A stretch of DNA of 64,000 bases, taken from assembly GCA_016806145.1 (NCBI GenBank), contig CP063166.1, positions 6,572,001 through 6,636,000 on the forward strand, given 5' to 3'. Positions 1 through 64,000 of the stretch are shown here, piece after piece. The notes under the pieces were generated by a model, which saw only the letters and a program-made list of their open reading frames with translations, was not told where the DNA came from and made no database searches. Numbering within the stretch: position 1 is the first letter of the stretch; every line of letters begins with the position of its first letter. The stretch comes from Variovorax paradoxus. GTDB lineage: Bacteria > Pseudomonadota > Gammaproteobacteria > Burkholderiales > Burkholderiaceae_C. The position numbers and the translations under genes were made by a program.

Positions 1-1003
1 CCACCGCCACCGACACGCCCATGACCAGCAGGCTGTCGCGCAGCCCCTGGCGCACGCGCCGGTACTGCCCGGCGCCGAGGTTCTGCGCCAGGATCGGCCC
101 GACCGCGCCGCTCAGCGCATAGACCAGCCCGAAGGCCACCGGGCTCACGCGGTCGATGGTGGCGGCGCCGGCCACGGCCGCGGGCCCGAACTGCGCGATG
201 CTGTGGGTGACGAAGGCGGCGCTCACCGGCGTCGCGAGATTGGTGAGCACCGCCGGCCCGGCCACCGCGGCCATCGCGCGGGCATCGGCGCCCAGCTGCT
301 TCGGCTCGAAGCGGCCCAGCATGCGGTGCCGCACCGCCACGCCGTGCAGCCCGACCGCGGCCAGCGCCAGCCGCGAGAACACGGCGCTCACGGCCGCGCC
401 GTCGAGCCCCATGCCGAAGCCGAAGATCAGGATCGGGTCGAGCACCGCGGTGACGAAGGCGCCGACCAGCGTGACCATCATCGCGCGCCGCGCATCGCCG
501 ACCGCGCGCAGCAGCGCCGAGCAGGCCATGCCCAGCCCGAGCAGCGGCATCGTGTGCACGGTGATCGCGAGGTAGCGCTGCGCGAAGCGCGCGGTCTCGC
601 CCTCGGCACCCAGCGCATGCAGGGCCGGGCCGAGGAAGAAGGCGGTGCCGCTGCCCGCCACCAGCGAGATCGCCGCCATCAGCACCAGGCTCGCGGTGGC
701 GATGCGGCGCGCGTCGTGCGCGCGGCCCGCGCCCACGGTGCGCGAGACCACGGCCGCGATGCCGATCATCAGCCCGATGCACAGCGAGGTGTGGAAGAAG
801 CCGACCACGCCCGCGAAACCCACGGCCGCGGCGATGGCTTTCTCGCCGAGCAGCGAGATGTAGAACAGGTTGATCAGGTCGACCGCGAACACCGCGATCA
901 GGCCGATGGCGCCGGTGCCCGCCATCACGCAGACATGCCGCAGCAGCGAGCCCGTGACGAACCTCGGCCGGGCCATGTCTCCCCCCATCGCGCTTTCTGG
1001 CAT
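1..1003 (-). CDS. MATE family efflux transporter (partial, C-terminus off the window)
   Basis: An inner-membrane multidrug or toxic-compound exporter driven by a cation gradient. The visible part is the N-terminal ~334 residues. It is almost entirely hydrophobic helices with the family's Gly/Ala-rich style: an N-terminal stretch with GLIAVFAVDLINLFYISLLG and, near the window edge, the conserved QNLGAGQYRRVRQG loop. The stop codon lies outside the window. Three in-frame ATGs are possible (1003, 988, 976). I chose 1003 because a GAGG lies about 8 bases upstream; an MARPR start at 976 is nearly as good. It is transcribed away from the small gene at 1063. The substrate cannot be told from sequence. 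Confidence 0.85.
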   Translation of the reverse strand, partial: MPESAMGGDMARPRFVTGSLLRHVCVMAGTGAIGLIAVFAVDLINLFYISLLGEKAIAAAVGFAGVVGFFHTSLCIGLMIGIAAVVSRTVGAGRAHDARRIATASLVLMAAISLVAGSGTAFFLGPALHALGAEGETARFAQRYLAITVHTMPLLGLGMACSALLRAVGDARRAMMVTLVGAFVTAVLDPILIFGFGMGLDGAAVSAVFSRLALAAVGLHGVAVRHRMLGRFEPKQLGADARAMAAVAGPAVLTNLATPVSAAFVTHSIAQFGPAAVAGAATIDRVSPVAFGLVYALSGAVGPILAQNLGAGQYRRVRQGLRDSLLVMGVSVAV

Positions 1004-1062
1004 GCAAAATCCTCGCTGTGGCCTAATTACGCCTTCGAACTTCACTTTTACCCGAGCTTTCC

Positions 1063-1233
1063 ATGCCCAAGAAAATCCGTACCGAAGCCGACCGTCTCGC
1101 CAGCCCGAAGCCCGTGCCCCTGCCCGGCTTCACCCTGCCGCGCAACGGTGGCGGCCAGAAGGTCAGCCTCGAGCGCGGCACCGCGACGCGCAGCAAGAAG
1201 AACCCCGGCAAGCGCGCCAAGAAGGGCGGCTGA
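1063..1233 (+). CDS. Small basic protein of 56 residues, unknown function
   Basis: An open frame starting MPKKIRTEADRLASPK and ending KNPGKRAKKGG. It is rich in Lys, Arg, Gly and Pro, with no hydrophobic segment or signal peptide, so it is probably cytoplasmic. The basic, low-complexity tail resembles nucleic-acid- or ribosome-associated small proteins, but no family was recognised. Third codon positions are mostly G or C, as in neighbouring real genes. No good Shine-Dalgarno is visible upstream of the ATG. A strong hairpin with a short T run follows about 50 bases after the stop, which fits a short monocistronic transcript. It is divergent from the MATE gene. Confidence 0.6.
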   Translation: MPKKIRTEADRLASPKPVPLPGFTLPRNGGGQKVSLERGTATRSKKNPGKRAKKGG

Positions 1234-1283
1234 TCCGGCCTTCGCCGCCACGGCCCGCCGGGCCGGTGGCGCGAAACCCCGAC

Positions 1284-1305
1284 AAACGCGCCCGCGGGCG
1301 CGTTT
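1284..1305 (+). terminator. Intrinsic terminator after the small basic protein gene
   Basis: A perfect inverted repeat with 10-base arms (1284-1293 AAACGCGCCC, 1296-1305 GGGCGCGTTT) around a 2-base loop. The A-rich start and T-rich end let it work in either direction. It separates the 56-residue gene from the next plus-strand gene. Confidence 0.7.
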
Positions 1306-1344
1306 CGTCGTTGATGGGGCCCCTGCCGCGGCTATGAGGCTTCG

Positions 1345-1665
1345 ATGTCCGACGACAACCAGATCCTGATCCCGCCCTCGTTCTTCGCCGTCTACACCGA
1401 CGCGCGGCAGCGGCTGCGCGAACCCATCGGCGTGGTGCGCGAGCGCTACGAGATCTGCGAGGACCTGGCCAGCCACCTGGTGGGCCATGCGCAGATCCAG
1501 CACCACACCGAGGTGCCGGTCGAAAGCGAGATCCTGACGCGCATCCGTGCCGGCCTGGCCGTGCCCGAGGCGGGCCTGCAGCCGGCCGAGGCCGACTGGG
1601 TGGTGCAGCGGCTGGCCGAGCTGCTGGGCTGGCCCGGGCCCGAACCGGTGCCGTCCGAAGACTGA
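1345..1665 (+). CDS. Conserved hypothetical protein of 106 residues
   Basis: A soluble acidic protein starting MSDDNQILIPPSFFAVY, with a central YEICEDLASHLVGHAQ segment and a C-terminal helix ending in an acidic tail. There is no signal peptide or membrane segment. I have an impression that similar short proteins occur in Comamonadaceae, sometimes with an unsupported 'ATPase with chaperone activity' label. No Walker motif is present here, so I would not transfer that name. It ends 17 bases before the MerR gene on the same strand, so the two may be co-transcribed. Confidence 0.65.
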   Translation: MSDDNQILIPPSFFAVYTDARQRLREPIGVVRERYEICEDLASHLVGHAQIQHHTEVPVESEILTRIRAGLAVPEAGLQPAEADWVVQRLAELLGWPGPEPVPSED

Positions 1666-1682
1666 ACCCCGGCGGCGCCGCC

Positions 1683-2690
1683 ATGCTGCTCCAGGTCGGC
1701 GAACTCGCGCGGCGCACCGGGCTCACGGTGCGCACGCTCCACCACTACGACGCGATCGGCCTGCTCGCGCCCTCGGCGCGCTCGGAGGCGGGCTACCGGC
1801 TCTACGGCCCCGACGACATCGCGCGGCTGCACGCGATCCAGGCGCTGCGGCTGCTCGGGCTGCCGCTGGCCGAGATCGGCGGGCTGCTGGGCGCGGGCGG
1901 CGAATCGCTGCCCGCGATCGTCGAACGCCAGATCGCCGCGCTCGACCGGCAGATCGCGCAGGCCACCACGCTGCGCGAGCGGCTCGCGCTGCTCGAACAG
2001 CGGCTGGCCGAGGGCGGCCGGCCCGACACCGGCGACTGGCTCGCGACGCTCGAGCAGATGAGCACCTACGGCCGCTACTTCAGCCCCGAGGAGATCCGCG
2101 CGCTGATGGCGAACTGGAAGGCGGTGGCCGACCAGTGGCCGCCGCTGATCGCCGAGCTGAGCGAGCGCATGGCGCGCGGCGTGCCGGCCGATGCGCTCGA
2201 GCTGCAGCCGCTGGCCGCGCGCTGGATGACGCTGATGGGCCAGTGGATGGACGGCAACTACGACCTGATCGAGCGCTGGGGCGAGATGTACCGCAGCGAG
2301 CCGGTGGCGCGGCGCGACGACGGCCCCTCGGCCGCGCTGATCGGCTACATCGAACAGGCCATCGGTCTGCGCATGGCCGCGCTGCTGCGCCACCTCGACG
2401 CCGAGGACTTCGCGCGCCTGGGCACGCCGCCCGACGCGGCCTGGCGCCGGCTCTCGGGCGAACTCGAGGCCCTGCAGGCCCGGGGCGCGGCGCCCGGCGA
2501 CCCGGCCGTGCAGGCGATCGCGCGCGAATGGGCCGCGCTGTTCGATGCCTTCTGCGACCACGACCCGGGCATCGCGGCCCGGCTGATGCAGGCCATGGCC
2601 ACCGAGCCCGTGCTGCAGGCCGCGGCGGTGACCGCGCCGCCGGTGCGCGAGCTGCTGCTGCGCGCCATGGCGACGCTGCGCGCGACCTGA
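1683..2690 (+). CDS. MerR family regulator with TipAS-like effector region
   Basis: A DNA-binding transcription factor of 335 residues. Residues ~1-70 form the winged-helix MerR domain (LLQVGELARRTGLTVRTLHH, then YDAIGLLAPSARSEAGYRLY), which binds a long-spacer promoter and twists it. A coiled-coil dimer helix follows to about residue 125. The rest resembles the TipAS ligand-binding fold and appears duplicated: one unit around YFSPEEIRALMANWKAVADQ and a second around AWRRLSGELEALQARG. TipAS domains are known to bind amphipathic drugs; a drug ligand here is inference. The cysteines of metal-sensing MerR proteins are missing. The start ATG follows the preceding gene by 17 bases. Confidence 0.85.
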   Translation: MLLQVGELARRTGLTVRTLHHYDAIGLLAPSARSEAGYRLYGPDDIARLHAIQALRLLGLPLAEIGGLLGAGGESLPAIVERQIAALDRQIAQATTLRERLALLEQRLAEGGRPDTGDWLATLEQMSTYGRYFSPEEIRALMANWKAVADQWPPLIAELSERMARGVPADALELQPLAARWMTLMGQWMDGNYDLIERWGEMYRSEPVARRDDGPSAALIGYIEQAIGLRMAALLRHLDAEDFARLGTPPDAAWRRLSGELEALQARGAAPGDPAVQAIAREWAALFDAFCDHDPGIAARLMQAMATEPVLQAAAVTAPPVRELLLRAMATLRAT

Positions 2691-2746
2691 AAAACCCGCT
2701 CGTCCCCGCTTGACCCTGACGTTGCGTGAGGCCCAACAGTGGCCGC

Positions 2747-3964
2747 ATGAACAACGCCAACACCCCTCCTTCCGCGCCGCAACGGCTGCACGCGCTCGAC
2801 AACCTGCGCGCCCTCATGATGTGGCTGGGCATCGTGCTGCACGTGGCCCTCAACCACCTCACCGTCGCCTCGCCGCTGCCCTGGCGCGACCCGCAGACCT
2901 CGCGCGTCGCCGACCTGCTGCTGCTGTTCATCCACAGCTTCCGCATGCCGGTGTTCTTCGTGCTCGCGGGCTTCTTCGTCGCGCTGCTGATCGAGCGGCG
3001 CGGCGCCGGCGCCATGCTGCGCAATCGCGCGCTGCGGCTCGCCCTGCCCTTCGCGCTGTTCTGGCCGCCGCTGTTCGTGCTGACCACGCTGCTCGCGATG
3101 GTCTACATCCACCTCACGGTGCGCGGCGTGCCAGGGCTCGATGCGGCGCTGGCGCCGCCGCGCCCGCCGGGCGGCTCGCCGTTCAACACGCTGCACCTGT
3201 GGTTCATCTACCAGCTGTTCTGGTTCTGCGTGCTGGCCTGGGCCGGCGCGAAGCTGGGCCGCTTCGTGCCGGCGCGGCTGCGCGCGGGCTTCGGGCACGG
3301 CTTCGCGCTACTGGCACGCCAGCCCTGGGGCGTCCTGGTGCTGGCGCTGCCGCTGGCGCTGGCCGGGTCCTTCCATCCCACGGGCCTGGCGCCGCAGAGC
3401 GGCTCCTTCCTGCCGCCCTGGGGCGAATGGGTGCACAGCGGCCTGTTCTTCGTGTTCGGCCTGTGCCTGCACGGGCGGCAGGACCTGCTCGCCCGCTTCG
3501 CCGCGCGCTGCCAGGTCCTGGCGCTCGCGGGCCTGGCCTTCTTCGGCGCGACGCTCGTGCTGCTGGGCGCCGCGCGCGGCACGACGCCCTTGCCGCATGC
3601 CGCGTTCTGGGTCGCCTTCGCCTACGGCACCGCCGGCTGGCTCTGGAGCCTGGCGCTGATCGGCGCCTTCGTGCGCTGGCTGCCGCGGCGCAACGGCGTG
3701 CTCGACTACCTCTCGCGCAGCTCCTACTGGGTCTACCTGGTCCACATGCTCGGCACCGTTGGCTTCGGCGTGCTGCTGTTCCATGCGCCGCTCGGGGCGC
3801 TCGCGAAGATGGGCCTGAACATCGCGGCCACCTCGCTCGTCGCGCTCGCGAGCTACGAGCTGCTGGCGCGCCGCACGCCCATCGCCCGGCTGCTCAACGG
3901 TCAGCCCGAGGCGAAGCGCTCGAGCAGGAAGTCGACGAAGGCGCGCGTCTTCGCGGCCAGGTAA
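2747..3964 (+). CDS. Acyltransferase family 3 membrane protein (OpgC/MdoC-like)
   Basis: A polytopic inner-membrane O-acyltransferase of about 405 residues. The N-terminus has the family signature HALDNLRALMMWLGIVLH, with the conserved His in the first helix, then HSFRMPVFFVLAGFFVALL. About ten hydrophobic helices follow. It resembles glucan succinyltransferase OpgC, which modifies periplasmic glucans, but related proteins acetylate other surface sugars, and no glucan synthase gene is nearby. I chose the ATG at 2747; an in-frame GTG at 2726 lacks a ribosome-binding site, while a GAGG lies about 15 bases before the ATG. Its 3' end overlaps the convergent LysR gene by 64 bases. Confidence 0.8.
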   Translation: MNNANTPPSAPQRLHALDNLRALMMWLGIVLHVALNHLTVASPLPWRDPQTSRVADLLLLFIHSFRMPVFFVLAGFFVALLIERRGAGAMLRNRALRLALPFALFWPPLFVLTTLLAMVYIHLTVRGVPGLDAALAPPRPPGGSPFNTLHLWFIYQLFWFCVLAWAGAKLGRFVPARLRAGFGHGFALLARQPWGVLVLALPLALAGSFHPTGLAPQSGSFLPPWGEWVHSGLFFVFGLCLHGRQDLLARFAARCQVLALAGLAFFGATLVLLGAARGTTPLPHAAFWVAFAYGTAGWLWSLALIGAFVRWLPRRNGVLDYLSRSSYWVYLVHMLGTVGFGVLLFHAPLGALAKMGLNIAATSLVALASYELLARRTPIARLLNGQPEAKRSSRKSTKARVFAAR

Positions 3965-4788
3965 CGCGAGGGATAGACGGCATAGACCGGCGTGCGGTCG
4001 GCCTCCCAATCTTCCAGCACCGCCTCGAGCCGGCCCGCGGCCAGCTCGTGCGCGACGTAGATGCGCGGGATCAGGCTCAGGCCGAAGCCCGCGAGCAGCG
4101 CGTCGCGCACCGCGAGGCTGGAGCTGACCTTGTAGCGCCCGTCGACCGGCACCGCCACGCTGCGGCCGGCACGCCGGAAGGTCCACTTGTGGGCATGGCC
4201 CGAGAGCGTGAACTGCACGCAGTCGAAGGCCTTCAGGTCCTCGGGCCGCGCGGGCCGGCCACGGGCGGCGAAATAGGCCGGCGCGCCGCACAGCACGTGG
4301 GTCATGGTCGTGAGCTCGCGCGCCACCAGGCTCGAGTCCTCGAGCCGGTCGCTGCCGCGGATCGCGAGGTCGTATCCGCCGCCGATCAGGTCGGTGCGCG
4401 CGTCCTGCAGGTCGAGCTCGAGCCGCAGGTTCGGATGGCGCTCCATGAAGGCCGGGATGCCTGGCGAGATGCAGGTCAGCGCGAAGGTGAGCGGCGCGCT
4501 GACCCGCAGCACGCCCGACGGGCTGCTGCCCATGGGCGCGAGCGCGGCGTCGGCCTCGCTCAGGTCGTCGAGGATGCGCGAGAGCCGCTGGTGGTAGGCG
4601 GCGCCGGCCTCGGTGAGGCTCATGCTGCGCGTGGTGCGGTTGATGAGCCGCACCTTCAGGTGCGCCTCGAGCTCGGCGATGTTCTTGCTGACCGCGGCGG
4701 CCGACAGCCCGAGCTGGCGCGCCGCGCCGGCGAAGCTGCCGCTGGTGGCGGCGGTGCGGAAGACCTGGAGGGCCGTGAGATGGTCCAT
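3901..4788 (-). CDS. LysR family transcriptional regulator (EamA-linked)
   Basis: A 295-residue regulator. Residues ~1-60 hold the helix-turn-helix (MDHLTALQVFRTAATSGSFA, then ARQLGLSAAAVSKNIAELE); the C-terminal two-lobed effector domain follows. It is divergent from the EamA-type transporter at 4868, with 79 bases between the start codons. The usual LysR logic, control of the neighbouring transporter and self-repression, is likely. A perfect palindrome lies in the gap. I chose the MDHLTALQ start at 4788; the frame is open further upstream, but that extension would run through the palindrome. The 3' end overlaps the acyltransferase gene tail-to-tail. Confidence 0.88.
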   Translation of the reverse strand: MDHLTALQVFRTAATSGSFAGAARQLGLSAAAVSKNIAELEAHLKVRLINRTTRSMSLTEAGAAYHQRLSRILDDLSEADAALAPMGSSPSGVLRVSAPLTFALTCISPGIPAFMERHPNLRLELDLQDARTDLIGGGYDLAIRGSDRLEDSSLVARELTTMTHVLCGAPAYFAARGRPARPEDLKAFDCVQFTLSGHAHKWTFRRAGRSVAVPVDGRYKVSSSLAVRDALLAGFGLSLIPRIYVAHELAAGRLEAVLEDWEADRTPVYAVYPSRYLAAKTRAFVDFLLERFASG

Positions 4789-4805
4789 GATCCACAACCA
4801 TTGGT

Positions 4806-4821
4806 AATGAATCAATTCATT
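4806..4821. promoter_or_regulatory. Palindromic operator candidate for the LysR protein
   Basis: A perfect inverted repeat, AATGAAT-CA-ATTCATT, lies in the AT-rich gap between the divergent LysR (3901-4788) and EamA (4868-5782) genes, 18 bases from the LysR start. It fits the T-N11-A layout of LysR boxes. Binding by this regulator is inference from position. Confidence 0.6.
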
Positions 4822-4867
4822 ATTCAGACATTCACAACCAGCGGTCAATTGATAGATTCAAGCCTCC

Positions 4868-5782
4868 ATGACCGACACCACCGACCGCAGCACCCGCCCT
4901 TCCGCCGGCGGCGCCGACATCCTGCTGACCGCCGCCGCGCCCGCGATCTGGGGCAGCACCTACATCGTCACCACCGAGCTGCTGCCCGCGAACTACCCGC
5001 TCACGGTCGCGATGCTGCGCGCGCTGCCCGCGGGCCTGCTGCTGCTGGCCATCGTGCGGCAGCTGCCCGAACGCGCCTGGTGGGGTCGCATCCTGGTGCT
5101 GGGCGCGCTCAATTTCTCGCTGCTGTGGGCGATGCTGTTCATCGCGGCCTACCGGCTGCCGGGCGGGGTGGCGGCCACGATCACCTCGCTGCAGCCGCTG
5201 ATGGTGGTGTTCCTCGCGAGCGCGCTGCTCGGCACGCGGGTGCGCGCGCTGTCGGTGGTGGCGGCCGCGGTGGGCTTCGGCGGCGTGGCGCTGCTGGTGC
5301 TCACGCCGCAGGCGAGGCTCGACGCGGTGGGCATCGCGGCGGCGCTCGCGGGCGCGGTGTCGATGGCCTTCGGCACCGTGCTGGCGCGGCGCTGGCAGCC
5401 GCCGGTCTCGGCGCTGACCTTCACCGCCTGGCAGCTCACCGCGGGCGGCCTGCTGCTGCTGCCGGTGGCGCTGTGGCTCGAACCGGCGCTGCCGCCGCTC
5501 ACGGCCACCAACTGGCTGGGCTTCGGCTGGCTCGGGCTGGTGGGCGCCGCGCTGACCTACATCCTGTGGTTCCGTGGCGTGGCCCGGCTGGAGCCGGCCG
5601 CCATCGCCTCGCTGGCCTTCCTGAGCCCGGTGACGGCCGTGATCCTCGGCTGGGTGCTGCTGGGCCAGCGGCTGTCGCCGCTGCAGGTGGCGGGCATCGC
5701 CATCGTGATCGCGAGCATCTGGCTGAGCCAGCATGCGCAGCGCGGCGCGCTGCCCACGGCGGCGCGGCCGGCTACGCGCTGA
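4868..5782 (+). CDS. EamA/DMT family transporter
   Basis: An inner-membrane drug/metabolite transporter of 304 residues with about ten helices arranged as two EamA repeats. The first repeat begins at ILLTAAAPAIWGSTYIVTTE and the second at GIAAALAGAVSMAFGTVLAR; each ends in a helix pair typical of the family. Members export amino acids, purines or other metabolites; the substrate here is unknown. It faces the LysR gene, which probably controls it. It ends only 4 bases from the convergent desaturase stop, with no terminator between. Confidence 0.85.
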   Translation: MTDTTDRSTRPSAGGADILLTAAAPAIWGSTYIVTTELLPANYPLTVAMLRALPAGLLLLAIVRQLPERAWWGRILVLGALNFSLLWAMLFIAAYRLPGGVAATITSLQPLMVVFLASALLGTRVRALSVVAAAVGFGGVALLVLTPQARLDAVGIAAALAGAVSMAFGTVLARRWQPPVSALTFTAWQLTAGGLLLLPVALWLEPALPPLTATNWLGFGWLGLVGAALTYILWFRGVARLEPAAIASLAFLSPVTAVILGWVLLGQRLSPLQVAGIAIVIASIWLSQHAQRGALPTAARPATR

Positions 5783-5786
5783 AGTT

Positions 5787-6710
5787 TCAGGCCGCCGTGG
5801 CCTGCTTCAGCAGACTCAGGTAGCCGGGCTGCACTTCCATGCGCGCGGTGGTGCCGCCGCGCCGCAGCAGCCGGTGCGCCTCGGGCAGGCTCCAGCACGG
5901 CAGGCTGGTGAACATGTGGTGCTCGCAGTGATAGTTGACCCAGTAGGGCGCGATGAAGATGCGCTCGGCCAGGTTGGCATGCGTGGTGCGCGCCTGGCGC
6001 AGCGGATCGGCCTCGTTCTGCGCCACCAGCGCATGCTCGGCGATGTTGCGCACCCGGCTCACGAGCGGCAGCCAGGTCGCCATGGGCAGCAGCCACAGCG
6101 CGAACCAGGCCCACCCGTAGCCGGCCAGCGCGAAGGCCAGCAGCCCGAGGCCGTTGGCGAGAAAGAAGCGCCGGTCCTTCGCGAGTTCGCGGCCGAACGC
6201 CTTCAGCGCCGATTCGCCCGGCGCGCGCAGGCGGATGCCTTCGGCGACATGGCCGAAGCGCTGCTTGTAGAAGGTCTGGCCGCTGAGGTCGCGCACCACC
6301 TTGCGCCACATCGAGGCGCGCGAGATCGGGAACGGCGCCGACAGCACGAGGTCGGGGTCCTCGGTCTGCTGCACGAAGCGGTGGTGCTGCAGGTGGTAGG
6401 GCCGGTACTCGCGCAGGGTCGACGAGCACAGCCAGTGGCCGACCCAGTCGTTGACGCGGCGGTTGCGGTGCAGCCCGGCATGGGCCGCGTCGTGCATCAG
6501 GATGAACAGGCCGAGCTGGCGCGCGCCGACGATCGGCACCATCAGCGGAAGGGTCCATGGCCAGACGATGCCCACCAGCATCGCGAGGCCGATGACGCCC
6601 CAGCAGTGCGCGACCAGCCACAGCCCCTTCCACGACGAGCGCGCGGTCAGCGCCTGCCATTCGTCGGTGCTGAAGAAATCCTCGGGGCGGGCTCGGGGTG
6701 CGACGGCCAT
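5787..6710 (-). CDS. Membrane fatty-acid desaturase family protein
   Basis: A 307-residue di-iron membrane desaturase or hydroxylase. All three histidine boxes are present: HDAAH near residue 73, HLQHH at 106-110, and HCEHH near 257. Hydrophobic pairs lie between the first and second boxes and before the third, as the fold requires. The natural substrate could be a phospholipid-bound acyl chain, or another lipid such as a carotenoid or sphingolipid. The start MAVAPRARPEDFF at 6710 sets the usual N-terminal length. It is divergent from the tautomerase gene and convergent with the EamA gene. Confidence 0.85.
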   Translation of the reverse strand: MAVAPRARPEDFFSTDEWQALTARSSWKGLWLVAHCWGVIGLAMLVGIVWPWTLPLMVPIVGARQLGLFILMHDAAHAGLHRNRRVNDWVGHWLCSSTLREYRPYHLQHHRFVQQTEDPDLVLSAPFPISRASMWRKVVRDLSGQTFYKQRFGHVAEGIRLRAPGESALKAFGRELAKDRRFFLANGLGLLAFALAGYGWAWFALWLLPMATWLPLVSRVRNIAEHALVAQNEADPLRQARTTHANLAERIFIAPYWVNYHCEHHMFTSLPCWSLPEAHRLLRRGGTTARMEVQPGYLSLLKQATAA

Positions 6711-6807
6711 CGGGCCAGTATGCGCCGCGGGTTGGCGCGGCGCACGCGGAATTCCCCGGGGCCGGCTGGCGAGAATCGGCGCTCCTCGACCTGACGGACA
6801 CCCCACC

Positions 6808-7029
6808 ATGCCTCTCGTGACCATCCGCCTCGCGCGCCGCGAAACACCGGCCACGCGCGAACAGAAAGCCGCGCTGATCGCCGGCGCCACCCGGCTGCTG
6901 CAGGAGGTGCTCGGCAAGCGCCCCGAGGACGTGACGGTGCTGATCGACGAGATCGATCCCGACAACTGGGGCCAGGGCGGCGAGAGCGCGACGGTGCTGC
7001 GGCAGCGGCGCCAGGGCGCAGCCTCCTAG
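6808..7029 (+). CDS. 4-oxalocrotonate tautomerase family protein
   Basis: A 73-residue tautomerase-superfamily subunit. After removal of Met the chain starts with Pro (PLVTIRLARR), the family's catalytic base; an Arg-rich beta-alpha segment and DVTVLIDEIDPDNWGQGG follow, as in small 4-OT enzymes that assemble as hexamers. The physiological substrate is unknown, since no meta-cleavage pathway is nearby. The stop overlaps the stop of the convergent GntR gene by 4 bases. It is divergent from the desaturase gene and probably has its own promoter. Confidence 0.85.
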   Translation: MPLVTIRLARRETPATREQKAALIAGATRLLQEVLGKRPEDVTVLIDEIDPDNWGQGGESATVLRQRRQGAAS

Positions 7030-7700
7030 CGGTCGATGATCTTGCGCGCGAAGCGCTCGAGGTAGTCCATCAGCCGGTCGGCGCCCGCGGTGGCGGCGGC
7101 CTCGTCGCCGGTGGCGATGCCCTGCGCCAGTTCGAGGTGGGCGTTGGCGCCCTCGACGATCTCGCCCTGGTGCTGGTAGGCGTACCAGAAGCGGCGGCAC
7201 TGCACGATCAACGGCGTGACGGCCTTGACGGCCGAGTCGTTGTGGCTGGCCTGGTGGTTCACCAGGTCGAGCGCATGGTCGGCGCGCATGTAGCCGTCGA
7301 GGTCGCCGCGCGCGGCCGCCTCCACCATCTGCTCGGCGCAGCGCACGATCTCCTTGCGCTGCGGCGCGGTGGCGCGGCGCGCGGAGCAGGTGGCGATCAG
7401 CTGCTCGAGCACGCGGCGCGTCTGCACCACGTCGAGGTGGTCGGCGAGGTCGATGGTCGACACCAGCAGGCCGCGGCGCGCCTGCTGCACGACCAGGCCG
7501 ATCGACACCATGCGCATCAGCGCCTCGCGCACCGGCGTGCGGCCCAGGCCGGTGCGCTCGGCCAGCTCGGCTTCGACGATCTGGCTGCCGGGCTCGAGCT
7601 GCAGCGTGGACAGCAGGGTCTCGATGGCGTCGTAGGCCATGTCGGCGGCGCGGCGCTTCGGGGCGGACGCGGGGGCAGGAGCGGGAATCGGAGCAGCCAT
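7026..7700 (-). CDS. GntR family (FadR/FCD) regulator of the hydroxyproline operon
   Basis: A 224-residue regulator. A Pro/Ala-rich N-terminus of ~20 residues leads into the winged helix (DAIETLLSTLQLEPGSQIVE, GLGRTPVREALMRM) to about residue 85; an all-helical FCD ligand-binding domain follows. It is the last gene of the minus-strand hydroxyproline cluster, 34 bases after the dehydrogenase subunit stop, so local control by hydroxyproline or a pathway intermediate is likely. FCD proteins usually repress and are released by a small carboxylic ligand. The target site was not proven; the AT-rich stretch before 13559 is the best place to look. Confidence 0.85.
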   Translation of the reverse strand: MAAPIPAPAPASAPKRRAADMAYDAIETLLSTLQLEPGSQIVEAELAERTGLGRTPVREALMRMVSIGLVVQQARRGLLVSTIDLADHLDVVQTRRVLEQLIATCSARRATAPQRKEIVRCAEQMVEAAARGDLDGYMRADHALDLVNHQASHNDSAVKAVTPLIVQCRRFWYAYQHQGEIVEGANAHLELAQGIATGDEAAATAGADRLMDYLERFARKIIDR

Positions 7701-7734
7701 GGATGTTTGGGGACGCGGATCTGCGTAGTGTGGA

Positions 7735-9027
7735 TCAGTCCGGGTCGCGCGCGCCCAGGCCGGCCAGCGTCGCGATGCGCACGGGCGACAGCGGCGGCCG
7801 TGGCGCGGGCGGCGTCCAGCCGAACAGGAATTGCGCGGCGTCTCCGCACACGCGCCCCTGGCACGGGCCCATGCCGCAGCGCTGGTGCAGCTTGGCGTCG
7901 GTCCAGCCGCCGCAGCCGGCGAGCGCCGCGAAGGGCACGTCCTCGCAGCGGCACACCAGCGTGTCGGGCCGGGCCAGCGCGCGGATCGCGGGACCGGGCG
8001 CGAAGCTGCGGTGCAACCGCGTGGCGAAAGCGTTCCAGCGCGCGCGCTCGGCGTATTGCAAGCGTGCGGCCTTGTCGTCGCCGACGGCCGCATGGCCCGC
8101 GATGGCGCCCTGCGCGAGCGCGCGTTCGCTGCCGCCGAAGCCCGTGCATTCGCCGGCCGCGTAGACGTCGTCGAGGCGGGTGGCCTGCCGCTCGTCGACG
8201 GCCAGCGCGAGCGTGCCGCTGTCGCCGAAGGGAGCGAGCGCGCAGCCGAGCATCTGGCCGAGCTGGGTGTTGGGCACGAGGCCGAAACCGCAGGCCAGGC
8301 GCTCGCAGGCCATCTCCTGCAGGCGGCCGCCCTGGTTCAGGCGCACCGATTCGAGCCGTGTCGTACCCAGTGCTTCGACCACGTGCGAGCCGGTGCGGTA
8401 GGCCGCATCGGCCAGCGTCAGCGCCTGCACTGCCTTGCCGGGCCAGCGCGCGAGCCCCAGCGCGAAGCCCGCGACCGCGCCGAAGGCCGCCTGCTCAGCG
8501 ATGCGCAGCACCTTCGCGCCGGCCTGGCGCGCGGTGGCCGCGGCCGCCAGCAGCAGCGGGCCGGTGCCGGCGACGACGATGCGCTCGCCCGCCACCGGCA
8601 GGCCGGCCTTGATCAGCGCCTGCAGGCCGCCCGCGCCGGTCACGCCGGGCAGGGTCCAGCCCGGAAAGGGCAGCAGGCGTTCGCGCGCGCCGGTGCACAG
8701 CACGAGCCTGCCCCAGCGCAGGCGCCAGGCGCGCTCTGCCTCCTCGAGCAGCAGCTCGCGCGGCGCGGCTGGCGGCCACGACGCGCGTGCCGCGCACGCA
8801 CGCACGTTGGCGCGGGCAGCCAGCGCCTCGCGCAACCGGCGCGCGGCCGGCGGCAGGCTGGCGCCGGGACCATCGCGCCAGATCTGGCCGCCGGGTGCGG
8901 GGTTGTCGTCGATCACGACGATGGACGCGCCGCTGGGCGCGGCCGCCAGCGCGGCGGCCATGCCCGCGGGACCGGCGCCGACGATCAGCAGGTCGCAGTG
9001 TTCGAGCCCGATGGCGTCGGTGCTCAT
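7735..9027 (-). CDS. FAD/NAD(P)-binding subunit of D-hydroxyproline dehydrogenase
   Basis: A 430-residue flavoprotein. Residues ~10-45 hold the FAD-binding Rossmann motif (DLLIVGAGPAGMAAALAAA); a second dinucleotide motif lies near IVVAGTGPLLLAAAATARQA. The C-terminal ~60 residues carry a BFD-like iron-sulfur patch, with CRCEDV followed by CGMGPCQGRVC. This is the alpha-type subunit of multi-subunit dehydrogenases related to hydrogen-cyanide synthase and opine oxidases. With the two genes upstream it should oxidise cis-4-hydroxy-D-proline to the pyrroline and pass electrons to the respiratory chain. Its ATG overlaps the ferredoxin stop (ATGA), so translation is coupled. Confidence 0.85.
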   Translation of the reverse strand: MSTDAIGLEHCDLLIVGAGPAGMAAALAAAPSGASIVVIDDNPAPGGQIWRDGPGASLPPAARRLREALAARANVRACAARASWPPAAPRELLLEEAERAWRLRWGRLVLCTGARERLLPFPGWTLPGVTGAGGLQALIKAGLPVAGERIVVAGTGPLLLAAAATARQAGAKVLRIAEQAAFGAVAGFALGLARWPGKAVQALTLADAAYRTGSHVVEALGTTRLESVRLNQGGRLQEMACERLACGFGLVPNTQLGQMLGCALAPFGDSGTLALAVDERQATRLDDVYAAGECTGFGGSERALAQGAIAGHAAVGDDKAARLQYAERARWNAFATRLHRSFAPGPAIRALARPDTLVCRCEDVPFAALAGCGGWTDAKLHQRCGMGPCQGRVCGDAAQFLFGWTPPAPRPPLSPVRIATLAGLGARDPD

Positions 9028-9278
9028 CGCAGGGTCTCCACGCGCATGCCTTCGCCGCAGACGGTCTGGCAGGCGAGGCGGCGACGGCCGTCGATGGCGA
9101 CGCGGCATTCCTGGCAGATGCCCATGCCGCAAAAGGGCGCGCGCGGCTGGCCGGTGACGGAGACGCGCGCCACGCCCATGGCCGGGGTCGTGTCGGCGAT
9201 GCGCAGCGCGGCGGCGACCGAGCTGCCGGCCGCGACGCGCACCTCGCGGCCGTCGATCTGCAGCAGGACCTGCGTCAT
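9024..9278 (-). CDS. (2Fe-2S) ferredoxin-like subunit of D-hydroxyproline dehydrogenase
   Basis: A small 84-residue subunit with a plant-type 2Fe-2S site: Cys50, Cys55, Cys58 and Cys70 in FCGMGICQEC...LAC spacing. It resembles the gamma/HcnA-type subunits that sit between the two flavoproteins and carry electrons. Both ends overlap neighbours by 4 bases: its ATG lies in the stop of the DAO-type subunit, and its stop lies in the start of the FAD/NAD subunit. That arrangement is good evidence for a fixed 1:1:1 complex. Confidence 0.88.
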   Translation of the reverse strand: MTQVLLQIDGREVRVAAGSSVAAALRIADTTPAMGVARVSVTGQPRAPFCGMGICQECRVAIDGRRRLACQTVCGEGMRVETLR

Positions 9279-10384
9279 GCCACCGTCTCCAGCAGCCGCC
9301 CGGGCGCAAAGGGCCGCGCATCGAACGGCGGCGCGGTGCCCGTCATCAGCGCCACCAGCAGCTCGGCGCTGCCCGGCGCGGTGGTCACGCCCAGGCCTTC
9401 GTGGCCGAGCGCGAGCCACAGCTTCTCGCGCCACGGATGCGCGCCCAGCAGCGGCAGGCCGTCGGGCGTGGCGGCGCGCAGGCCGGTCCAGCTGCGGATG
9501 GCGCTGAGTTCGCCGAGGCCCGGCAGGTAGTCGATCGCGCGCCGCAGCATGCGCGCGAGCATCGCGGGCTCGACCGCGGGATCGGTGGTGTCGAACTGCC
9601 GCGAGGAACCGACCAGCAGCTGCCCCGTGGGCCGCGGCTGCACGTTGAAGGCGACCGAGTCGCCCTCGGCATGGTGCGCGCTGGTGACGTAGCCGAGCTC
9701 GACCAGCTGGTGCCGCACGGTGCCCGGATAGCGGTCGGTGATCAGCAGGTGGCCCTTCTTGGGCCGCAGCGGCAGTTCGGGGCACAGCGCGGTGGCCTCG
9801 AGGCCGGCGGCCAGCACGACCTGCGCGGCGCGGCGCCGGCCGCCGTCGGCCAGAAGCAAGGTGCCGTCGTCCTCGATGGCCGCGACCCGGGCCTGCTCGA
9901 ATTCGATCGCGGCGCCCGCGTCCGCGAGCAGCCAGCGCGCCGCGTTCGGCGCATAGAGGATGCCGTCGCCCGGCACCTCGAGCGCGCCCGCGAGGCCGGC
10001 GCGCAACGCGGGTTCGGCCGCGGCCAATGCCTTCGCGTCGAGCAGCCGGCTCGCGATGCCCAGCGCGGCGAGCCGCTCGCGCTTGCGCTCGGCCTCGGCC
10101 ATCTCCGCGTCGTCGGCGGCGATCCAGAGCGTGCCGCAGGCGCTGTGCGCGCAGTCGGCCGGCATGCGCGGCGCGAGCGCGCGCCACAGGTCGATCGAGC
10201 GGCTGCTGAGCTCGAGCTCGGCGCGGTTGTCGTCCATCGCCACGAGATGGCCCATGCCGGCGCCGGTGGCGCCGCCCCGGCGCGCATCGATCACGCGCAC
10301 ACGGCGGCCGGCGCGCGCGAGCGCATGCGCGCAGGCGGCGCCGACGATGCCGGCGCCGATGACGATCGCGTCCGCGTCGGCCAT
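9275..10384 (-). CDS. FAD-dependent D-amino-acid-oxidase-type catalytic subunit
   Basis: A 369-residue flavoprotein of the glycine oxidase/DAO family. The N-terminus has DAIVIGAGIVGAACAHALAR (FAD binding), a central PKKGHLLITDRYPG segment, and the C-terminal GLRAATPDGLPLLG and ALGHEGLGVTTAPGSAELL motifs that close over the flavin. It is the likely catalytic subunit that oxidises cis-4-hydroxy-D-proline. It follows the epimerase gene by 8 bases and overlaps the ferredoxin gene. In Pseudomonas a comparable multi-subunit enzyme does this step, while other bacteria use a single-chain enzyme; the choice here comes from the gene order. Confidence 0.87.
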   Translation of the reverse strand: MADADAIVIGAGIVGAACAHALARAGRRVRVIDARRGGATGAGMGHLVAMDDNRAELELSSRSIDLWRALAPRMPADCAHSACGTLWIAADDAEMAEAERKRERLAALGIASRLLDAKALAAAEPALRAGLAGALEVPGDGILYAPNAARWLLADAGAAIEFEQARVAAIEDDGTLLLADGGRRRAAQVVLAAGLEATALCPELPLRPKKGHLLITDRYPGTVRHQLVELGYVTSAHHAEGDSVAFNVQPRPTGQLLVGSSRQFDTTDPAVEPAMLARMLRRAIDYLPGLGELSAIRSWTGLRAATPDGLPLLGAHPWREKLWLALGHEGLGVTTAPGSAELLVALMTGTAPPFDARPFAPGRLLETVA

Positions 10385-10392
10385 CTGCCGCG

Positions 10393-11337
10393 TCAGAGCC
10401 GGATGCCCCAGGCGAAGGGATCGGCCTCGTCGATCAGCAGGGTGGCTTCGGCGCTGATGTGGGCGCGGCCGCGCAGTGTGGGGATGACGCGGCCGTCGTC
10501 GGCGGGCTCGTAGCTGGCCTCGAAGCGGCTGCCGATCACGCTGGCCTGCGTCCACACCTGGCCGGGCGCGAGCTTGCCGTCGGCCGCGAGGCAGGCGATC
10601 TTGGCGCTGGTGCCGGTGCCGCAGGGCGAGCGGTCGTAGGCATTGCCGGGGCACAGCACGAAGTTGCGGCTGTCGGCGCCGTCCGCGTCGTCGGCGAACA
10701 GTTCGATGTGGTCGATCTCCGCGCCCTCGGCGCCCGTGATGCCCTGCGCCGCGAGCGCGCGCCGCAGCGCGGCCGTGTAGTCGGTGAGCGCGGCGAGGTT
10801 GTCGCTCGCCACGCGCTGGCCGTGCGCGGTCTCGCTCACGAGGAAGAACCAGTTGCCGCCCCAGGCCACGTCGCCGCGCACCGTGCCGTGGCCCGGCAGC
10901 TCGACGGCCACCTGGTGCAGGTGCCGGTACGCGGGCACGTTGCGCACGCTGACCGCGCCGTCTTCGTGCAGCGTGGTGGTGACGGTGCCCACGGGCGTTT
11001 CGATGCGGTGCTCGCCGGGGCCGATGCGGCCCATGTGCGCGAGGCTCGCGACCAGGCCGATGGTGCCGTGGCCGCACATGCCGAGGTAGCCCGCGTTGTT
11101 GAAGAAGATCACGCCGGCCGCGGCATCGGGCGAAACCGGTTCGCACAGCAGCGCGCCGACCACGACGTCGCTGCCGCGCGGCTCGAGCACGGTAGCGGCG
11201 CGCCAGGGGTCGTGCCGTTCGGCCAGCAGCGCGCGGCGCTCGGCCATGCTGCCGCGGCCGAGGTCGGGAAAGCCGCCGGTCACGAGGCGGGTGGGCTCGC
11301 CGCCGGTGTGCGAGTCGATGATCTGGATGCGGTGCAT
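10393..11337 (-). CDS. 4-hydroxyproline 2-epimerase
   Basis: The first catabolic enzyme of the pathway: it inverts C2 of trans-4-hydroxy-L-proline to give cis-4-hydroxy-D-proline. The protein has 314 residues, the usual length for the proline-racemase superfamily. Both catalytic cysteines are present: Cys88 in MCGHGTIG and Cys239 in [10 protein letters not shown]. Two cysteines mark epimerases or racemases; the related dehydratases replace one with Thr or Ser. The N-terminal [13 protein letters not shown] is typical. The neighbouring deaminase and D-hydroxyproline dehydrogenase favour hydroxyproline over proline as substrate. Confidence 0.93.
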
Positions 11338-11393
11338 GGGGGTTGGCGCATCGCCTTCCACGAAGACGGCGATGCGTTGAAGGAAAAGGAGGA

Positions 11394-11415
11394 GGAAGGG
11401 GCCGCGGCCCCTTCC
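11394..11415 (-). terminator. Strong hairpin after the binding-protein gene (attenuator or 3' stabiliser)
   Basis: A perfect 22-base palindrome with arms GGAAGGGGCC and GGCCCCTTCC around GC. On the minus strand it lies 13 bases after the binding-protein stop and is followed by a pyrimidine-rich CCTCCTCCTTTTCC tract. It may partly terminate the transcript or protect its 3' end, lowering expression of the downstream enzymes relative to the binding protein. Confidence 0.65.
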
Positions 11416-11428
11416 GGGAAGGCGCGGC

Positions 11429-12562
11429 TCAGTAGCTCGCGAGCGCCGTCGGCGCGGCGTTCTTGAAGGTGAACACCGTGATCGGTGCCTGCTTCATGTT
11501 GCCCTTGTCGTCGTAGGCGTAGGTCGCGGCCACGCCCTTGTAGGTGGTCTTGTAGAGCTCGGCGCCGACCTTGTCGGGATCGATCGAGTTGGCCTTGGCC
11601 ATCGACTCGCCGATGAACATCACCTGGTCGTAGTACGAGGCCGCGTAGGCATCGGCGTCGGCGCCGAAGCGCTTCTTGAACTTCTCCTTGAAGGCCGGAC
11701 CGCTGACCGCCTTCTCGAGGATCGAGCCGCCCTGGGCGCAGAACACCGCGTCGTTGACCGCGTCGCCGCCGAGCTTGCCCATCGCGGGGCTGCACAGCGT
11801 GTCGCCGCCGAGCAGCTTGGCGTTGATGCCGAGCTGCTTCATCTGCCGCGTCATCGGCGCGCCCTGCGGTGCGTAGCCGCCGAAGAAGATCGCCTCGGGC
11901 TGCTTGGCCTTCATGTTGGTCAGGATGGCGGTGAAGTCGACCGCCTTGTCGGTGGTGAACTCCTGGCCGACCACGGTGAGGCCCTGCTTCTTCGCTTCCT
12001 TGGTGAACTCCTCGGCGAGCCCCTGGCCGAAGGCGGTGCGGTCGTCGATCACGCCGACCTTGGTGACCTTGAGCACCTTGGCCGCGTACACGGCCATGCT
12101 GCCGCCGATCTGGTTGTCGCTGGCGATGATGCGATAGAGGTTCTTGTAGCCGCCCTGCGTGACCTTCGGGTTGGTGCCCACGGTCGACAGCAGCACGCCG
12201 CCGTCGCTGTAGACGCGCGAGGCCGGGATGGCCACGCCCGAGCAGTACGGGCCCATGACGAACTTGACGTTGTCGTCGACGAACTTCTGCGCCACAGCCA
12301 CGCCGCTCTTGGCATCGCAGGCATCGTCCTCCGACTTCAGTTCGAACTTGAGCGTCTTGCCGCCGACCACGAGCTTCTTCGCGTTGAGCTCCTCGATCGC
12401 GAGGCGCACGCCGTTCTCGTTGTCCTTGCCCGCGAACGCATTGGGGCCGGAGAGCGGCCCGGTATGGCCGATCTTGACCACCTGCTCCTGCGCCTTCGCC
12501 TGGGTTGCGAGGGCCAGCGCCACGAGGCCGAGCAGCGGAATCATCTTCGATGGTGTCTTCAT
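11429..12562 (-). CDS. LivK-type ABC transporter substrate-binding protein
   Basis: A periplasmic binding protein of 377 residues. It has a cleavable signal peptide ([20 protein letters not shown], cleavage probably after AKA or AQ), then the family start [18 protein letters not shown]. The two-lobed type I fold covers the rest, with conserved [15 protein letters not shown] and [16 protein letters not shown] regions. It probably captures hydroxyproline or a proline-like amino acid. No permease or ATPase gene is in the cluster, so it must use a transporter encoded elsewhere. Hairpins lie on both sides of the gene. Confidence 0.88.
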
Positions 12563-12603
12563 GCTTCTTCCTGGATAAGGGGACACGGAGGGTACGAGGG
12601 AAA

Positions 12604-12620
12604 CGAGGGCGCCGCCCTCG
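12604..12620 (-). terminator. Intercistronic hairpin between deaminase and binding-protein genes
   Basis: A perfect 7-base-arm stem, CGAGGGC-GCC-GCCCTCG, lies in the 82-base gap; on the minus strand TTTCCCTC follows. It may be a weak terminator or an mRNA processing/stability element. Confidence 0.45.
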
Positions 12621-12644
12621 GGGGAAACGCAGCAAACGAAGGGC

Positions 12645-13559
12645 TTAGGCGACCGATTGGTACTTCGCGGGGCGGGTCGCGAGCGCCTTCTTCACGATGG
12701 CCTCGATGGCCTCGCGCTCGGCGCCCACCAGCGGCAGGCGCGGACGGCGCACGTGCTCGGTGCCCACGCCCACGAGGTGGTCGATGAGCTTGAGGTTCTG
12801 GACCAGCTTGGTCGAGACGTCGAGGTGCAGCATCGGCGTCATCCACTGGTAGAGCTTGAGCGCCTCGGCGAACTGGCCGGCCTTCATCAGGTCGTACAGC
12901 GCCACGGTCTCGCGCGGGAACGCGCAGCCCACGCCGGCCAGCAGGCCGTCGCAGCCCAGCGCCAGGCCCTCGAACGCGAGGTCGTCCACGCCGAGGAACA
13001 GCTGGTAGCGGTCGCCGACCGTGTTGCGCAGGTCGGTGATGCGGCGGATGTTGTCGGTGCTCTCCTTGATGGCCGCGATCCATTCGCAGTCGGCCAGCTC
13101 GACCATGTGCTCGGGCTTGAGGTCGACGCGGTAGGCCACCGGGTTGTTGTAGACCATCACCGGCTTCTGCGCCGCGTTGGCGATGGTGCGCACGTTGAGC
13201 ATGGCTTCGCGCGCGTCGGCCACGTAGATCACCGAGGGCATGACCATGTAGCCGGCCACGCCGAGCTTGTTGCCGCCCTCGACGTAGCGCAGCGCATCGC
13301 GGGTGCTGGTCTCGGACACGTTGGCCAGCACCGGGATGCGGCCGTCGGCGGCCTCGAGCGCGATCTGCGCGACCTGCAGCTTCTCCTCGAGCGACAGCGT
13401 GCTGGCTTCGCCGAGCGAGCCGCAGGTGACGAGGCCGTGGATGCCGTTGCGGATCTGGAAGTCGATGTGGCGCGCGGTGCCTTCGGCATCGATGCGCTCG
13501 TCGGCATGGAACTTGGTGGTGACGGCGGGAAAGATGCCTTGCCAGCGGGGGTTGCTCAC
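12645..13559 (-). CDS. Dihydrodipicolinate synthase family: pyrroline-4-hydroxy-2-carboxylate deaminase
   Basis: A class I aldolase-fold enzyme of 304 residues. It has GSLGEAS for the carboxylate-binding loop, Tyr137 in MVYNNP, and the Schiff-base Lys165 in AAIKEST. In hydroxyproline catabolism this family removes water and ammonia from 1-pyrroline-4-hydroxy-2-carboxylate to give 2-oxoglutarate semialdehyde. The assignment rests on the cluster: by sequence alone it could be another DapA-like lyase. It starts with GTG, supported by AGGAG 8 bases upstream. It is the first gene of the operon, just below an AT-rich promoter. The semialdehyde dehydrogenase that would finish the route is not in this window. 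Confidence 0.85.
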   Translation of the reverse strand: MSNPRWQGIFPAVTTKFHADERIDAEGTARHIDFQIRNGIHGLVTCGSLGEASTLSLEEKLQVAQIALEAADGRIPVLANVSETSTRDALRYVEGGNKLGVAGYMVMPSVIYVADAREAMLNVRTIANAAQKPVMVYNNPVAYRVDLKPEHMVELADCEWIAAIKESTDNIRRITDLRNTVGDRYQLFLGVDDLAFEGLALGCDGLLAGVGCAFPRETVALYDLMKAGQFAEALKLYQWMTPMLHLDVSTKLVQNLKLIDHLVGVGTEHVRRPRLPLVGAEREAIEAIVKKALATRPAKYQSVA

Positions 13560-13608
13560 GAATTCGCTCCTTGGATGGGCCCGGATGGGCGGGGCTGGGA
13601 CGGAGCGG

Positions 13609-13637
13609 ATTTAAATATATTAAGTATATACCGTCAA
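13609..13637 (-). promoter_or_regulatory. Promoter of the hydroxyproline operon
   Basis: On the minus strand TTGACG (13632-13637) and TTAAAT (13609-13614) are 17 bases apart, inside a markedly AT-rich patch about 50 bases upstream of the deaminase GTG. The spacer is full of TATA steps (TATATACTTAATATA), which could hold a GntR-type operator. A short palindrome, CTCGT-AA-ACGAG, lies just upstream at 13642-13653. Confidence 0.6.
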
Positions 13638-13657
13638 TATTCTCGTAAACGAGCATG

Positions 13658-13680
13658 CGCCCGGCAGGGCCTGCCGGGCG
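13658..13680 (-). terminator. Hairpin after the glycine-zipper gene
   Basis: A perfect 10-base-arm inverted repeat (CGCCCGGCAG / CTGCCGGGCG, 3-base loop), 26 bases after the stop of the minus-strand gene at 13707. The following T run is poor, so termination efficiency is uncertain. Confidence 0.55.
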
Positions 13681-13706
13681 CGGTTCCGGGACGTGTCAGC
13701 GAACGC

Positions 13707-14390
13707 TTACTTGTGGCCGTCGGCCGGGCTCAGCGTGTGGCCCTTGAGCCTCACGGCCTTGCCGATCGGCGGCGCGCTGCGCGTCTCGACGCTGCGCAGG
13801 GTGCCGTTGTCCATGCGCACGCCGACCTGGTAGACGGTGACCGTGTGGGTGCGCTTCTCGATCTCGTTGCCGGCGTAGCCGCCGCCGACGGCGCCAAGCA
13901 CGGTCGCGGCCGTGCGGCCGCCGCCGTGGCCGATCTGGTTGCCCACCAGCCCGCCGACCACGCCGCCGGCCACCATGCCGACGCCGCTCGGGCGCTGGGT
14001 GCGCTGCACGGCACGCACCGTCTCCACATGGCCGCAGACCGTGCAGGGCGGGGCGGCCACGGGTTCGGGCGCGGCGGCCATCGGCGCGGGGCCCGCGGCG
14101 GGCACGGGTTGCGGCGCGGCGCTCATGGCTGGCGCGGGCGCCGTCGCGTTGACGGTCGGGCCGGACGGCAAGGGCTGAAGCGCCGGCGGCGCCGCATCGG
14201 GCTTGAAGTCGTCGGGCGCCGGGCCCGTGGCCAGGGCCACGGGCGGTGCCGCCGCCGTGCCGCCCTGGTGCTTCTGCCACAGCGCGCCGCCGAGCGCGGC
14301 TACGGCCACCGCGAGCACGCCGATCGCCACCCAGAGCTTGTGCGTTCCGCCCTGGCGCGAGGGCATGCCTGTTGTCGTTGTCTGTTCCAT
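13707..14390 (-). CDS. Glycine-zipper 2TM domain envelope protein
   Basis: A 227-residue envelope protein. An N-terminal anchor (LWVAIGVLAVAVAALGGALW, residues ~19-38) has no lipobox, so it is probably tethered in the inner membrane. A long Pro/Ala-rich linker follows, then a CTVC pair, then the glycine-zipper hairpin GVGMVAGGVVGGLVGNQIG and TVLGAVGGGYAGNEIEK. The C-terminal ~45 residues form a beta-rich tail (TVYQVGVRMDNGTLRSVETR), as in SlyB/PcP/RcnB-type proteins. Its role is unknown; relatives affect envelope integrity. It is preceded by a 137-base gap after the hipA gene with no other gene. Confidence 0.78.
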   Translation of the reverse strand: MEQTTTTGMPSRQGGTHKLWVAIGVLAVAVAALGGALWQKHQGGTAAAPPVALATGPAPDDFKPDAAPPALQPLPSGPTVNATAPAPAMSAAPQPVPAAGPAPMAAAPEPVAAPPCTVCGHVETVRAVQRTQRPSGVGMVAGGVVGGLVGNQIGHGGGRTAATVLGAVGGGYAGNEIEKRTHTVTVYQVGVRMDNGTLRSVETRSAPPIGKAVRLKGHTLSPADGHK

Positions 14391-14527
14391 GAAAGCCTTC
14401 CTTCCTGCGGTCCGGCCTCCGAGCCGGAACCCGTTCCCAGCATCGCCCGGGCAAGGCTGAAGTCAATGCACGGGCGTCCTACACGCCGGCACGCGGCGAG
14501 CGCATCCGGCTGGAGGACGACGCCCGG

Positions 14528-15865
14528 TCAGGGCGTCGCGGCGGGCGCCACGCCCGAGAGGAAGCGCCGCGCCTCGGCGCGCATGCCGCGCGAAACCGCC
14601 TCCCAGGTCCGCACGGGAAAGTCCGCGGGCAGCGCGGCCTCAACCTCGGCCAGCGCCTCGTCGAGCGTTTCGACCATCGCGAGCATCGCGCGCCAGGTGT
14701 GGTCGCCGCCGTTGCGCATCGCGAGCCCCCACCAGTGGCGGGCCTGGATGGTGTGCAGCGCGTAATGCGCGTTCTTCGAGCGCACGGCCATCGCCAGCTC
14801 GGCCCGGCGCGGCTGGAACTGGCTCGCGCCGTTGCCGAAGTAGGGCCACATCGACAGCACGTCGTAGAGCGGCGTCATCTCGTAGACGTCGCCGCGCTGC
14901 AGGTGGAGCGAGAAGTTCTTGGCATGCCCGTCGGTGGCCGCCAGCAGGAAGAAGGCGAGCTGCGCGAGCAGGAACAGCGTGCCGTCGTCCCGGTTGCGGC
15001 TGCCCTGCAGCAGTTGCAGGCAGCGGGTCATGCCGGGGCCGCCATGCTGCTCGTACTTGCGCTCGGGCGGCAGTGCCATCGCCTGGCAGAAATCTTCCTG
15101 CGGCAGGCGCGCGATCCAGCGCTCGCCGTTCGCGCTCGTCATCCATTCGCGGTCGAAGCGCTCGACCGCCAGCACCTGCTGGTCGCCGAAGGTCTCGATG
15201 GCGGTCGGCGCGACCGGCAGGCCCAGCGCGCCGACGATCCGCGCGCAGAGCCATTCGTTGTGGATCGAGTCCGAGGCATCGACGCGCCGCGAGCCACCGA
15301 TCAGCCCCAGCGGCAGCTTGAGGATGTGGGTGGTCGGCGTGGCGCCGTGCGGGCGGCACCAGCGGCCGTCGACGCGGGTCAGCGCAGTCTTTTCCTGCGC
15401 GCCGGCCAGCGAGATCCGGAACAGGTCGCGGTCGCGCAGCCGCTCGGGCGTCGATTCGGTCGGCACGGCGCGCAGCAGCTCGGCCACCTGCTCGTCGGCG
15501 AGCGGCTCGCAGTCCACGCGGTCCCAGCCCTCGGGCATCGCGCCGTCGGGCAGCAGCTGCACCGCGCCCACGCAGTCGCGGCCGATGGCTTCGAGCAGGT
15601 CGAAGACCTTCGTGCTCCTGAGCCCGAAGCGCTGGCCCAGGCGAATGCGGATGCGCTCGTTGTCGGGCAGCAGGTTGTCGAAGTAGTTGCGCACCGCCTC
15701 GCCCTGGACTTCGAGCGCCGTGGTGATCGGCAACGAGAGCGACAGCGAGCGGCGCCGCGGCGACGCGAGCCACGCGGGCTCGTAGCGGAAGGTGTGGGAT
15801 TCGCGGTCGACCGACCAGGTGCCGACGAGCTCGCCGTTCATCCAGGCCTTGAGCGCGCGCCTCAC
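14528..15865 (-). CDS. hipA: HipA family serine/threonine kinase toxin
   Basis: The toxin of a type II toxin-antitoxin pair: a kinase that in E. coli HipA phosphorylates glutamyl-tRNA synthetase and causes dormancy. It has 445 residues, close to the 440 of E. coli HipA. The N-terminal subdomain (~1-110) is followed by the kinase core. The autophosphorylation loop FRISLAGAQEKTAL has its Ser at 152. The catalytic DGHAKNFS has Asp312 and Asn317, and the metal-binding PLYDVLS has Asp335. All key residues are intact, so the kinase should be active. It starts with GTG overlapping the antitoxin TGA, which couples its translation to hipB. Confidence 0.92.
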   Translation of the reverse strand: MRRALKAWMNGELVGTWSVDRESHTFRYEPAWLASPRRRSLSLSLPITTALEVQGEAVRNYFDNLLPDNERIRIRLGQRFGLRSTKVFDLLEAIGRDCVGAVQLLPDGAMPEGWDRVDCEPLADEQVAELLRAVPTESTPERLRDRDLFRISLAGAQEKTALTRVDGRWCRPHGATPTTHILKLPLGLIGGSRRVDASDSIHNEWLCARIVGALGLPVAPTAIETFGDQQVLAVERFDREWMTSANGERWIARLPQEDFCQAMALPPERKYEQHGGPGMTRCLQLLQGSRNRDDGTLFLLAQLAFFLLAATDGHAKNFSLHLQRGDVYEMTPLYDVLSMWPYFGNGASQFQPRRAELAMAVRSKNAHYALHTIQARHWWGLAMRNGGDHTWRAMLAMVETLDEALAEVEAALPADFPVRTWEAVSRGMRAEARRFLSGVAPAATP

Positions 15866-16314
15866 CAGGAGCCCTTCCTCGGCGCGGCGGCGAAGCGCTC
15901 GCGGGCGGCGGGCACGGGGCCAGCCGCGGCGGGGCGCGGCGCTTGCGGTTCGGGGAGCGACGAGGCGGCCGGCGGTTCCATGCCTTTTTCCTGGACGACC
16001 GGTGCGGCCGGCGACGGCACCCGGCCATAGGCGCGCGGCGCGTTGCGGTCGTTCGGGCGCGGGTCGCCATCGGGAAGCTCCGCATTCGCCGGAACCTCGT
16101 CCTCGTCGCGCAGCGAGATCGACGCACCCAGCGCCGCCAGCAATTTCATCAACTGCTCGAAGCCGACGGCCCCCGGATTCGCCTCGATCTCGGCGATCCG
16201 GGCCTGGCTGACGCCGACGAGGGCGCCGGCCTGCGCCTGCGTCAGGCCGCGCTTCTTCCGCAGCGCCTGGAGGTGCGCCCGGAGCTGGTCGGCAAAACGA
16301 AGGGGGTAGTCCAT
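15862..16314 (-). CDS. hipB: HipB-type XRE antitoxin with extended C-terminal tail
   Basis: The DNA-binding antitoxin of the pair, 150 residues. Residues ~8-65 form an XRE helix-turn-helix (LRKKRGLTQAQAGALVGVSQ, ARIAEIEANP). The remaining ~80 residues are rich in Pro, Ala and Glu and look disordered; E. coli HipB is only about 88 residues. The stop overlaps the hipA GTG. The start ATG at 16314 lies within an inverted repeat and only a few bases below a near-consensus promoter, so the message may be leaderless and self-repressed. The next in-frame Met is past the helix-turn-helix, so no shorter start is plausible. Confidence 0.88.
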   Translation of the reverse strand: MDYPLRFADQLRAHLQALRKKRGLTQAQAGALVGVSQARIAEIEANPGAVGFEQLMKLLAALGASISLRDEDEVPANAELPDGDPRPNDRNAPRAYGRVPSPAAPVVQEKGMEPPAASSLPEPQAPRPAAAGPVPAARERFAAAPRKGSW

Positions 16315-16328
16315 CTTGTCTTCAAGAT
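16313..16328. promoter_or_regulatory. HipB operator candidate over the start codon
   Basis: A perfect inverted repeat, ATCTTG-N4-CAAGAT, covers the hipB start codon and the -10 element. HipB proteins bind palindromes at their own promoter and repress with HipA. Two copies of GCTTGTATT (16366-16374, 16393-16401), 27 bases apart upstream, may be further contacts. Confidence 0.62.
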
Positions 16329-16352
16329 AAAGGCCCTCCCTTGTTTTGTCAA
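16324..16352 (-). promoter_or_regulatory. hipBA promoter
   Basis: On the minus strand a consensus -35 TTGACA (16347-16352) and -10 TATCTT (16324-16329) are exactly 17 bases apart. The expected start of transcription, about 16317, is within a few bases of the hipB ATG at 16314, leaving no room for a ribosome-binding site. Confidence 0.75.
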
Positions 16353-16406
16353 TTTACAGGTTTTGGCTTGTATTTACCTTTTATCTGCCAAAGCTTGTAT
16401 TCGACG

Positions 16407-17369
16407 TCAGTCGACCTTCGCTCCCGACGCTTTCACCACCGCCCCCATCGCATCCCAGTCGGCGCGCAGCAGCTTCTGGAATTCCTCGACGCTCTGGCTG
16501 CGTGGCTCCACACCCAGCCGCGTGAAGCGTTCCTGGATGGCCGGGTCGGCGATCACCTTGTTGACGGCCGCGTTGAGCCGCTCGACCTCGGCCTTGGGCG
16601 TGGCCGCCGGCGCGAGCAGGCCGATCCACGAATCGAAGGCATAGCCGGGCAGGCCGCTCTCGGCCACGGTGGGCAGCTTCGGCAGGAAGGGGCTGCGCGA
16701 CTGGCCGGTCGAGGCCAGCAGCTTCATGCGCGGATCGCTCTGGAAGCCCATCACGCCGATGCTCGAGGAGATCACCGCCTGCACCCGGCCCGCGAGCACC
16801 TCGTTGACCGCCTCGCCGGTGGACTTGGTCGGGATGTGCGTCATCTGCAGCCCGGCCTTGGCGAGGAACGAGGCCATCGCGAGGTGCGTGGCGCTGCCGT
16901 TGCCGGCCGAGGCGTAGTTGTACTTGCCGGGGTTGGCCTTGACCTCCTTGATGAAGTCGGCCGTGGTCGACACGTTCATGCCGCTGGCCACCGCGAGCAC
17001 GTAGCCCGCGTTGCCGATGTTGGCCACGCCCACGAAGTCCTTGAGCGGGTCGTAGGGCAGCTTGCTGTAGAGGAAGCCCGCGATGTTGTGGCTCGCGGCC
17101 GCGAGCACCAGCGTGTTGCCGTCGGCCGGCGCCTTGGCTGCTATCGCCGCGCCCACGGTGCCGCCCGCGCCCGCGCGGTTCTCGACGATGGCGCTGGCAT
17201 TGAGCGCCGCGCCGAGCTCGTTGTTGAAGGCGCGCGCCACGGTGTCCTGCACCGCGCCGGTGCCGAAGGGCACGACGATGTGGATCACGCGCTGCTGCGC
17301 CATCGCGGGCAGCGCGACAGCCACGCAAGCAAGGGCCAGGAGCGAGCGTCGGGCGAACGGGGTGGTCAT
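16407..17369 (-). CDS. Bug-type tripartite tricarboxylate transporter binding protein
   Basis: A periplasmic solute-binding protein of 320 residues. A signal peptide (FARRSLLALACVAVALPAMA, cleaved near AMA-QQ) precedes the family start RVIHIVVPFGTGAVQDTVAR; GGTVGAAIAAKAPADGNTL and YASAGNGSATHLA form the ligand pocket. Bug proteins bind carboxylates or amides and are greatly expanded in Burkholderiales, usually without a linked permease, as here. It lies 53 bases after the M20 amidohydrolase gene on the same strand, so its ligand may be an N-acyl amino acid or a product of that enzyme; this is inference. Confidence 0.88.
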   Translation of the reverse strand: MTTPFARRSLLALACVAVALPAMAQQRVIHIVVPFGTGAVQDTVARAFNNELGAALNASAIVENRAGAGGTVGAAIAAKAPADGNTLVLAAASHNIAGFLYSKLPYDPLKDFVGVANIGNAGYVLAVASGMNVSTTADFIKEVKANPGKYNYASAGNGSATHLAMASFLAKAGLQMTHIPTKSTGEAVNEVLAGRVQAVISSSIGVMGFQSDPRMKLLASTGQSRSPFLPKLPTVAESGLPGYAFDSWIGLLAPAATPKAEVERLNAAVNKVIADPAIQERFTRLGVEPRSQSVEEFQKLLRADWDAMGAVVKASGAKVD

Positions 17370-17422
17370 CGGTAGGGCCGCTTTCGTCGGGTTGGGGAAA
17401 AGAGGAAATCCGCGTGGTCGCT

Positions 17423-18625
17423 TCAGCGCCCCGGCGCGAGCCAGCGCTGCGCCAGCCGCACGAAGTAGCTCGCGCCGATCGGGATGATCTCGTCGTTGAA
17501 GTCGAACGAGCTGTTGTGGATGATGCAAGGCCCGGGCCCGTGGCCGTCGAGCCGGTGGTCGCCGTCGCCATTGCCTAGGAAGGCATAGCAGCCGGGCCGC
17601 GCCAGCAGCATGTGGGCGAAGTCCTCGGCGCCCATCACCGCCGGGAAGTCGGTGGTGACCATGTCGTCGCCCACCACCTCGCGCATCACGCCGGCCGCGA
17701 AGCGCGCCTCGGCCGGATGGTTCACCGTCGGTGGCGAGGAGCGGTTGAAGAACACCTCGGCCGTGCAGCCGTGCGCCGCCGCCACGCCCGCGGCCACCTC
17801 GCGCAGCCGGGCTTCGAGCAGGTCGATGGCCTCGATCGAGAAGGTGCGGATGGTGCCGCCGACCGTGGCTTCGTCGGGAATGATGTTGGGCGCGTCCGAG
17901 CCGCGCAGTTGCGTGACCGCGAGCAGCGCGCGCTCGGTGCTCGGGATGGTGCGCGCGACGATGGTCTGCAGCTGCTGCGCGAGGTTGACCACCGCCGCCA
18001 CCGGGTCGATGCCGGTGTGCGGCATCGAGGCATGCGTGCCGCGCCCGTGCAGCGTGATGCGGTAGGTGTTGCTCGAGGCCATGAGCGCGCCCTCGTTGAG
18101 CGCGAAGCGGCCCACGTCGCCGACGGGGAAGTTGTGCAGGCCGAAGACCGCGTCGCACGGGAAGCGTTCGAACAGGCCCTCGTCGATCATCTTCTTGGCA
18201 CCGGCCTTGCCCATCTCCTCCGCGGGCTGGAAGATGAAATGCACCGTGCCGTCGAAGTCGTCCGGGCCCTGTTGCGACAGGTGCCAGGCGGCGGCCAGCA
18301 GCATGGTGGTGTGGCCGTCGTGGCCGCAGGCATGCATGCGGCCCGCGTGGCGCGACTTGTGGGCGAACTCGTTGGCCTCGTGCAGCGGCAGCGCATCCAT
18401 GTCGGCGCGCAGGCCGATGGTGCGCCCGCCCGTGCCCTTGCGCAGCACGCCGACCAGGCCGGTGCCCGCGATGCCGCGGTGCACCTCGATGCCCCATTCG
18501 GCGAGCAGGCCGGCCACTTTCTCGGAGGTGCGGTGTTCCTCGAAGCCGAGTTCGGGGTGGGCGTGGATGTCGCGCCGGATGTCGACGAAGCGGGCGACGT
18601 CGGCGAAGGAATCGACGATGTTCAT
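17423..18625 (-). CDS. M20 family amidohydrolase (hippurate/N-acyl-amino-acid hydrolase type)
   Basis: A 400-residue di-zinc amidohydrolase that cleaves N-acyl amino acids or similar amides. The metal and catalytic motifs are present: RADMDALPL, HACGHDGHTTMLL, FQPAEE, GRGTHASMPHTGIDP and the C-terminal MGAEDFAHML. The single-Cys HACGHDGH pattern is typical of the aminoacylase/hippuricase/indole-3-acetyl-amide group. There is no signal peptide, so it is cytoplasmic. It forms a likely two-gene unit with the Bug binding protein downstream. The start MNIVDSFADVARFVDIRRDI at 18625 gives the normal length. Confidence 0.88.
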   Translation of the reverse strand: MNIVDSFADVARFVDIRRDIHAHPELGFEEHRTSEKVAGLLAEWGIEVHRGIAGTGLVGVLRKGTGGRTIGLRADMDALPLHEANEFAHKSRHAGRMHACGHDGHTTMLLAAAWHLSQQGPDDFDGTVHFIFQPAEEMGKAGAKKMIDEGLFERFPCDAVFGLHNFPVGDVGRFALNEGALMASSNTYRITLHGRGTHASMPHTGIDPVAAVVNLAQQLQTIVARTIPSTERALLAVTQLRGSDAPNIIPDEATVGGTIRTFSIEAIDLLEARLREVAAGVAAAHGCTAEVFFNRSSPPTVNHPAEARFAAGVMREVVGDDMVTTDFPAVMGAEDFAHMLLARPGCYAFLGNGDGDHRLDGHGPGPCIIHNSSFDFNDEIIPIGASYFVRLAQRWLAPGR

Positions 18626-18728
18626 GGGGGGCGGCTGGCTGAATCGTTCTGGAAGCGAACGATTCTGGCGCAGCCGCCCGGCGCGCGCATGCTCGATTAC
18701 GCGGCTCGTCGGAGCCGCGCTTCCTGCG

Positions 18729-19592
18729 CTATGCGGCCCGGCCGAGCCGGCCCTCCTGCCGCAGCTTCGCGCCGATGCGACGGATCTCGGCCTCGCCCTG
18801 GTCCAGCGTCGCGCGGCTGGTGTGCACCGAGTAGTGGCCCATCACGAGCTCGTGCGGATGCTTGACCGCCGAGCCCAGCACGAAGGAGGTGTCGCCATGC
18901 GCCACGAGGTCGATGGCCTCGCCCGACTCCTCGAACACCGCGAGCTCGCCGTCGCCGATCGACCCGCCCGCCTCGTCGCCCGCGTCGAGCCGGCCGCTCT
19001 CCACCGCGAGCCAGCCCACCGTATGGCCGGCCGGCGGCGTGTAGCGCCAGTGCTCGCCGTCCTTCAGCTGCACCGCGAGGTAGTTGATCGGCGCGGGTGC
19101 CGGAATCGCGCTGCGCGCCGCGCCGTAGCTGCCGAGCAGCACGCGCGCCGGGCCTTCGCGCGGCACCTGCGAGGGCGCGAGGTAGATGCTCTGCGCGGGC
19201 GCGTTCTCTTCCGATGCGGGCAGCGCCACCCAGAGCTGGAAGCCGCGCACGCGCTGCACGCCCGGCGCCGGCGCGCCCGTGTGCCACACGCCATTGCCCG
19301 CGCGCATCCATTCGACGCCGCCGCCGCGCAGCACGCCCTGTTCACCGGTCGTGTCCTCGTAGAGCGTATCGCCCTCGATCAGCCAGGTCAGCGTGGCGAT
19401 GCCCGAGTGCGGATGCATGCCAAAGCCGCGATGGCCGCCCTCGGTGTCGAAGCCGAACAGGTCGAGGAAGACGAAGGGCTTGAGGAATTCGCCGAGGTCG
19501 CCCGGGCTCACGAGCCGTGCGATCGGACCGTGCTTCATGCCGCGCGTGCGATAGACGATGGCGCGGGTCCTGGTCGCGACGTCGGTGCTCAT
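18729..19592 (-). CDS. Pirin family protein (paired with the FMN reductase)
   Basis: A bicupin protein of 287 residues. The N-terminal cupin carries the pirin metal ligands in GMHPHSGIATLTWLIEG and further on GVEWMRAGNGVWHTG; the C-terminal cupin begins near NYLAVQLKDGEHWRYTPPAG. Bacterial pirins are quercetinases or redox-sensing regulators of metabolism; which applies here is unknown. Its ATG overlaps the stop of the upstream NADPH-dependent FMN reductase by 4 bases, so the two are made together, probably under the divergent LysR regulator. Confidence 0.87.
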   Translation of the reverse strand: MSTDVATRTRAIVYRTRGMKHGPIARLVSPGDLGEFLKPFVFLDLFGFDTEGGHRGFGMHPHSGIATLTWLIEGDTLYEDTTGEQGVLRGGGVEWMRAGNGVWHTGAPAPGVQRVRGFQLWVALPASEENAPAQSIYLAPSQVPREGPARVLLGSYGAARSAIPAPAPINYLAVQLKDGEHWRYTPPAGHTVGWLAVESGRLDAGDEAGGSIGDGELAVFEESGEAIDLVAHGDTSFVLGSAVKHPHELVMGHYSVHTSRATLDQGEAEIRRIGAKLRQEGRLGRAA

Positions 19593-20173
19593 GCGGCCTC
19601 CCTCGCTGTCTTCAGCGCCTTGGTCCACCAGGCCAGGTCGTCGAGCATGCCGCCGGCCGCCTGCGCCAGGTGCGGGAAGTCCTCGAAGTTCTTGCCCTGC
19701 TGCCAGATGCCGAGGAACTCGACCATGCCGATGTGCACCGCGTTGCGCACCGGCGCCATCTGCATCTCGACCGCGATCAGCCGCAGCTGCTCGATCGCGC
19801 GCGCCGCGCCCACGCCGCCGTAGCCCACGAAGCCGACCGGCTTGCGCACGAACTCCTTGTAGGCCCAGTCGATCGCGTTCTTCAGCACCGCGCTCGGGCC
19901 GTGGTTGTACTCGGGCGTGACCACGACGAGGCCGTCGAAGCTGGCCAGCTTCGCCTGCCAGCGCTGCGCGGCCTCGTTCTTCACCGGGCCCCAGGCCGGC
20001 GCGCCGGCTTCGTCGAAGAAGGGCAGCGGATGGTCGCGCAGGTCGACCAGCTCGAAGGCGAGGTCGGTGCGCTGCTTCGCGATCTCGTGGATCCAGTGCG
20101 CGGGCTTCTCGCCGAAGCGGCCTTCGCGGGTCGAGCCGATGACGATGCCGATGCGGGGTTGGGTGGTGGACAT
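19589..20173 (-). CDS. NADPH-dependent FMN reductase family flavoprotein
   Basis: A 194-residue flavodoxin-fold reductase. It has the FMN phosphate loop GIVIGSTREGRFGEK at the N-terminus, the PEYNHGPSAVLKNAIDW motif that stacks on the flavin, and FVGYGGVGAARA later. Members reduce quinones, azo dyes, chromate or free FMN. It is the first gene of a two-gene unit with pirin, divergent from a LysR gene 141 bases away. That layout resembles electrophile- or quinone-responsive redox units, which is the most likely role. Confidence 0.87.
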   Translation of the reverse strand: MSTTQPRIGIVIGSTREGRFGEKPAHWIHEIAKQRTDLAFELVDLRDHPLPFFDEAGAPAWGPVKNEAAQRWQAKLASFDGLVVVTPEYNHGPSAVLKNAIDWAYKEFVRKPVGFVGYGGVGAARAIEQLRLIAVEMQMAPVRNAVHIGMVEFLGIWQQGKNFEDFPHLAQAAGGMLDDLAWWTKALKTAREAA

Positions 20174-20314
20174 GAAAGCTCCTGGGATTCGGGGTCGATG
20201 GATGGACGGACGGGCCGGCTGGCCCGATGGATCGAAGGTTAGGGCGCCACCCATTGATCGACTAGACGGTAGAGTCGGATTGCACTCGTCCATTTTTGGA
20301 AGGAATCGAATCCC

Positions 20315-21241
20315 ATGCTCGACCTCAACGACATCGCCATGTTCGTGCAGGTGGTGCGCCATGGCAGCTTTGCGGAAGCCGCCCGGCGCCTCGGGATGCC
20401 GCCCAACACCGTGAGCCGGCGCATCCAGCAGCTCGAGGCGCAGCTGGGCACGCGGCTGATGCAGCGCTCCACCCGCAAGCTGACCCTGACCAGCGCGGGC
20501 CAGGCCTTCCACGAGCGCTGCGCGGGCGCGGTCGACGGGCTGGTCGAGGCCGGGCAGGAGCTGGTCACCGGCAGCCGCGAGCCCAGCGGCCTCGTGCGGG
20601 TGGCGGCGACCGCCGACTTCTTCGATTTCTTCCCGATGGAATGGGTGGCCGACTTCCTGGCCGCGCATCCGCGGGTCCGGGTCGACTTCGTGCTGAGCGA
20701 CGCCCGGGCCGACCTGATCGCCGAGCAGATCGACGTCGCCTTCCGCGGCGGCGCGCAGCCCGATTCGGGCTACGTCGGCCGCAAGCTGCTGGGCCCGCGC
20801 ACCGACGGCCTGGTGGCGAGCCCCGCCTACATCGCCGCGCACGGCGCGCCGGCCACGCTGCAGGATCTGGCACAGCACGACTGCGTGACCGCGCCGCATC
20901 CCAGCGGCCGCGCGACCTGGCGGCTGACCGGGCCGGACGGCGAGGAGGAGGTGCAGGTCGCCGGCCGCTTCAGCGGCAACACCGCGCAGGCGCTGCGCCG
21001 GGCGGCCGTGGCCGGCCTGGGCATCGCGCTGCTGCCGCCCTCGATGGGCCGGCTCGACGTGGCGGCCGGCCGGCTCATGCCGGTGCTGCCGCAGTACCAG
21101 CGCACGGGGCAGGGGCTCACCGTGCTGTACCCGAGCCGCAAGCACCTGCCGCTCGCGGTGTCGGCCTTCATCGCGATGGTGATGGAGAAGCTGAGCACCG
21201 AGGAAACCCTTCCGGAGGCCTTCCGTTCGTGGAAGACCTAG
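20315..21241 (+). CDS. LysR family transcriptional regulator (redox pair)
   Basis: A 308-residue regulator. The helix-turn-helix is in residues 1-60 (LDLNDIAMFVQVVRHGSFAE, RLGMPPNTVSRRIQQLEAQL), followed by a LysR substrate-binding domain of the CrgA/DsdC-like subgroup. It is divergent from the FMN reductase-pirin unit and probably controls it. The gap contains CTA-GACGG-TAG near 20264, a weak T-N-A-type candidate box. It is followed by slyD on the same strand 37 bases later, but slyD is unlikely to depend on it. Confidence 0.87.
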   Translation: MLDLNDIAMFVQVVRHGSFAEAARRLGMPPNTVSRRIQQLEAQLGTRLMQRSTRKLTLTSAGQAFHERCAGAVDGLVEAGQELVTGSREPSGLVRVAATADFFDFFPMEWVADFLAAHPRVRVDFVLSDARADLIAEQIDVAFRGGAQPDSGYVGRKLLGPRTDGLVASPAYIAAHGAPATLQDLAQHDCVTAPHPSGRATWRLTGPDGEEEVQVAGRFSGNTAQALRRAAVAGLGIALLPPSMGRLDVAAGRLMPVLPQYQRTGQGLTVLYPSRKHLPLAVSAFIAMVMEKLSTEETLPEAFRSWKT

Positions 21242-21278
21242 CTGCGACGGCCCATCGGTTTGCACGGAAAATGGCCCG

Positions 21279-21755
21279 ATGAAAATCGCAAAAGACACCG
21301 TCGTCACCCTCAAGTACAAAGTCGCCGACGCCCAGGGCAAGCTGATCGAGGCCAGCCCCGAGCCCATGGCCTACCTGCATGGCGGCTACGAGAACACGCT
21401 GCCCAAGATCGAGGAAGCGCTCGACGGCCAGGAGAAGGGCTACCAGACCACCCTGAACCTCGCGCCCGAGGACGCCTTCGGCCAGCGCGACGAGACGCTG
21501 GTGCGCAGCATTCCCAAGACCGACTTCCCGCCGGGCGTGAAGGTGGGCGGCCAGCTGCAGGGCCGCCTCGACGACGGCCGCGAGCACGTGTTCACCGTGA
21601 TCAAGATCAAGGGCCCGGTCGTCATGCTCGACGGCAACCATCCGTGGGCCGGCAAGGCGCTGCGCTTCAGCCTGACCGTGACGGACGTGCGCGAGGCACT
21701 GCCGGTGGAGATCGAGCATCGGCATGTGCATGGGGCGCACGGCCACCACCACTGA
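21279..21755 (+). CDS. slyD: FKBP-type peptidyl-prolyl isomerase, SlyD family
   Basis: A cytoplasmic proline isomerase and chaperone of 158 residues. The FKBP core (VVTLKYKVADAQGKLIEASP, YLHGGYENTLPKIEEALDG, YQTTLNLAPEDAFGQRDE) is interrupted by the insert-in-flap chaperone domain at ~residues 70-130, which includes LDGNHPWAGKAL. The C-terminus ends in a short metal-binding tail, HRHVHGAHGHHH, smaller than the E. coli His/Cys tail that supplies nickel to hydrogenases. Nickel or other metal binding is therefore plausible but reduced. Confidence 0.92.
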   Translation: MKIAKDTVVTLKYKVADAQGKLIEASPEPMAYLHGGYENTLPKIEEALDGQEKGYQTTLNLAPEDAFGQRDETLVRSIPKTDFPPGVKVGGQLQGRLDDGREHVFTVIKIKGPVVMLDGNHPWAGKALRFSLTVTDVREALPVEIEHRHVHGAHGHHH

Positions 21756-21777
21756 GCGCTAGCTGCGGCTACGTCCG

Positions 21778-22623
21778 ATGGATTCCGCGAGCATTTCCGA
21801 CGTCTCCAAAGTCTTCAGCATCGCAACGCCGCTGCTCATTTGCGGCGTGTTTTTGTGGACGATATGGCGGACGGAATCTCGCCATGTGCTGATCCGGCGG
21901 CTTTGGCAGCTGGTGCACGGGAATCAGGAGATTTCCGATCCAGAGATCCGGGCTTTCGTCGACGAGCAGACCAGCCTGGTCTCTTTTCGAATGTTTGCCG
22001 GACTGCCTGTCACGAGTCTGGAGAAAGCGAGAGAGCTCATCCGCTGGGCAAAGCTCAACGGTGTCCAGATGCGAACCCTGCGCATATGCGGCGAGTTCTT
22101 CGATCCAGATACGCGCGAGGTCAACGCAACGAAATTGCCATCGCAGAGTTTGCAGGGAGTGAAGCTGGCAGGCTTCGTTATCGCGGTACTGCTCTGCGCT
22201 GCCTCGGCAGCAAGCTTGGTCTCGTCGCGTTCGCTGATGAGTTTGAAGGCTACGAATCGCTTCTTCTTGGCAACGACCACGGACGTGAAGCCACTGTGGC
22301 CTCTATGGCCGTTCGATGAGACACCGCTGCGCGTGAGCAATTGCTCGGCAAGCAACGAGGCCATTCAGATCAGCACGTCTTTCACGCCGCAGGAGGTCGG
22401 CATCCTCTGCGAGATACTGAAGGAGAAAGAGTCCGCGAATTTCTTCAAGGACGCATTGAAAGAGCAGCGTTGGAGCGCTGCTCTTCTCTTCCTGTTTTGC
22501 GCATGGCTTTCCTGGATCGCGCTCTTCGCATGGGCAGCAGGAGCTGCCGCAAGGCGTCTGGCCGATCGCCGGCTTGATCCTGCGCTGCCGGGCTCTCAAC
22601 TAAGTCTGGACCTTGGCAACTGA
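21778..22623 (+). CDS. Unrecognised membrane protein with lower G+C content
   Basis: A 281-residue protein starting MDSASISDVSKVFSIATPLL. Hydrophobic helices lie near residues 12-28, 125-148 and 238-260; a cytoplasmic-looking loop (residues ~30-120, with ISDPEIRAFVDEQTSLVSF and EKARELIRWAKLNGVQMRTL) and a Cys-containing outer loop lie between them. The last ~20 residues are basic then polar. I cannot name a family. Its base composition is clearly lower than its neighbours (first 60 bases about 55% G+C against roughly 70% around it), and codon use is less biased, which suggests later acquisition. It follows slyD by 22 bases. Confidence 0.7.
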   Translation: MDSASISDVSKVFSIATPLLICGVFLWTIWRTESRHVLIRRLWQLVHGNQEISDPEIRAFVDEQTSLVSFRMFAGLPVTSLEKARELIRWAKLNGVQMRTLRICGEFFDPDTREVNATKLPSQSLQGVKLAGFVIAVLLCAASAASLVSSRSLMSLKATNRFFLATTTDVKPLWPLWPFDETPLRVSNCSASNEAIQISTSFTPQEVGILCEILKEKESANFFKDALKEQRWSAALLFLFCAWLSWIALFAWAAGAAARRLADRRLDPALPGSQLSLDLGN

Positions 22624-22659
22624 CCGGCGTCGCTCGACTGCTGCCTGCATTGCAGCGGG

Positions 22660-24252
22660 TCAGCTCTTCCTCTTCTTCCAGAAGCGACGCGCCCCCTCGA
22701 TCCTTTCCAGCGCCTCCCGACAGGCCGCCGCCCCCGCCGCATGCCGCGCGCTGAACCAGCCCACCGCGAACCAGGCGCGCACATCGTGCGCCGTGGCTTC
22801 GCGGTACAGGGCCATCGCGACGGCCTCGTCGTTGTACTCGCCCAATGCGTCCTGCGCGGGACGCAGGCGCTTCAGGTAGCGCTCGGCGGCGCTCTTGTCG
22901 TCGCCCTTCTTCTCGTCTTTGGTCTCGAACAGCGGCGCCGCGAATTCGGCGAGGTAGCGCAAGCGCTTGAGGCGCTTGCGCACGCGGTGCTGGCTGTCGG
23001 TGTCGAGCGATTCGAAGCGGCCGCCGTCGCGCAGGGCATGTTGGTGCAGGCGCTGCAGGCGCTTGCGCAGGAAGCGGCGGGCGTCGTCGGGATTCAGCGG
23101 CGTGACGGGCGGCGCGCCCTCCGCGGCCGGTTCGGGCGCCGGGGCCTCGGTGGCGGTGAAGCCGATCAGGGCCACCAGCACCGCCTGGAATGCCGGCGCG
23201 CGCACGGCCTCGCCGGGTGAAGGCTGGGAGGCGCCCGCACCAGCCGCATCGCCGGCCAGCGGATCCACCTCGGGCGCCCCGGCCTCGCGCAGCTTCGGCT
23301 GCGCGATCTTCGCCACCTGCTCGCGGTCGCGCAGCGCGCCGAGCGCGCGGAAGCAGTCGACCAGCGCCGGCTCCCAGCCCGCGCGGTCGAAGGCGCCCGT
23401 GGGATCGAGCCCCTCGAGTTCGCGCAGGGCAGTGCGCAGGCGCCGGATGCCGATGCGCAGCTGATGGATCTGTTCCTCGTCGTCGCTGCCCGCCGCGACC
23501 TCGGTGGCATTCGGCAGGATCTGCGCAAGGCAGTTCGCGACCACGGCGCGCTGGATCGCACGGCCATCAGGCGCGCTCGCGAAGCGCGGCGGCTCGGCCT
23601 TGACGGCGGGCACCACCTCGAGCCCCGCGAGCAGGCGGGCGCCGCGCTCGGCCTTCGAGATGGTGCTGAACCACAGCCCGTGCTGCTGCGACCAGCGCTG
23701 CGCCAGCGCGACCAAGCCCGGCACGCTGCCGCGCTTGAGTTCGAGCTCGAGTTCGCAGACCGGCGATGCGCGCTGTTCGGGCGTGCCGGCATGCGCCACC
23801 ACCTTGCCGACATCGAGCGCCAGCTCGGCCACGACGCCGCCCGGCCCGGTGCTGCGCACGTCGCGCGTAAGCCGCACGATGTCGGTGGACTGGCGCTCGA
23901 CCAGCGCCAGGAACTGTCCATCCTCGCCCGCGAGCGCCCGCGCCAGCCGCTCGCCGACCGGCGTGCCCTCGTGGCGCCGCGGATCGATGTCGGGCGAAGC
24001 GCCCGCGGTACCGAGGTCGACGTTGTGCTCGAGCCGGTGCAGCGCGTTGTCGCCCGTGGCCTTCACCGTCTGCACCCAGCGCCGGCCCTCCTTGCGCAGC
24101 CGCAGCACGATGCCCTGCGCGGCCAGCCGCTCGTCGGCGGTGTCGAAATAGCGCGCCTGCAGCCGCGTGCGCACCACGGCACCGCGACGCAGCGCGGCGT
24201 CGACGGCCTTCAGGCGGTCGGCGGGGATGTGGAACTTGAATTCGATTTCCAT
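22660..24252 (-). CDS. CYTH-CHAD domain protein
   Basis: A 530-residue two-domain protein. The N-terminal CYTH tunnel domain (~1-200) begins with the signature EIEFKFHIP and has RLRKEGRRWVQTVKATG and ELELELKRG, which bind triphosphate or polyphosphate and metal. The C-terminal CHAD domain (~225-520) is helical with conserved His/Arg-rich repeats: IHQLRIGIRRLRTALRELE and SQHRVRKRLKRLRYLAEF. CHAD domains bind inorganic polyphosphate granules, and fused CYTH-CHAD proteins are often annotated as inorganic triphosphatases (YgiF type). An Ala/Pro-rich insert lies at ~residues 340-390. It is convergent with the lower-GC gene. Confidence 0.9.
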   Translation of the reverse strand: MEIEFKFHIPADRLKAVDAALRRGAVVRTRLQARYFDTADERLAAQGIVLRLRKEGRRWVQTVKATGDNALHRLEHNVDLGTAGASPDIDPRRHEGTPVGERLARALAGEDGQFLALVERQSTDIVRLTRDVRSTGPGGVVAELALDVGKVVAHAGTPEQRASPVCELELELKRGSVPGLVALAQRWSQQHGLWFSTISKAERGARLLAGLEVVPAVKAEPPRFASAPDGRAIQRAVVANCLAQILPNATEVAAGSDDEEQIHQLRIGIRRLRTALRELEGLDPTGAFDRAGWEPALVDCFRALGALRDREQVAKIAQPKLREAGAPEVDPLAGDAAGAGASQPSPGEAVRAPAFQAVLVALIGFTATEAPAPEPAAEGAPPVTPLNPDDARRFLRKRLQRLHQHALRDGGRFESLDTDSQHRVRKRLKRLRYLAEFAAPLFETKDEKKGDDKSAAERYLKRLRPAQDALGEYNDEAVAMALYREATAHDVRAWFAVGWFSARHAAGAAACREALERIEGARRFWKKRKS

Positions 24253-24363
24253 GAGCCGGCCATGATGCACGCTGCGCGCCGTGGCGCCACCCATCGACGC
24301 ACGGTGCGCGCGGGCATCGGGGCGAGCCGCCGCGGGCCGGAAGCGTCTTCTTGCAAATTGATG

Positions 24364-24408
24364 TGGACACCGTCCATTTTGTTTTGCATAATTTGTGGAC
24401 GCTGTACA
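24364..24408 (+). promoter_or_regulatory. VOC gene promoter with two matched operator palindromes
   Basis: A promoter with -35 TGGACA (24364-24369) and -10 CATAAT (24387-24392), spaced 17 bases, with TG just before the -10. Two similar palindromes flank the -10: TGGAC-ACC-GTCCA (24364-24376) on the -35, and TGGAC-GCT-GTACA (24396-24408) at the transcription start. Their centres are 32 bases apart, about three helical turns, so two dimers would sit on the same face. The regulator is not obvious nearby. Confidence 0.65.
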
Positions 24409-24474
24409 CAACAACCCGTCCAGCGACCCGAAGTCCCCTCTTTCGTTCTCTTCTTTCGACGCACAGGAAACACC

Positions 24475-24891
24475 ATGGCCACCAAGCAGATCTTCGTGAA
24501 CCTCCCCGTCAAGGACCTCGACAAGTCCAAGGCCTTCTTCAACGCGCTGGGCTACAGCTTCAACCCGCAGTTCACCGACGCCAATGCCGCCTGCATGGTG
24601 GTGCAGGAAGGCAGCATCCACGCGATGCTGCTGGTCGAGTCCTTCTTCAAGACCTTCACCGACAAGGCGATCGCCGACACCCGCACCAGCACCGAGGTGC
24701 TGCTGTGCCTGTCGTGCGAGAGCCGCGCCGAGGTCGACGAGCTGGTGGCCAAGGCGGTCGCCGCCGGCGGCACCACGCCGCGCGCGCCGCAGGACCTCGG
24801 CTTCATGTACGGCCATGGCTTCCAGGACCTCGACGGCCACCTCTGGGAACTCGTGTTCATGGACCCGAACGCGCAGATGCCCCAGCAATAA
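24475..24891 (+). CDS. VOC superfamily (glyoxalase/bleomycin-resistance fold) protein
   Basis: A 138-residue single-domain VOC protein of the PhnB/YycE style. The two beta-alpha-beta modules start with QIFVNLPVKDLDKSKAFFNALG and end with GFMYGHGFQDLDGHLWELVFMD, where the terminal Glu usually binds metal. Members are dioxygenases, isomerases or drug-binding proteins, and the substrate is unknown. An AGGA lies 9 bases before the ATG. A strong promoter with two operator-like palindromes upstream implies tight, inducible control, perhaps by an unlinked TetR/MarR/PadR-type repressor. Confidence 0.88.
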   Translation: MATKQIFVNLPVKDLDKSKAFFNALGYSFNPQFTDANAACMVVQEGSIHAMLLVESFFKTFTDKAIADTRTSTEVLLCLSCESRAEVDELVAKAVAAGGTTPRAPQDLGFMYGHGFQDLDGHLWELVFMDPNAQMPQQ

Positions 24892-24984
24892 GGACGGCAG
24901 GCGACTCCGGCGATGCCCATCGTTCCATCCGCGAGCCGCACTGTCGCGCGCACGCGCCCTTCCGATGGGCGCCGGCGCCCCGAC

Positions 24985-26112
24985 ATGAGCGGCAAGGACA
25001 CCGCGCCATCGACGGCGTCCGACCCCGAAAGGAAGGCCGACGTGCCCACCGCCACCGCCAGCTACAACCCCATCGTGGGGATCAAGCCCCTGGGCTTCCC
25101 GTGGGAGACGGTCGACCCGTTCCTGTTCTGCGTCTACCACGACGACGCCTATCCGCGCGCCAATGCGCAGATGGGCCCCGAGGCCTCGCTCGCGGGCCGC
25201 GACATCGGCCAGGACTTCAGCCGCAAGGACGGCTGGAGCATGTACCACGGCGAGACCGTGCCGGGCTTTCCCTCGCACCCGCACCGCGGCTTCGAGACCG
25301 TGACCATCGTGCGCAAAGGCTTGATCGACCATTCCGACTCGCTGGGCGCCACCGCGCGCTTCGGCGGCGGCGACGTGCAGTGGCTCACCGCCGGCAAGGG
25401 CATCGTGCATTCGGAGATGTTCCCGCTGCTCGACGCCGACGCGGCGAATCCGCTCGAGCTGTTCCAGATCTGGCTGAACCTGCCGGCCGCCAGCAAGATG
25501 GCCGAGCCGCACTTCACCATGTTCTGGTCGGAGGCGATTCCGCGCCTGGTGGTCGAGTCGCCGCGCGGCGGCCGCACCGAGATCGCGGTGATCGCGGGCC
25601 AGCTCGGCAACGCGGCCGAGGCCGGCGCGCCCGCGCCCATCGATCCGCTGGCGCCGCCGCCCGATTCGTGGGCCGCGCGCACCGAGGCCGACGTGGCGAT
25701 CTGGACCCTGCGCATGACGCCCGGCGCCGACTGGACGCTGCCGGCCGCCAGCGGCGAAGGCACGCGGCGCATGCTGTACTTCTTCAAGGGTGCGCGGGCG
25801 CGCATCGCGGGCCGCGAGGTGCAGGGGCCGGCGGCCATCGAGCTGCATGCCGGCAGCGCGGTGGAGATCGTCAACGGCGAGGCCGACACGGCCGAGTTCC
25901 TGCTGCTGCAGGGCCGCCCGATCGCCGAGCCGGTGGTGCAGTACGGGCCCTTCGTGATGAACACGCAGGCCGAGATCAGCCAGACCCTGGCCGACTACCG
26001 CCGCACGCAGTTCGGCGGCTGGCCCTGGGACGACGGGGCGCCGGTGCATGGCCGCGACCCGGGGCGCTTCGCGCGGCACCCGGGCGGGCGCGAGGACAAG
26101 CCGGCGAGTTGA
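24985..26112 (+). CDS. Pirin family protein (second copy, long form)
   Basis: A bicupin pirin of about 375 residues, longer than the copy at 18729. The metal-binding cupin has SHPHRGFETVTIVRKGLIDH and GDVQWLTAGKGIVHSEMFP; the second cupin (GTRRMLYFFKGARARIAG onward) and a C-terminal QAEISQTLADYRRTQFGGWPW end are as in the YhhW-distant, plant-like group. A long insert follows residue ~215. The start is uncertain: I chose ATG at 24985; an open frame reaches 24913, and a GTG within RKADVPT is possible. It lies 94 bases after the VOC gene and may share its promoter. Confidence 0.83.
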   Translation: MSGKDTAPSTASDPERKADVPTATASYNPIVGIKPLGFPWETVDPFLFCVYHDDAYPRANAQMGPEASLAGRDIGQDFSRKDGWSMYHGETVPGFPSHPHRGFETVTIVRKGLIDHSDSLGATARFGGGDVQWLTAGKGIVHSEMFPLLDADAANPLELFQIWLNLPAASKMAEPHFTMFWSEAIPRLVVESPRGGRTEIAVIAGQLGNAAEAGAPAPIDPLAPPPDSWAARTEADVAIWTLRMTPGADWTLPAASGEGTRRMLYFFKGARARIAGREVQGPAAIELHAGSAVEIVNGEADTAEFLLLQGRPIAEPVVQYGPFVMNTQAEISQTLADYRRTQFGGWPWDDGAPVHGRDPGRFARHPGGREDKPAS

Positions 26113-26116
26113 AGAC

Positions 26117-26407
26117 TCAGAAGGTCTTGAGCATCTCGGCGCCCAGCGCCGTCATGCTCGGCACGAACTCGATCACCTCGGCGCGCGCCACCTCGCCCTG
26201 CACGAAGGGGTCGCGCGCCAGCACCGCCTCGAGCGCGGCGCGGTCGCCCGAGCGCGCGACGATCACGCCGCCGCGGCGCGGCACCTGGCGACCCGAGGCG
26301 ATGAACATCCCGCTCTCGTAGTGCTTGCGCAGCCACACCATGTGCGCGTCGATCAGCGCGTCGACCTCCTCGAGGGGGCGGATGTAGGTGAGGGTCACGA
26401 TGAACAT
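26117..26407 (-). CDS. YciI-like protein
   Basis: A 96-residue ferredoxin-fold protein starting MFIVTLTYIRPLEEVDALID. It carries the YciI features: LTY near the start, an HMVWLRKHYESGMFIASGRQ helix-turn region with its conserved His, and FVQGEVARAEVIEF, where an Asp-His pair usually forms a putative active site. The biochemical role of the family is unclear; YCII domains occur alone or with sigma factors and dioxygenases. It is convergent with the pirin gene, separated by 4 bases. The next gene upstream, a metal transporter, is 122 bases away. Confidence 0.85.
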   Translation of the reverse strand: MFIVTLTYIRPLEEVDALIDAHMVWLRKHYESGMFIASGRQVPRRGGVIVARSGDRAALEAVLARDPFVQGEVARAEVIEFVPSMTALGAEMLKTF

Positions 26408-26529
26408 GCGCGGGGCTTCCTGGGTGATGCGACCGACCGATGCTAGGGCCTTCGCATCACGGCCTCGGACCAAGCCGCGGTAACCGGATGCAAATCCACG
26501 CCCGGCATCCGCCATCTGGCACTTGGCGC

Positions 26530-27858
26530 TCAACCGATGCCCAGCACCACCGACGCCACCAGCCACACGTTGGCCGCGCTGATCACGCCGAACAGCAGCC
26601 AGGCCAGCGACTTCACCACCGGACCGTTCGCGAAGCCGCCCATCAGCGCGCGGTCGCTCGTGAAGCGGATCAGCGGCCACATCGCGAACGGCAGCTGGAA
26701 GCTCAGCATCACCTGGCTCAGCACCAGCATCTTGCCCACGCCACCGTCGCCGAACCACCACACGCCGACGAAGGCCGGCACCAGCGCCAGCGCGCGCGTG
26801 ATCAGGCGCCGCTGCCAGCACGGGATCTTCAGGTCGAGAAAACCTTCCATGATGATCTGGCCCGCGATGGTGCCGGTGAAGGTCGAGCTCTGGCCCGAGG
26901 CCAGCAGCGCCACGCCGAACAGCGTGGCCGCCAGCGCGCTGCCCACCACCGGCTCGATCAGCCGGTAGGCATCGTCGATCTCGGTCACCGCCGTGTGGCC
27001 GGTGCCGTGGAAGGCGCTGGCCGCGAGCACCATGATGGCCGCGTTGACCAGCAGCGCGAGCGACAGCGAGACCACCGCGTCGAGCGTGCAGAAGCGCACC
27101 GCCTCGCGCCGCGCGGGCTCGGTCGGCGCCACCAGCCGGGTCTGCACGATCGACGAATGCAGGTAGAGGTTGTGCGGCATCACGGTCGCGCCCACGATGC
27201 CGATCGCGAGGTAGAGCGCGCCCGGCTGATGCAGCCGCTCGAGCATCGGCACGAAGCCGACCGCCACGCCGAGCCAGTTGGGCGGCGCCATCGCGAGCTC
27301 GACCACGAAGCAGGCCGCGATGGTGCCGACCAGGCCGAGCACGATCGCCTCCACGCGGCGGAAGCCGGCACCCTGCAGGCCCAGCACCAGCAGGGTGTCG
27401 AAGGCGGTGATGAGGATACCGACCGGGATCGAGACGCCGAACAGCAGGTGCAGCGCGAGCGCGCTGCCGAGCACCTCGGCCAGGTCGCAGGCCACGATGG
27501 CGAGTTCGGCGCCGAGCCAGAGGAAGCGGTTGACGCGCGGCGAATAGCGCTCGCGGCAGGCGCGCGCCAGATCCTTCTGCGCGATCAGCCCGAGCCGCAC
27601 GCACAGGGTCTGCAGCAGCATCGCCGCGAGGCTCGCGAGCAGCACCACGAACAGCAGGCCGTAGCCGAAGCGCGAGCCGGCCTCGATGTCGGTGGCCCAG
27701 TTGCCCGGGTCCATGTAGCCCACCGACACCAGCAACCCCGGGCCCGCGTAGCGCAGCAGCTTGCGGCCGAAGGACAGTTCCCGCGGCACCGCGACGCTGC
27801 CTTTCACCTCGGACGGACAGAAGGGCGCGGTGGCGGTGCGGGGCAGCGGGAAGAACAT
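26530..27858 (-). CDS. mntH: Nramp family divalent metal transporter (Mn2+/Fe2+)
   Basis: A proton-coupled manganese/iron importer of 442 residues with 11 helices. The metal-site signatures are intact: DPGNW in helix 1 (VGYMDPGNWATDIEAG) and MPHN in helix 6 (GATVMPHNLYLHSSI). An N-terminal extension of ~30 residues precedes helix 1. The gene name is by family; which metal is carried cannot be read from sequence. Upstream a TATCAT -10 element lies 7 bases from the ATG, so the message may be leaderless, and a GACAAG-N8-CTTGTC palindrome covers the -35 area. Confidence 0.87.
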   Translation of the reverse strand: MFFPLPRTATAPFCPSEVKGSVAVPRELSFGRKLLRYAGPGLLVSVGYMDPGNWATDIEAGSRFGYGLLFVVLLASLAAMLLQTLCVRLGLIAQKDLARACRERYSPRVNRFLWLGAELAIVACDLAEVLGSALALHLLFGVSIPVGILITAFDTLLVLGLQGAGFRRVEAIVLGLVGTIAACFVVELAMAPPNWLGVAVGFVPMLERLHQPGALYLAIGIVGATVMPHNLYLHSSIVQTRLVAPTEPARREAVRFCTLDAVVSLSLALLVNAAIMVLAASAFHGTGHTAVTEIDDAYRLIEPVVGSALAATLFGVALLASGQSSTFTGTIAGQIIMEGFLDLKIPCWQRRLITRALALVPAFVGVWWFGDGGVGKMLVLSQVMLSFQLPFAMWPLIRFTSDRALMGGFANGPVVKSLAWLLFGVISAANVWLVASVVLGIG

Positions 27859-27865
27859 GCGCGCG

Positions 27866-27893
27866 ATGATAGGGACAAGCCCTCGGTCTTGTC
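27866..27893 (-). promoter_or_regulatory. Promoter and palindrome of the Nramp transporter gene
   Basis: An inverted repeat, GACAAG-N8-CTTGTC (27874-27893), adjoins a TATCAT -10 (27866-27871). A GCGACA-like -35 lies about 18 bases upstream of the -10, inside the palindrome. Bound repressor, perhaps a metal sensor, would block polymerase. Confidence 0.45.
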
Positions 27894-27928
27894 GCCCATC
27901 GGACCAGCGCCCCCGGCAGGCCCGCGCG

Positions 27929-27943
27929 GAATCTTTTAGATTC
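27929..27943. promoter_or_regulatory. Palindrome between the Nramp and monooxygenase genes
   Basis: A perfect 15-base inverted repeat, GAATCT-TTT-AGATTC, lies in the divergent gap between the Nramp gene (minus) and the monooxygenase gene (plus), 55 bases before the latter's ATG. It is AT-rich in GC-rich DNA, so an operator or promoter element is likely. Confidence 0.5.
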
Positions 27944-27997
27944 GAAGGCTCGCGGCCGCACCGGCCCGTTCTTCCCATCCCCAGGAGACCCTCGCCC

Positions 27998-28306
27998 ATG
28001 ATCCACGTCGTCGCCGTCATCACCGCCAAGCCCGGCCAGCGCGCCGCACTGCTCGCCGCCTTCGCCGAGAACCGCGCCGCGGTGCTGGCCGAGAAGGGCT
28101 GCGTCGAGTACGGCGCCACCATCGACGCGCAAGGCATCCCGCCCTCGAAGGCCAGCTTCGGCGCCGACACCTTCGTCGTGATCGAGAAGTGGGAAACGCT
28201 GGCCGACCTGCAGGCCCATGCGGTCGCGCCGCACATGAAGGCCCATGGCGAGAAGACCAAGGCGCTGGTCGAGAGCAAGCTGATCCACGTGCTCGAGCCG
28301 GTCTGA
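27998..28306 (+). CDS. Antibiotic biosynthesis monooxygenase (ABM) domain protein
   Basis: A 102-residue dimeric ferredoxin-like protein starting MIHVVAVITAKPGQRAALLA. It has the ABM pattern with CVEYGATID and the helix ending in HMKAHGEKTKALVESKLIH. Small ABM proteins include quinol monooxygenases (YgiN), heme-degrading enzymes and others; without the heme-ligand context a quinol-type or unknown role is more likely. It has AGGAGA 12 bases before the ATG and is followed by a good terminator, so it is probably monocistronic. Confidence 0.85.
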   Translation: MIHVVAVITAKPGQRAALLAAFAENRAAVLAEKGCVEYGATIDAQGIPPSKASFGADTFVVIEKWETLADLQAHAVAPHMKAHGEKTKALVESKLIHVLEPV

Positions 28307-28312
28307 GGTCGC

Positions 28313-28331
28313 GCGCCCGACGGGCGCTTTT
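28313..28331 (+). terminator. Intrinsic terminator after the ABM gene
   Basis: A stem GCGCCC-GAC-GGGCGC followed by TTTT, 7 bases after the stop codon. Confidence 0.75.
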
Positions 28332-28437
28332 GCTTCTTTCTCCTTCGCCGCCTACCCCTTTCCGTTGTATTCGCGCGCTCGCGATGCTGCTACCTTTGCC
28401 GGCAGCCGTTCAACGACACAGAGAGGGGACCACGGAC

Positions 28438-29037
28438 ATGGCGATCTTCCGTTCGCAAGGCACGCGCCGGTGTGCGCGTGCCGCCGCGGTGCCCGCCGCG
28501 CTGGCCGCGCTCGTGCTGCTGGCCAGCGGCTGCGCGCCGCTGATGGCGCCGCCCTACGCGGCCGACTACGAGGCGCTCGACCGCCTCGAGGCCACGCGCC
28601 CCGGCATGGTGGCGGTGGCGCGCGCGCAACCCACCGATCCCGAGGACAGGGTCAACAACGTGCGCATGCGCAGCACGCGCCTGGTCTCGCCCAACGGCAG
28701 CTTCGCGCTCTACCTCGAGGAGGCGATGCGGCGCGACCTGGCCGAGATCTCCATCCTCGATCCGAAGGCGCCCACGCGCATCGCGGCGCGCATCCTGCTC
28801 AACGAGCTCGACCTCGGCGTGTTCAACGGCGGCGGCCGCATGGAGGTCGAGATCGTGGTCACGCGCGGCGACGTGCAGCGGCTGCGCCGCACCTACCGCG
28901 GCGAGACGAAGTTCGAATCGGGCTACGGCGCCGCGGTGGCCGTGCCGGCCGGCCAGGCCGAGTACCCGCGCCTGGTGCGCGCGCTGCTGCGCCAGGTCTA
29001 TGCCGATCCGCAGTTCGTGGCGGCGATCCGGCCATGA
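28438..29037 (+). CDS. Outer-membrane lipoprotein, unknown function (first of a pair)
   Basis: A 199-residue lipoprotein. The signal peptide ends in the lipobox LLASGC, so Cys is lipidated. The mature part has an N-terminal YEALDRLEATRPGMVAVARA segment, then a beta-rich domain with RIAARILLNELDLGVFNGGG, and a C-terminus around GYGAAVAVPAGQAEYPRLVR. No family was recognised with certainty; the pattern resembles small lipoproteins with an ABC-type or LptE-like beta sheet. The ribosome-binding site GAGAGGGG precedes the ATG. Its stop overlaps the start of the next lipoprotein gene, so the two products probably act together. Confidence 0.72.
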   Translation: MAIFRSQGTRRCARAAAVPAALAALVLLASGCAPLMAPPYAADYEALDRLEATRPGMVAVARAQPTDPEDRVNNVRMRSTRLVSPNGSFALYLEEAMRRDLAEISILDPKAPTRIAARILLNELDLGVFNGGGRMEVEIVVTRGDVQRLRRTYRGETKFESGYGAAVAVPAGQAEYPRLVRALLRQVYADPQFVAAIRP

Positions 29038-29663
29038 CGACAACGACACGAGGCGCCGCCATGTCCCTGCTCCCTTCCTGCGCGCGCGCCGCCGGCATCG
29101 CCGCCCTCGCCTTCGGCGCGCTGCTGCTCGCGGCCTGCACCCATCCGATCACCATGGTCACCGACCCGGCGCCGCCGCGTTCGCTGCAGCACCTGGTGCA
29201 GAAGAAGGTGGCCTACGTGATGACCGACGCGCAGCGCGACACCCAGGTGGTCACGCCCGGCGGCAGCGGCGACAGGGTCAGCTACTTCCCCTACCGTGAC
29301 CTCGAGAAGCCGGTGCGCGATGCGCTGCGCTCTGTCTACCGCGACGTGGTGGTGCTGCGCACCGCGAACGACGTGAAGGCCAACCAGGCGGCCGGCATCG
29401 CGCTGGTGTTCACGCCGAAGATCACGACCGACTCGAGCTCCACCTCGCTGCTCGCCTGGCCGCCGACCTCGTTCACCGCCGAGGTGCAGTGCGTGGTCAC
29501 CGATGCCGCGGGTGCCGAGGTCACGCGGGTGCGCGCGGTCGGCAACGGCACGGCCGAGTTCGGCGAGTACAAGGGCGACTTCGGCCTGGCCGCGCGGCGC
29601 GCCGCGGCGCGCATGGCGGGGCAGCTCGCGAGCGAGATACGGCGCAACGAGAAGCTGCGCTGA
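29034..29663 (+). CDS. Outer-membrane lipoprotein, unknown function (second of the pair)
   Basis: A 209-residue lipoprotein with the lipobox LLLAAC near residue 36. The mature part contains KKVAYVMTDAQRDTQVV, GDRVSYFPYRDLEKPVRDAL and a Thr/Ser-rich beta region that ends in GDFGLAARRAAARMAGQL. I recognise no named family; the two neighbours share the same general plan (lipobox, ~160-residue alpha/beta domain) and may be distant relatives. The start may be the coupled ATG at 29034 (ATGA overlap) or the ATG at 29061, which leaves a more typical signal length. A strong terminator follows the stop. Confidence 0.72.
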   Translation: MTTTTRGAAMSLLPSCARAAGIAALAFGALLLAACTHPITMVTDPAPPRSLQHLVQKKVAYVMTDAQRDTQVVTPGGSGDRVSYFPYRDLEKPVRDALRSVYRDVVVLRTANDVKANQAAGIALVFTPKITTDSSSTSLLAWPPTSFTAEVQCVVTDAAGAEVTRVRAVGNGTAEFGEYKGDFGLAARRAAARMAGQLASEIRRNEKLR

Positions 29664-29680
29664 AGGCGGCGCCCCCAAAG

Positions 29681-29710
29681 AAAAAACGCGCTCCGGAGAG
29701 CGCGTTTTTT
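29681..29710. terminator. Bidirectional terminator between the lipoprotein and gap genes
   Basis: A perfect stem with 13-base arms (AAAAAACGCGCTC / GAGCGCGTTTTTT) around CGGA. It has T runs on both strands and lies between convergent genes, so it can stop both transcripts. Confidence 0.9.
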
Positions 29711-29728
29711 CCTGGCGGGTTCGAAGGC

Positions 29729-32897
<3,169 letters not shown>

Positions 32898-33069
32898 GGG
32901 CAGGGAACTTTCGGGGGAGTTGGGTGGGTGGGACTCGGGAGAACCCGCGATTTTACCGGGCGAGCCCGAATCGGCACCGACAGCCTCTCTACACCCCTCT
33001 GCGCTTATTTTGCGCAGCCGGGCGGACCCGCGTTTTCCCTCATGAGCGATGTACTAAAGTCGCGGACAT

Positions 33070-33456
33070 ATGCACGGGCTGCACCTCACCGCCGACCTTC
33101 ACGACTGCCAATGCGGCGCGCAGTGGTTCACCGATGGCGAGGCGCTCGGCGCCGTCTGCCTCAAGGCGGTGTCGGCCGCGGGGCTGCAGCCGGTGGGCAA
33201 GCTGGTCCACGGCTTCCCGGCCACCTCGCACGGCCCCGGCGGCGTCACCGCCACCGTGCTGCTGGCCGAATCGCACCTGTGCTTGCACACCTGGCCCGAG
33301 CAGCGCGCCGTCACGCTCGACGTCTACGTCTGCAACTTCGGCGGCGACCATTCGGCCAAGGCGCATGCGCTGATGGACTGCCTGGTCTCGCTGTTCCGCC
33401 CACGCCACAGCGAACGCAACGAGCTGCAACGCGGGCGCGTGGCGGCCAGCGCTTGA
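33070..33456 (+). CDS. speD: S-adenosylmethionine decarboxylase proenzyme (prokaryotic class 1B)
   Basis: This enzyme makes decarboxylated S-adenosylmethionine, the aminopropyl donor for spermidine synthesis. It has 128 residues. The proenzyme cleaves itself between Glu67 and Ser68 in LLAESHLCLHTWPEQ to make the pyruvoyl cofactor. The nearby His and Cys of CLHTWPE and VYVCNFGGD are the usual acid/base residues. It has its own upstream region after the divergent tkt gene and may be co-transcribed with murU, which begins 14 bases later. A spermidine synthase homologue is in the window but far away (52334-53899). Confidence 0.9.
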   Translation: MHGLHLTADLHDCQCGAQWFTDGEALGAVCLKAVSAAGLQPVGKLVHGFPATSHGPGGVTATVLLAESHLCLHTWPEQRAVTLDVYVCNFGGDHSAKAHALMDCLVSLFRPRHSERNELQRGRVAASA

Positions 33457-33470
33457 GCGGGAACGCGACG

Positions 33471-34199
33471 GTGGCGGCCAAGGCCATGGTGCTCGCGGCC
33501 GGTCGCGGCGAGCGCATGCGGCCGCTGACCGACACCACCCCCAAGCCCCTGCTCGAGGTCCGCGGCAAGCCGCTGATGCAATGGCCGATGGAAGCGCTGG
33601 CCGCCGGCGGCTTCACCGAACTGGTGCTCAACACGGCCTGGCTCGGCGACCGGATCTCCAGCCACTTCGGCTCGAAACCGTTGCTGGACGGCCAGGTGGC
33701 GCTATCGATTTCATACTCCGACGAGGCCCGCGACTTCGGCGGCGCGCTCGAGACCGCGGGCGGCATCGTGCGCGCGCTGCCGCTGCTGGGCGATCCGTTC
33801 TGGGTCGCGGCGGGCGACGTGTTCGCGCCCGGCTTCGTCTTCACCCAGGCCGCGGTCGAGCGCTTCGTGGCGGGCGGCAAGCTCGCGCACCTGTGGCTGG
33901 TGCCCAATCCCGCGCACAACCCCAAGGGCGACTTCGGCCTCTCGGCCGAGGGCCTCGCGCTCAACACGCCGAACGGCCCGCGCCACACCTTCTCGACCAT
34001 CGGCCTGTACCGCGCCGCGCTGTTCGCGCCGCCCTACTGCGCCATCCCTGGCGGCAATCCCGGCGGCGTCAAAGCCCCGCTGGCGCCGATCCTGCGTGCC
34101 GCGATGGACAATGGCCTGGTGAGCGCCGAGCTCTACACCGGCCCCTGGACCGACGTGGGAACGCCCGAGCGCCTCGCCGAACTCAACCGGCCTTCGTAG
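33471..34199 (+). CDS. murU: N-acetylmuramate-1-phosphate uridylyltransferase family (MurU)
   Basis: A sugar-nucleotide pyrophosphorylase-fold enzyme of 242 residues. The N-terminal signature KAMVLAAGRGERMRPLTDTT and the PKPLLEVRGKPLMQWPMEAL loop bind the nucleotide; GDVFAPGF and GPWTDVGTPERLAEL are further family motifs. MurU makes UDP-MurNAc in the peptidoglycan recycling route that bypasses MurA; other nucleotidyltransferases look alike. I chose the GTG at 33471 so that the protein begins MAAKAM, as in MurU homologues (MKAMILAAG); ATG at 33486 is the alternative. Confidence 0.8.
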   Translation: MAAKAMVLAAGRGERMRPLTDTTPKPLLEVRGKPLMQWPMEALAAGGFTELVLNTAWLGDRISSHFGSKPLLDGQVALSISYSDEARDFGGALETAGGIVRALPLLGDPFWVAAGDVFAPGFVFTQAAVERFVAGGKLAHLWLVPNPAHNPKGDFGLSAEGLALNTPNGPRHTFSTIGLYRAALFAPPYCAIPGGNPGGVKAPLAPILRAAMDNGLVSAELYTGPWTDVGTPERLAELNRPS

Positions 34200-34229
34200 C
34201 CAGCCCGTCTCAGAGGAAGTCTCCACGCG

Positions 34230-35627
34230 ATGACCACCACCGACACCAAGAAGATCTACGCCGAGCGCCGCGCTCGCCTCGCCTCGCAACTGGGCAAGGA
34301 CGGCATCGCGATCATCCCGACCGCGCCCGAACGCCAGCGCAACCGCGACAGCGACTTCCTGTTCCGCCACGACAGCTACTTCTACTACCTGAGCGGCTTC
34401 ACCGAGCCCAACGCCTGGCTGGTGCTTGGCGGCGACGGCCGCGCGACGCTGTTCTGCGCGCCCAAGGACCTGGAGCGCGAGATCTGGGACGGCTACCGGC
34501 TCGGCCCCGACGCCGCGCCCGAGGCGCTCGGCCTCGACGAGGCCTTCTCGGTCACCGAGCTCGATGCGAAGCTGCCCAAGCTGCTCGAGAACCGCTCGGT
34601 CGTCTGGTATCCGTTCGCCACCCACAAGGGCCTCGAGACCCGCGTCGACGGCTGGCTGCAGTCGGTGCGCGCGCGGGTGCGCTACGGCGCGCTGTGCCCC
34701 GAGGAGCAGCGCGACCTCTGCGGCCCGCTCGACGAGATGCGCCTCGTGAAGGACGCGCACGAGCAGGACATCATGCGCCGCGCCGCGCAGATCAGCGCCC
34801 GCGCCCACATCCGCGCGATGCAGCTGTCGGCGCGCATGCTGCGCGAGGGCAAGGACGTGCGCGAGTACCACCTCGACGCCGAGCTGCTGCACGAGTTCCG
34901 CCTCGGCGGCTCGCAGTACCCGGCCTACGGTTCCATCGTCGCGGCCGGCGCCAACGCCTGCGTGTTGCATTACCGCGCCGATGCCGCGCCGGTGCGCGAC
35001 GGCGAGCTGGTGCTGATCGATGCCGGCTGCGAGCTCGACGGCTACGCCAGCGACATCACGCGCACCTTTCCCGCCAACGGCAGGTTCACCGGCCCGCAGC
35101 GCGCGCTGTACGACCTCGTGCTCGCGAGCCAGGACGCCTCGGCCGCCGCCACCAAGGCCGGCAACCGCTTCAACGACCCGCACGACGCCGCCGTGCGCGT
35201 GCTCGCGCAGGGCATGCTCGACCTGGGCCTGCTCGACGCCAACAAGGTCGGTGGCCTCGACGACGTGATCGACAGCCGCGCCTACTTCCAGTTCTACATG
35301 CACCGCACCGGCCACTGGCTCGGCATGGACGTGCACGACTGCGGCAGCTACGTCGAGCCCACGCAGGTCGGCGAGGTCAGCGAGCGCAAGGACCCGCTGT
35401 CGAACGAGCTCATCAAGAACCGCCCGAGCCGCATCCTGCAGCCCGGCATGGTGCTCACGCTCGAACCCGGCATCTACGTGCGCCCGGCCGACGGCGTGCC
35501 CGAGCAGTTCCACAACATCGGCATCCGCACGGAAGACGACGCCATCGTCACGGCCACCGGCTGCGAACTCATTTCGCGCGGCGTGCCGGTGAAGGCGGAC
35601 GAGATCGAGGCGCTGATGCGGGCCTGA
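34230..35627 (+). CDS. pepP: Xaa-Pro aminopeptidase (M24B)
   Basis: A cytoplasmic metallopeptidase of 465 residues that removes an N-terminal residue before proline. The N-terminal domain (~1-175) starts with YAERRARLASQLGKDGIAII, and FLFRHDSYFYYLSGFTEPNAW is characteristic of PepP. The pita-bread catalytic domain holds the dinuclear metal ligands: two Asp in IDAGCELDGYASDITRTFP, His in HRTGHWLGMDVHD, and Glu in TLEPGIYVRP and HNIGIRTEDD. It is 30 bases after murU. Its position after murU and speD looks like ordinary housekeeping. Confidence 0.94.
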   Translation: MTTTDTKKIYAERRARLASQLGKDGIAIIPTAPERQRNRDSDFLFRHDSYFYYLSGFTEPNAWLVLGGDGRATLFCAPKDLEREIWDGYRLGPDAAPEALGLDEAFSVTELDAKLPKLLENRSVVWYPFATHKGLETRVDGWLQSVRARVRYGALCPEEQRDLCGPLDEMRLVKDAHEQDIMRRAAQISARAHIRAMQLSARMLREGKDVREYHLDAELLHEFRLGGSQYPAYGSIVAAGANACVLHYRADAAPVRDGELVLIDAGCELDGYASDITRTFPANGRFTGPQRALYDLVLASQDASAAATKAGNRFNDPHDAAVRVLAQGMLDLGLLDANKVGGLDDVIDSRAYFQFYMHRTGHWLGMDVHDCGSYVEPTQVGEVSERKDPLSNELIKNRPSRILQPGMVLTLEPGIYVRPADGVPEQFHNIGIRTEDDAIVTATGCELISRGVPVKADEIEALMRA

Positions 35628-35642
35628 GCGCCGCGCGGCGGC

Positions 35643-36008
35643 TCAATCGCCCAGCGCCGCCAGCACCAGGCACCCGAGCCCCGTCAGCAGCGCGATCGCC
35701 GCCGCCGCCGACGCCACCCAGTGGAAGCGGCGCGGCGCATAGCTCAAGAGCCCCACCACCGTCTGCGCGGCCGCCGTGAGCGCGCCGAGCCAGAGCACCC
35801 AGCCGATCGAATGGCCGGCGGCGCGCAGGCTGGCGACGAGCGACAGGCACAGCGCCACGCTGCCGCCGAGCTGCAGCCAGCGGCGCCACGGGCCGGGCGT
35901 GCTGCCGCGGCCGAAGACGTCCTCGTTGTGGCGATCCATTGCGAGGCCCAGCGCGCAGAAGCCCGCGAGCGAGGCGGCGAACACGGTTGCGATCAGCAAG
36001 GCGTTCAT
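35643..36008 (-). CDS. DUF3325 family small membrane protein
   Basis: A 121-residue protein with about four hydrophobic helices: MNALLIATVFAASLAGFCAL, LQLGGSVALCLSLVASLRAA, IGWVLWLGALTAAAQTVVGL and a C-terminal helix. DUF3325 proteins accompany PepSY-helix and DUF3649 proteins in siderophore-linked iron operons. Here all three are consecutive and overlap: the TGA of the PepSY gene runs into this ATG (TGATG), and a GTG one codon earlier is also possible. Function is unknown; a role in ferric-siderophore reduction or release is likely. Confidence 0.82.
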   Translation of the reverse strand: MNALLIATVFAASLAGFCALGLAMDRHNEDVFGRGSTPGPWRRWLQLGGSVALCLSLVASLRAAGHSIGWVLWLGALTAAAQTVVGLLSYAPRRFHWVASAAAAIALLTGLGCLVLAALGD

Positions 36009-37681
36009 CACGATCCCTGGCCCGAGGTGGCGAGCGCAGGCGAGTCCGCCGCGTCATCGGCCGGGTCGGCCTTCGCGGCTTTCTTGGCCGAGGTGCTCAG
36101 GGCCTTGCGCCGTTTGCGTTCCACCATCCAGGCCGCGCCCGCGAGCCCCAGGCCCAGCGCGATCGACACCAGGTCGAAGCCGGCGACGGCGCTCGGACCC
36201 GAGCGCAGGCTGACCGTGAGCGGCGCGGGGCCGGTGAAGGCGTTGAGCATCGGCAGCAGCGCGAACAGCAGCGCGCCCGCGGCCAGCTGCGCCTGCCACA
36301 TGCGCAGCGTGGGCCGCGCGAGCCCCAGCAGCGCGGCCGCGCCCCAGACCGCGAAGAACCAGCCGATCTCGGCCGCGCCGCGGTCGGCCGTGTCGAACGG
36401 CACCAGCCGGTTGGCCCAGAACAAGGCGGCCATCGCGAGCGGCAGGCCCGCGATCGCGCCGAGGTTGAGGCCGTCGACCAGCCGCAGGCCGAAGCTCACG
36501 CGGCCGCCCTGCTTGAGCCGCTTCGCGAACTTCTGGCGCTCCTTCACGGCCCACAACAGCAACCCGGTGGCGACCATCAGGCAGCCCGCGAGGCCGGAGA
36601 CGAAGAACAGCGCGCGCAGCAGCGGATCGCCGAAGCGGCCGATGTGCAGGCCGTAGAGCACGCTGCGCGTCTCGACGGCGGGCCGCATGCTGTCGCCGTA
36701 GGCGCCGATCAGCGCGCCGGTCACGCCGTTGAAGACCATCGACGGTTGCTCGGACCCCAGTTGCGGCCCTTCGGCGCGGCGCACGATGACCGTCGCGTTG
36801 GCATCGTTCGGCGAGTTGACGGTGAGGCGGCCGACCGGCGCGCCGCCCCAGTGCGCGGAGGCCTGCGCGAGCATCGGCGCGACCGGTGCCATCGGCGCCT
36901 TCTGGCCCGCGGCCTTGAACTGCTCGCGCACGCCGCCCGCGAAGGCTTCGGAGAAGAAGGTCTGCGTGCCGCCGCTGTCCTTGTAGGCCACCTGCGGGCC
37001 CCAGGGCATGTACATGAACATCAGGGTGACCAGGCCCGTGTACGTGATCATCGCGTGATAGGGCAGCGCCAGCACCGCGGTCGCGTTGTGCGCGTCGAGC
37101 CACGAGCGCTGGCCCTTCTTCGGTCGGAAGGTGAAGAAGTCCTTGAAGATGCGCTTGTGCGTGACGATGCCGCTGAGGATCGCCACCAGCATGAACATCG
37201 CGCAGAAGCCGACGATCCAGCGGCCCCAGATCGCGGGCATGTAGTGCAGGTCGAAATGCAGGCGGTAGAAGAACTCGCCGCCGCGCGTCTCGCGCACCGC
37301 CGCCGAGGGCTGGCCACTGGCCGCGTCGAGCACCGCGCGGCCGAAGCGGTCGCGCCGGTCGCGCGGCGGCGAGCCGGCCGGCGGCGCGGGCCGGGTCCAG
37401 AACAGGCTGGTCGAGGGTTCGCGCTCGGTCGGCAAGGTGATGAACCAGCGCGGCGAGTCGGCCGCGTGCTGCTGCAGGTAGGCGTAGGCGCCCTCGGTGG
37501 CCTGCACCTGCGGCACCGGCGTGCGCGAAAGCCCGTGCAACTCGGGCTTCATCCAGAGCGTGATCTCGTCCTTGAAATACGAGGCCGTGCCAGCCGCGAA
37601 CACCATGAACAGCACCCAGCCGACCAGGAGGCCCGACCAGGTGTGCAGCCAGGCCATCGACTGGCGGAAGCCCTCCTTCAT
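36008..37681 (-). CDS. PepSY-associated TM helix protein (ferric-siderophore reductase type)
   Basis: A 557-residue inner-membrane protein with about eight helices. The N-terminal FRQSMAWLHTWSGLLVGWVL helix is typical of the PiuB/FoxB group and carries a His likely to ligate heme. More His-containing helices follow: HFDLHYMPAIWGRWIVGF and AHNATAVLALPYHAMITY. A periplasmic loop of ~100 residues precedes the last bundle, and the tail is Lys/Ala-rich. Relatives such as FoxB and FhuF-like proteins reduce iron bound to siderophores at the inner membrane. The ATG overlaps the DUF3649 stop, and a Fur-like box precedes the unit. Confidence 0.85.
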   Translation of the reverse strand: MKEGFRQSMAWLHTWSGLLVGWVLFMVFAAGTASYFKDEITLWMKPELHGLSRTPVPQVQATEGAYAYLQQHAADSPRWFITLPTEREPSTSLFWTRPAPPAGSPPRDRRDRFGRAVLDAASGQPSAAVRETRGGEFFYRLHFDLHYMPAIWGRWIVGFCAMFMLVAILSGIVTHKRIFKDFFTFRPKKGQRSWLDAHNATAVLALPYHAMITYTGLVTLMFMYMPWGPQVAYKDSGGTQTFFSEAFAGGVREQFKAAGQKAPMAPVAPMLAQASAHWGGAPVGRLTVNSPNDANATVIVRRAEGPQLGSEQPSMVFNGVTGALIGAYGDSMRPAVETRSVLYGLHIGRFGDPLLRALFFVSGLAGCLMVATGLLLWAVKERQKFAKRLKQGGRVSFGLRLVDGLNLGAIAGLPLAMAALFWANRLVPFDTADRGAAEIGWFFAVWGAAALLGLARPTLRMWQAQLAAGALLFALLPMLNAFTGPAPLTVSLRSGPSAVAGFDLVSIALGLGLAGAAWMVERKRRKALSTSAKKAAKADPADDAADSPALATSGQGS

Positions 37682-38028
37682 GCGCCCGCTCCCGGCGTGG
37701 GCAGCACCAATAGCAGCGCGCCCAGCGGCGCCGCGGCGATGACCAGTCCGATCCAGGCGCGCCACGCGCTGCGCGCCGCGAACACCCACATCACCGCGAC
37801 CGCGAACACGAGGAAGGAGGCCAGCGTGCCGGTCATCGCGGCTTCGCTGCGCGCCATGCCGAAGGCGGCGGGCAGGCACAGCGCGAGCGCGGCGGCGGAG
37901 AGCGCGGCCACGCCGTAACCGCCGGCGATGGCGGCGATGGCGCGTGAGGCCACGCCGAGGCGATAGCGCAGGCCGGCGCTCACGCCGCGCGCCGGACGGC
38001 GTGCGAGGTCGTTCGGGAAGTCATGCAA
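37678..38028 (-). CDS. DUF3649 family small membrane protein
   Basis: A small membrane protein of 116 residues, or 101 if it starts at the GTG at 37983. Three helices follow RYRLGVASRAIAAIAGGYGV. It is the first gene of the iron-type operon. The start is unsettled: the open frame offers only TTG at 38028 or GTG at 37983, and neither has a Shine-Dalgarno. The TTG gives an N-terminus of normal length before the RYRLG motif, so I used it. Its TGA overlaps the PepSY ATG. Confidence 0.75.
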   Translation of the reverse strand: MHDFPNDLARRPARGVSAGLRYRLGVASRAIAAIAGGYGVAALSAAALALCLPAAFGMARSEAAMTGTLASFLVFAVAVMWVFAARSAWRAWIGLVIAAAPLGALLLVLPTPGAGA

Positions 38029-38055
38029 AAAGGGGAGAGGCCAGGGCCGGGAGAA

Positions 38056-38089
38056 TGAGAATAATACTCATCTGGTACGATTTCCCCAA
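38056..38089 (-). promoter_or_regulatory. Fur-like box overlapping the promoter of the PepSY operon
   Basis: A 7-1-7 inverted repeat, TGAGAAT-A-ATACTCA (38056-38070), close to the Fur consensus TGATAAT-n-ATTATCA and to betaproteobacterial Fur boxes. It covers the -10 TATTAT (38061-38066, minus strand); a TTGGGG -35 (38084-38089) lies exactly 17 bases upstream. Iron-bound Fur would repress the DUF3649-PepSY-DUF3325 genes. Confidence 0.72.
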
Positions 38090-38145
38090 GGAAACGCCCT
38101 GCTATCTCGACCCGAACGCAGGGCGATAGCGGGCGCTTCCGCCGC

Positions 38146-39501
38146 TCACTTCGCCTGCAGCAGCGCCCCCGCCTCGAGCAGCACCAGCTCGTTGTCGTCG
38201 GCCTTGTTCGGCTCGCGGCTGCTCGAGAAGGGCAGGTTGTTGTCGTTGCCGACGACGATGTGGGTGGCATCGACCACGTCGACGTTCTCGATGGTGAAGA
38301 ACGGGAACTTGAGCACGCCGTCGTTGAGCGGCTTGCGCGCGAGCTTGTCGGGGTCGGCGATGTTCAGCAGGTCGATGTAGCCGATCTTGCGCACCGGGCC
38401 GCCGACGTTGGCGTCGCTCAGTTCGACCTTGTAGACGCGCTTGAACTTCGCGATGTCGTGGAAGCAGTCGGTGCGTTTCTGGCCTTCGGGGCAGGCCTTG
38501 TCGCTGGTGCCTTCGCCGTTGTCGCGCTCGATGATCAGGCCCGTGGTGCCGTCGATCATGTTGAAGTCGCCGATGGCGTTGCCGTTGGCCTCGAGCACAT
38601 ACTTCCAGTGGCGGCCGGTCCACTTCTCGCCCGCGACGTCGAACTCGAGCACGCGCAGCGCTTCCTTGCCCTCGACCTTCTCGAAGTCCTTGGCCTCGGC
38701 GTTCCACACCGGGCCTTCGAGCAGCGCGTAGAGCTTGCTGCCGTCCTTCGAGGCGGCCATGCCCTCGAAGCCCTTGGAGCGCTTGATCTGGAAGTCGACC
38801 GCGCCGCCGGGCACGCCGGGCGTGGTCACGGCGGGGTTGTCGGGCGAGCGCACGACCTTGCCGTCGACCTGGGTGTCGAACACGGCGAGCACCTTGCCCT
38901 GGAGGTCGGCTTTGATCAGGTAGGGGCCGAACTCCTCGCCGATCCACAGCGCGCCGCCGGCGAACTGGAAGCTCTCGGGATCGAAGTCGGAGCCGGTCAG
39001 GTAGCGCTGCTTGCTGCCCTCGTGGACGATGCGGAACGGCACCTTCTTGTCGGGGTCGTGCAGGAACACGGTGGCCAGGCGCTGGAACTTGCCGCTCTTG
39101 AAGTCGACCTTGTAGTGGTTGAGGTAGAGCATGAAGTCGGGCGAGTTGGCCTTCGCGCCGGCACCGTTGTCGGTGAGGATCCAGAAGCTGCCGTCGTCCA
39201 TCTTCTTGATGCCCGAGTGGCCCTGCAGCGGCTGGCCCTTGAAGGGCAGCGACACGCCGGTGCCGCGGCCGCCCGAGAGACCCTCGACGCTGCCGATGGC
39301 TTCCACGCGCTTGGGCGTGGTGAACTTGCCGCTGACCTGCAGGTCGCTGGGCGCGTCCTTCGGCGCGGCGACGAAGCTCTGCGCGGGCAGCACGGCATGG
39401 CCGGCGAGGGTGGCGGGGAAGGCGGTCTGGGCCGAGGCACCGGTGGCGGCGAACGCGGCGGCGGCGGCCAGGGCGAGGAGGGAAAGGCGCGTCTTCTTCA
39501 T
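38146..39501 (-). CDS. Secreted esterase-like/phytase-like (beta-propeller) protein
   Basis: A 451-residue exported protein. The signal peptide KKTRLSLLALAAAAAFAATG ends at ASA-Q. The mature part matches the 'esterase-like activity of phytase' family, a beta-propeller with repeated Gly/Asp-rich blades such as SVEGLSGGRGTGVSLPFKGQ, ILTDNGAGAKANSPDF and GLIIERDNGEG. Related proteins hydrolyse phosphate esters, and the exact substrate is unknown. It may belong to phosphate acquisition. It ends 117 bases upstream of the iron operon start but has a separate strand-parallel unit. Confidence 0.83.
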   Translation of the reverse strand: MKKTRLSLLALAAAAAFAATGASAQTAFPATLAGHAVLPAQSFVAAPKDAPSDLQVSGKFTTPKRVEAIGSVEGLSGGRGTGVSLPFKGQPLQGHSGIKKMDDGSFWILTDNGAGAKANSPDFMLYLNHYKVDFKSGKFQRLATVFLHDPDKKVPFRIVHEGSKQRYLTGSDFDPESFQFAGGALWIGEEFGPYLIKADLQGKVLAVFDTQVDGKVVRSPDNPAVTTPGVPGGAVDFQIKRSKGFEGMAASKDGSKLYALLEGPVWNAEAKDFEKVEGKEALRVLEFDVAGEKWTGRHWKYVLEANGNAIGDFNMIDGTTGLIIERDNGEGTSDKACPEGQKRTDCFHDIAKFKRVYKVELSDANVGGPVRKIGYIDLLNIADPDKLARKPLNDGVLKFPFFTIENVDVVDATHIVVGNDNNLPFSSSREPNKADDNELVLLEAGALLQAK

Positions 39502-39575
39502 TGGAGGTCGGGAGTCCGAGTCGAAAACGCGAGACCTTGCCGACGACGCGTGACGCCGCGGTGACATGACTGCCA

Positions 39576-41909
39576 CTAAGGTGCGATATCGACGATCACT
39601 TCACGCGACTCCGCGCGCCCCTGGTCGTCGACCACGCGCAGCACATAGCGCCGGCCCGACTCGGCCATATCGGGCATCCAGGCGAGGCCTTCCCCGGGCG
39701 CGACGCGGCCGACCAACGCATCGTCGGCGAACCAGTAAAGAGTCTGCGTGCCGGCCGCGGCTTCGGCGCGCAGCACCAGCGGCTCGGGCCTGGCCACGCG
39801 CAGCGTGTGGCGCACGCCGCGCAGTGGCGAGCTGATGAGCGGGGCCGCCTCGGGCGCGCCCGCATCCTTCTGCTCGCAGCCGTCGGCGGGCACGCTGGCG
39901 CGCGGCAGGCCGGCCTGGCGGAACAGGCGGCGCATGTCGCTGCCCCACTGCTCGACCACCTGCTGGCGCGCGTTCGGTTGCGGACCGCAGACCACCTTGC
40001 CCGTGGTCTCGTCGACCCACACGGCGCGATGCAGGTTGCTGACCTGGATCGGCGACTTGCCGGCGATGAACCAGGTGCGCGTGCGCACCGGGCACAGCGC
40101 ATCGGGCAGGCCGCCGGTGGCGGCGCAGACTTCGACCTGGCGCAGGTTGGCCGGCTGCGTGACGGCGACCTCGCCGGGATCGAGCCGCTCGGCGCGCAGC
40201 GCGTCGACCATGCGCAGGAACAGCGGCGCGGCCGCGTCGACACCCACCAGCGCGGGGTTGCTGCTGCCGTCGAAGTTGCCGACCCACACCACCAGCACGT
40301 GGCGGCCGAACACGCCCGCGGTCCAGGCATCGCGAAAGCCCCAGGAGGTGCCGGTCTTCCAGGCGATGGCGGGCCGCGCGGGCAGGGTGGTGTCGGGGCG
40401 CGGCGTCTGGCGCAGCATGTCGAGCGTGATGAACGAGGCCTCCTCGCTCAGCAGCCGCAGCGGCTGCGCGGGCCGCTCGTCGGGCGCGGGCTCGGTGTAG
40501 CGCAGCGGCTGCGCGATGCCGCCGTTGGCCAGGGTGCCGTAGAGGCCCGCGAGCTCCTCGGGCGTGACCTCGCCGCCGCCGAGCACCAGCGCGAGGCCGT
40601 AGTGCGATTCGCTCTGCAGTTTCTGCACGCCGGCCAGCCGCATGAAGTCGTAGAGGCCCGGCTTCGAGAGCTTCGCGGCCACCGCGACCGCGGGCACGTT
40701 GCGGCTGCGGATCAACGCCTCCTGCGCCGACAGCGGCCCGGCGAAGCGGTGGTCGAAGTTCTCGGGCGCGTAGGGGCCGAACGCGGTCGGTGCGTCCTTC
40801 AGCATGGTCTTCGGATGCAGCAGGCCCTGGTCGAGCGCGAGCGCATAGATGAAGGGCTTGAGCGTGGAACCCGGCGAGCGCTTGGCCTGGGTGCTGTTGA
40901 CCTGGCCCGCGATGGTGTCGTCGTGCCAGTCGGCCGAGCCGATCAGCGCGCGCACCTGCATGGTCGAGGCATCGAGCAGCAGCGCGCTCGCGTTGTTCAT
41001 GCCGACGTCGGCATGCGTGCGCAGGTACTGGGCCATCACGCGCTCGAGCGTGGACTGCATGCGCAGGTCGATCGTGGCGCGGATCTCGACCGGCGCCGCG
41101 ACGCCGGCATCGCTTCGCGGCTGCGCGAGCAGCATGTCTGTGAGGTGCGGCGCCAGGAAGGGCAGGCTGCCGCGCGACTGCGCCGAGAGCACGAGCTGCG
41201 CGTCGGGCGCATGCTGGCGCGCGGTGGGATCGCGCTCGGCCCACAGCGCCCACAGGCGTTCGCGCGCGGCCTGCAGCTCGGTGTTGCGGCCGCGCTCGGC
41301 GATGCGCTTGACCGGGTTCTGCGGAATCACCGCGAGCGTGAGCGCCTCGGGCAGGCTGAGCCTGGCGGCGTCCTTGCGGAAATAGATCAGGCTCGCGGCC
41401 TGCACGCCCTCGATGTTGCCGCCGTAGGGCGCGGTGTTGAGGTAGGCCTCGAGGATCTCGCGCTTGCCGTGGCGCGCCTCGATCCACAGCGCGGCGGCGA
41501 TCTGCGCGACCTTGCCGCCGGCCGTGCGGCTGTCGATGCCGTAGAGCCGGCGCGCGAGCTGCATCGTGAGGGTGGAGCCGCCCTGGCGGCGCTCGCCGCT
41601 CGCGATGCGCCAGGCGCTGCGCACCAGGGCCGCGGGGTTGACGCCGGGGTGGGCGTGGAAGCGCCGGTCCTCGTAGAGCAGCACTGCGTCGATCAGGGTG
41701 GGCGAGATGCGCTCGAGCGGCACCCACAGCCGGTACTGCTCGTCGGCCGCGAGCGTGAGCCGCAACAGCTCGCCGCCGCGCGCATAGACGGCGCGCGAGC
41801 TGCCCACCGTCTCGCTGAGCGGGGCATGCGGCCACAGCCGCAGCAGCGCGAGCAGCAGGGCCAGCAGCACGCCCGCGATCAGGGCCCGACGCGCGAGGGT
41901 CCGGGTCAT
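39576..41909 (-). CDS. pbpC: Penicillin-binding protein 1C
   Basis: A bifunctional peptidoglycan synthase of 777 residues. An N-terminal anchor (ALIAGVLLALLLALLRLW) leads into the GT51 glycosyltransferase with EDRRFHAHPGV and GGSTLTMQLARRLYG. The transpeptidase has SPGSTLKPFIYALALDQG, the SRN-like RSRNVPAVAVAAKL and the KTGTSWGFRDAW motif. A C-terminal PBP1C-specific beta domain ends the protein. It follows the alpha-2-macroglobulin gene by 19 bases, the same pairing as E. coli yfhM-pbpC, where the protease trap is thought to guard against proteases that enter when peptidoglycan is damaged. Confidence 0.95.
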   Translation of the reverse strand: MTRTLARRALIAGVLLALLLALLRLWPHAPLSETVGSSRAVYARGGELLRLTLAADEQYRLWVPLERISPTLIDAVLLYEDRRFHAHPGVNPAALVRSAWRIASGERRQGGSTLTMQLARRLYGIDSRTAGGKVAQIAAALWIEARHGKREILEAYLNTAPYGGNIEGVQAASLIYFRKDAARLSLPEALTLAVIPQNPVKRIAERGRNTELQAARERLWALWAERDPTARQHAPDAQLVLSAQSRGSLPFLAPHLTDMLLAQPRSDAGVAAPVEIRATIDLRMQSTLERVMAQYLRTHADVGMNNASALLLDASTMQVRALIGSADWHDDTIAGQVNSTQAKRSPGSTLKPFIYALALDQGLLHPKTMLKDAPTAFGPYAPENFDHRFAGPLSAQEALIRSRNVPAVAVAAKLSKPGLYDFMRLAGVQKLQSESHYGLALVLGGGEVTPEELAGLYGTLANGGIAQPLRYTEPAPDERPAQPLRLLSEEASFITLDMLRQTPRPDTTLPARPAIAWKTGTSWGFRDAWTAGVFGRHVLVVWVGNFDGSSNPALVGVDAAAPLFLRMVDALRAERLDPGEVAVTQPANLRQVEVCAATGGLPDALCPVRTRTWFIAGKSPIQVSNLHRAVWVDETTGKVVCGPQPNARQQVVEQWGSDMRRLFRQAGLPRASVPADGCEQKDAGAPEAAPLISSPLRGVRHTLRVARPEPLVLRAEAAAGTQTLYWFADDALVGRVAPGEGLAWMPDMAESGRRYVLRVVDDQGRAESREVIVDIAP

Positions 41910-41928
41910 GACTCGCTCCGCTCCGGCC

Positions 41929-44900
41929 TCAGTTCGCGACCACCTGGAAGCGCGCACCGGCCGAGCGCGCGTAGATGCGCCGGTCGTACATCGCCTCGCC
42001 GTAGGCCGCGGGCACCACGAAGTCGCCGACGTTGGTGGCGCGCGCCTTGTAGGTCACCTCGAGCAGGTTCTTGTCGACGCTGCCGTAGAACACCACGCGG
42101 TCCTCGCGGATGTCGGCGTACTGCACCTTCCACGAGCCGTTGCCGCCCAGGCGCTTCTTCCAGACCGGCGCGTCGGCGTTCTCGCCCTCGGCATCGTCGC
42201 CCACGGCCTGCAGCACGGGCTCGAGGCCGCCGGGCAGCAGGTCGACCAGCGCGACGTCGGCGATCTGCGGCCGCTCGAGGCTGCGCACGCGCACCCGCAC
42301 CGTGACTTCCTCGCCGAGCTTCGCCTTGGTGACCGGGTTGCCCTTGGCATCGAGCACCTCGTGGAACACCTCCAGCCCCTGGTTCACCGCGGTGTCGGGC
42401 TGCTTGCGTTCGAAGCCCTGCTCGGTCCAGCTGTAGTAGAGGTTGAAGTCGCTGTCGTTCGCGAGGCCCAGCTTCGCGGTGCCGGCGGGCACCGCGGCGC
42501 GCGCCACCGGGTTGACGGCGCCGAGCGCGAGCGCCGCGGCCTTGCCCTGCGCATCGATGGCCGAGGCCGTGAGCTTGCCCTCGGCGTTCTGCGCCACGGC
42601 GTCGAAGTAGGCATCGACCGCCATCAGCATCGCGGCCGACGACAGGCTGTTGTACCAGCCGTCGCGCACCATGCCGGCCATGCCTTCCCACACCGCGGGC
42701 TTCAGCGTCTTGAGCCGCGCGGGGAAGTGCCGGCCCACCAGGTGCAGCATCATGCTGTCGTGCACCAGCGGGTCGTAGTAGCGACCCCAGACGTTGCGGC
42801 GCTGGTTCTTCTCGCTGCGCGCGAGCAGGTCGGCCCACACGGGGTTGAGCAGCTCGTTGGCCACCTGCTCCTGCTTCACGAGCTGGTAGCTCGCCGCGAG
42901 GTAGACGGCGCCGAGGTCGTCGCTCCAGCCCGCGGTCTGCTTAACCTGCTGGTTGCGCCAGCTCTCGCGCAGGTTGGCCAGCGCGGCCGGCACCACGATG
43001 CCCTGGCGCGTCAGCAGGTAGGCCGCCTGCGTGCGCTGGCGCCAGCCGTCGAGCGACGAGTCGCCGCTGCCGAGCCAGCCTTGCAGGTAGGTGTTGGCGC
43101 GCTGCAGCAGGTCCTGCGGCACCGGCAGCTTGTGGTCGCGCGCCTCCACCAGCAGGTGCACCGCATAGAGCGTCGCGAACGGGTCGGCCCCCGCGCCGGG
43201 CCACAGCGAGAAGCCGCCGTCGGCCGTCTGGCGCGCGCGCAGCTGCACGAGGTAGCGCTCGAGCGTCTTGCGTGCCTCGGGCAGCGGGCCCTGGTCGGCC
43301 GCGCGGCCACGCGCCATCTCCTTCAGCAGCTCGGGCCGGCCCGCGAGCAGCACGGCCGGGAAGGTCTGGCTCGTGATCTGCTCGGTGCAGCCATGCGGAT
43401 AGGCCTCGAGGTATTGCATCAAGCCGGTGGCGAAGGCCCAGGGCGCGGCCGACACCGCGAGGTCGCTGCGGCGGAAATTCGGATAGAAGTCGCCCTTGCT
43501 CGCGATCTCGCCCGAGCGCTGGAAGCTGCCGGCCTGCACCAGCGAGACGAAGGGCGAGGCGGGCCGCACGCTCACCTCGGTGGCGAGCCGCGCGCTGAAG
43601 TTCTTGTGGGTGGAGGTGAACACCAGCGCCGACGAACCCAGCACCGCTTGCTCGCCGGGCTTGGCGCGCACGTTGAACTTCGTGCTGGCCTCGCCGCGCT
43701 CGTTGACCTTGAGTGTCTGCGTCGCGTCGCCGACCACCTCGAGCCCGCCCGAGGCGGTGAGCGTGAGCGCGATCGGCGCCTCCTTGCCCGAGCCCGCGAT
43801 GTTGTTGGCCAGGCCGACGCCGACCTCGACCGTGTCGCCGGGCGCCATCGCGAGCGGCGCATTCGGCAGGATCACCATGTCGCCACGCACCGTGGTGCGG
43901 GTGCTCTTCGCGGCCGTGGTCTCGTCGTTCACGGCCACCGCCATCACGCGCAGGCTGCCGTTGAAGCTCTCGGGCACGGTGTAGCTGAACTCGCGGCTGC
44001 CGTTCACGTCGACCAGGCCCGACCAGTAGGCCACCGGCTTGTCGCGCTTGCGCTTGAACGGGTTCAGGTGCTTGCCGAGCTCGCCTTCGCCGTCGCCGCC
44101 GGGCGCGGCGCCCTGCATCAGCTTCTTGAACTCGGGCAGGATCAGGTCGAGCGTCTGCAGGGTGCCGACCTCGAGCGCGCGCTTCTGGAAGAAGTGCTTG
44201 AGCGGGTCGGGCGTCTTGTAGCGCGCCACCTGCAGGATGCCCTCGTCGACCGCGAACACCACGGCACGCGTGGGCTGGTCGCTGGTGAGCTTCATCTTCA
44301 CGGTCTGGCCGGGCTTCACGAGCTCGGTGCTCGTGAGCTGCAGGTTGGCAGTGCGCTTCGACAGGCTGGTCGCGAAGGGCACGACGCCGTAGGACAGCGG
44401 GCTCATGTAGACCTCGTCCGAGGCCGGGTCGCGCACGAAGTGCACGTTGATGTAGCCGGTGCCCTCGAAGTCCTTGGGCAGCACGATCTTCTGCACCGAG
44501 GCGGTCTTGTCGGTCTTGAACCAGGCATGGGCGTAGACCTTGTCGCGCTCGATGGTGATGAGGCCCGCGCCGACGTAGGGCGCGCGGATGCTGACCTCGA
44601 TCTCCTGGCCCGGCTCGTAGTCCTTGCGATCGAGCGTGAGCTGCAGCTCGGCATTGCGGTCGAGCGAGCGGCTGACGTTGGCATTGCCCGCCACGCTGTA
44701 CTCGACGCGGTTGAGCTCGAGCCCGCCGGCATTGCGCACCACGTAGGCGAAGTTGCCGGGCGTGCCGGTGTCGAGCGCCACGTTGTTGCCGGCTGCGCCG
44801 ATGGCCAGCGGCTTCTCGTCGAGCACGATCTCCTTGCGGCGCGATTCGTAGCGGTACAGGCCGTTGTCCTGCTTGATCAGCACCGACAGCACCTTGCGCT

Positions 44901-47900
44901 CCACGCGCTGCAGCACCAGGTCGGCCACCGCGGTCTTCTTCGCCTGCGGGTCGATCGCGATCACGTGCGCGTTGCGCGCCGCGCCCTTGCTCACGTAGCC
45001 GGTGTCGCCGTCGACCTTGACGCCCACCAGGTAGGGCAGGTCGCTCACCAGCGTGCGCGCCTCGGCCGACACGCTGCGCCCGCCCTCGGGCTCGAAGGCC
45101 TTGGCCAGCACGTGCACCTGGTAGGTGGCGGAATCGAAGCGCGACAGCCGCAGGTCGAACTCGGCCTTGCCCTCGGCGCTGGTCTGCACGCTGCCGAGGT
45201 CGTCCACCTGCTTCTCGGCCGCGCGCTGCGGATCGAAGAAGGCGTAGTCGGCGAAGGCGCGGAACACCGGGAAGGCCGGGCTCAGCGTGAGCGTGCCCTC
45301 GACCTTGCGGTCGGGCGCGGGCGTGCCGAACAGGTTCTGCACGTCGATCAGCGCCTTCATGTCCTTCGGCTTGACCCAGCCTTCGGCGATCTCGCTGCTG
45401 AGCTTGGCCGTGACCTTGGTGCGGTCGGGCAGGAACTCCTGCACCTTCACCGTGGTGCTGCCCAGCAGCAGCCCCTGCACCTCGGGCGCGCCGGGCGAGG
45501 ACTCGCGCGGCAGGTAGAGGTTGACGGTGTAGTTGCCGGTGGGCGAGGTGTCCTGCGTGGCGTGCGCGATCTCGGCCGCGCCGCCGGGGCCGAGGCGCAG
45601 CTTCTCGCGCCGCACGCTCAGGCCGCGCGCATCGATGATCTCGGCTTCGAGCGGCAGGTCGCGCAGCGAGGTGCCCCAGTTGCCGGCCTTCACCATCATC
45701 GCGATGTGCATGGTGTCGCCCGGGCGGTAGATGCCGCGGTCGCTGAAGACGTAGGCCGTCATCTGGTTCGGCACGCCGGCCGCGCGCAGGCCGCCGACGT
45801 CGAAGCGCGAGATGTCGAGCGTGCGGTCGGTCTTGTTGAAGGGCAGGAAGCTCAGGTCGCCGTCCTTGCGCACCACCAGCACCACCGGCTGCTTCTCGCG
45901 CTGGAAGCCCGCGAGGTTGGGCAGCTTCGCGCGGCCCGTGGCATCGGTGGCCTGCGACGCCACGATCATGCCGTTGCGGCCCCACACCTCGACCAGCGCG
46001 CCGCCCACGGGCTGGCCATTGGCGATGCTCTGCACGAACACGTCGCGCATGCCGTCGAGCGACTTCTTGGCGACGATGCCCAGGTCGGTGACCAGCACCA
46101 GCCGCTCGTCCTTCTGGTCCTCGGGGTTGCCGCTCTCGGGATTGCCCTCGTCCCCGCCGGACGATTGCTGCTCCTCGTCCTCGGACGACGCCTCGGCGGC
46201 GTCCGCTTCGCCCTCGGGCTTCTTCTTCGCCTTGGGATCGAAGCCCTGCACCTTGAGCAGGAACACGCCGCGCCGGTCGCTGATGTCGCTGCGCAGGTAC
46301 TCGGCGAAATCGACCGTCTCGTAGTGCGCCTTGCCGGGCGGAATGGCCAGCGGGATCTGCTTCTCGAAGCGATCGACCAGGTTGTCGGTGCCGAGGCCGC
46401 CGTAGAACTTGGGATGCGAGAAATCGCCGTTGCTCTGCGTCACCAGGTGCTGCAGCTGCTGCGGCAGCAGGCGCCCGATCTCGACGCGCACGCCCGGCAG
46501 GTCGCGCACCAGGATCGGCAGCTTGCGCTCGCCCGACAGCGCGAGCAGCGAGCCCTGGCTCATGATCGTGAGCTCGGGCGCGAAGGTCTTGAGCAGCTGC
46601 ACGCTCTGGAAGGCCGTGCCGAGCTGGTAGCCGCCGGGCGTCTTCAGGCCCTTGGCCACGCGCACCAGCAGGTAGCGCCCGCCCTCGGCCTGCGGCAGGC
46701 GGAAGCTGACCGTCTCGGTCACCTCGCGCTCGCTGGCGATGGGCTGCAGGCCGATCTTCTTCGCGCGGCGCAGCACCGCGTCGGTGATCTTCGCGGGATC
46801 GGCGGACCAGTCGAACTTGTCTTCGGGATCGCCCTTGGGATCTTCGGTGGCCGGCAGCAGCCAGGCCTGCACCAGGCGCGCCATCTCGCGCTCGTGCACC
46901 GGCATCGAGGCGCTGACGTGCATCACGTGCTCGGGCTCGCCGTTCTCGCCGGTGACGATGGTGGGCTCGACGCTCGCGATGTCGAGGCTGAAGAGGCCGG
47001 GGATGTCGACCGCGCGCGAGACGTCGTTGCGCTGGCCCGGGCCACCCTTCTGCGCCACCGCGCCGGAAGTGAGGCTCAGCAGCACGGGGCGGGTCTTCTC
47101 GGGAATGGGCAGGGGCTCGGACTGGACCGTGGCCGTGAGGCGCAGCTTGTCGTAGCTGACCGTGAACTTCTCGCTCGCGCACTTGCCGACGCTGAAGAAC
47201 GAGCTGCTGCAGGCCTGGTCGTAGGTGAGCACCAGCCGCTTCTCGAACTCGGCGCTGTTCACGGGATGCGAGAAGCGCACCTGGAACAGCGCGCGCCGCA
47301 CGTTGGCCTGCACCGGGTCCTGGTAGAACTCGGCGCCGGCGATGCGGGCGCTGAACTCGGCCGAGCTGAATTCGTACTTGCGCTGCTCGATCTCGATGTG
47401 CGGCGCGAGCGCGTCCTTCGAGAGCTGCACCTTGTAGGCCTGGCCCACCGGCCAGTCCTGCGTGGGCACGAACTCCAGCTTCTTGGCATCGGTCCAGATC
47501 CAGCGCCCCGCGATGGCGGGCTCGATGCCGACACCAACCGCTTCCTGGCCGACACGCGCGATGGGCGCGACCGAGGCCGAGAAGTTGATCACGACCGGAT
47601 TGGGCCCCTTGTCGAGCTCGATCTGCGTGCGCGGCGGCGGCACGACCTGCGCGGTCGCCACGATGGGCTCGACGCGATCGGGCGTGAGGCCATGCCACCA
47701 CTTCAGGAGCTGCGGGCTGGCCATCCAGCCCGCGAACGCCAGCAACACCAGCAGCAGCACCCAGACGAGCCGCTGCTGCAGCCATTGCAGTCCCAGCAGC
47801 AGCAGCGCGCCCGCGATGCGCAGCCAGCCCGGGGGTCGCCAGGAACCGATGAGCCCGCGTGCGAGCGGGCGCAGGAAGCCGAGCGCGCGGCTCAGCCCGG

Positions 47901-47952
47901 TGAAGAGCACGTCGCTGAGCGACGCGAGTTTTCGATTGGCAACTTGAAGCAT
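41929..47952 (-). CDS. Bacterial alpha-2-macroglobulin (protease-trapping, thioester type)
   Basis: A very large periplasmic protein of 2007 residues, longer than E. coli YfhM (~1650). An N-terminal anchor helix (RLVWVLLLVLLAFAGWMASP, residues ~60-80) replaces the usual lipobox; there is no lipidation Cys. It has the MG-domain repeats, a bait-region-like acidic stretch with many Glu/Ser/Asp residues around residues 575-610, and the thioester HGCTEQ with Cys1522 and Gln1525. The thioester domain and a receptor-like C-terminal region follow. An attacking protease cleaves the bait and is trapped covalently. It is coupled to pbpC. The GGGGGAG upstream of the ATG is a strong ribosome-binding site. 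Confidence 0.94.
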   Translation of the reverse strand: MLQVANRKLASLSDVLFTGLSRALGFLRPLARGLIGSWRPPGWLRIAGALLLLGLQWLQQRLVWVLLLVLLAFAGWMASPQLLKWWHGLTPDRVEPIVATAQVVPPPRTQIELDKGPNPVVINFSASVAPIARVGQEAVGVGIEPAIAGRWIWTDAKKLEFVPTQDWPVGQAYKVQLSKDALAPHIEIEQRKYEFSSAEFSARIAGAEFYQDPVQANVRRALFQVRFSHPVNSAEFEKRLVLTYDQACSSSFFSVGKCASEKFTVSYDKLRLTATVQSEPLPIPEKTRPVLLSLTSGAVAQKGGPGQRNDVSRAVDIPGLFSLDIASVEPTIVTGENGEPEHVMHVSASMPVHEREMARLVQAWLLPATEDPKGDPEDKFDWSADPAKITDAVLRRAKKIGLQPIASEREVTETVSFRLPQAEGGRYLLVRVAKGLKTPGGYQLGTAFQSVQLLKTFAPELTIMSQGSLLALSGERKLPILVRDLPGVRVEIGRLLPQQLQHLVTQSNGDFSHPKFYGGLGTDNLVDRFEKQIPLAIPPGKAHYETVDFAEYLRSDISDRRGVFLLKVQGFDPKAKKKPEGEADAAEASSEDEEQQSSGGDEGNPESGNPEDQKDERLVLVTDLGIVAKKSLDGMRDVFVQSIANGQPVGGALVEVWGRNGMIVASQATDATGRAKLPNLAGFQREKQPVVLVVRKDGDLSFLPFNKTDRTLDISRFDVGGLRAAGVPNQMTAYVFSDRGIYRPGDTMHIAMMVKAGNWGTSLRDLPLEAEIIDARGLSVRREKLRLGPGGAAEIAHATQDTSPTGNYTVNLYLPRESSPGAPEVQGLLLGSTTVKVQEFLPDRTKVTAKLSSEIAEGWVKPKDMKALIDVQNLFGTPAPDRKVEGTLTLSPAFPVFRAFADYAFFDPQRAAEKQVDDLGSVQTSAEGKAEFDLRLSRFDSATYQVHVLAKAFEPEGGRSVSAEARTLVSDLPYLVGVKVDGDTGYVSKGAARNAHVIAIDPQAKKTAVADLVLQRVERKVLSVLIKQDNGLYRYESRRKEIVLDEKPLAIGAAGNNVALDTGTPGNFAYVVRNAGGLELNRVEYSVAGNANVSRSLDRNAELQLTLDRKDYEPGQEIEVSIRAPYVGAGLITIERDKVYAHAWFKTDKTASVQKIVLPKDFEGTGYINVHFVRDPASDEVYMSPLSYGVVPFATSLSKRTANLQLTSTELVKPGQTVKMKLTSDQPTRAVVFAVDEGILQVARYKTPDPLKHFFQKRALEVGTLQTLDLILPEFKKLMQGAAPGGDGEGELGKHLNPFKRKRDKPVAYWSGLVDVNGSREFSYTVPESFNGSLRVMAVAVNDETTAAKSTRTTVRGDMVILPNAPLAMAPGDTVEVGVGLANNIAGSGKEAPIALTLTASGGLEVVGDATQTLKVNERGEASTKFNVRAKPGEQAVLGSSALVFTSTHKNFSARLATEVSVRPASPFVSLVQAGSFQRSGEIASKGDFYPNFRRSDLAVSAAPWAFATGLMQYLEAYPHGCTEQITSQTFPAVLLAGRPELLKEMARGRAADQGPLPEARKTLERYLVQLRARQTADGGFSLWPGAGADPFATLYAVHLLVEARDHKLPVPQDLLQRANTYLQGWLGSGDSSLDGWRQRTQAAYLLTRQGIVVPAALANLRESWRNQQVKQTAGWSDDLGAVYLAASYQLVKQEQVANELLNPVWADLLARSEKNQRRNVWGRYYDPLVHDSMMLHLVGRHFPARLKTLKPAVWEGMAGMVRDGWYNSLSSAAMLMAVDAYFDAVAQNAEGKLTASAIDAQGKAAALALGAVNPVARAAVPAGTAKLGLANDSDFNLYYSWTEQGFERKQPDTAVNQGLEVFHEVLDAKGNPVTKAKLGEEVTVRVRVRSLERPQIADVALVDLLPGGLEPVLQAVGDDAEGENADAPVWKKRLGGNGSWKVQYADIREDRVVFYGSVDKNLLEVTYKARATNVGDFVVPAAYGEAMYDRRIYARSAGARFQVVAN

Positions 47953-48067
47953 GGAAGCTCCCCCGGTGTTTTTGTTGGCGCCTGGCAGTCTCCAGGCTGT
48001 CTGTGAAGCAATCGCGGCGTGTGTGAAGTCTGCGTGAAAACCGCACGGGCGCGCACCCCGGCCCGGT

Positions 48068-48544
48068 TCAGGGCGAGAGCGCGGGCTTGTTCACCATGAG
48101 CCAGAAGACCAGGACCATGGCCACGAAGGCGGGATAGCCGAGCCACTCCCACCAGCGTTGGTGGCGCGCGTACAGCGGCGGCAGCGGCTGGCCGTCGCGG
48201 TGCGCCTGCCCGGCGATCGCGGCCATGCGGATCTGCAGCCACACCACGGGCAGCCAGCACGCGCCCGCGAACACGAAGAGGCCCAGCGACAACGCGAGCC
48301 ATGGCGTCGACAGCGGCCAGCCCGCCATGTGGGCGAGCGCGAAGCCGGTGGCCGGCTGCAGGATCACGGTGGGCGTGGTGAACCACCAGTCGGCGCGCAC
48401 CACCAGCCGGCTCACCACCGCCTGCGCCGCCACGCTGCCGCTGCGGTTGGCGAAGAACATGTAGAAGGCCGATCCCAGCCCGGTGCCGACCATCAGCACG
48501 CTCGAGACGATGTGCAGCCACTTGAGGACCAGGTAGCTGTTCAT
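48068..48544 (-). CDS. DUF2269 family membrane protein
   Basis: A 158-residue inner-membrane protein with four helices; it starts MNSYLVLKWLHIVSSVLMVG, which has a His in the first helix as in other DUF2269 proteins. A second conserved His lies in GFALAHMAGW. DUF2269 proteins are predicted heme- or quinone-associated membrane proteins of unknown role. The ATG overlaps the DoxX stop by 4 bases. It is the last gene of the minus-strand block; 115 bases with no gene lie between it and the alpha-2-macroglobulin start. Confidence 0.83.
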   Translation of the reverse strand: MNSYLVLKWLHIVSSVLMVGTGLGSAFYMFFANRSGSVAAQAVVSRLVVRADWWFTTPTVILQPATGFALAHMAGWPLSTPWLALSLGLFVFAGACWLPVVWLQIRMAAIAGQAHRDGQPLPPLYARHQRWWEWLGYPAFVAMVLVFWLMVNKPALSP

Positions 48545-48918
48545 GGCACGGCGCGCCGGTACAGGTGCCACAGCAGCGCGGCGATCGGCAGGTTCTTGAG
48601 CAGCGGCCCCAGCGGATGCAGCCACAGCGCCGGCTGCAGGCCGGTGGCGACCGCCGTCATGAGCAACAGCAGGCCGAGCGCCGCGAGGTAGCTGGCGCGG
48701 CCCGGCCGCCACCACAGCGCGAGGCCGACGACGAGGTCGGCCGCCGCGCCACCGACGATCAGCAGTTGCACCAGCCAGGGCGGCGAGGCGATACCGGCCT
48801 CGGCCAGCACCCGGCGGCTCTGGCCGTCGAGTTCGACGATGCTGACGACGGCCGTGACCAGCCAGACCGCGACGAGGCTCAGGCGCAGCAGGCGGTCGTC
48901 GTCGGCCCCCTGCCTCAT
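48541..48918 (-). CDS. DoxX-like membrane protein
   Basis: A 125-residue protein with four hydrophobic helices: LRLSLVAVWLVTAVVSIVEL, LVQLLIVGGAAADLVVGLAL, YLAALGLLLLMTAVATGL and a final LKNLPIAALLWHLYRR. The pattern fits DoxX-like proteins, which act in membrane redox or quinone processes. Function here is unknown. Both start and stop overlap neighbours by 4 bases, so it is translated with the SRPBCC and DUF2269 genes. Confidence 0.78.
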   Translation of the reverse strand: MRQGADDDRLLRLSLVAVWLVTAVVSIVELDGQSRRVLAEAGIASPPWLVQLLIVGGAAADLVVGLALWWRPGRASYLAALGLLLLMTAVATGLQPALWLHPLGPLLKNLPIAALLWHLYRRAVP

Positions 48919-49421
48919 GCCCGCGCGCTCCCGTGCTGCGTGCGCTGCCAGTCGACGACTTCCTGCGCATGGACCGCCAGGAACGCATGCATGCGCGCAA
49001 AGCGCCGCCGGGTCTGCCGCGCGAAGGCCCGGGCGACGATCGGTTGCAGCAACCAGCGCAGGGCCCTCGGCCCCGCCTCGATGGTGTAGGTGTAGATCAG
49101 CACGGAGCGGCCGGGCTCGGTGTCGCGGTGCCGCATGGACGCGGCCCAGCGATCGAACGGGAAGGAACGGCCGATCATCGAGGCGGCGGCCAGGTGCGGA
49201 CGGTCGAAGCTCACGAAGCGGGTTCGCATCGACAGCCCGCGCAGCCAGCCATGGCCCACGTTCTCGGTCTCGGCGCCGACGAAGGGGCACGGCGCGCCGC
49301 CCACCACCCGGGCATCGCCGACCAGCGAGTCCCAGCGCGCGCGCCACACGTGGTAGTGGAAGGTGTCGAAGACCACGTCGGCCGGCGCCGGCATGTCGAA
49401 CTCAAGCCGCTCGTGCGCCAT
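48915..49421 (-). CDS. SRPBCC-fold protein
   Basis: A 168-residue soluble protein of the START/SRPBCC lipid- or ligand-binding fold. It starts MAHERLEFDMPAPADVVFDTF, where the PAPADVVFD element opens many SRPBCC domains; ALIYTYTIEAGPRALRWLLQ-like strands and a final long helix follow. Such proteins bind hydrophobic ligands in a cavity. It overlaps the saccharopine-dehydrogenase-like gene upstream by 20 bases and DoxX by 4, so it is part of the coupled unit. Confidence 0.75.
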   Translation of the reverse strand: MAHERLEFDMPAPADVVFDTFHYHVWRARWDSLVGDARVVGGAPCPFVGAETENVGHGWLRGLSMRTRFVSFDRPHLAAASMIGRSFPFDRWAASMRHRDTEPGRSVLIYTYTIEAGPRALRWLLQPIVARAFARQTRRRFARMHAFLAVHAQEVVDWQRTQHGSARA

Positions 49422-50520
49422 CGTCGACCACGTCCGTCACCATGCCCCAGCGCGCGAACTCGGGCTCGAACTCCCGCAGCGCGAGCAGCCCCATGCAGGC
49501 CTGCGCGCCCATCGGCAGCGCATCGCCGCGCGCGAGCCGGCGCGCCAGCAGGATGGCGGCCATGCAGGGAATCTCCGGCCCATGGTTGTCGTCGGCCGCG
49601 ATGTGCCAGGCGCGGTGCGCGGCGGCGCCTCGTGCGTCGATGCCTTCGACGCGCACCACCATGCCGCCGAGCGCGCTGCCGAACGCATCGAACAGGCCGC
49701 CCGTGGCATGCAGCAGCCGCGCCAGCTTCTGCGGCGCGGGCAGCAGGCCGATGCGGCGCAGGGCCGCCAGGAAGGCGAAGGCCTGCTGCGTGAGGCCGAC
49801 CTCGAACGCGGCGCGGAACATCACCGACTGCACGCCCGGATGGCGCGCCGGGAAGAGTTCGAGATCGGGGATGTCGCACAGCGCGCCGCGGCGCGGGCGC
49901 ATGCGCGCGAAGCGCACGGGCGAGGGTCTGGCCCAGCCGGGCTGCTCGGTCCAGCGGCCTTGCTGCCAGACGCGGATCGGCGCGCCGCAGTAGGCGAGCA
50001 CGCCCGCGAGCGTGGCCTCGCCGCGCGGCGCGCCCTGGGCCGGCGCGATGCAGATGTCGATGCCGCGGATGCCCTGCCAACCGGCCGCGAGCTGGTCGAC
50101 CACGGCCGAGGAAAGCGCCGGCACGGTGCTCGCGCCGGTGACGGCCGTGCGGCCCGCGCCGCGAAAGACGCCGTCGAGCGCCGCGGGAAAGTCGCAGACG
50201 AAGCGGCGGCCGTCGGCCAGGTCGATGTAGTGCGCGCCGGCGGCGGCCACCGCCCGCGGCACGCGGTAGTCCTGGTTCTGGAACGGACCGGCCGTGTGGA
50301 TGACGAGCTCGACGCCGAGCTCGCGCAAGCCCCGCGCGAAATCCTGCGACTGCGCATCGACGCGGACGGCGCGCGCCCCGTCCGCCAACGATTGCACGAA
50401 GGCCGTGGCCCGTTCGAGATCGCGCCCGCCCACCAGCAGCTCGATGGCGTCATCGGTGGCCAGCGCGCGGCTGATGCGCGCGCCGAAGTTGCCGTAGCCG
50501 CCGAGCACCAGCGTCTTCAT
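49402..50520 (-). CDS. Saccharopine-dehydrogenase-family NADP-binding protein
   Basis: A 372-residue oxidoreductase-like protein. A Rossmann motif opens the chain (KTLVLGGYGNFGARISRAL), then ELLVGGRDLERATAFVQSLA and VELVIHTAGPFQNQDYRVPR. The family contains saccharopine reductases, carboxynorspermidine synthases and lipid-modifying reductases. A link to polyamines is tempting because a spermidine-synthase-like gene lies two genes upstream, but the sequence does not decide it. It overlaps the FAD protein gene upstream by 4 bases. Confidence 0.8.
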   Translation of the reverse strand: MKTLVLGGYGNFGARISRALATDDAIELLVGGRDLERATAFVQSLADGARAVRVDAQSQDFARGLRELGVELVIHTAGPFQNQDYRVPRAVAAAGAHYIDLADGRRFVCDFPAALDGVFRGAGRTAVTGASTVPALSSAVVDQLAAGWQGIRGIDICIAPAQGAPRGEATLAGVLAYCGAPIRVWQQGRWTEQPGWARPSPVRFARMRPRRGALCDIPDLELFPARHPGVQSVMFRAAFEVGLTQQAFAFLAALRRIGLLPAPQKLARLLHATGGLFDAFGSALGGMVVRVEGIDARGAAAHRAWHIAADDNHGPEIPCMAAILLARRLARGDALPMGAQACMGLLALREFEPEFARWGMVTDVVDDGARAA

Positions 50521-52154
50521 GCCAGGCTCGCTCCGGCCACGTGCCCGCGCGTGAAGGCTTCCTCGAAGATCGAATAGCCCGACCAGTCGGCATGCGCGAA
50601 CGACAGCCGGCCCGCGATCACGCTGCCGCGGTGCGCATCGTCGGGCGCGGTGCGCTGCGAACCGATCTGCGCCAGCAGGCCGGGCCGCGGAATGGCCATG
50701 GCGTGCCCGTAGCGCGTGATCTCGATGCGCGTGGCCAGCGCGGGCAGGTCGGGGTGCGGCACCGAGAGCTCGGCCAGCAAGTCGTCGCGCCAGCCGGTCC
50801 AGGGCCGCTCGAGCAGCAGGCGGCGGCCGTCGCCCTCGTCGTAGCGGCTCGGGCCCAGCGGGCGATACCAGCTCAGCACGGTGCCGCGCGGCGTGGGGTC
50901 GAGCGTCTGGTGGCGCGCATCGACATAGCCGAGGCCGCGCGTGCCGTAGACCACGTTGTCCCAGCTCGGCGCGGCGCCGGGGCGGTCGACCAGCGGGCCG
51001 CGCAGGTGCACGTTGGCCACCAGCCAGGGCGCATGGCGCACGTGCGCGGCGGCATGCGCGAGCACCGCGGGCGCGTTCTCGACCACGCGCGCGGCGACGA
51101 ACACCGGCAGCGCGACGATGCAATGCGCGGCCTGCCAGCGCACCAGCGATTGCGAGGCGGCATCCCAGGCATCGACCTCGACGCCGCCGCGCAGCTCGGC
51201 GATGCGCACGACCACCTGGCCCGTGCGCAGCCGTTCGCCCAATGGCTTGGCCAGCTGCTTCGTGAGCCAGCCGTTGCCCTCGGGCCAGGTCAGCACGCCG
51301 TCGCGCTCGGGGTTGGTGTCGTTGGCGCTGCCCGACGGATCGCCGGGCGCGTGAAAGCCGTGTCGGCTCGCGAAATAGTGGATGCCGGCCCAGGCCGAGA
51401 CCTGCTCGATGCCCGCGCCGTAGTCGTCGCGGCAGCAGTAGTCGAGGTACCAGCGCAGGTGCTCGTCGCTGAAGCCCTCGCGGTCGAGCCAGGCCGAGAA
51501 GGCCTGCGCATCGAGCGCCAGCAGCTCGGGCGTGACCGCGACCTTGAGCGTGGGAATGGCGAAGTGGGCCGCATGCTGGAGCGCGTCGATGCGCTGCGCG
51601 AAGCGGCGGTACTGCGCCTGCGTGTCGGCGCCCACGCCATGCACCGGCAGCAGGCCGTCCTGCCACTCGCCGTGGAAGAACAGCCGCTCCTGCGGGCTGT
51701 GGCACAGCGTGCGCTCGTCGTATTCCCAGCGGCCGGCCACGCGCCGGCGCAGGCCGAGTTCTTCGAGCAGGTCCTGCACCTCGCGCGCATCGTCGCCGGG
51801 CACCGGCAGGTAGTGCGCGCCGAGCGGGCAGGCGATGCCGTTGACCATGCCGCCGCGCGCATTGCCGCCCGCGCTGTCCTCGAGCTCGAGCAGCGCGAAG
51901 TCGTCGATGCCCGCGAGCCGCAGCGCACGCGCCGCAGCGAGCCCCGCGACGCCACCACCGGCGATCAGCACGCGGGTCTTGCGGGTGCTCGCGGGCGCGC
52001 GCGACTTCAGCGTGCCGTCGCGCATCGCGTGGCCGCGCGCCATGTCGATGCCGGTGAAGCCGCCTTCGATGGGTGGCGGCGCATCGCAGCCGGCGAGCGC
52101 GAGCGCACCGGCGGCGCCGACCGTGCCGAGGAAGCTGCGTCGCCTCATGCCCAT
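50517..52154 (-). CDS. Exported FAD-dependent amine-oxidase-like protein (Tat lipoprotein)
   Basis: A 545-residue flavoprotein. The N-terminus MGMRRRSFLGTVGAAGALAL has a twin-arginine motif, and the next residues form a lipobox (ALAGC), so it is folded, exported and lipid-anchored. A Rossmann FAD motif, RVLIAGGGVAGLAAARALRL, and the NAD_binding_8/amine-oxidase GGNARGG follow. The substrate is unknown: phytoene desaturase-like, amine oxidase or protoporphyrinogen-like reactions are possible. It is downstream of the spermidine synthase gene with a 179-base gap that looks like an intergenic repeat. A GAGG lies 10 bases before the ATG at 52154. Confidence 0.83.
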   Translation of the reverse strand: MGMRRRSFLGTVGAAGALALAGCDAPPPIEGGFTGIDMARGHAMRDGTLKSRAPASTRKTRVLIAGGGVAGLAAARALRLAGIDDFALLELEDSAGGNARGGMVNGIACPLGAHYLPVPGDDAREVQDLLEELGLRRRVAGRWEYDERTLCHSPQERLFFHGEWQDGLLPVHGVGADTQAQYRRFAQRIDALQHAAHFAIPTLKVAVTPELLALDAQAFSAWLDREGFSDEHLRWYLDYCCRDDYGAGIEQVSAWAGIHYFASRHGFHAPGDPSGSANDTNPERDGVLTWPEGNGWLTKQLAKPLGERLRTGQVVVRIAELRGGVEVDAWDAASQSLVRWQAAHCIVALPVFVAARVVENAPAVLAHAAAHVRHAPWLVANVHLRGPLVDRPGAAPSWDNVVYGTRGLGYVDARHQTLDPTPRGTVLSWYRPLGPSRYDEGDGRRLLLERPWTGWRDDLLAELSVPHPDLPALATRIEITRYGHAMAIPRPGLLAQIGSQRTAPDDAHRGSVIAGRLSFAHADWSGYSIFEEAFTRGHVAGASLA

Positions 52155-52333
52155 GTCGCCATCACCTCGCCGAGGCAACGAACTGAGCCCGACCTGCGGT
52201 CTGCCAAGGGACCGCGTAGCGCGGCCTGTTCGGGAGACACCGTGGAACCGGCTTTGCCGGGCCACGGGTGTCGCCCCCGGTGAGGGGGTTGGCGAAGCGG
52301 CACGCAGTGCCGCGCAGCCTGGGGGAGGACCAT
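52155..52333. repeat. Intergenic repeat-like element
   Basis: A 179-base gap between two minus-strand genes, rich in small inverted repeats: GCGGCAC-GCA-GTGCCGC is perfect, and CCGCGTAGCGCGG and GGAACCGGCTTTGCCGG-like pairs are partial. Its pattern and composition resemble dispersed intergenic repeats of Comamonadaceae, an impression from memory. No second copy was seen in this window. It would interrupt the otherwise coupled block. Confidence 0.42.
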
Positions 52334-53899
52334 TTAATGTGCCATGACCTTGCCCCACTCCTGCTCGTAGGTGGTGACGAGGACCTGGTTGGAGAGCCGG
52401 TTGACCTCGGCCGGCACGCGCGCCATGTCGAGCGGGAAGTCGAACATCAGCGGCAGCGTGGGCGCGGACAGGAAGCGCAGGCCCGCGGGCAGCGCGTCGG
52501 GCTTTCGGTAGGGCCGGTGGCTCGCGATGATGAAGCCCCATTCGCCGAAGCTCGGCACGTGCACGTGATAGGGCGTCGCGGTCAGGCCCACCGACTCCAC
52601 CGTCTGCGCCACGGTCCAGAAGCTCTTGCGCGCCACCAGCGGCGAGGTGGTCTGGATCACCGCGTAGCCGCTGGCCGCGAGGCGCTTGTCGAGCAGCGCG
52701 TAGAAGCTGTTGGTGTAGAGCTTGCCGATCGCGAAGTTGGTGGGATCGGGAAAGTCGACCACGATCACGTCGAACAGGTCGTCGTCACTGCGCTGCTGCA
52801 GCCACTGGAAAGCATCGGTGTTGACGATCTTGAGCTTCGGCGACGACAGCGAATGGCCGTTGAGCGCGGCCAGCGTCTCGTGGTCGGTGAACAGCTTCGT
52901 CATGTTCGGATCGAGCTCGACCAGCGTGACCGACTCCACCGACGGGTACTTGAGCACCTCGCGCACCGCCATGCCGTCGCCGCCGCCGAGCACCGCCACC
53001 TTCTTGGGCGCGCCGTGGGCGGCCATCACGGGATGCACCAGCGCCTCGTGGTAGCGGTACTCGTCGCGCTCGGCGAACTGCAGGTTGCCGTTGAGGAACA
53101 GCCGGTGCCCGAGCAGCCCGCGCGTGACCACGATGCGCTGGTAGGGCGAGGTGGCGCTGAAGACGATGCGGTCCTGGTAGAACTTGTCCTCGGCCAGCGT
53201 GGTGATGTGGTCGGCGCCGATGAAGCCGCCGAGCAGCGCCGCCAGCGACAGGAAGCAGGCCAGCGCATGCGCGCCGACGCGCCGCAGCTCGTGGCGGAAC
53301 AGCCAGAGCGCCCACACCGCCACCGCCGCGTTCATGAAGCCGAACAGCAGGCCGGTGCGGATCATGCCGAGCTGCGGCACCAGGATCAGCGGGAAGGCCA
53401 CCGACACCGCAAGCGCGCCGAGGTAGTCGAAGGTCAGCACCTGCGACACCAGGTTCTTGAGCGCCACGTTGCGCCGCAGGATGCGCATCACCAGCGGGAT
53501 CTCGAGCCCGACCAGCGTGCCGACCACGACCACCAGCCCGTACAGCAGCAGCCGGAACGCGCCCGGCGCGTAGGCATTGGCCAGGAACAGCACCGCCGGC
53601 AGCGCGCCGCCGATCAGCGCCACCATCAGCTCGATGCGCAGGAAGTGGGCCGGCAGCTGGCGGTCGAAATAGCGCGACAGCCACGAGCCCACGCCCATCG
53701 CGAACAGGTAGGTGCCGATGATGGTGCTGAACTGCAGCACCGAGTCGCCCAGCAGGTAGGAGCTGAGCGCCGCCGCGCTGAGTTCGTAGACCAGCCCGCA
53801 GGCGGCCACCACGAAGACGCTGGCGAGCAGCGCGATCTCGACGGGCTGCGGCCCGCGCGCATCGGCCGGGCGCGCGGACGGGGCCTGCTCCGCGCTCAA
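52334..53899 (-). CDS. Membrane-embedded spermidine synthase (aminopropyltransferase) homologue
   Basis: A 521-residue fusion of a membrane domain with an aminopropyltransferase. Seven hydrophobic helices occupy residues ~15-230 (for example IALLASVFVVAACGLVYELS and LLLYGLVVVVGTLVGLEIP). The C-terminal SpeE fold has VAVLGGGDGMAVREVLKYP and the catalytic VDFPDPTN. It should transfer an aminopropyl group from decarboxylated S-adenosylmethionine to an amine at the membrane face. The TTG start at 53899 overlaps the DUF350 TGA (TTGA), a coupling that decides the start; upstream in-frame residues are low-complexity Arg. The donor could come from SpeD (33070). Confidence 0.87.
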   Translation of the reverse strand: MSAEQAPSARPADARGPQPVEIALLASVFVVAACGLVYELSAAALSSYLLGDSVLQFSTIIGTYLFAMGVGSWLSRYFDRQLPAHFLRIELMVALIGGALPAVLFLANAYAPGAFRLLLYGLVVVVGTLVGLEIPLVMRILRRNVALKNLVSQVLTFDYLGALAVSVAFPLILVPQLGMIRTGLLFGFMNAAVAVWALWLFRHELRRVGAHALACFLSLAALLGGFIGADHITTLAEDKFYQDRIVFSATSPYQRIVVTRGLLGHRLFLNGNLQFAERDEYRYHEALVHPVMAAHGAPKKVAVLGGGDGMAVREVLKYPSVESVTLVELDPNMTKLFTDHETLAALNGHSLSSPKLKIVNTDAFQWLQQRSDDDLFDVIVVDFPDPTNFAIGKLYTNSFYALLDKRLAASGYAVIQTTSPLVARKSFWTVAQTVESVGLTATPYHVHVPSFGEWGFIIASHRPYRKPDALPAGLRFLSAPTLPLMFDFPLDMARVPAEVNRLSNQVLVTTYEQEWGKVMAH

Positions 53900-54114
53900 T
53901 GGATGGCGGCGGCGACGATGATGCTGATGCCCAGGCTCATCGCGGCGACGACCAGGCCCAGCGCCACGTTCTGCTTCTCGACGATCTCGCCCCACAGGTC
54001 ATAGGGCGTGATCTTGTCGATGATCAGGAAGCAGAGCCAGAAGATCACCACGCCGATCAGCGCGTACACGAGCGATCCGAGGACCACGCCAGGTTTCAGC
54101 CATTCAAATCCCAT
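53896..54114 (-). CDS. DUF350 family membrane protein
   Basis: A 72-residue protein with two hydrophobic helices: GSLVYALIGVVIFWLCFLII, then NVALGLVVAAMSLGISIIVA. The DUF350 motif YDLWGEIVEKQNVALG joins them. E. coli YjfL is a family member in a phage-shock-like operon. It has a strong GGAGG ribosome-binding site and is coupled to the membrane spermidine synthase. Single-unit copies such as this could form a homo-oligomer in the inner membrane. Confidence 0.85.
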   Translation of the reverse strand: MGFEWLKPGVVLGSLVYALIGVVIFWLCFLIIDKITPYDLWGEIVEKQNVALGLVVAAMSLGISIIVAAAIH

Positions 54115-54177
54115 GGGGACCTCCAGTCGTATCTGTATCTATCAGTCGATGAATCGAAAGCGGCAGCGCGATCTTCG

Positions 54178-55671
54178 TCATTTGTGGCCGCCGCCGCTCG
54201 AGGAGCCGCCGTAGGAGCCGCCCGAGCTGCGGTAGCCGCCGCCCGAACCGCCGCCGCTGCTGCTGCAGGTGCTCAGGATGATGACCAGCACGATGATCAC
54301 GATGGCGATCACGATCATGGTGCCGCAGCCCAGCCCCGAAGCCGCGCTGACCGGCAGTGCGTCGGAGCGCTCGAACAGGTCCTTCTTGGCATCGAGCTTG
54401 AAGGCCGTGGCGACCGCGCCGCTGTCGATCTTGCTGCCCGAGGACCAGGTGAGCTCGTTGGCCGAGCGCTCCATCGACAGCAGGGCGCCGCCGGACGCGA
54501 AGTCGCGGTTGAAGGTCTTCTGCCCGCGCTCGACCTGCCAGTAGAACTCGCCGGCCACGTAGGTGGTCTCGGCGTTGTAGGCGTACTGCTGCTGGTAGCG
54601 CTTGCCGAGGTAGGTGGCGGTGCTGCCGTTCTCGGCCATCACCGGCGCGCCGGTGGTGGGGCGCACCATGCTCCAGCCGTCCTCGGCATCGACCAGGAAG
54701 CTGAAGCCGCGCTTCTTGTTGTAGAGCAGGTATTCGTCCCAGCCGAACTGCTCGTCGTCGCCGGGCTCGCTGCCCATGCGGTGCTGGAAACCCACCACCT
54801 GCCACTGCACGCCCTGCAGCTGGCCCATGCTGCCCAGCGCGATCAGCGGGCGCACCGGCTCGTTCTGCGCCGCATGCTTGAGCTCGCCGCCGATGCCCTG
54901 CGACAGGTCGATGATGCTGTTGCACGAACGGCAGGTGACGCTCTTGCTGTCGGCCAGGTTGAGCGTGACCGGCGAGCCGCAGTTGGGACAGTTGAAGCTG
55001 CGGCCCTTCTCGTCCTTGGCGGAGTCCTCGCGCAGGCCCGTGAGCTGCAGCGATTCGAGTTCGACCGAGCGGCCCAGCGCGGCCGTGGGCGGCTGCGAGC
55101 CGTAGTCCAGGCTCAGCACCAGGCCCTTGTCGTTGCGCAGCTCGACCACCTGGAACGGCCGGCCGAGCTCGGGCAGGTGCGGCAGTTCGCCCTGCGCCGA
55201 GACCAGCGTCACTTCCTCGTTCGAGGCGACGGTGTAGCTCTGGCCGTTGAAGGCGGTGGTGGCGCCCACGCGCAGGTCGGCCGCGGCCGGCGGCGTGCGC
55301 TGCAGTTCGAACGGCAGCGAGAAGACGTAGGCGCCGTTGTCCTCGCTGAGCACGCCGGTGCGGTCGCCGTCGAGGGCCGCGATCCATTCGGTCCAGCGGC
55401 CGCCGGCGTACTTGTATTGAAGCCGGCCGACGATGGTGAAGGGCTTGTCCTGGATCCGGCCCGCGGCGAACAGCTGCAGCGGGCTGAAGTCGTCGAACAG
55501 CTCGGCCATCTTGCCGGTGCGCGCGAGCGTGTCGCCCTGGCGCACGACGGTGCTCTGGCAGTAGGGGCAGACCGCATGGGTCGACTGGGCCGATCGGAAC
55601 TCGACCGGCGCGCCGCAACCGGGGCAGGGCGCGCGGTAGTAGCGCTGGGTGCCGCCGGCTTCCTCAGCCAT
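54178..55671 (-). CDS. DUF4178 protein with two zinc ribbons and a C-terminal anchor
   Basis: A 497-residue protein. Two zinc ribbons, CPGC/CPYC near residues 15-40 and CPNC/CRSC near 228-250, separate two DUF4178 beta domains (with RWTEWIAALDGDRTGVLSED and GWDEYLLYNKKRGFSFLVDA). A single membrane helix (MIVIAIVIIVLVIILSTC) and a Gly/Ser-rich tail end the protein, so the large part faces the cytoplasm. DUF4178 proteins keep company with SPFH, DUF350 and SpeE-like genes, as here. The start is MAEEAGG at 55671; an ATG three codons earlier is possible. Function is unknown. Confidence 0.84.
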   Translation of the reverse strand: MAEEAGGTQRYYRAPCPGCGAPVEFRSAQSTHAVCPYCQSTVVRQGDTLARTGKMAELFDDFSPLQLFAAGRIQDKPFTIVGRLQYKYAGGRWTEWIAALDGDRTGVLSEDNGAYVFSLPFELQRTPPAAADLRVGATTAFNGQSYTVASNEEVTLVSAQGELPHLPELGRPFQVVELRNDKGLVLSLDYGSQPPTAALGRSVELESLQLTGLREDSAKDEKGRSFNCPNCGSPVTLNLADSKSVTCRSCNSIIDLSQGIGGELKHAAQNEPVRPLIALGSMGQLQGVQWQVVGFQHRMGSEPGDDEQFGWDEYLLYNKKRGFSFLVDAEDGWSMVRPTTGAPVMAENGSTATYLGKRYQQQYAYNAETTYVAGEFYWQVERGQKTFNRDFASGGALLSMERSANELTWSSGSKIDSGAVATAFKLDAKKDLFERSDALPVSAASGLGCGTMIVIAIVIIVLVIILSTCSSSGGGSGGGYRSSGGSYGGSSSGGGHK

Positions 55672-55727
55672 GGCGCGCACGCGCGGACGCGAGGCCCGCG
55701 GCGTTCTTCCAGCCGATCATGCCTCTC

Positions 55728-55746
55728 ACGCCCGTCGAGCGGGCGT
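55728..55746 (-). terminator. Hairpin between the SPFH and DUF4178 genes
   Basis: A 7-base-arm stem, ACGCCCG-N5-CGGGCGT, lies 29 bases after the SPFH stop in the 103-base gap. It has no T run, so it may be a processing or attenuation site rather than a full terminator. Confidence 0.4.
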
Positions 55747-55774
55747 CAGGCGCTGTACAGAACATGGCGCCGGG

Positions 55775-56824
55775 TCAGACCAGCTTCTTGAGCAGTTCGG
55801 CCTTCTTGGCGTCGAACTCTTCCTGGGTCAGGATGCCCTTGGTCTTGAGTTCGCCGAGCTTCTCGAGCGTGGTCATCACGTCGTTGGGGTTCACCACCGC
55901 CACCGCCGGCTGCTGCTGGGTCGCGGCCGCCTGGGCCGCCGCGTTCGGGCTCAGGCCCTGCGCGAGGTTCTGCGCCAGCACCTGGCCGAGCGCCACGCCG
56001 GCGCCCAGGCCCATCGCGTCCCCCGCGATGCCGCCGCCGTTGGCGGCACCCTCGGCGAACTTGGGGATCGCCTGCGCCGTCTGGTACTGCATGAACTTGC
56101 CCATGTCGTTGCCGACCATGCCCATGCCGATCTTCTGGTCGAGGATCTTCTGCAGTTCCTCGGGCAGCGAGACGTTCTGGACCGTGATGTTCTCGAGCTT
56201 GATGCCGATCTTGGCGAACTCGGGCACCAGCTGGGCCGCCAGCGCCTGCGCGAATTGGATCTGGTTGGCCGCGAGGTCGAGGAAGGGCACGCCGCTGGAA
56301 GCGATGGCGTTGCTGATGTTCTGCAGCACCAGGCCGCGCAGCTGGCCGTCGAGGTCGGCCACGGTGTAGATGTCGCGCGTGCCCGAGATCTCGGTGTGGA
56401 ACAGCTTGGCGTCGCCGATGCGGAACGAGTAGTTGCCGAAGGCGCGCAGGCGCACGGCGCCGAAGTCCTTGTCGCGGATGGTGATGGGCTGCGGCGTGCC
56501 CCACTTCTGGTCGACCTGCTGGCGCGTGCTGAAGAAGTAGACGTCGCTCTTGAACGGGGACTCGAAGAGCTTGTCCCAGTTCTTCAGGTAGGTCAGCACC
56601 GGCAGCGTCTGCGTGGTGAGCTTGTACATGCCGGGGCCGAACACGTCGGCCACCTGGCCTTCGTTGACGAACACCGCGATCTGCGACTCGCGCACCGTCA
56701 GCGAGGCGCCGTTCTGGATTTCCATCTCCGCCATCGGGAAGCGCCAGGCCAGCGTGCCGTCGCCGGACTCGGTCCACTGGATGATGTCGATGAACTGTTT
56801 CTTGATGAAATCCATCAGGGCCAT
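55775..56824 (-). CDS. SPFH/band-7 protein with C-terminal SHOCT (YdjI-like)
   Basis: A 349-residue protein starting MALMDFIKKQFIDIIQWTES. The SPFH domain (~20-230) includes SQIAVFVNEGQVADVFGPGM, ITIRDKDFGAVRLRAFGNYS and the AQALAAQLVPEFAKIGIKLE strand; a Gly/Ala-rich linker (GAGVALGQVLAQNLAQGLSP) and a short SHOCT helix pair (LGELKTKGILTQEEFDAKK) follow. There is no membrane helix, so it probably docks on a partner. In B. subtilis the YdjI homologue is recruited to the membrane by zinc-ribbon/TM proteins YdjG/YdjH during envelope stress. It heads the block and is divergent from maeB. Confidence 0.87.
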   Translation of the reverse strand: MALMDFIKKQFIDIIQWTESGDGTLAWRFPMAEMEIQNGASLTVRESQIAVFVNEGQVADVFGPGMYKLTTQTLPVLTYLKNWDKLFESPFKSDVYFFSTRQQVDQKWGTPQPITIRDKDFGAVRLRAFGNYSFRIGDAKLFHTEISGTRDIYTVADLDGQLRGLVLQNISNAIASSGVPFLDLAANQIQFAQALAAQLVPEFAKIGIKLENITVQNVSLPEELQKILDQKIGMGMVGNDMGKFMQYQTAQAIPKFAEGAANGGGIAGDAMGLGAGVALGQVLAQNLAQGLSPNAAAQAAATQQQPAVAVVNPNDVMTTLEKLGELKTKGILTQEEFDAKKAELLKKLV

Positions 56825-56858
56825 GGCTGCGCTCCTCTAGAGGGTTTTTGTGCGGACT

Positions 56859-56871
56859 TGGCATATTGCCA
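56859..56871. promoter_or_regulatory. Small palindrome upstream of the SPFH gene
   Basis: TGGCA-TAT-TGCCA, a perfect 13-base inverted repeat 35 bases before the SPFH ATG, in the divergent gap with maeB. It may be an operator for the block. Confidence 0.4.
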
Positions 56872-56960
56872 CACCGACTTGACGGCGGACCCGTGCTTTT
56901 GGTCATTTTGGTCATGGCTGCACCCTGGCCAGGCGGCATAGTCCGTCATCGTCCGAGGTC

Positions 56961-56966
56961 TACAAT
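56961..56966 (+). promoter_or_regulatory. -10 element of the maeB promoter
   Basis: A clear TACAAT -10 lies 39 bases before the maeB ATG, with AGGAGC as ribosome-binding site at 56991-56996. The -35 region is poor, so an activator may be needed. Confidence 0.5.
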
Positions 56967-57004
56967 CGGCGCCCCCAGAAGAAGCGCCCCAGGAGCAACG
57001 GCAC

Positions 57005-59353
57005 ATGTCTGACACGACCCCTTCGTCATCCTCGACTCCCTCGCCCGAAGACAAACGCGCCGAACTTCGACGTGCCGCCCTCGAGTACCACGAGTTCCCG
57101 GTCCCGGGAAAGATCTCGATCGCCGCGACCAAGCAGATGGTCAACCAGCGCGACCTGTCGCTGGCCTACTCGCCCGGCGTGGCCGCGCCCTGCGAGGAGA
57201 TCGTCAAGGACCCGGCCAACGCCTTCAAGTACACCGCGCGCGGCAACCTCGTGGCGGTCATCACCAACGGCACCGCGGTGCTGGGCCTGGGCGACATCGG
57301 CCCGCTGGCTTCCAAGCCGGTGATGGAAGGCAAGGGCGTTCTCTTCAAGAAATTCGCCGGCGTCGACGTGTTCGACATCGAGATCGACGAGAAGGACCCG
57401 GCGAAGCTGGTCGAGGTGATCGCCGCGCTCGAACCCACCTTCGGCGCGATCAACCTCGAGGACATCAAGGCGCCCGACTGCTTCTACGTCGAGCGCGAGC
57501 TGCGCAAGCGCATGAAGATCCCGGTCTTCCACGACGACCAGCACGGCACGGCGATCACCGTGGCCGCGGCCATGCTCAACGGCCTGAAGGTGGCCGGCAA
57601 GAACATCGCCGACGTGAAGCTCGTGACCTCGGGCGCGGGCGCCGCGGCGCTGGCCTGCCTGAACCTGCTGCTCAAGGTGGGCCTCAAGCGCGAGAACGTG
57701 TTCGTGACCGACCTGGCCGGCGTGGTCTACGAAGGCCGCACCGAGCTGATGGACGACGACAAGCGCCAGTACATGCAGAACACCACGGCGCGCTCGCTGG
57801 CCGAGGTGATCGAGGGTGCCGACGTGTTCCTGGGCCTGTCGGCCGGCGGCGTGCTCAAGCCCGCGATGGTCGCCAAGATGGCGACGCGCCCGGTGATCTT
57901 CGCGCTGGCCAATCCGAATCCGGAAATCACGCCCGAAGACGCGCGCACGGTGCGCGACGACATCATCATGGCCACCGGCCGCACCGATTACCCGAACCAG
58001 GTCAACAACGTCCTGTGCTTCCCGTACATCTTCCGCGGCGCGCTCGACTCGGGCGCGACCACGATCACCGACGAGATGGAGATCGCCGCGGTGCACGCCA
58101 TCGCCGAGCTGGCCCAGGCCGAGCAGAGCGAGCGCGTGGCGGCCGCCTACGTCGGCGAGAAGCTGTCGTTCGGCCCCGAATACCTGATCCCGAAGCCCTT
58201 CGACCCGCGCCTGATGATGAAGATCGCGCCGGCCGTGGCCAAGGCGGCCGAGGAAAGCGGCGTGGCGCTGCGTCCGATCAAGGACATGGACGCCTACCGC
58301 GACAAGCTGCAGAGCTTCGTCTACGCCTCGGGCACCACCATGAAGCCGATCTTCGACGCCGCCAAGCGCGCGCCGAAGAAGCGCGTGGCCTACTGCGAGG
58401 GCGAGGAAGAGCGCGTGCTGCGCGCCGCGCAGATCGTGGTCGACGAGGGCATCGCGCGCCCGACGCTGATCGGCCGCCCGGCCATCATCGCCCAGCGCAT
58501 CGAGAAGTTCGGCCTGCGCCTGAAGGAAGAGCTCGACTACGACGTGGTCAACGTCGAGCAGGACCACCGCTACCGCGACTTCTGGCAGACCTACCACCGC
58601 ATGACCGAGCGCAAGGGCATCACGGTGCAGGTCGCCAAGATCGAGATGCGCCGCCGCCTCACGCTGATCGGCGCGATGCTGCTGCACAAGGGCGAGGTCG
58701 ACGGCATGATCTGCGGCACCTGGGGCACCACGCTGATCCACCTGCACTACATCGACCAGGTGATCGGCAAGCGCCCCGGCGGCTGCGCCAGCACCCCGCA
58801 GGACGTGCCGGTGTACGCCTGCATGAACGGCCTGCTGCTGCCCGAGCGCCAGGTGTTCCTGGTCGACACCCACGTCAACTACGACCCGACGCCCGAGGAA
58901 CTGGCCGAGATCACGACCATGGCGGCCGAGGAAATGATGCGCTTCGGCCTCAAGCCCAAGGCGGCGCTGCTGTCGCATTCGAACTTCGGCACCAGCAACG
59001 AGCCCAGCGCGCTGAAGATGCGCAAGACGCTCGACCTGCTGCGCGTGCAGGCGCCATGGCTCGAGGTCGACGGCGAAATGCACGGCGACGTGGCGCTCGA
59101 CAGCAAGCAGCGCGCGGTGGTCATGCCGCACAGCGCGCTGGCCGGCGATGCCAACCTGCTGGTTTTCCCGAACATCGATTCGGCCAACATTTCCTACAAC
59201 CTGCTCAAGACGGCGGCCGGCGGCAACATCGCGATCGGCCCGGTGCTGCTCGGAGCGGCCAAACCCGTGCACATTCTCACGGCGAGCGCCACCGTGCGGC
59301 GCATCGTGAACATGACGGCGCTCACGGTGGCCGACGCCAACGCTGAACGTTAA
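57005..59353 (+). CDS. maeB: NADP-dependent malic enzyme with C-terminal phosphotransacetylase domain
   Basis: This enzyme converts malate to pyruvate and carbon dioxide, making NADPH. The protein is 782 residues, as in the fused MaeB type. The N-terminal malic domain has [12 protein letters not shown] and the [15 protein letters not shown] and [16 protein letters not shown] (NADP site) motifs; the second half (~430-760) is a phosphotransacetylase-like regulatory domain, with [15 protein letters not shown] and the [14 protein letters not shown] motif, which usually does not catalyse. It faces away from the SPFH block. Confidence 0.95.
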
Positions 59354-59379
59354 GCTTTAGCAAGCATTCCTTCGAGAGT

Positions 59380-59400
59380 GGACGCCAACTTATGGCGTCC
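59380..59400. terminator. Hairpin downstream of maeB
   Basis: A perfect 8-base-arm stem, GGACGCCA-ACTTA-TGGCGTCC, 27 bases after the maeB stop. It has no T run, so it may be a Rho-independent-like or mRNA-stabilising hairpin. Nothing else was seen in the ~195-base gap to the RNase gene except a TATTTT-type AT patch. Confidence 0.45.
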
Positions 59401-59548
59401 CTGTCAAGCCCTCGATACTGCTCAAACTTTGGGCAGTCGCTTGCTATTTTCGCCAGCGTGGTGCACACTCGCGGGCTTGGATTTGCGGGTTAACCCCAAG
59501 GTTGATCGCTGATCCGAGCCCCCCGCTCTTTTCTTGTGGTGCCTCTCT

Positions 59549-59971
59549 ATGGCGATGGCGTCTTGCGCCTCGATCACGTCCTCTGTCGCTAAGTTTGCGC
59601 TCACCGGCTTCATGCTGGCGGCGCTGGCGACGACGGGGGCCGAGGCCCGCGGATGGTTCGGCGCCGGGAATTCCACCGCCCAGGAAACGATTGCGCTGGC
59701 CGAGCTGCCGGCGCAAGGCCAGCGTACCTACGAAGCCATCCTGAACGGCGGCCCCTTCCGGTACGACAAGGACGGCTCGGTGTTCGGCAATCGCGAACGG
59801 CTCCTGCCCCCGGCCCGGCGCGGCCACTATCGCGAGTACACGGTGACCACGCCCGGATCGCGCGATCGCGGCGCCCGGCGCATCGTCTGCGGCGGCGAGA
59901 AGCGCACGGCACCCGAGGCCTGCTGGTACACGGCGGACCATTACGCGAGTTTCAGGCGGATCACGCCATGA
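59549..59971 (+). CDS. Secreted guanyl-specific ribonuclease (RNase Sa/barnase family)
   Basis: An exported 140-residue ribonuclease. A signal peptide (FALTGFMLAALATTG, cleaved near AEA-RG) precedes the mature enzyme. The active site of the microbial N1/T1 fold is complete: Glu96 in YREYTVTTPG, Arg in GARRIV and His131 in TADHYASF, in the same order as RNase Sa (EYTV, TRRI, DHYATF) and barnase. Cys114 and Cys125 could form a disulfide. It cuts RNA after guanine. I chose the ATG at 59549; a TTG at 59534 and an ATG at 59555 are alternatives. Its stop overlaps the barstar start. Confidence 0.86.
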   Translation: MAMASCASITSSVAKFALTGFMLAALATTGAEARGWFGAGNSTAQETIALAELPAQGQRTYEAILNGGPFRYDKDGSVFGNRERLLPPARRGHYREYTVTTPGSRDRGARRIVCGGEKRTAPEACWYTADHYASFRRITP

Positions 59972-60450
59972 GCGGCGACGACAACGACTTGAGCGGCGCA
60001 CCGAAGCGCCCCGAAGAAATGATGATGACTATGGAAAGACCAGCGGAGATGACTTTATCCCTTCGTGGCGTACGCCCGAACATCGTGCAATCGATTCGCG
60101 CGTTCCGCGTGAGCGACCTGCAGGACGCCGCCAACGCAGCGGGCCAGCACTTCCTGTACGCCAACCTGGGCAACGCGCAGACCAAGCAGGACGTGCTCGA
60201 CCTGATCGCCCAGCAGTTCACCTTTCCGGCGCACTTCGGCAAGAACTTCGACGCGCTGTACGACTGCATGACCGACCCGTTGCATAAATCGGGCCCGCAG
60301 CCCGGTTTCGTGATCGTTCTCGAACAGATCCCGGCCAACGGCAAGTTCGACAAGGAAGCGCGCGAGCAGCTGCTCGACATCTTCCGCGACGCGTCGGACT
60401 ACTGGGGCGACCGCAAGGTGCCCTTCCGGTGCTTCTATTCTTTTCTGTAG
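59968..60450 (+). CDS. Barstar family ribonuclease inhibitor
   Basis: The cytoplasmic inhibitor paired with the RNase. It is 160 residues long, against ~90 for barstar. The barstar domain is the C-terminal ~110 residues and has the conserved HFGKNFDALYDCMTDPL helix that plugs the nuclease active site. The N-terminal ~50 residues are extra and include MMMTMERPAEM, so a shorter start is possible. ATGA overlap with the RNase gene means the inhibitor is made as the toxin is made. It protects the cell before the nuclease is exported. Confidence 0.87.
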   Translation: MSGDDNDLSGAPKRPEEMMMTMERPAEMTLSLRGVRPNIVQSIRAFRVSDLQDAANAAGQHFLYANLGNAQTKQDVLDLIAQQFTFPAHFGKNFDALYDCMTDPLHKSGPQPGFVIVLEQIPANGKFDKEAREQLLDIFRDASDYWGDRKVPFRCFYSFL

Positions 60451-60686
60451 CCCGTTCTGCACAAACCAGCCAAGCAGAACGGGCGAACGAGGCCCAGCCG
60501 ACCGCCGCGGCAACCCTCGATGGCATCCAGATCGATCCGGCCACCGTCGCCCCCGCGGTGACCGCCACCGCGACCGACGAACCCACGGGCGAAAAAATGC
60601 CGACCGACAAACTGGTCGACGTCTCGCCGCTGGCCTTGCGCATGAGCAGCCCGTTCAACGCGGGTTACTGGCTCGCCGCGGCGTAG
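60429..60686 (+). CDS. Possible small protein overlapping the end of the barstar gene
   Basis: An open frame of 85 residues starting with GTG inside the barstar gene, in another frame, and ending SSPFNAGYWLAAA. It has a hydrophobic beginning (MLLFFSVARSAQ), like a very short signal, then an Ala/Thr/Pro/Asp-rich chain. Past the overlap, about 90% of third codon positions are G or C, as in real genes here, which is the main support. No family was recognised. A strong terminator follows its stop by 39 bases. It could instead start farther downstream. Confidence 0.5.
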   Translation: MLLFFSVARSAQTSQAERANEAQPTAAATLDGIQIDPATVAPAVTATATDEPTGEKMPTDKLVDVSPLALRMSSPFNAGYWLAAA

Positions 60687-60725
60687 TCGAGAAAGCGCTC
60701 GCCGGGCACGTTCCGGCATCGCAAG

Positions 60726-60752
60726 AAAAAACCCGTCGTCGACGGGTTTTTT
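60726..60752. terminator. Bidirectional terminator before rsmA
   Basis: A stem with 12-base arms (AAAAAACCCGTC / GACGGGTTTTTT) around GTC, with A and T runs on both sides. It stops transcription of the RNase-barstar unit and of rsmA on the other strand. Confidence 0.9.
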
Positions 60753-60777
60753 CGTTTCTCCCGCAGGCAACGCCCGC

Positions 60778-61545
60778 TCAGCCGAGCCCCGGCGTCTGCG
60801 CCAGCGCCACGTACTGCTCGACCGGCACTTCCTCGGCCCGCCGCTGCGTGTCGAATTCGCCGACGAAGCCGTGTTCGTCGAGCCACTTGCCCAGCGTGTG
60901 GCGCAGCAGCTTGCGGCGCTGGCTGAACGCGACCTGCACGATCTCCTCGAGCCGCTTCGCATCGACCGCCGGCGGCGTGGCCAGCGGCACCATGCGCACC
61001 ACGGCGCTGTCGACGCGCGGCGGCGGATCGAAGCTCTCGGGCGGCACGAACAGCACGTTCTCCATCGCGTAGCGCCACTGCAGCATCACGCTCAGGCGGC
61101 TGTAGTCCGAGGTGGCGGGGCGCGCCACCATGCGGTCGATCACTTCCTTCTGCAGCATGAAGTGCTGGTCGGCCACCAGGTGGGCATAGCCCAGCAGGTG
61201 GAACAGGATCGGCGTGGAGATGTTGTAGGGCAGGTTGCCGACCACGCGCAGCGCGGTGGTCGGCACCTTCGCCGCCAGCGCCGCGAAGTCGACCTTGAGC
61301 ACATCGGACTCGACCACCTCGAGCTGCGGATGGCTGCGCAGCCGCTTGGCGAGGTCGCGGTCGAGCTCGATGACGGTGAGCCGGCCGAGCCGCTCGACCA
61401 GCGGCTGCGTGAGCGCCGCGAGGCCGGGACCGATCTCGACCATGGGGTCGCCGGGCTGCGGCGCGATCTCGCGCACGATCGCGTCGATGATGCCGCCGTC
61501 GGACAGGAAGTGCTGGCCGAAGCGCTTCCTGGGAATGTGCGCCAT
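60778..61545 (-). CDS. rsmA: 16S rRNA (adenine1518/1519-N6)-dimethyltransferase
   Basis: RsmA/KsgA dimethylates two adenosines in the 3' hairpin of 16S rRNA, a late quality check of 30S assembly. The protein has 255 residues. The SAM motif [13 protein letters not shown], the [10 protein letters not shown] acidic loop and the catalytic NLPYNIS are present. It begins [14 protein letters not shown], the usual N-terminus. It lies 10 bases after surA, in the conserved lptD-surA-rsmA order. Confidence 0.97.
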
Positions 61546-61555
61546 CGTGTATCGA

Positions 61556-62968
61556 TCAGGACTGCGGGGGCTCGCGGAACTCGACGTAGGCGCGCGCGCG
61601 AACTTCCTGCGCCCAGGTGTTGAAGGCTTCCTCGGTGCGCTGGTCGCGCAGCACGGCACGGGCGGCTTCGCGCTGCTCGTCCTGGCTCGGCTTGACGTTG
61701 CGGCGCTCGAGCACCTGGATCAGGTGGACGCCGAAGCGCGACACCACCGGATCGCTGATCTGGCCCGGCGCGAGGCGGTTCATGGCTTCCTCGAACTCGG
61801 GCACGAACATGCCCGGGCGAGCCCAGCCGAGGTCGCCGCCGTCCTTGGCGCTGCCGTCCTGCGAGTTGTCGCGTGCCAGGCTCGCGAAGTCGACGCTGCC
61901 GCCGCTGGCCTCGATGCGCCGCTTGAATTCGGCCAGCTGCGCCACCGCCTGCTCGGTGGTGCGCTTGGGATCGTTCTGCAGCAGGATGTGGCGCGCGTGG
62001 GTCTGCGTGACCACGGCATCGGCCGAGCCGACCTGTTCCTTGGCGATCACCTTGACGACGTGAAAGCCGGCGCCCGTGCGCACCGGCCCGACGATGCCGC
62101 CCACGGCCGTGGACTGCACGGCCTCGACGAACAGCGGCGGATAGCGGTCGGCCGTGCGCATGCCGAGCGCGCCGCCATTGGCGCGGTCGGGCGCGTCGGA
62201 ATTGCTCTGCACCAGCTTGGTGAAGTCCTCGCCGGAACGCGCGCGCTGCGCGAGGCCCTGGGCCTTCTGCTGCGCCTGCGCCACCTGCGCGTCGGTGGCG
62301 TTCTCGGGCACGGCCACCAGCAGTTGCGCGAGGTTGAGGTTCAGCATGGACGGATCGCCCTTGCCGCCGCTGTTGCGCTGGTCCAGCAGGAACTGGTCGG
62401 CTTCCGCGTCGCTGACCTTGACCTTCGAATCGACCTCGCGGCCGCGCAGGCGCGTGAGCAGCAGCTGGTCGCGCAGGTCGTTGCGGAAGGCCTGCAGGCT
62501 GATGCCTTCGGCCGTCACGCGCTGGCGCAGCTCGGGCAGGGTCATCTGGTTCTGGCGCGCCACGGTCTGCTCGGCCTGGTCGATGGCGATCTCGTCGACC
62601 TTGATGCCGGTTTCCTTGGCGAGCTGCAATTGCGCGCGCTCGGAGATCAGCCTCTCGAGCACCATGCGCGCGAGTTCGGGGCGCGGCACGCGCTCGGCGT
62701 CGGGGTTCTCCTGGATCAGCCGCTGCACGCGGGTCAGCACCTCGGTGTTGGTGATCGGTTCGGAATTGACCAGCGCGACGATGAATTCGGCCGAGCGCTG
62801 CACCGGTGCCGGCGGCGCGGCGGGCCGTGCGGCCGGCGGCGCCAGGCGCGGACCGGCGCGCATGATGTCGGTGATGCCGCCGCTGGAACGGAAGCCCTGC
62901 TGGGCGCCGGCGGTAACGGCCAGCGTGGCGAGGCAGGCCAGGCTGAGAATGGAACGGATGTGTTTCAT
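61556..62968 (-). CDS. surA: Periplasmic chaperone and peptidyl-prolyl isomerase SurA
   Basis: SurA delivers outer-membrane proteins to the BAM complex. The protein has 470 residues. A signal peptide ([18 protein letters not shown]) is followed by a Pro/Ala-rich segment and the SurA N-terminal chaperone domain ([20 protein letters not shown]), then two parvulin domains: the first with [15 protein letters not shown], the second with [17 protein letters not shown] and [19 protein letters not shown]. The first parvulin domain lacks some catalytic features in many species. It is 21 bases after lptD. Confidence 0.95.
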
Positions 62969-62989
62969 GGCGTTGCTCGGTCTCTCGTC

Positions 62990-64000
62990 TCAGTCGTAAT
63001 TGGTGAAGCGGCTCGGCCCTTCGACCGGTGTGCGCAGGGGCTGGTAGCGTTGGATGTTGGTGCGCAGGGCCTGCATCGGGCTCGAGCCGATGGCCGCGAA
63101 ACCGACGAATTCGAGCTGGAACATGATGCGGGTGTTGGCCGTCACCTGACCGGTGGTGATGCGCTGCAGCACCACGCGCCCGATCCAGCAGCAGCCGTCG
63201 TATTCGACGCCGAGGACGCCGTCGGTGAGCTTGCGGTCCTGCAGGTCGTAGTTCAGCCGGCCCACCGCGTACCAGCGTCCGCCGCCCTGGCCCTTGCCGG
63301 GACCGAGGTCCTTGCCCTTGTCGCCCCAGAAGTCGTTGAGCGGCCACTGCCAGCCGACGTCGATCGACTTGCTGCCGTCGTTGACGGCGGTGGTGTTCGG
63401 GTTGAGCGCCTTGGCCGCGAGGTAGGCATCGCTGGGCGCCTGGTAGCGCAGCGCGATGTTCACGTTGTGATAGGGCGCCGGGTTGTAGCGCGCGCTGATG
63501 GCGCTGCGCGTGGACTTGCGGGTGTCGGGGTTGTACTGGATGACCGTGTCTAGGCTCCACTTGGGCGTCCAGTTGATCTGGCCGCCCAGCAGCAGGTCGC
63601 TCGCGCGGTCGGTGACGGGATTCGCGCCTGGCAGCGTGACGCGCTGGTCGGAGAAGCGCAGCCGCTGCGCGACGCCGAAGCGCGCGGCCTCGGCACCGGT
63701 GTCGGGATCGATCAGCCTCGAGGTCACGCCCGTGGTGAGCGTGTTGGTGTCGGAGATGCGGTCGTTGCCCGAGAAAGCGTTCTCGGTGTAGATGGTCGCG
63801 AAGCTGAAGTCGTTGGCGGCCGTGTCGTAGTTGGGCAGCTTGCTCTGGTCGCGGAAGGGCGTGTAGACGTAGTAGGCGCGCGGCTCCAGCGTCTGGCGGA
63901 AGGCGCGGCCGAAGAAGCTCGCGTCGCGCTCGAAGATCAGGCCGCTGTCGAGGCTGAAGGTCGGCACCGTGCGGTTGGCCGAGGTGGACCAGAGCACCGG
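62990..64000 (-). CDS. lptD: LPS-assembly protein LptD (C-terminal part)
   Basis: The outer-membrane beta-barrel that inserts lipopolysaccharide into the outer leaflet, with LptE as its plug. The last 336 residues are in the window: alternating amphipathic strands (FGRAFRQTLEPRAYYVYTPF, YNPAPYHNVNIALRYQAP) and the GVEYDGCCWIGRVVLQR strand with its two adjacent Cys, of the sort that form inter-domain disulfides with the N-terminal domain. The N-terminus runs off the window. It is the first gene of the surA-rsmA unit. Confidence 0.93.
   Translation of the reverse strand, partial: PVLWSTSANRTVPTFSLDSGLIFERDASFFGRAFRQTLEPRAYYVYTPFRDQSKLPNYDTAANDFSFATIYTENAFSGNDRISDTNTLTTGVTSRLIDPDTGAEAARFGVAQRLRFSDQRVTLPGANPVTDRASDLLLGGQINWTPKWSLDTVIQYNPDTRKSTRSAISARYNPAPYHNVNIALRYQAPSDAYLAAKALNPNTTAVNDGSKSIDVGWQWPLNDFWGDKGKDLGPGKGQGGGRWYAVGRLNYDLQDRKLTDGVLGVEYDGCCWIGRVVLQRITTGQVTANTRIMFQLEFVGFAAIGSSPMQALRTNIQRYQPLRTPVEGPSRFTNYD

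Follow-up and report, generated by a model that had tools for sequence, protein, structure and literature searches.

Among described systems, the closest to the locus analysed here are found in those passages of Ravi et al. 2024 (PMC11237479) that deal with PspA operons. There a PspA-CesT operon is described with a 7TM SpeE, a YjfL/DUF350 protein, a DUF4178 protein and a lipoprotein, and the authors propose that the PspA-type relatives monitor polyamines or the aminopropylation of other substrates. In a variant described in the same passages a band-7/2TM/SHOCT protein replaces the PspA dyad and occurs together with AdoMet decarboxylase (AdoMetDC) and a polyamine oxidase. This kind of operon is already known, the PspA form and the band-7/SHOCT replacement both being published (PMC11237479).

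The locus of Variovorax paradoxus shares with the CesT/Tir-PspA operon of that paper the membrane SpeE, DUF350 and DUF4178, as well as AdoMetDC in many genomes. Unlike that operon, it possesses an SPFH-SHOCT protein in place of PspA and CesT, a short DUF350 protein, a doubled DUF4178 with zinc ribbons and an exported FAD enzyme. Of the features that mark the second group in these passages, the membrane-fused SpeE, DUF350 and DUF4178 are present here and the CesT/Tir-PspA dyad is not; because PspA is absent, we file the locus as a variant, not a member, of the CesT/Tir-PspA group. The published band-7/2TM/SHOCT variant resembles it in having band-7/SHOCT for PspA, AdoMetDC and an amine-oxidase-like enzyme. 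That variant is, however, introduced with an ATP-grasp (glutathionylspermidine-synthetase-like) group in passages that do not name DUF4178, and its band-7 protein has 2TM, whereas no hydrophobic segment appeared in a hydropathy scan of the Variovorax SPFH protein. Compared by description, the two may be the same system.

Two more distant systems deserve comparison. The Pseudomonas aeruginosa genes PA4773-PA4774 (speD2-speE2), associated with pmrAB, likewise combine a class 1b-type speD with a second, envelope-linked SpeE, but there PA4774 encodes a 349-aa thermospermine synthase, and DUF350, DUF4178 and SPFH are not mentioned in the relevant part of PMC11107197. Bacillus subtilis ydjFGHI is similar in being a membrane operon that encodes both a band-7 and a zinc-ribbon protein; it differs in having PspA and a TPM-domain protein, and the passage of PMC11237479 devoted to it, where the band-7 protein is written YdjL, mentions no aminopropyltransferase. 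In the open-licence literature, the supplementary tables of PMC11237479 excepted, we found no description of SPFH, DUF4178, DUF350 and membrane SpeE as a set. New here is the description of the SPFH form as five conserved core genes together with speD, and of the mutual exclusion of the two scaffolds with one switch between them; the changed SpeE residues, the export signal on the FAD protein and the recognition of four genes of the block as passengers are also new.

The gene block and its conserved core

The window, i.e., the whole stretch of 64,000 nucleotides that was analysed, corresponds to contig positions 6572001-6636000 in a genome of 9.44 Mb and 3 contigs. The earlier note had described a block of nine minus-strand genes at 48068..56824, and in a profile search all nine ORFs proved genuine, each matching a Pfam family above its cut-off. 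These genes and speD, in window positions, are as follows.

55775..56824, minus strand: SPFH (Band_7_1) protein with C-terminal SHOCT, 349 aa; Band_7_1 261.6 bits, SHOCT 34.8 bits
54178..55671, minus strand: DUF4178 protein, 497 aa; DUF4178 112.6 bits
53896..54114, minus strand: short DUF350 protein, 72 aa, two TM segments; 55.0 bits
52334..53899, minus strand: membrane SpeE, 521 aa, TTG start; Spermine_synth 126.9 bits, family NF002956 683 bits
50517..52154, minus strand: FAD enzyme with Tat-type signal and lipobox Cys23, 545 aa; Amino_oxidase 66.0 bits
49402..50520, minus strand: SAC (Sacchrp_dh_NADP) protein, accessory; 33.2 bits
48915..49421, minus strand: Polyketide_cyc2/SRPBCC protein, accessory; 29.8 bits (cut-off 27.4)
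48541..48918, minus strand: DoxX_3 protein, accessory; 71.1 bits
48068..48544, minus strand: DUF2269 protein, accessory; 209.7 bits
33070..33456, plus strand: speD, AdoMet decarboxylase (PF02675), adjoining a transketolase gene

The four 4-base overlaps that had been reported are indeed present: DUF350/SpeE at 53896-53899, provided that SpeE starts at the TTG at 53899, FAD/SAC at 50517-50520, SRPBCC/DoxX at 48915-48918 and DoxX/DUF2269 at 48541-48544. The SAC/SRPBCC overlap is 20 bases long (49402-49421), and gaps of 103, 63 and 179 bases separate SPFH from DUF4178, DUF4178 from DUF350 and SpeE from the FAD gene, respectively. No promoter-like site above chance was detected in the window, and co-transcription of SpeE and the FAD gene across their 179-base gap is at most putative.

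The conserved core consists of five genes, SPFH-DUF4178-DUF350-membrane SpeE-FAD, and the last four genes of the block are lineage-specific. Among the named loci (the best 80 of 589 confirmed, biased to close relatives, of which the 60 with at least 20 kb were counted) SpeE was present in 60, the FAD enzyme in 58, DUF4178 in 57, DUF350 in 56 and SPFH in 52, with SpeD inside the locus in 23. SAC, DoxX and DUF2269 were each found in five of these 60 loci and SRPBCC in one, all of them from Variovorax, and these counts do not support the proposal that the nine genes form one unit. The neighbour set is nevertheless kept beyond close relatives, as had been anticipated, in the form of the five-gene core conserved across many genera: while the six top-ranked named loci are from Variovorax, with 89-92% SpeE identity, others come from Acidovorax, Comamonas, Rubrivivax, Rhizobacter, Roseateles and a MAG labelled Acidobacteria, in which the genes for SPFH, SpeD, DUF4178, DUF350 and SpeE are consecutive (locus L185).

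Within the genus, DUF4178 is present in 16 of the 18 relatives sampled, and 13 of these 16 were examined as long regions. The order SPFH-DUF4178-DUF350-SpeE-FAD is retained in all 13, with SAC, DoxX and DUF2269 in five and SRPBCC in two; where a relative lacks those four additional genes, the next one after FAD, among the genes searched, is a phytase-like gene or speD. The iterated HMMs for FAD, SAC and DoxX caught spurious overlapping ORFs, and their counts were not used. The idea that the neighbourhood is due to chance or to a common transcript only, the nine genes sharing no function, does hold for the four downstream genes with their five occurrences in 60 loci. As an account of the locus it is barely credible, the core being kept in order across many genera and also, with another gene orientation, in one family, and for the five-gene core it is ruled out by the co-conservation.

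Directly after the DUF2269 gene, on the minus strand at 39576-47952, lie genes for a bacterial alpha-2-macroglobulin (2007 aa) and then a PbpC-type penicillin-binding protein. This pair usually accompanies the four accessory genes in Variovorax, although in one relative (G006) the accessory genes are present and the pair is lacking from the region covered. On the other side of the block (59653-60450, plus strand) lies a gene for a protein of 265 aa that ends in a barstar domain; it follows a gene for a fusion of malic enzyme and phosphotransacetylase and is conserved in the genus relatives.

The DUF4178 protein comprises two DUF4178 domains, one C-terminal TM segment and a Gly/Ser tail, and contains two zinc-ribbon-like CxxC stretches that score below threshold; no clear fold match was obtained for it. 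A C-terminal TM segment is also found in 69 of 70 named relatives of at least 430 aa.

Exchange of SPFH and PspA beside membrane SpeE

Membrane SpeE (NF002956 above cut-off) occurs in 39 of 349 Pseudomonadota genomes. SPFH, up to 12 kb away from SpeE, is the neighbour in nine of them (the source genome G000, G254, G236, G104, G284, G275, G323, G252 and G054), PspA, up to 6 kb away, in 17, both in none and neither in 13, an exclusion with a Fisher p of 0.0025 that ignores shared ancestry. Locus L108 was not used. The 39 region loci represent 38 genomes, and because some of the loci are whole short contigs (L062, L072, L078 and L097) the class with neither neighbour partly reflects contig ends. 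The exclusion operates at the level of the locus and not of the genome, PspA being found elsewhere in G252, G054 and G225 and Band_7_1 elsewhere in G040. In 16 of the 17 PspA loci a CesT_Tir_1 or DUF2170 neighbour stands beside PspA (assigned by cluster, with one representative of each scanned). In a quick SpeE tree, drawn after ten near-duplicate Variovorax rows had been dropped and flagged for long branches (L092), one change separates 14 SPFH rows from 17 PspA rows, a figure that excludes 14 rows of neither type.

PspA had been said to be missing from the block, and this is correct genome-wide, no PspA match being found anywhere in the source genome; it was likewise absent near SpeE in all 60 named loci. 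The suggested link to PspA-type systems also stands, as PspA occupies the SPFH position in other clades, much of which is already contained in the PspA passages of PMC11237479. Taken as a whole, the earlier interpretation is partly supported: it stood in its core co-conservation, in the exported nature of the FAD protein, as judged from its signal, and in the PspA link, but found no support as to the nine-gene unit. Its platform of SPFH, DUF4178 and DUF350 that would recruit SpeE, and its modification of a surface amine or lipid, are hypothetical.

DUF4178 is present in 23 of the 349 genomes (22 above cut-off), all of which are among the 39 with membrane SpeE. In 12 of the remaining 16 a cluster c5 protein is encoded, and the checked member of this cluster matches DUF4178 below threshold (18.2 bits). 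DUF350 proteins of the short cluster (about 72 aa) occur in eight loci, none of the PspA type, and those of the long cluster (about 299 aa) in 20 loci, none of the SPFH type, with intermediate DUF350 ORFs in L066 and L073. In one family (f61, five genomes) two separate DUF4178 genes accompany DUF350 and SpeE, and the Band_7_1 gene lies elsewhere. In the PspA-type loci L070, L071, L084, L085, L086 and L089 we also noticed a neighbour (cluster c16), one member of which carries a TVGYGD potassium-channel signature, recognised by eye.

speD, membrane SpeE and the FAD enzyme

SpeE requires decarboxylated AdoMet. The speD gene was omitted from the earlier note, as was the published operon family, though it sits in the same window and is the sole PF02675 match genome-wide. 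Its distance to the nine-gene block is 14.6 kb, and 17 kb separate it from the five-gene core. Its product scores 86.3 bits to PF02675 (cut-off 25), can be aligned to 2iii and carries the motif ESH...HTWPE...C, which we take to surround the self-cleaving Ser. Its substrate identity is predicted, because some SpeD relatives decarboxylate ornithine or arginine, as described in part of PMC10407285.

Of 31 genomes, one and the same set of 19 carries AdoMet_dc, DUF4178 and a Spermine_synth match of >100 bits; in the Variovorax relative G003 (99% complete) AdoMet_dc and DUF4178 are both missing and the Spermine_synth match reaches just 29 bits. Across the Pseudomonadota set AdoMet_dc was found in 29 of the 39 membrane-SpeE genomes versus 56 of the 310 others, in statistics that ignore shared ancestry. 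Seven of the ten exceptions carry the eukaryotic-class PF01536 enzyme, which leaves three of the 39 (G199, 71% complete, G067 and G087) with no AdoMetDC by either PF02675 or PF01536. SpeD lies within the examined region of 15 of the 39 loci, and some of the counted AdoMetDC may serve a soluble SpeE, which one of them adjoins in G112, G225 and G341.

As to its own surroundings, speD is divergent from the transketolase gene, the two together spanning 30795-33456, and of the 14 examined loci of relatives in which speD is present, 13 have the two genes side by side. Long ORFs are present on both strands beside it at 33500-36000, and the four that were checked gave no Pfam match. In L076, L095, L096 and L097 speD is adjoined by a gene of cluster c21, the checked member of which is an M50B-like membrane peptidase.

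The membrane SpeE is the single Spermine_synth match in the source genome, its enzyme domain being fused to an N-terminal membrane domain (NF002956, 683 bits). Seven helices had been claimed for the latter, but a simple hydropathy scan gives six clear segments ahead of the enzyme domain; seven TM is the figure published for its relatives in the PspA passages of PMC11237479.

We compared 55 membrane SpeE sequences (14 of them Variovorax rows) with ten soluble SpeE picked by hand from the match list. Residues D382, D385, G305, G307, D308, G309, D330, D362, Q416, Y283 and H284 are invariant in all 55, and PSFGEWG is invariant in a set of ten proteins. Other positions are altered: F451 and P384 in 55/55 membrane forms correspond to Y and T in 10/10 soluble ones, N270 (48/55) to D in 10/10, and A423 (54/55) and T418 (49/55) both differ from soluble SpeE. 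These five positions presumably lie on the acceptor side, as in known SpdSyn structures. Because the catalytic set is invariant and the acceptor-side residues are changed, the membrane SpeE should be an active aminopropyltransferase whose acceptor may not be putrescine.

It is quite improbable that the SpeE domain serves instead as a sensor of decarboxylated AdoMet or polyamine, controlling a channel or transporter formed by the membrane half within an envelope stress system. The term '7TM transporter-like' applied to the N-terminal half in the passages of PMC11237479, a weak MFS_SpdSyn match (44 bits, cut-off 40) and the tie of the sister systems to PspA would all agree with such a role, but the full catalytic set in 55/55 sequences would be needless for a mere sensor, and the co-occurrence of AdoMetDC with membrane SpeE also speaks against it.

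The FAD enzyme appears to be a lipoprotein that is exported through the Tat pathway and adopts the monoamine-oxidase fold. The prediction of an exported FAD oxidoreductase is supported by a conserved Tat/lipobox-like signal, the Tat RR being present in 32 and Cys23 in all of 33 sequences under loose RR and lipobox patterns. The family match is to Amino_oxidase, with a fold shared by putrescine oxidase, MAO, spermidine dehydrogenase and others. Asn381 (32/33) falls opposite a Lys of putrescine oxidase, which we assume to be the active-site Lys near flavin N5, in an alignment that is itself sub-threshold (-3.2 bits). Among the 39 membrane-SpeE loci the FAD enzyme was seen in just nine, and since it is missing from most of them it is dispensable for the wider SpeE family.

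A proposed aminopropyl transfer at the membrane

The five-gene membrane set and the nearby speD probably serve to modify a membrane-located amine with the help of decarboxylated AdoMet. Our best reading, which we judge about equally apt to prove right or wrong, is that an aminopropyl group is transferred at the membrane and that this step is coupled to the oxidation of an amine in the periplasm. SpeD would supply decarboxylated AdoMet, and the membrane-anchored SpeE, with the topology that we infer for it, would transfer the aminopropyl group to an amine at the membrane on its cytoplasmic side; the acceptor-side changes suggest an amine other than plain putrescine. The constant partners in the membrane would be DUF350 and the DUF4178 protein with its tail anchor, and SPFH-SHOCT would form a submembrane scaffold of the complex in place of PspA and the CesT-like partner of the sister systems. 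The exported FAD lipoprotein would act at the periplasmic face on an amine, perhaps the product of SpeE, and the whole set would have a role in the envelope. Against this reading count the Variovorax relative G003, which lives without SpeE, SpeD and DUF4178, the three SpeE genomes of 39 without AdoMetDC, the presence of the FAD enzyme in only nine of 39 loci and the 179-base gap between SpeE and the FAD gene.

It is possible, if rather doubtful, that SpeD and membrane SpeE are the ordinary spermidine pathway of this lineage placed at the membrane, with the FAD enzyme degrading exported spermidine. The catalytic and donor-site residues of SpeE are invariant, the FAD fold is common to putrescine oxidase and spermidine dehydrogenase, and nspC gave no match in the source genome or in the ten other Variovorax genomes tested, so that the one Spermine_synth and one AdoMet_dc would, by these models, constitute the sole route. 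The acceptor-side residues, however, are unlike those of soluble SpeE in every member, and soluble spermidine synthesis needs no fixed DUF350, DUF4178 or scaffold partners. Li et al. 2019 (cited in PMC11237479) reportedly found that AdoMetDC next to a membrane-fused SpdSyn has a role independent of polyamines, which also counts against it. Plain spermidine synthesis is kept in consideration because the nearby genus Caenimonas contains spermidine, given as 5% in the relevant part of PMC9628874.

A more far-reaching form of the membrane aminopropylation reading, unlikely in our estimate, is that SpeE aminopropylates a non-polyamine membrane constituent, such as a lipid head group or an amine of a membrane protein, that the periplasmic FAD lipoprotein oxidises the group so added, and that a single enzyme core can use either SPFH or PspA as its scaffold. 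If this were true, aminopropylation followed by FAD-dependent oxidation would be a previously unknown modification of the envelope. 

The locus offers a natural swap, in that a core of membrane SpeE, DUF350 and DUF4178 is accompanied by PspA in some clades and by SPFH-SHOCT in another, and the roles of PspA and of band-7 proteins for membrane enzymes thereby become testable. It also draws attention to a large family of aminopropyltransferases for which putrescine should not be taken for granted as the acceptor but an assay is called for.
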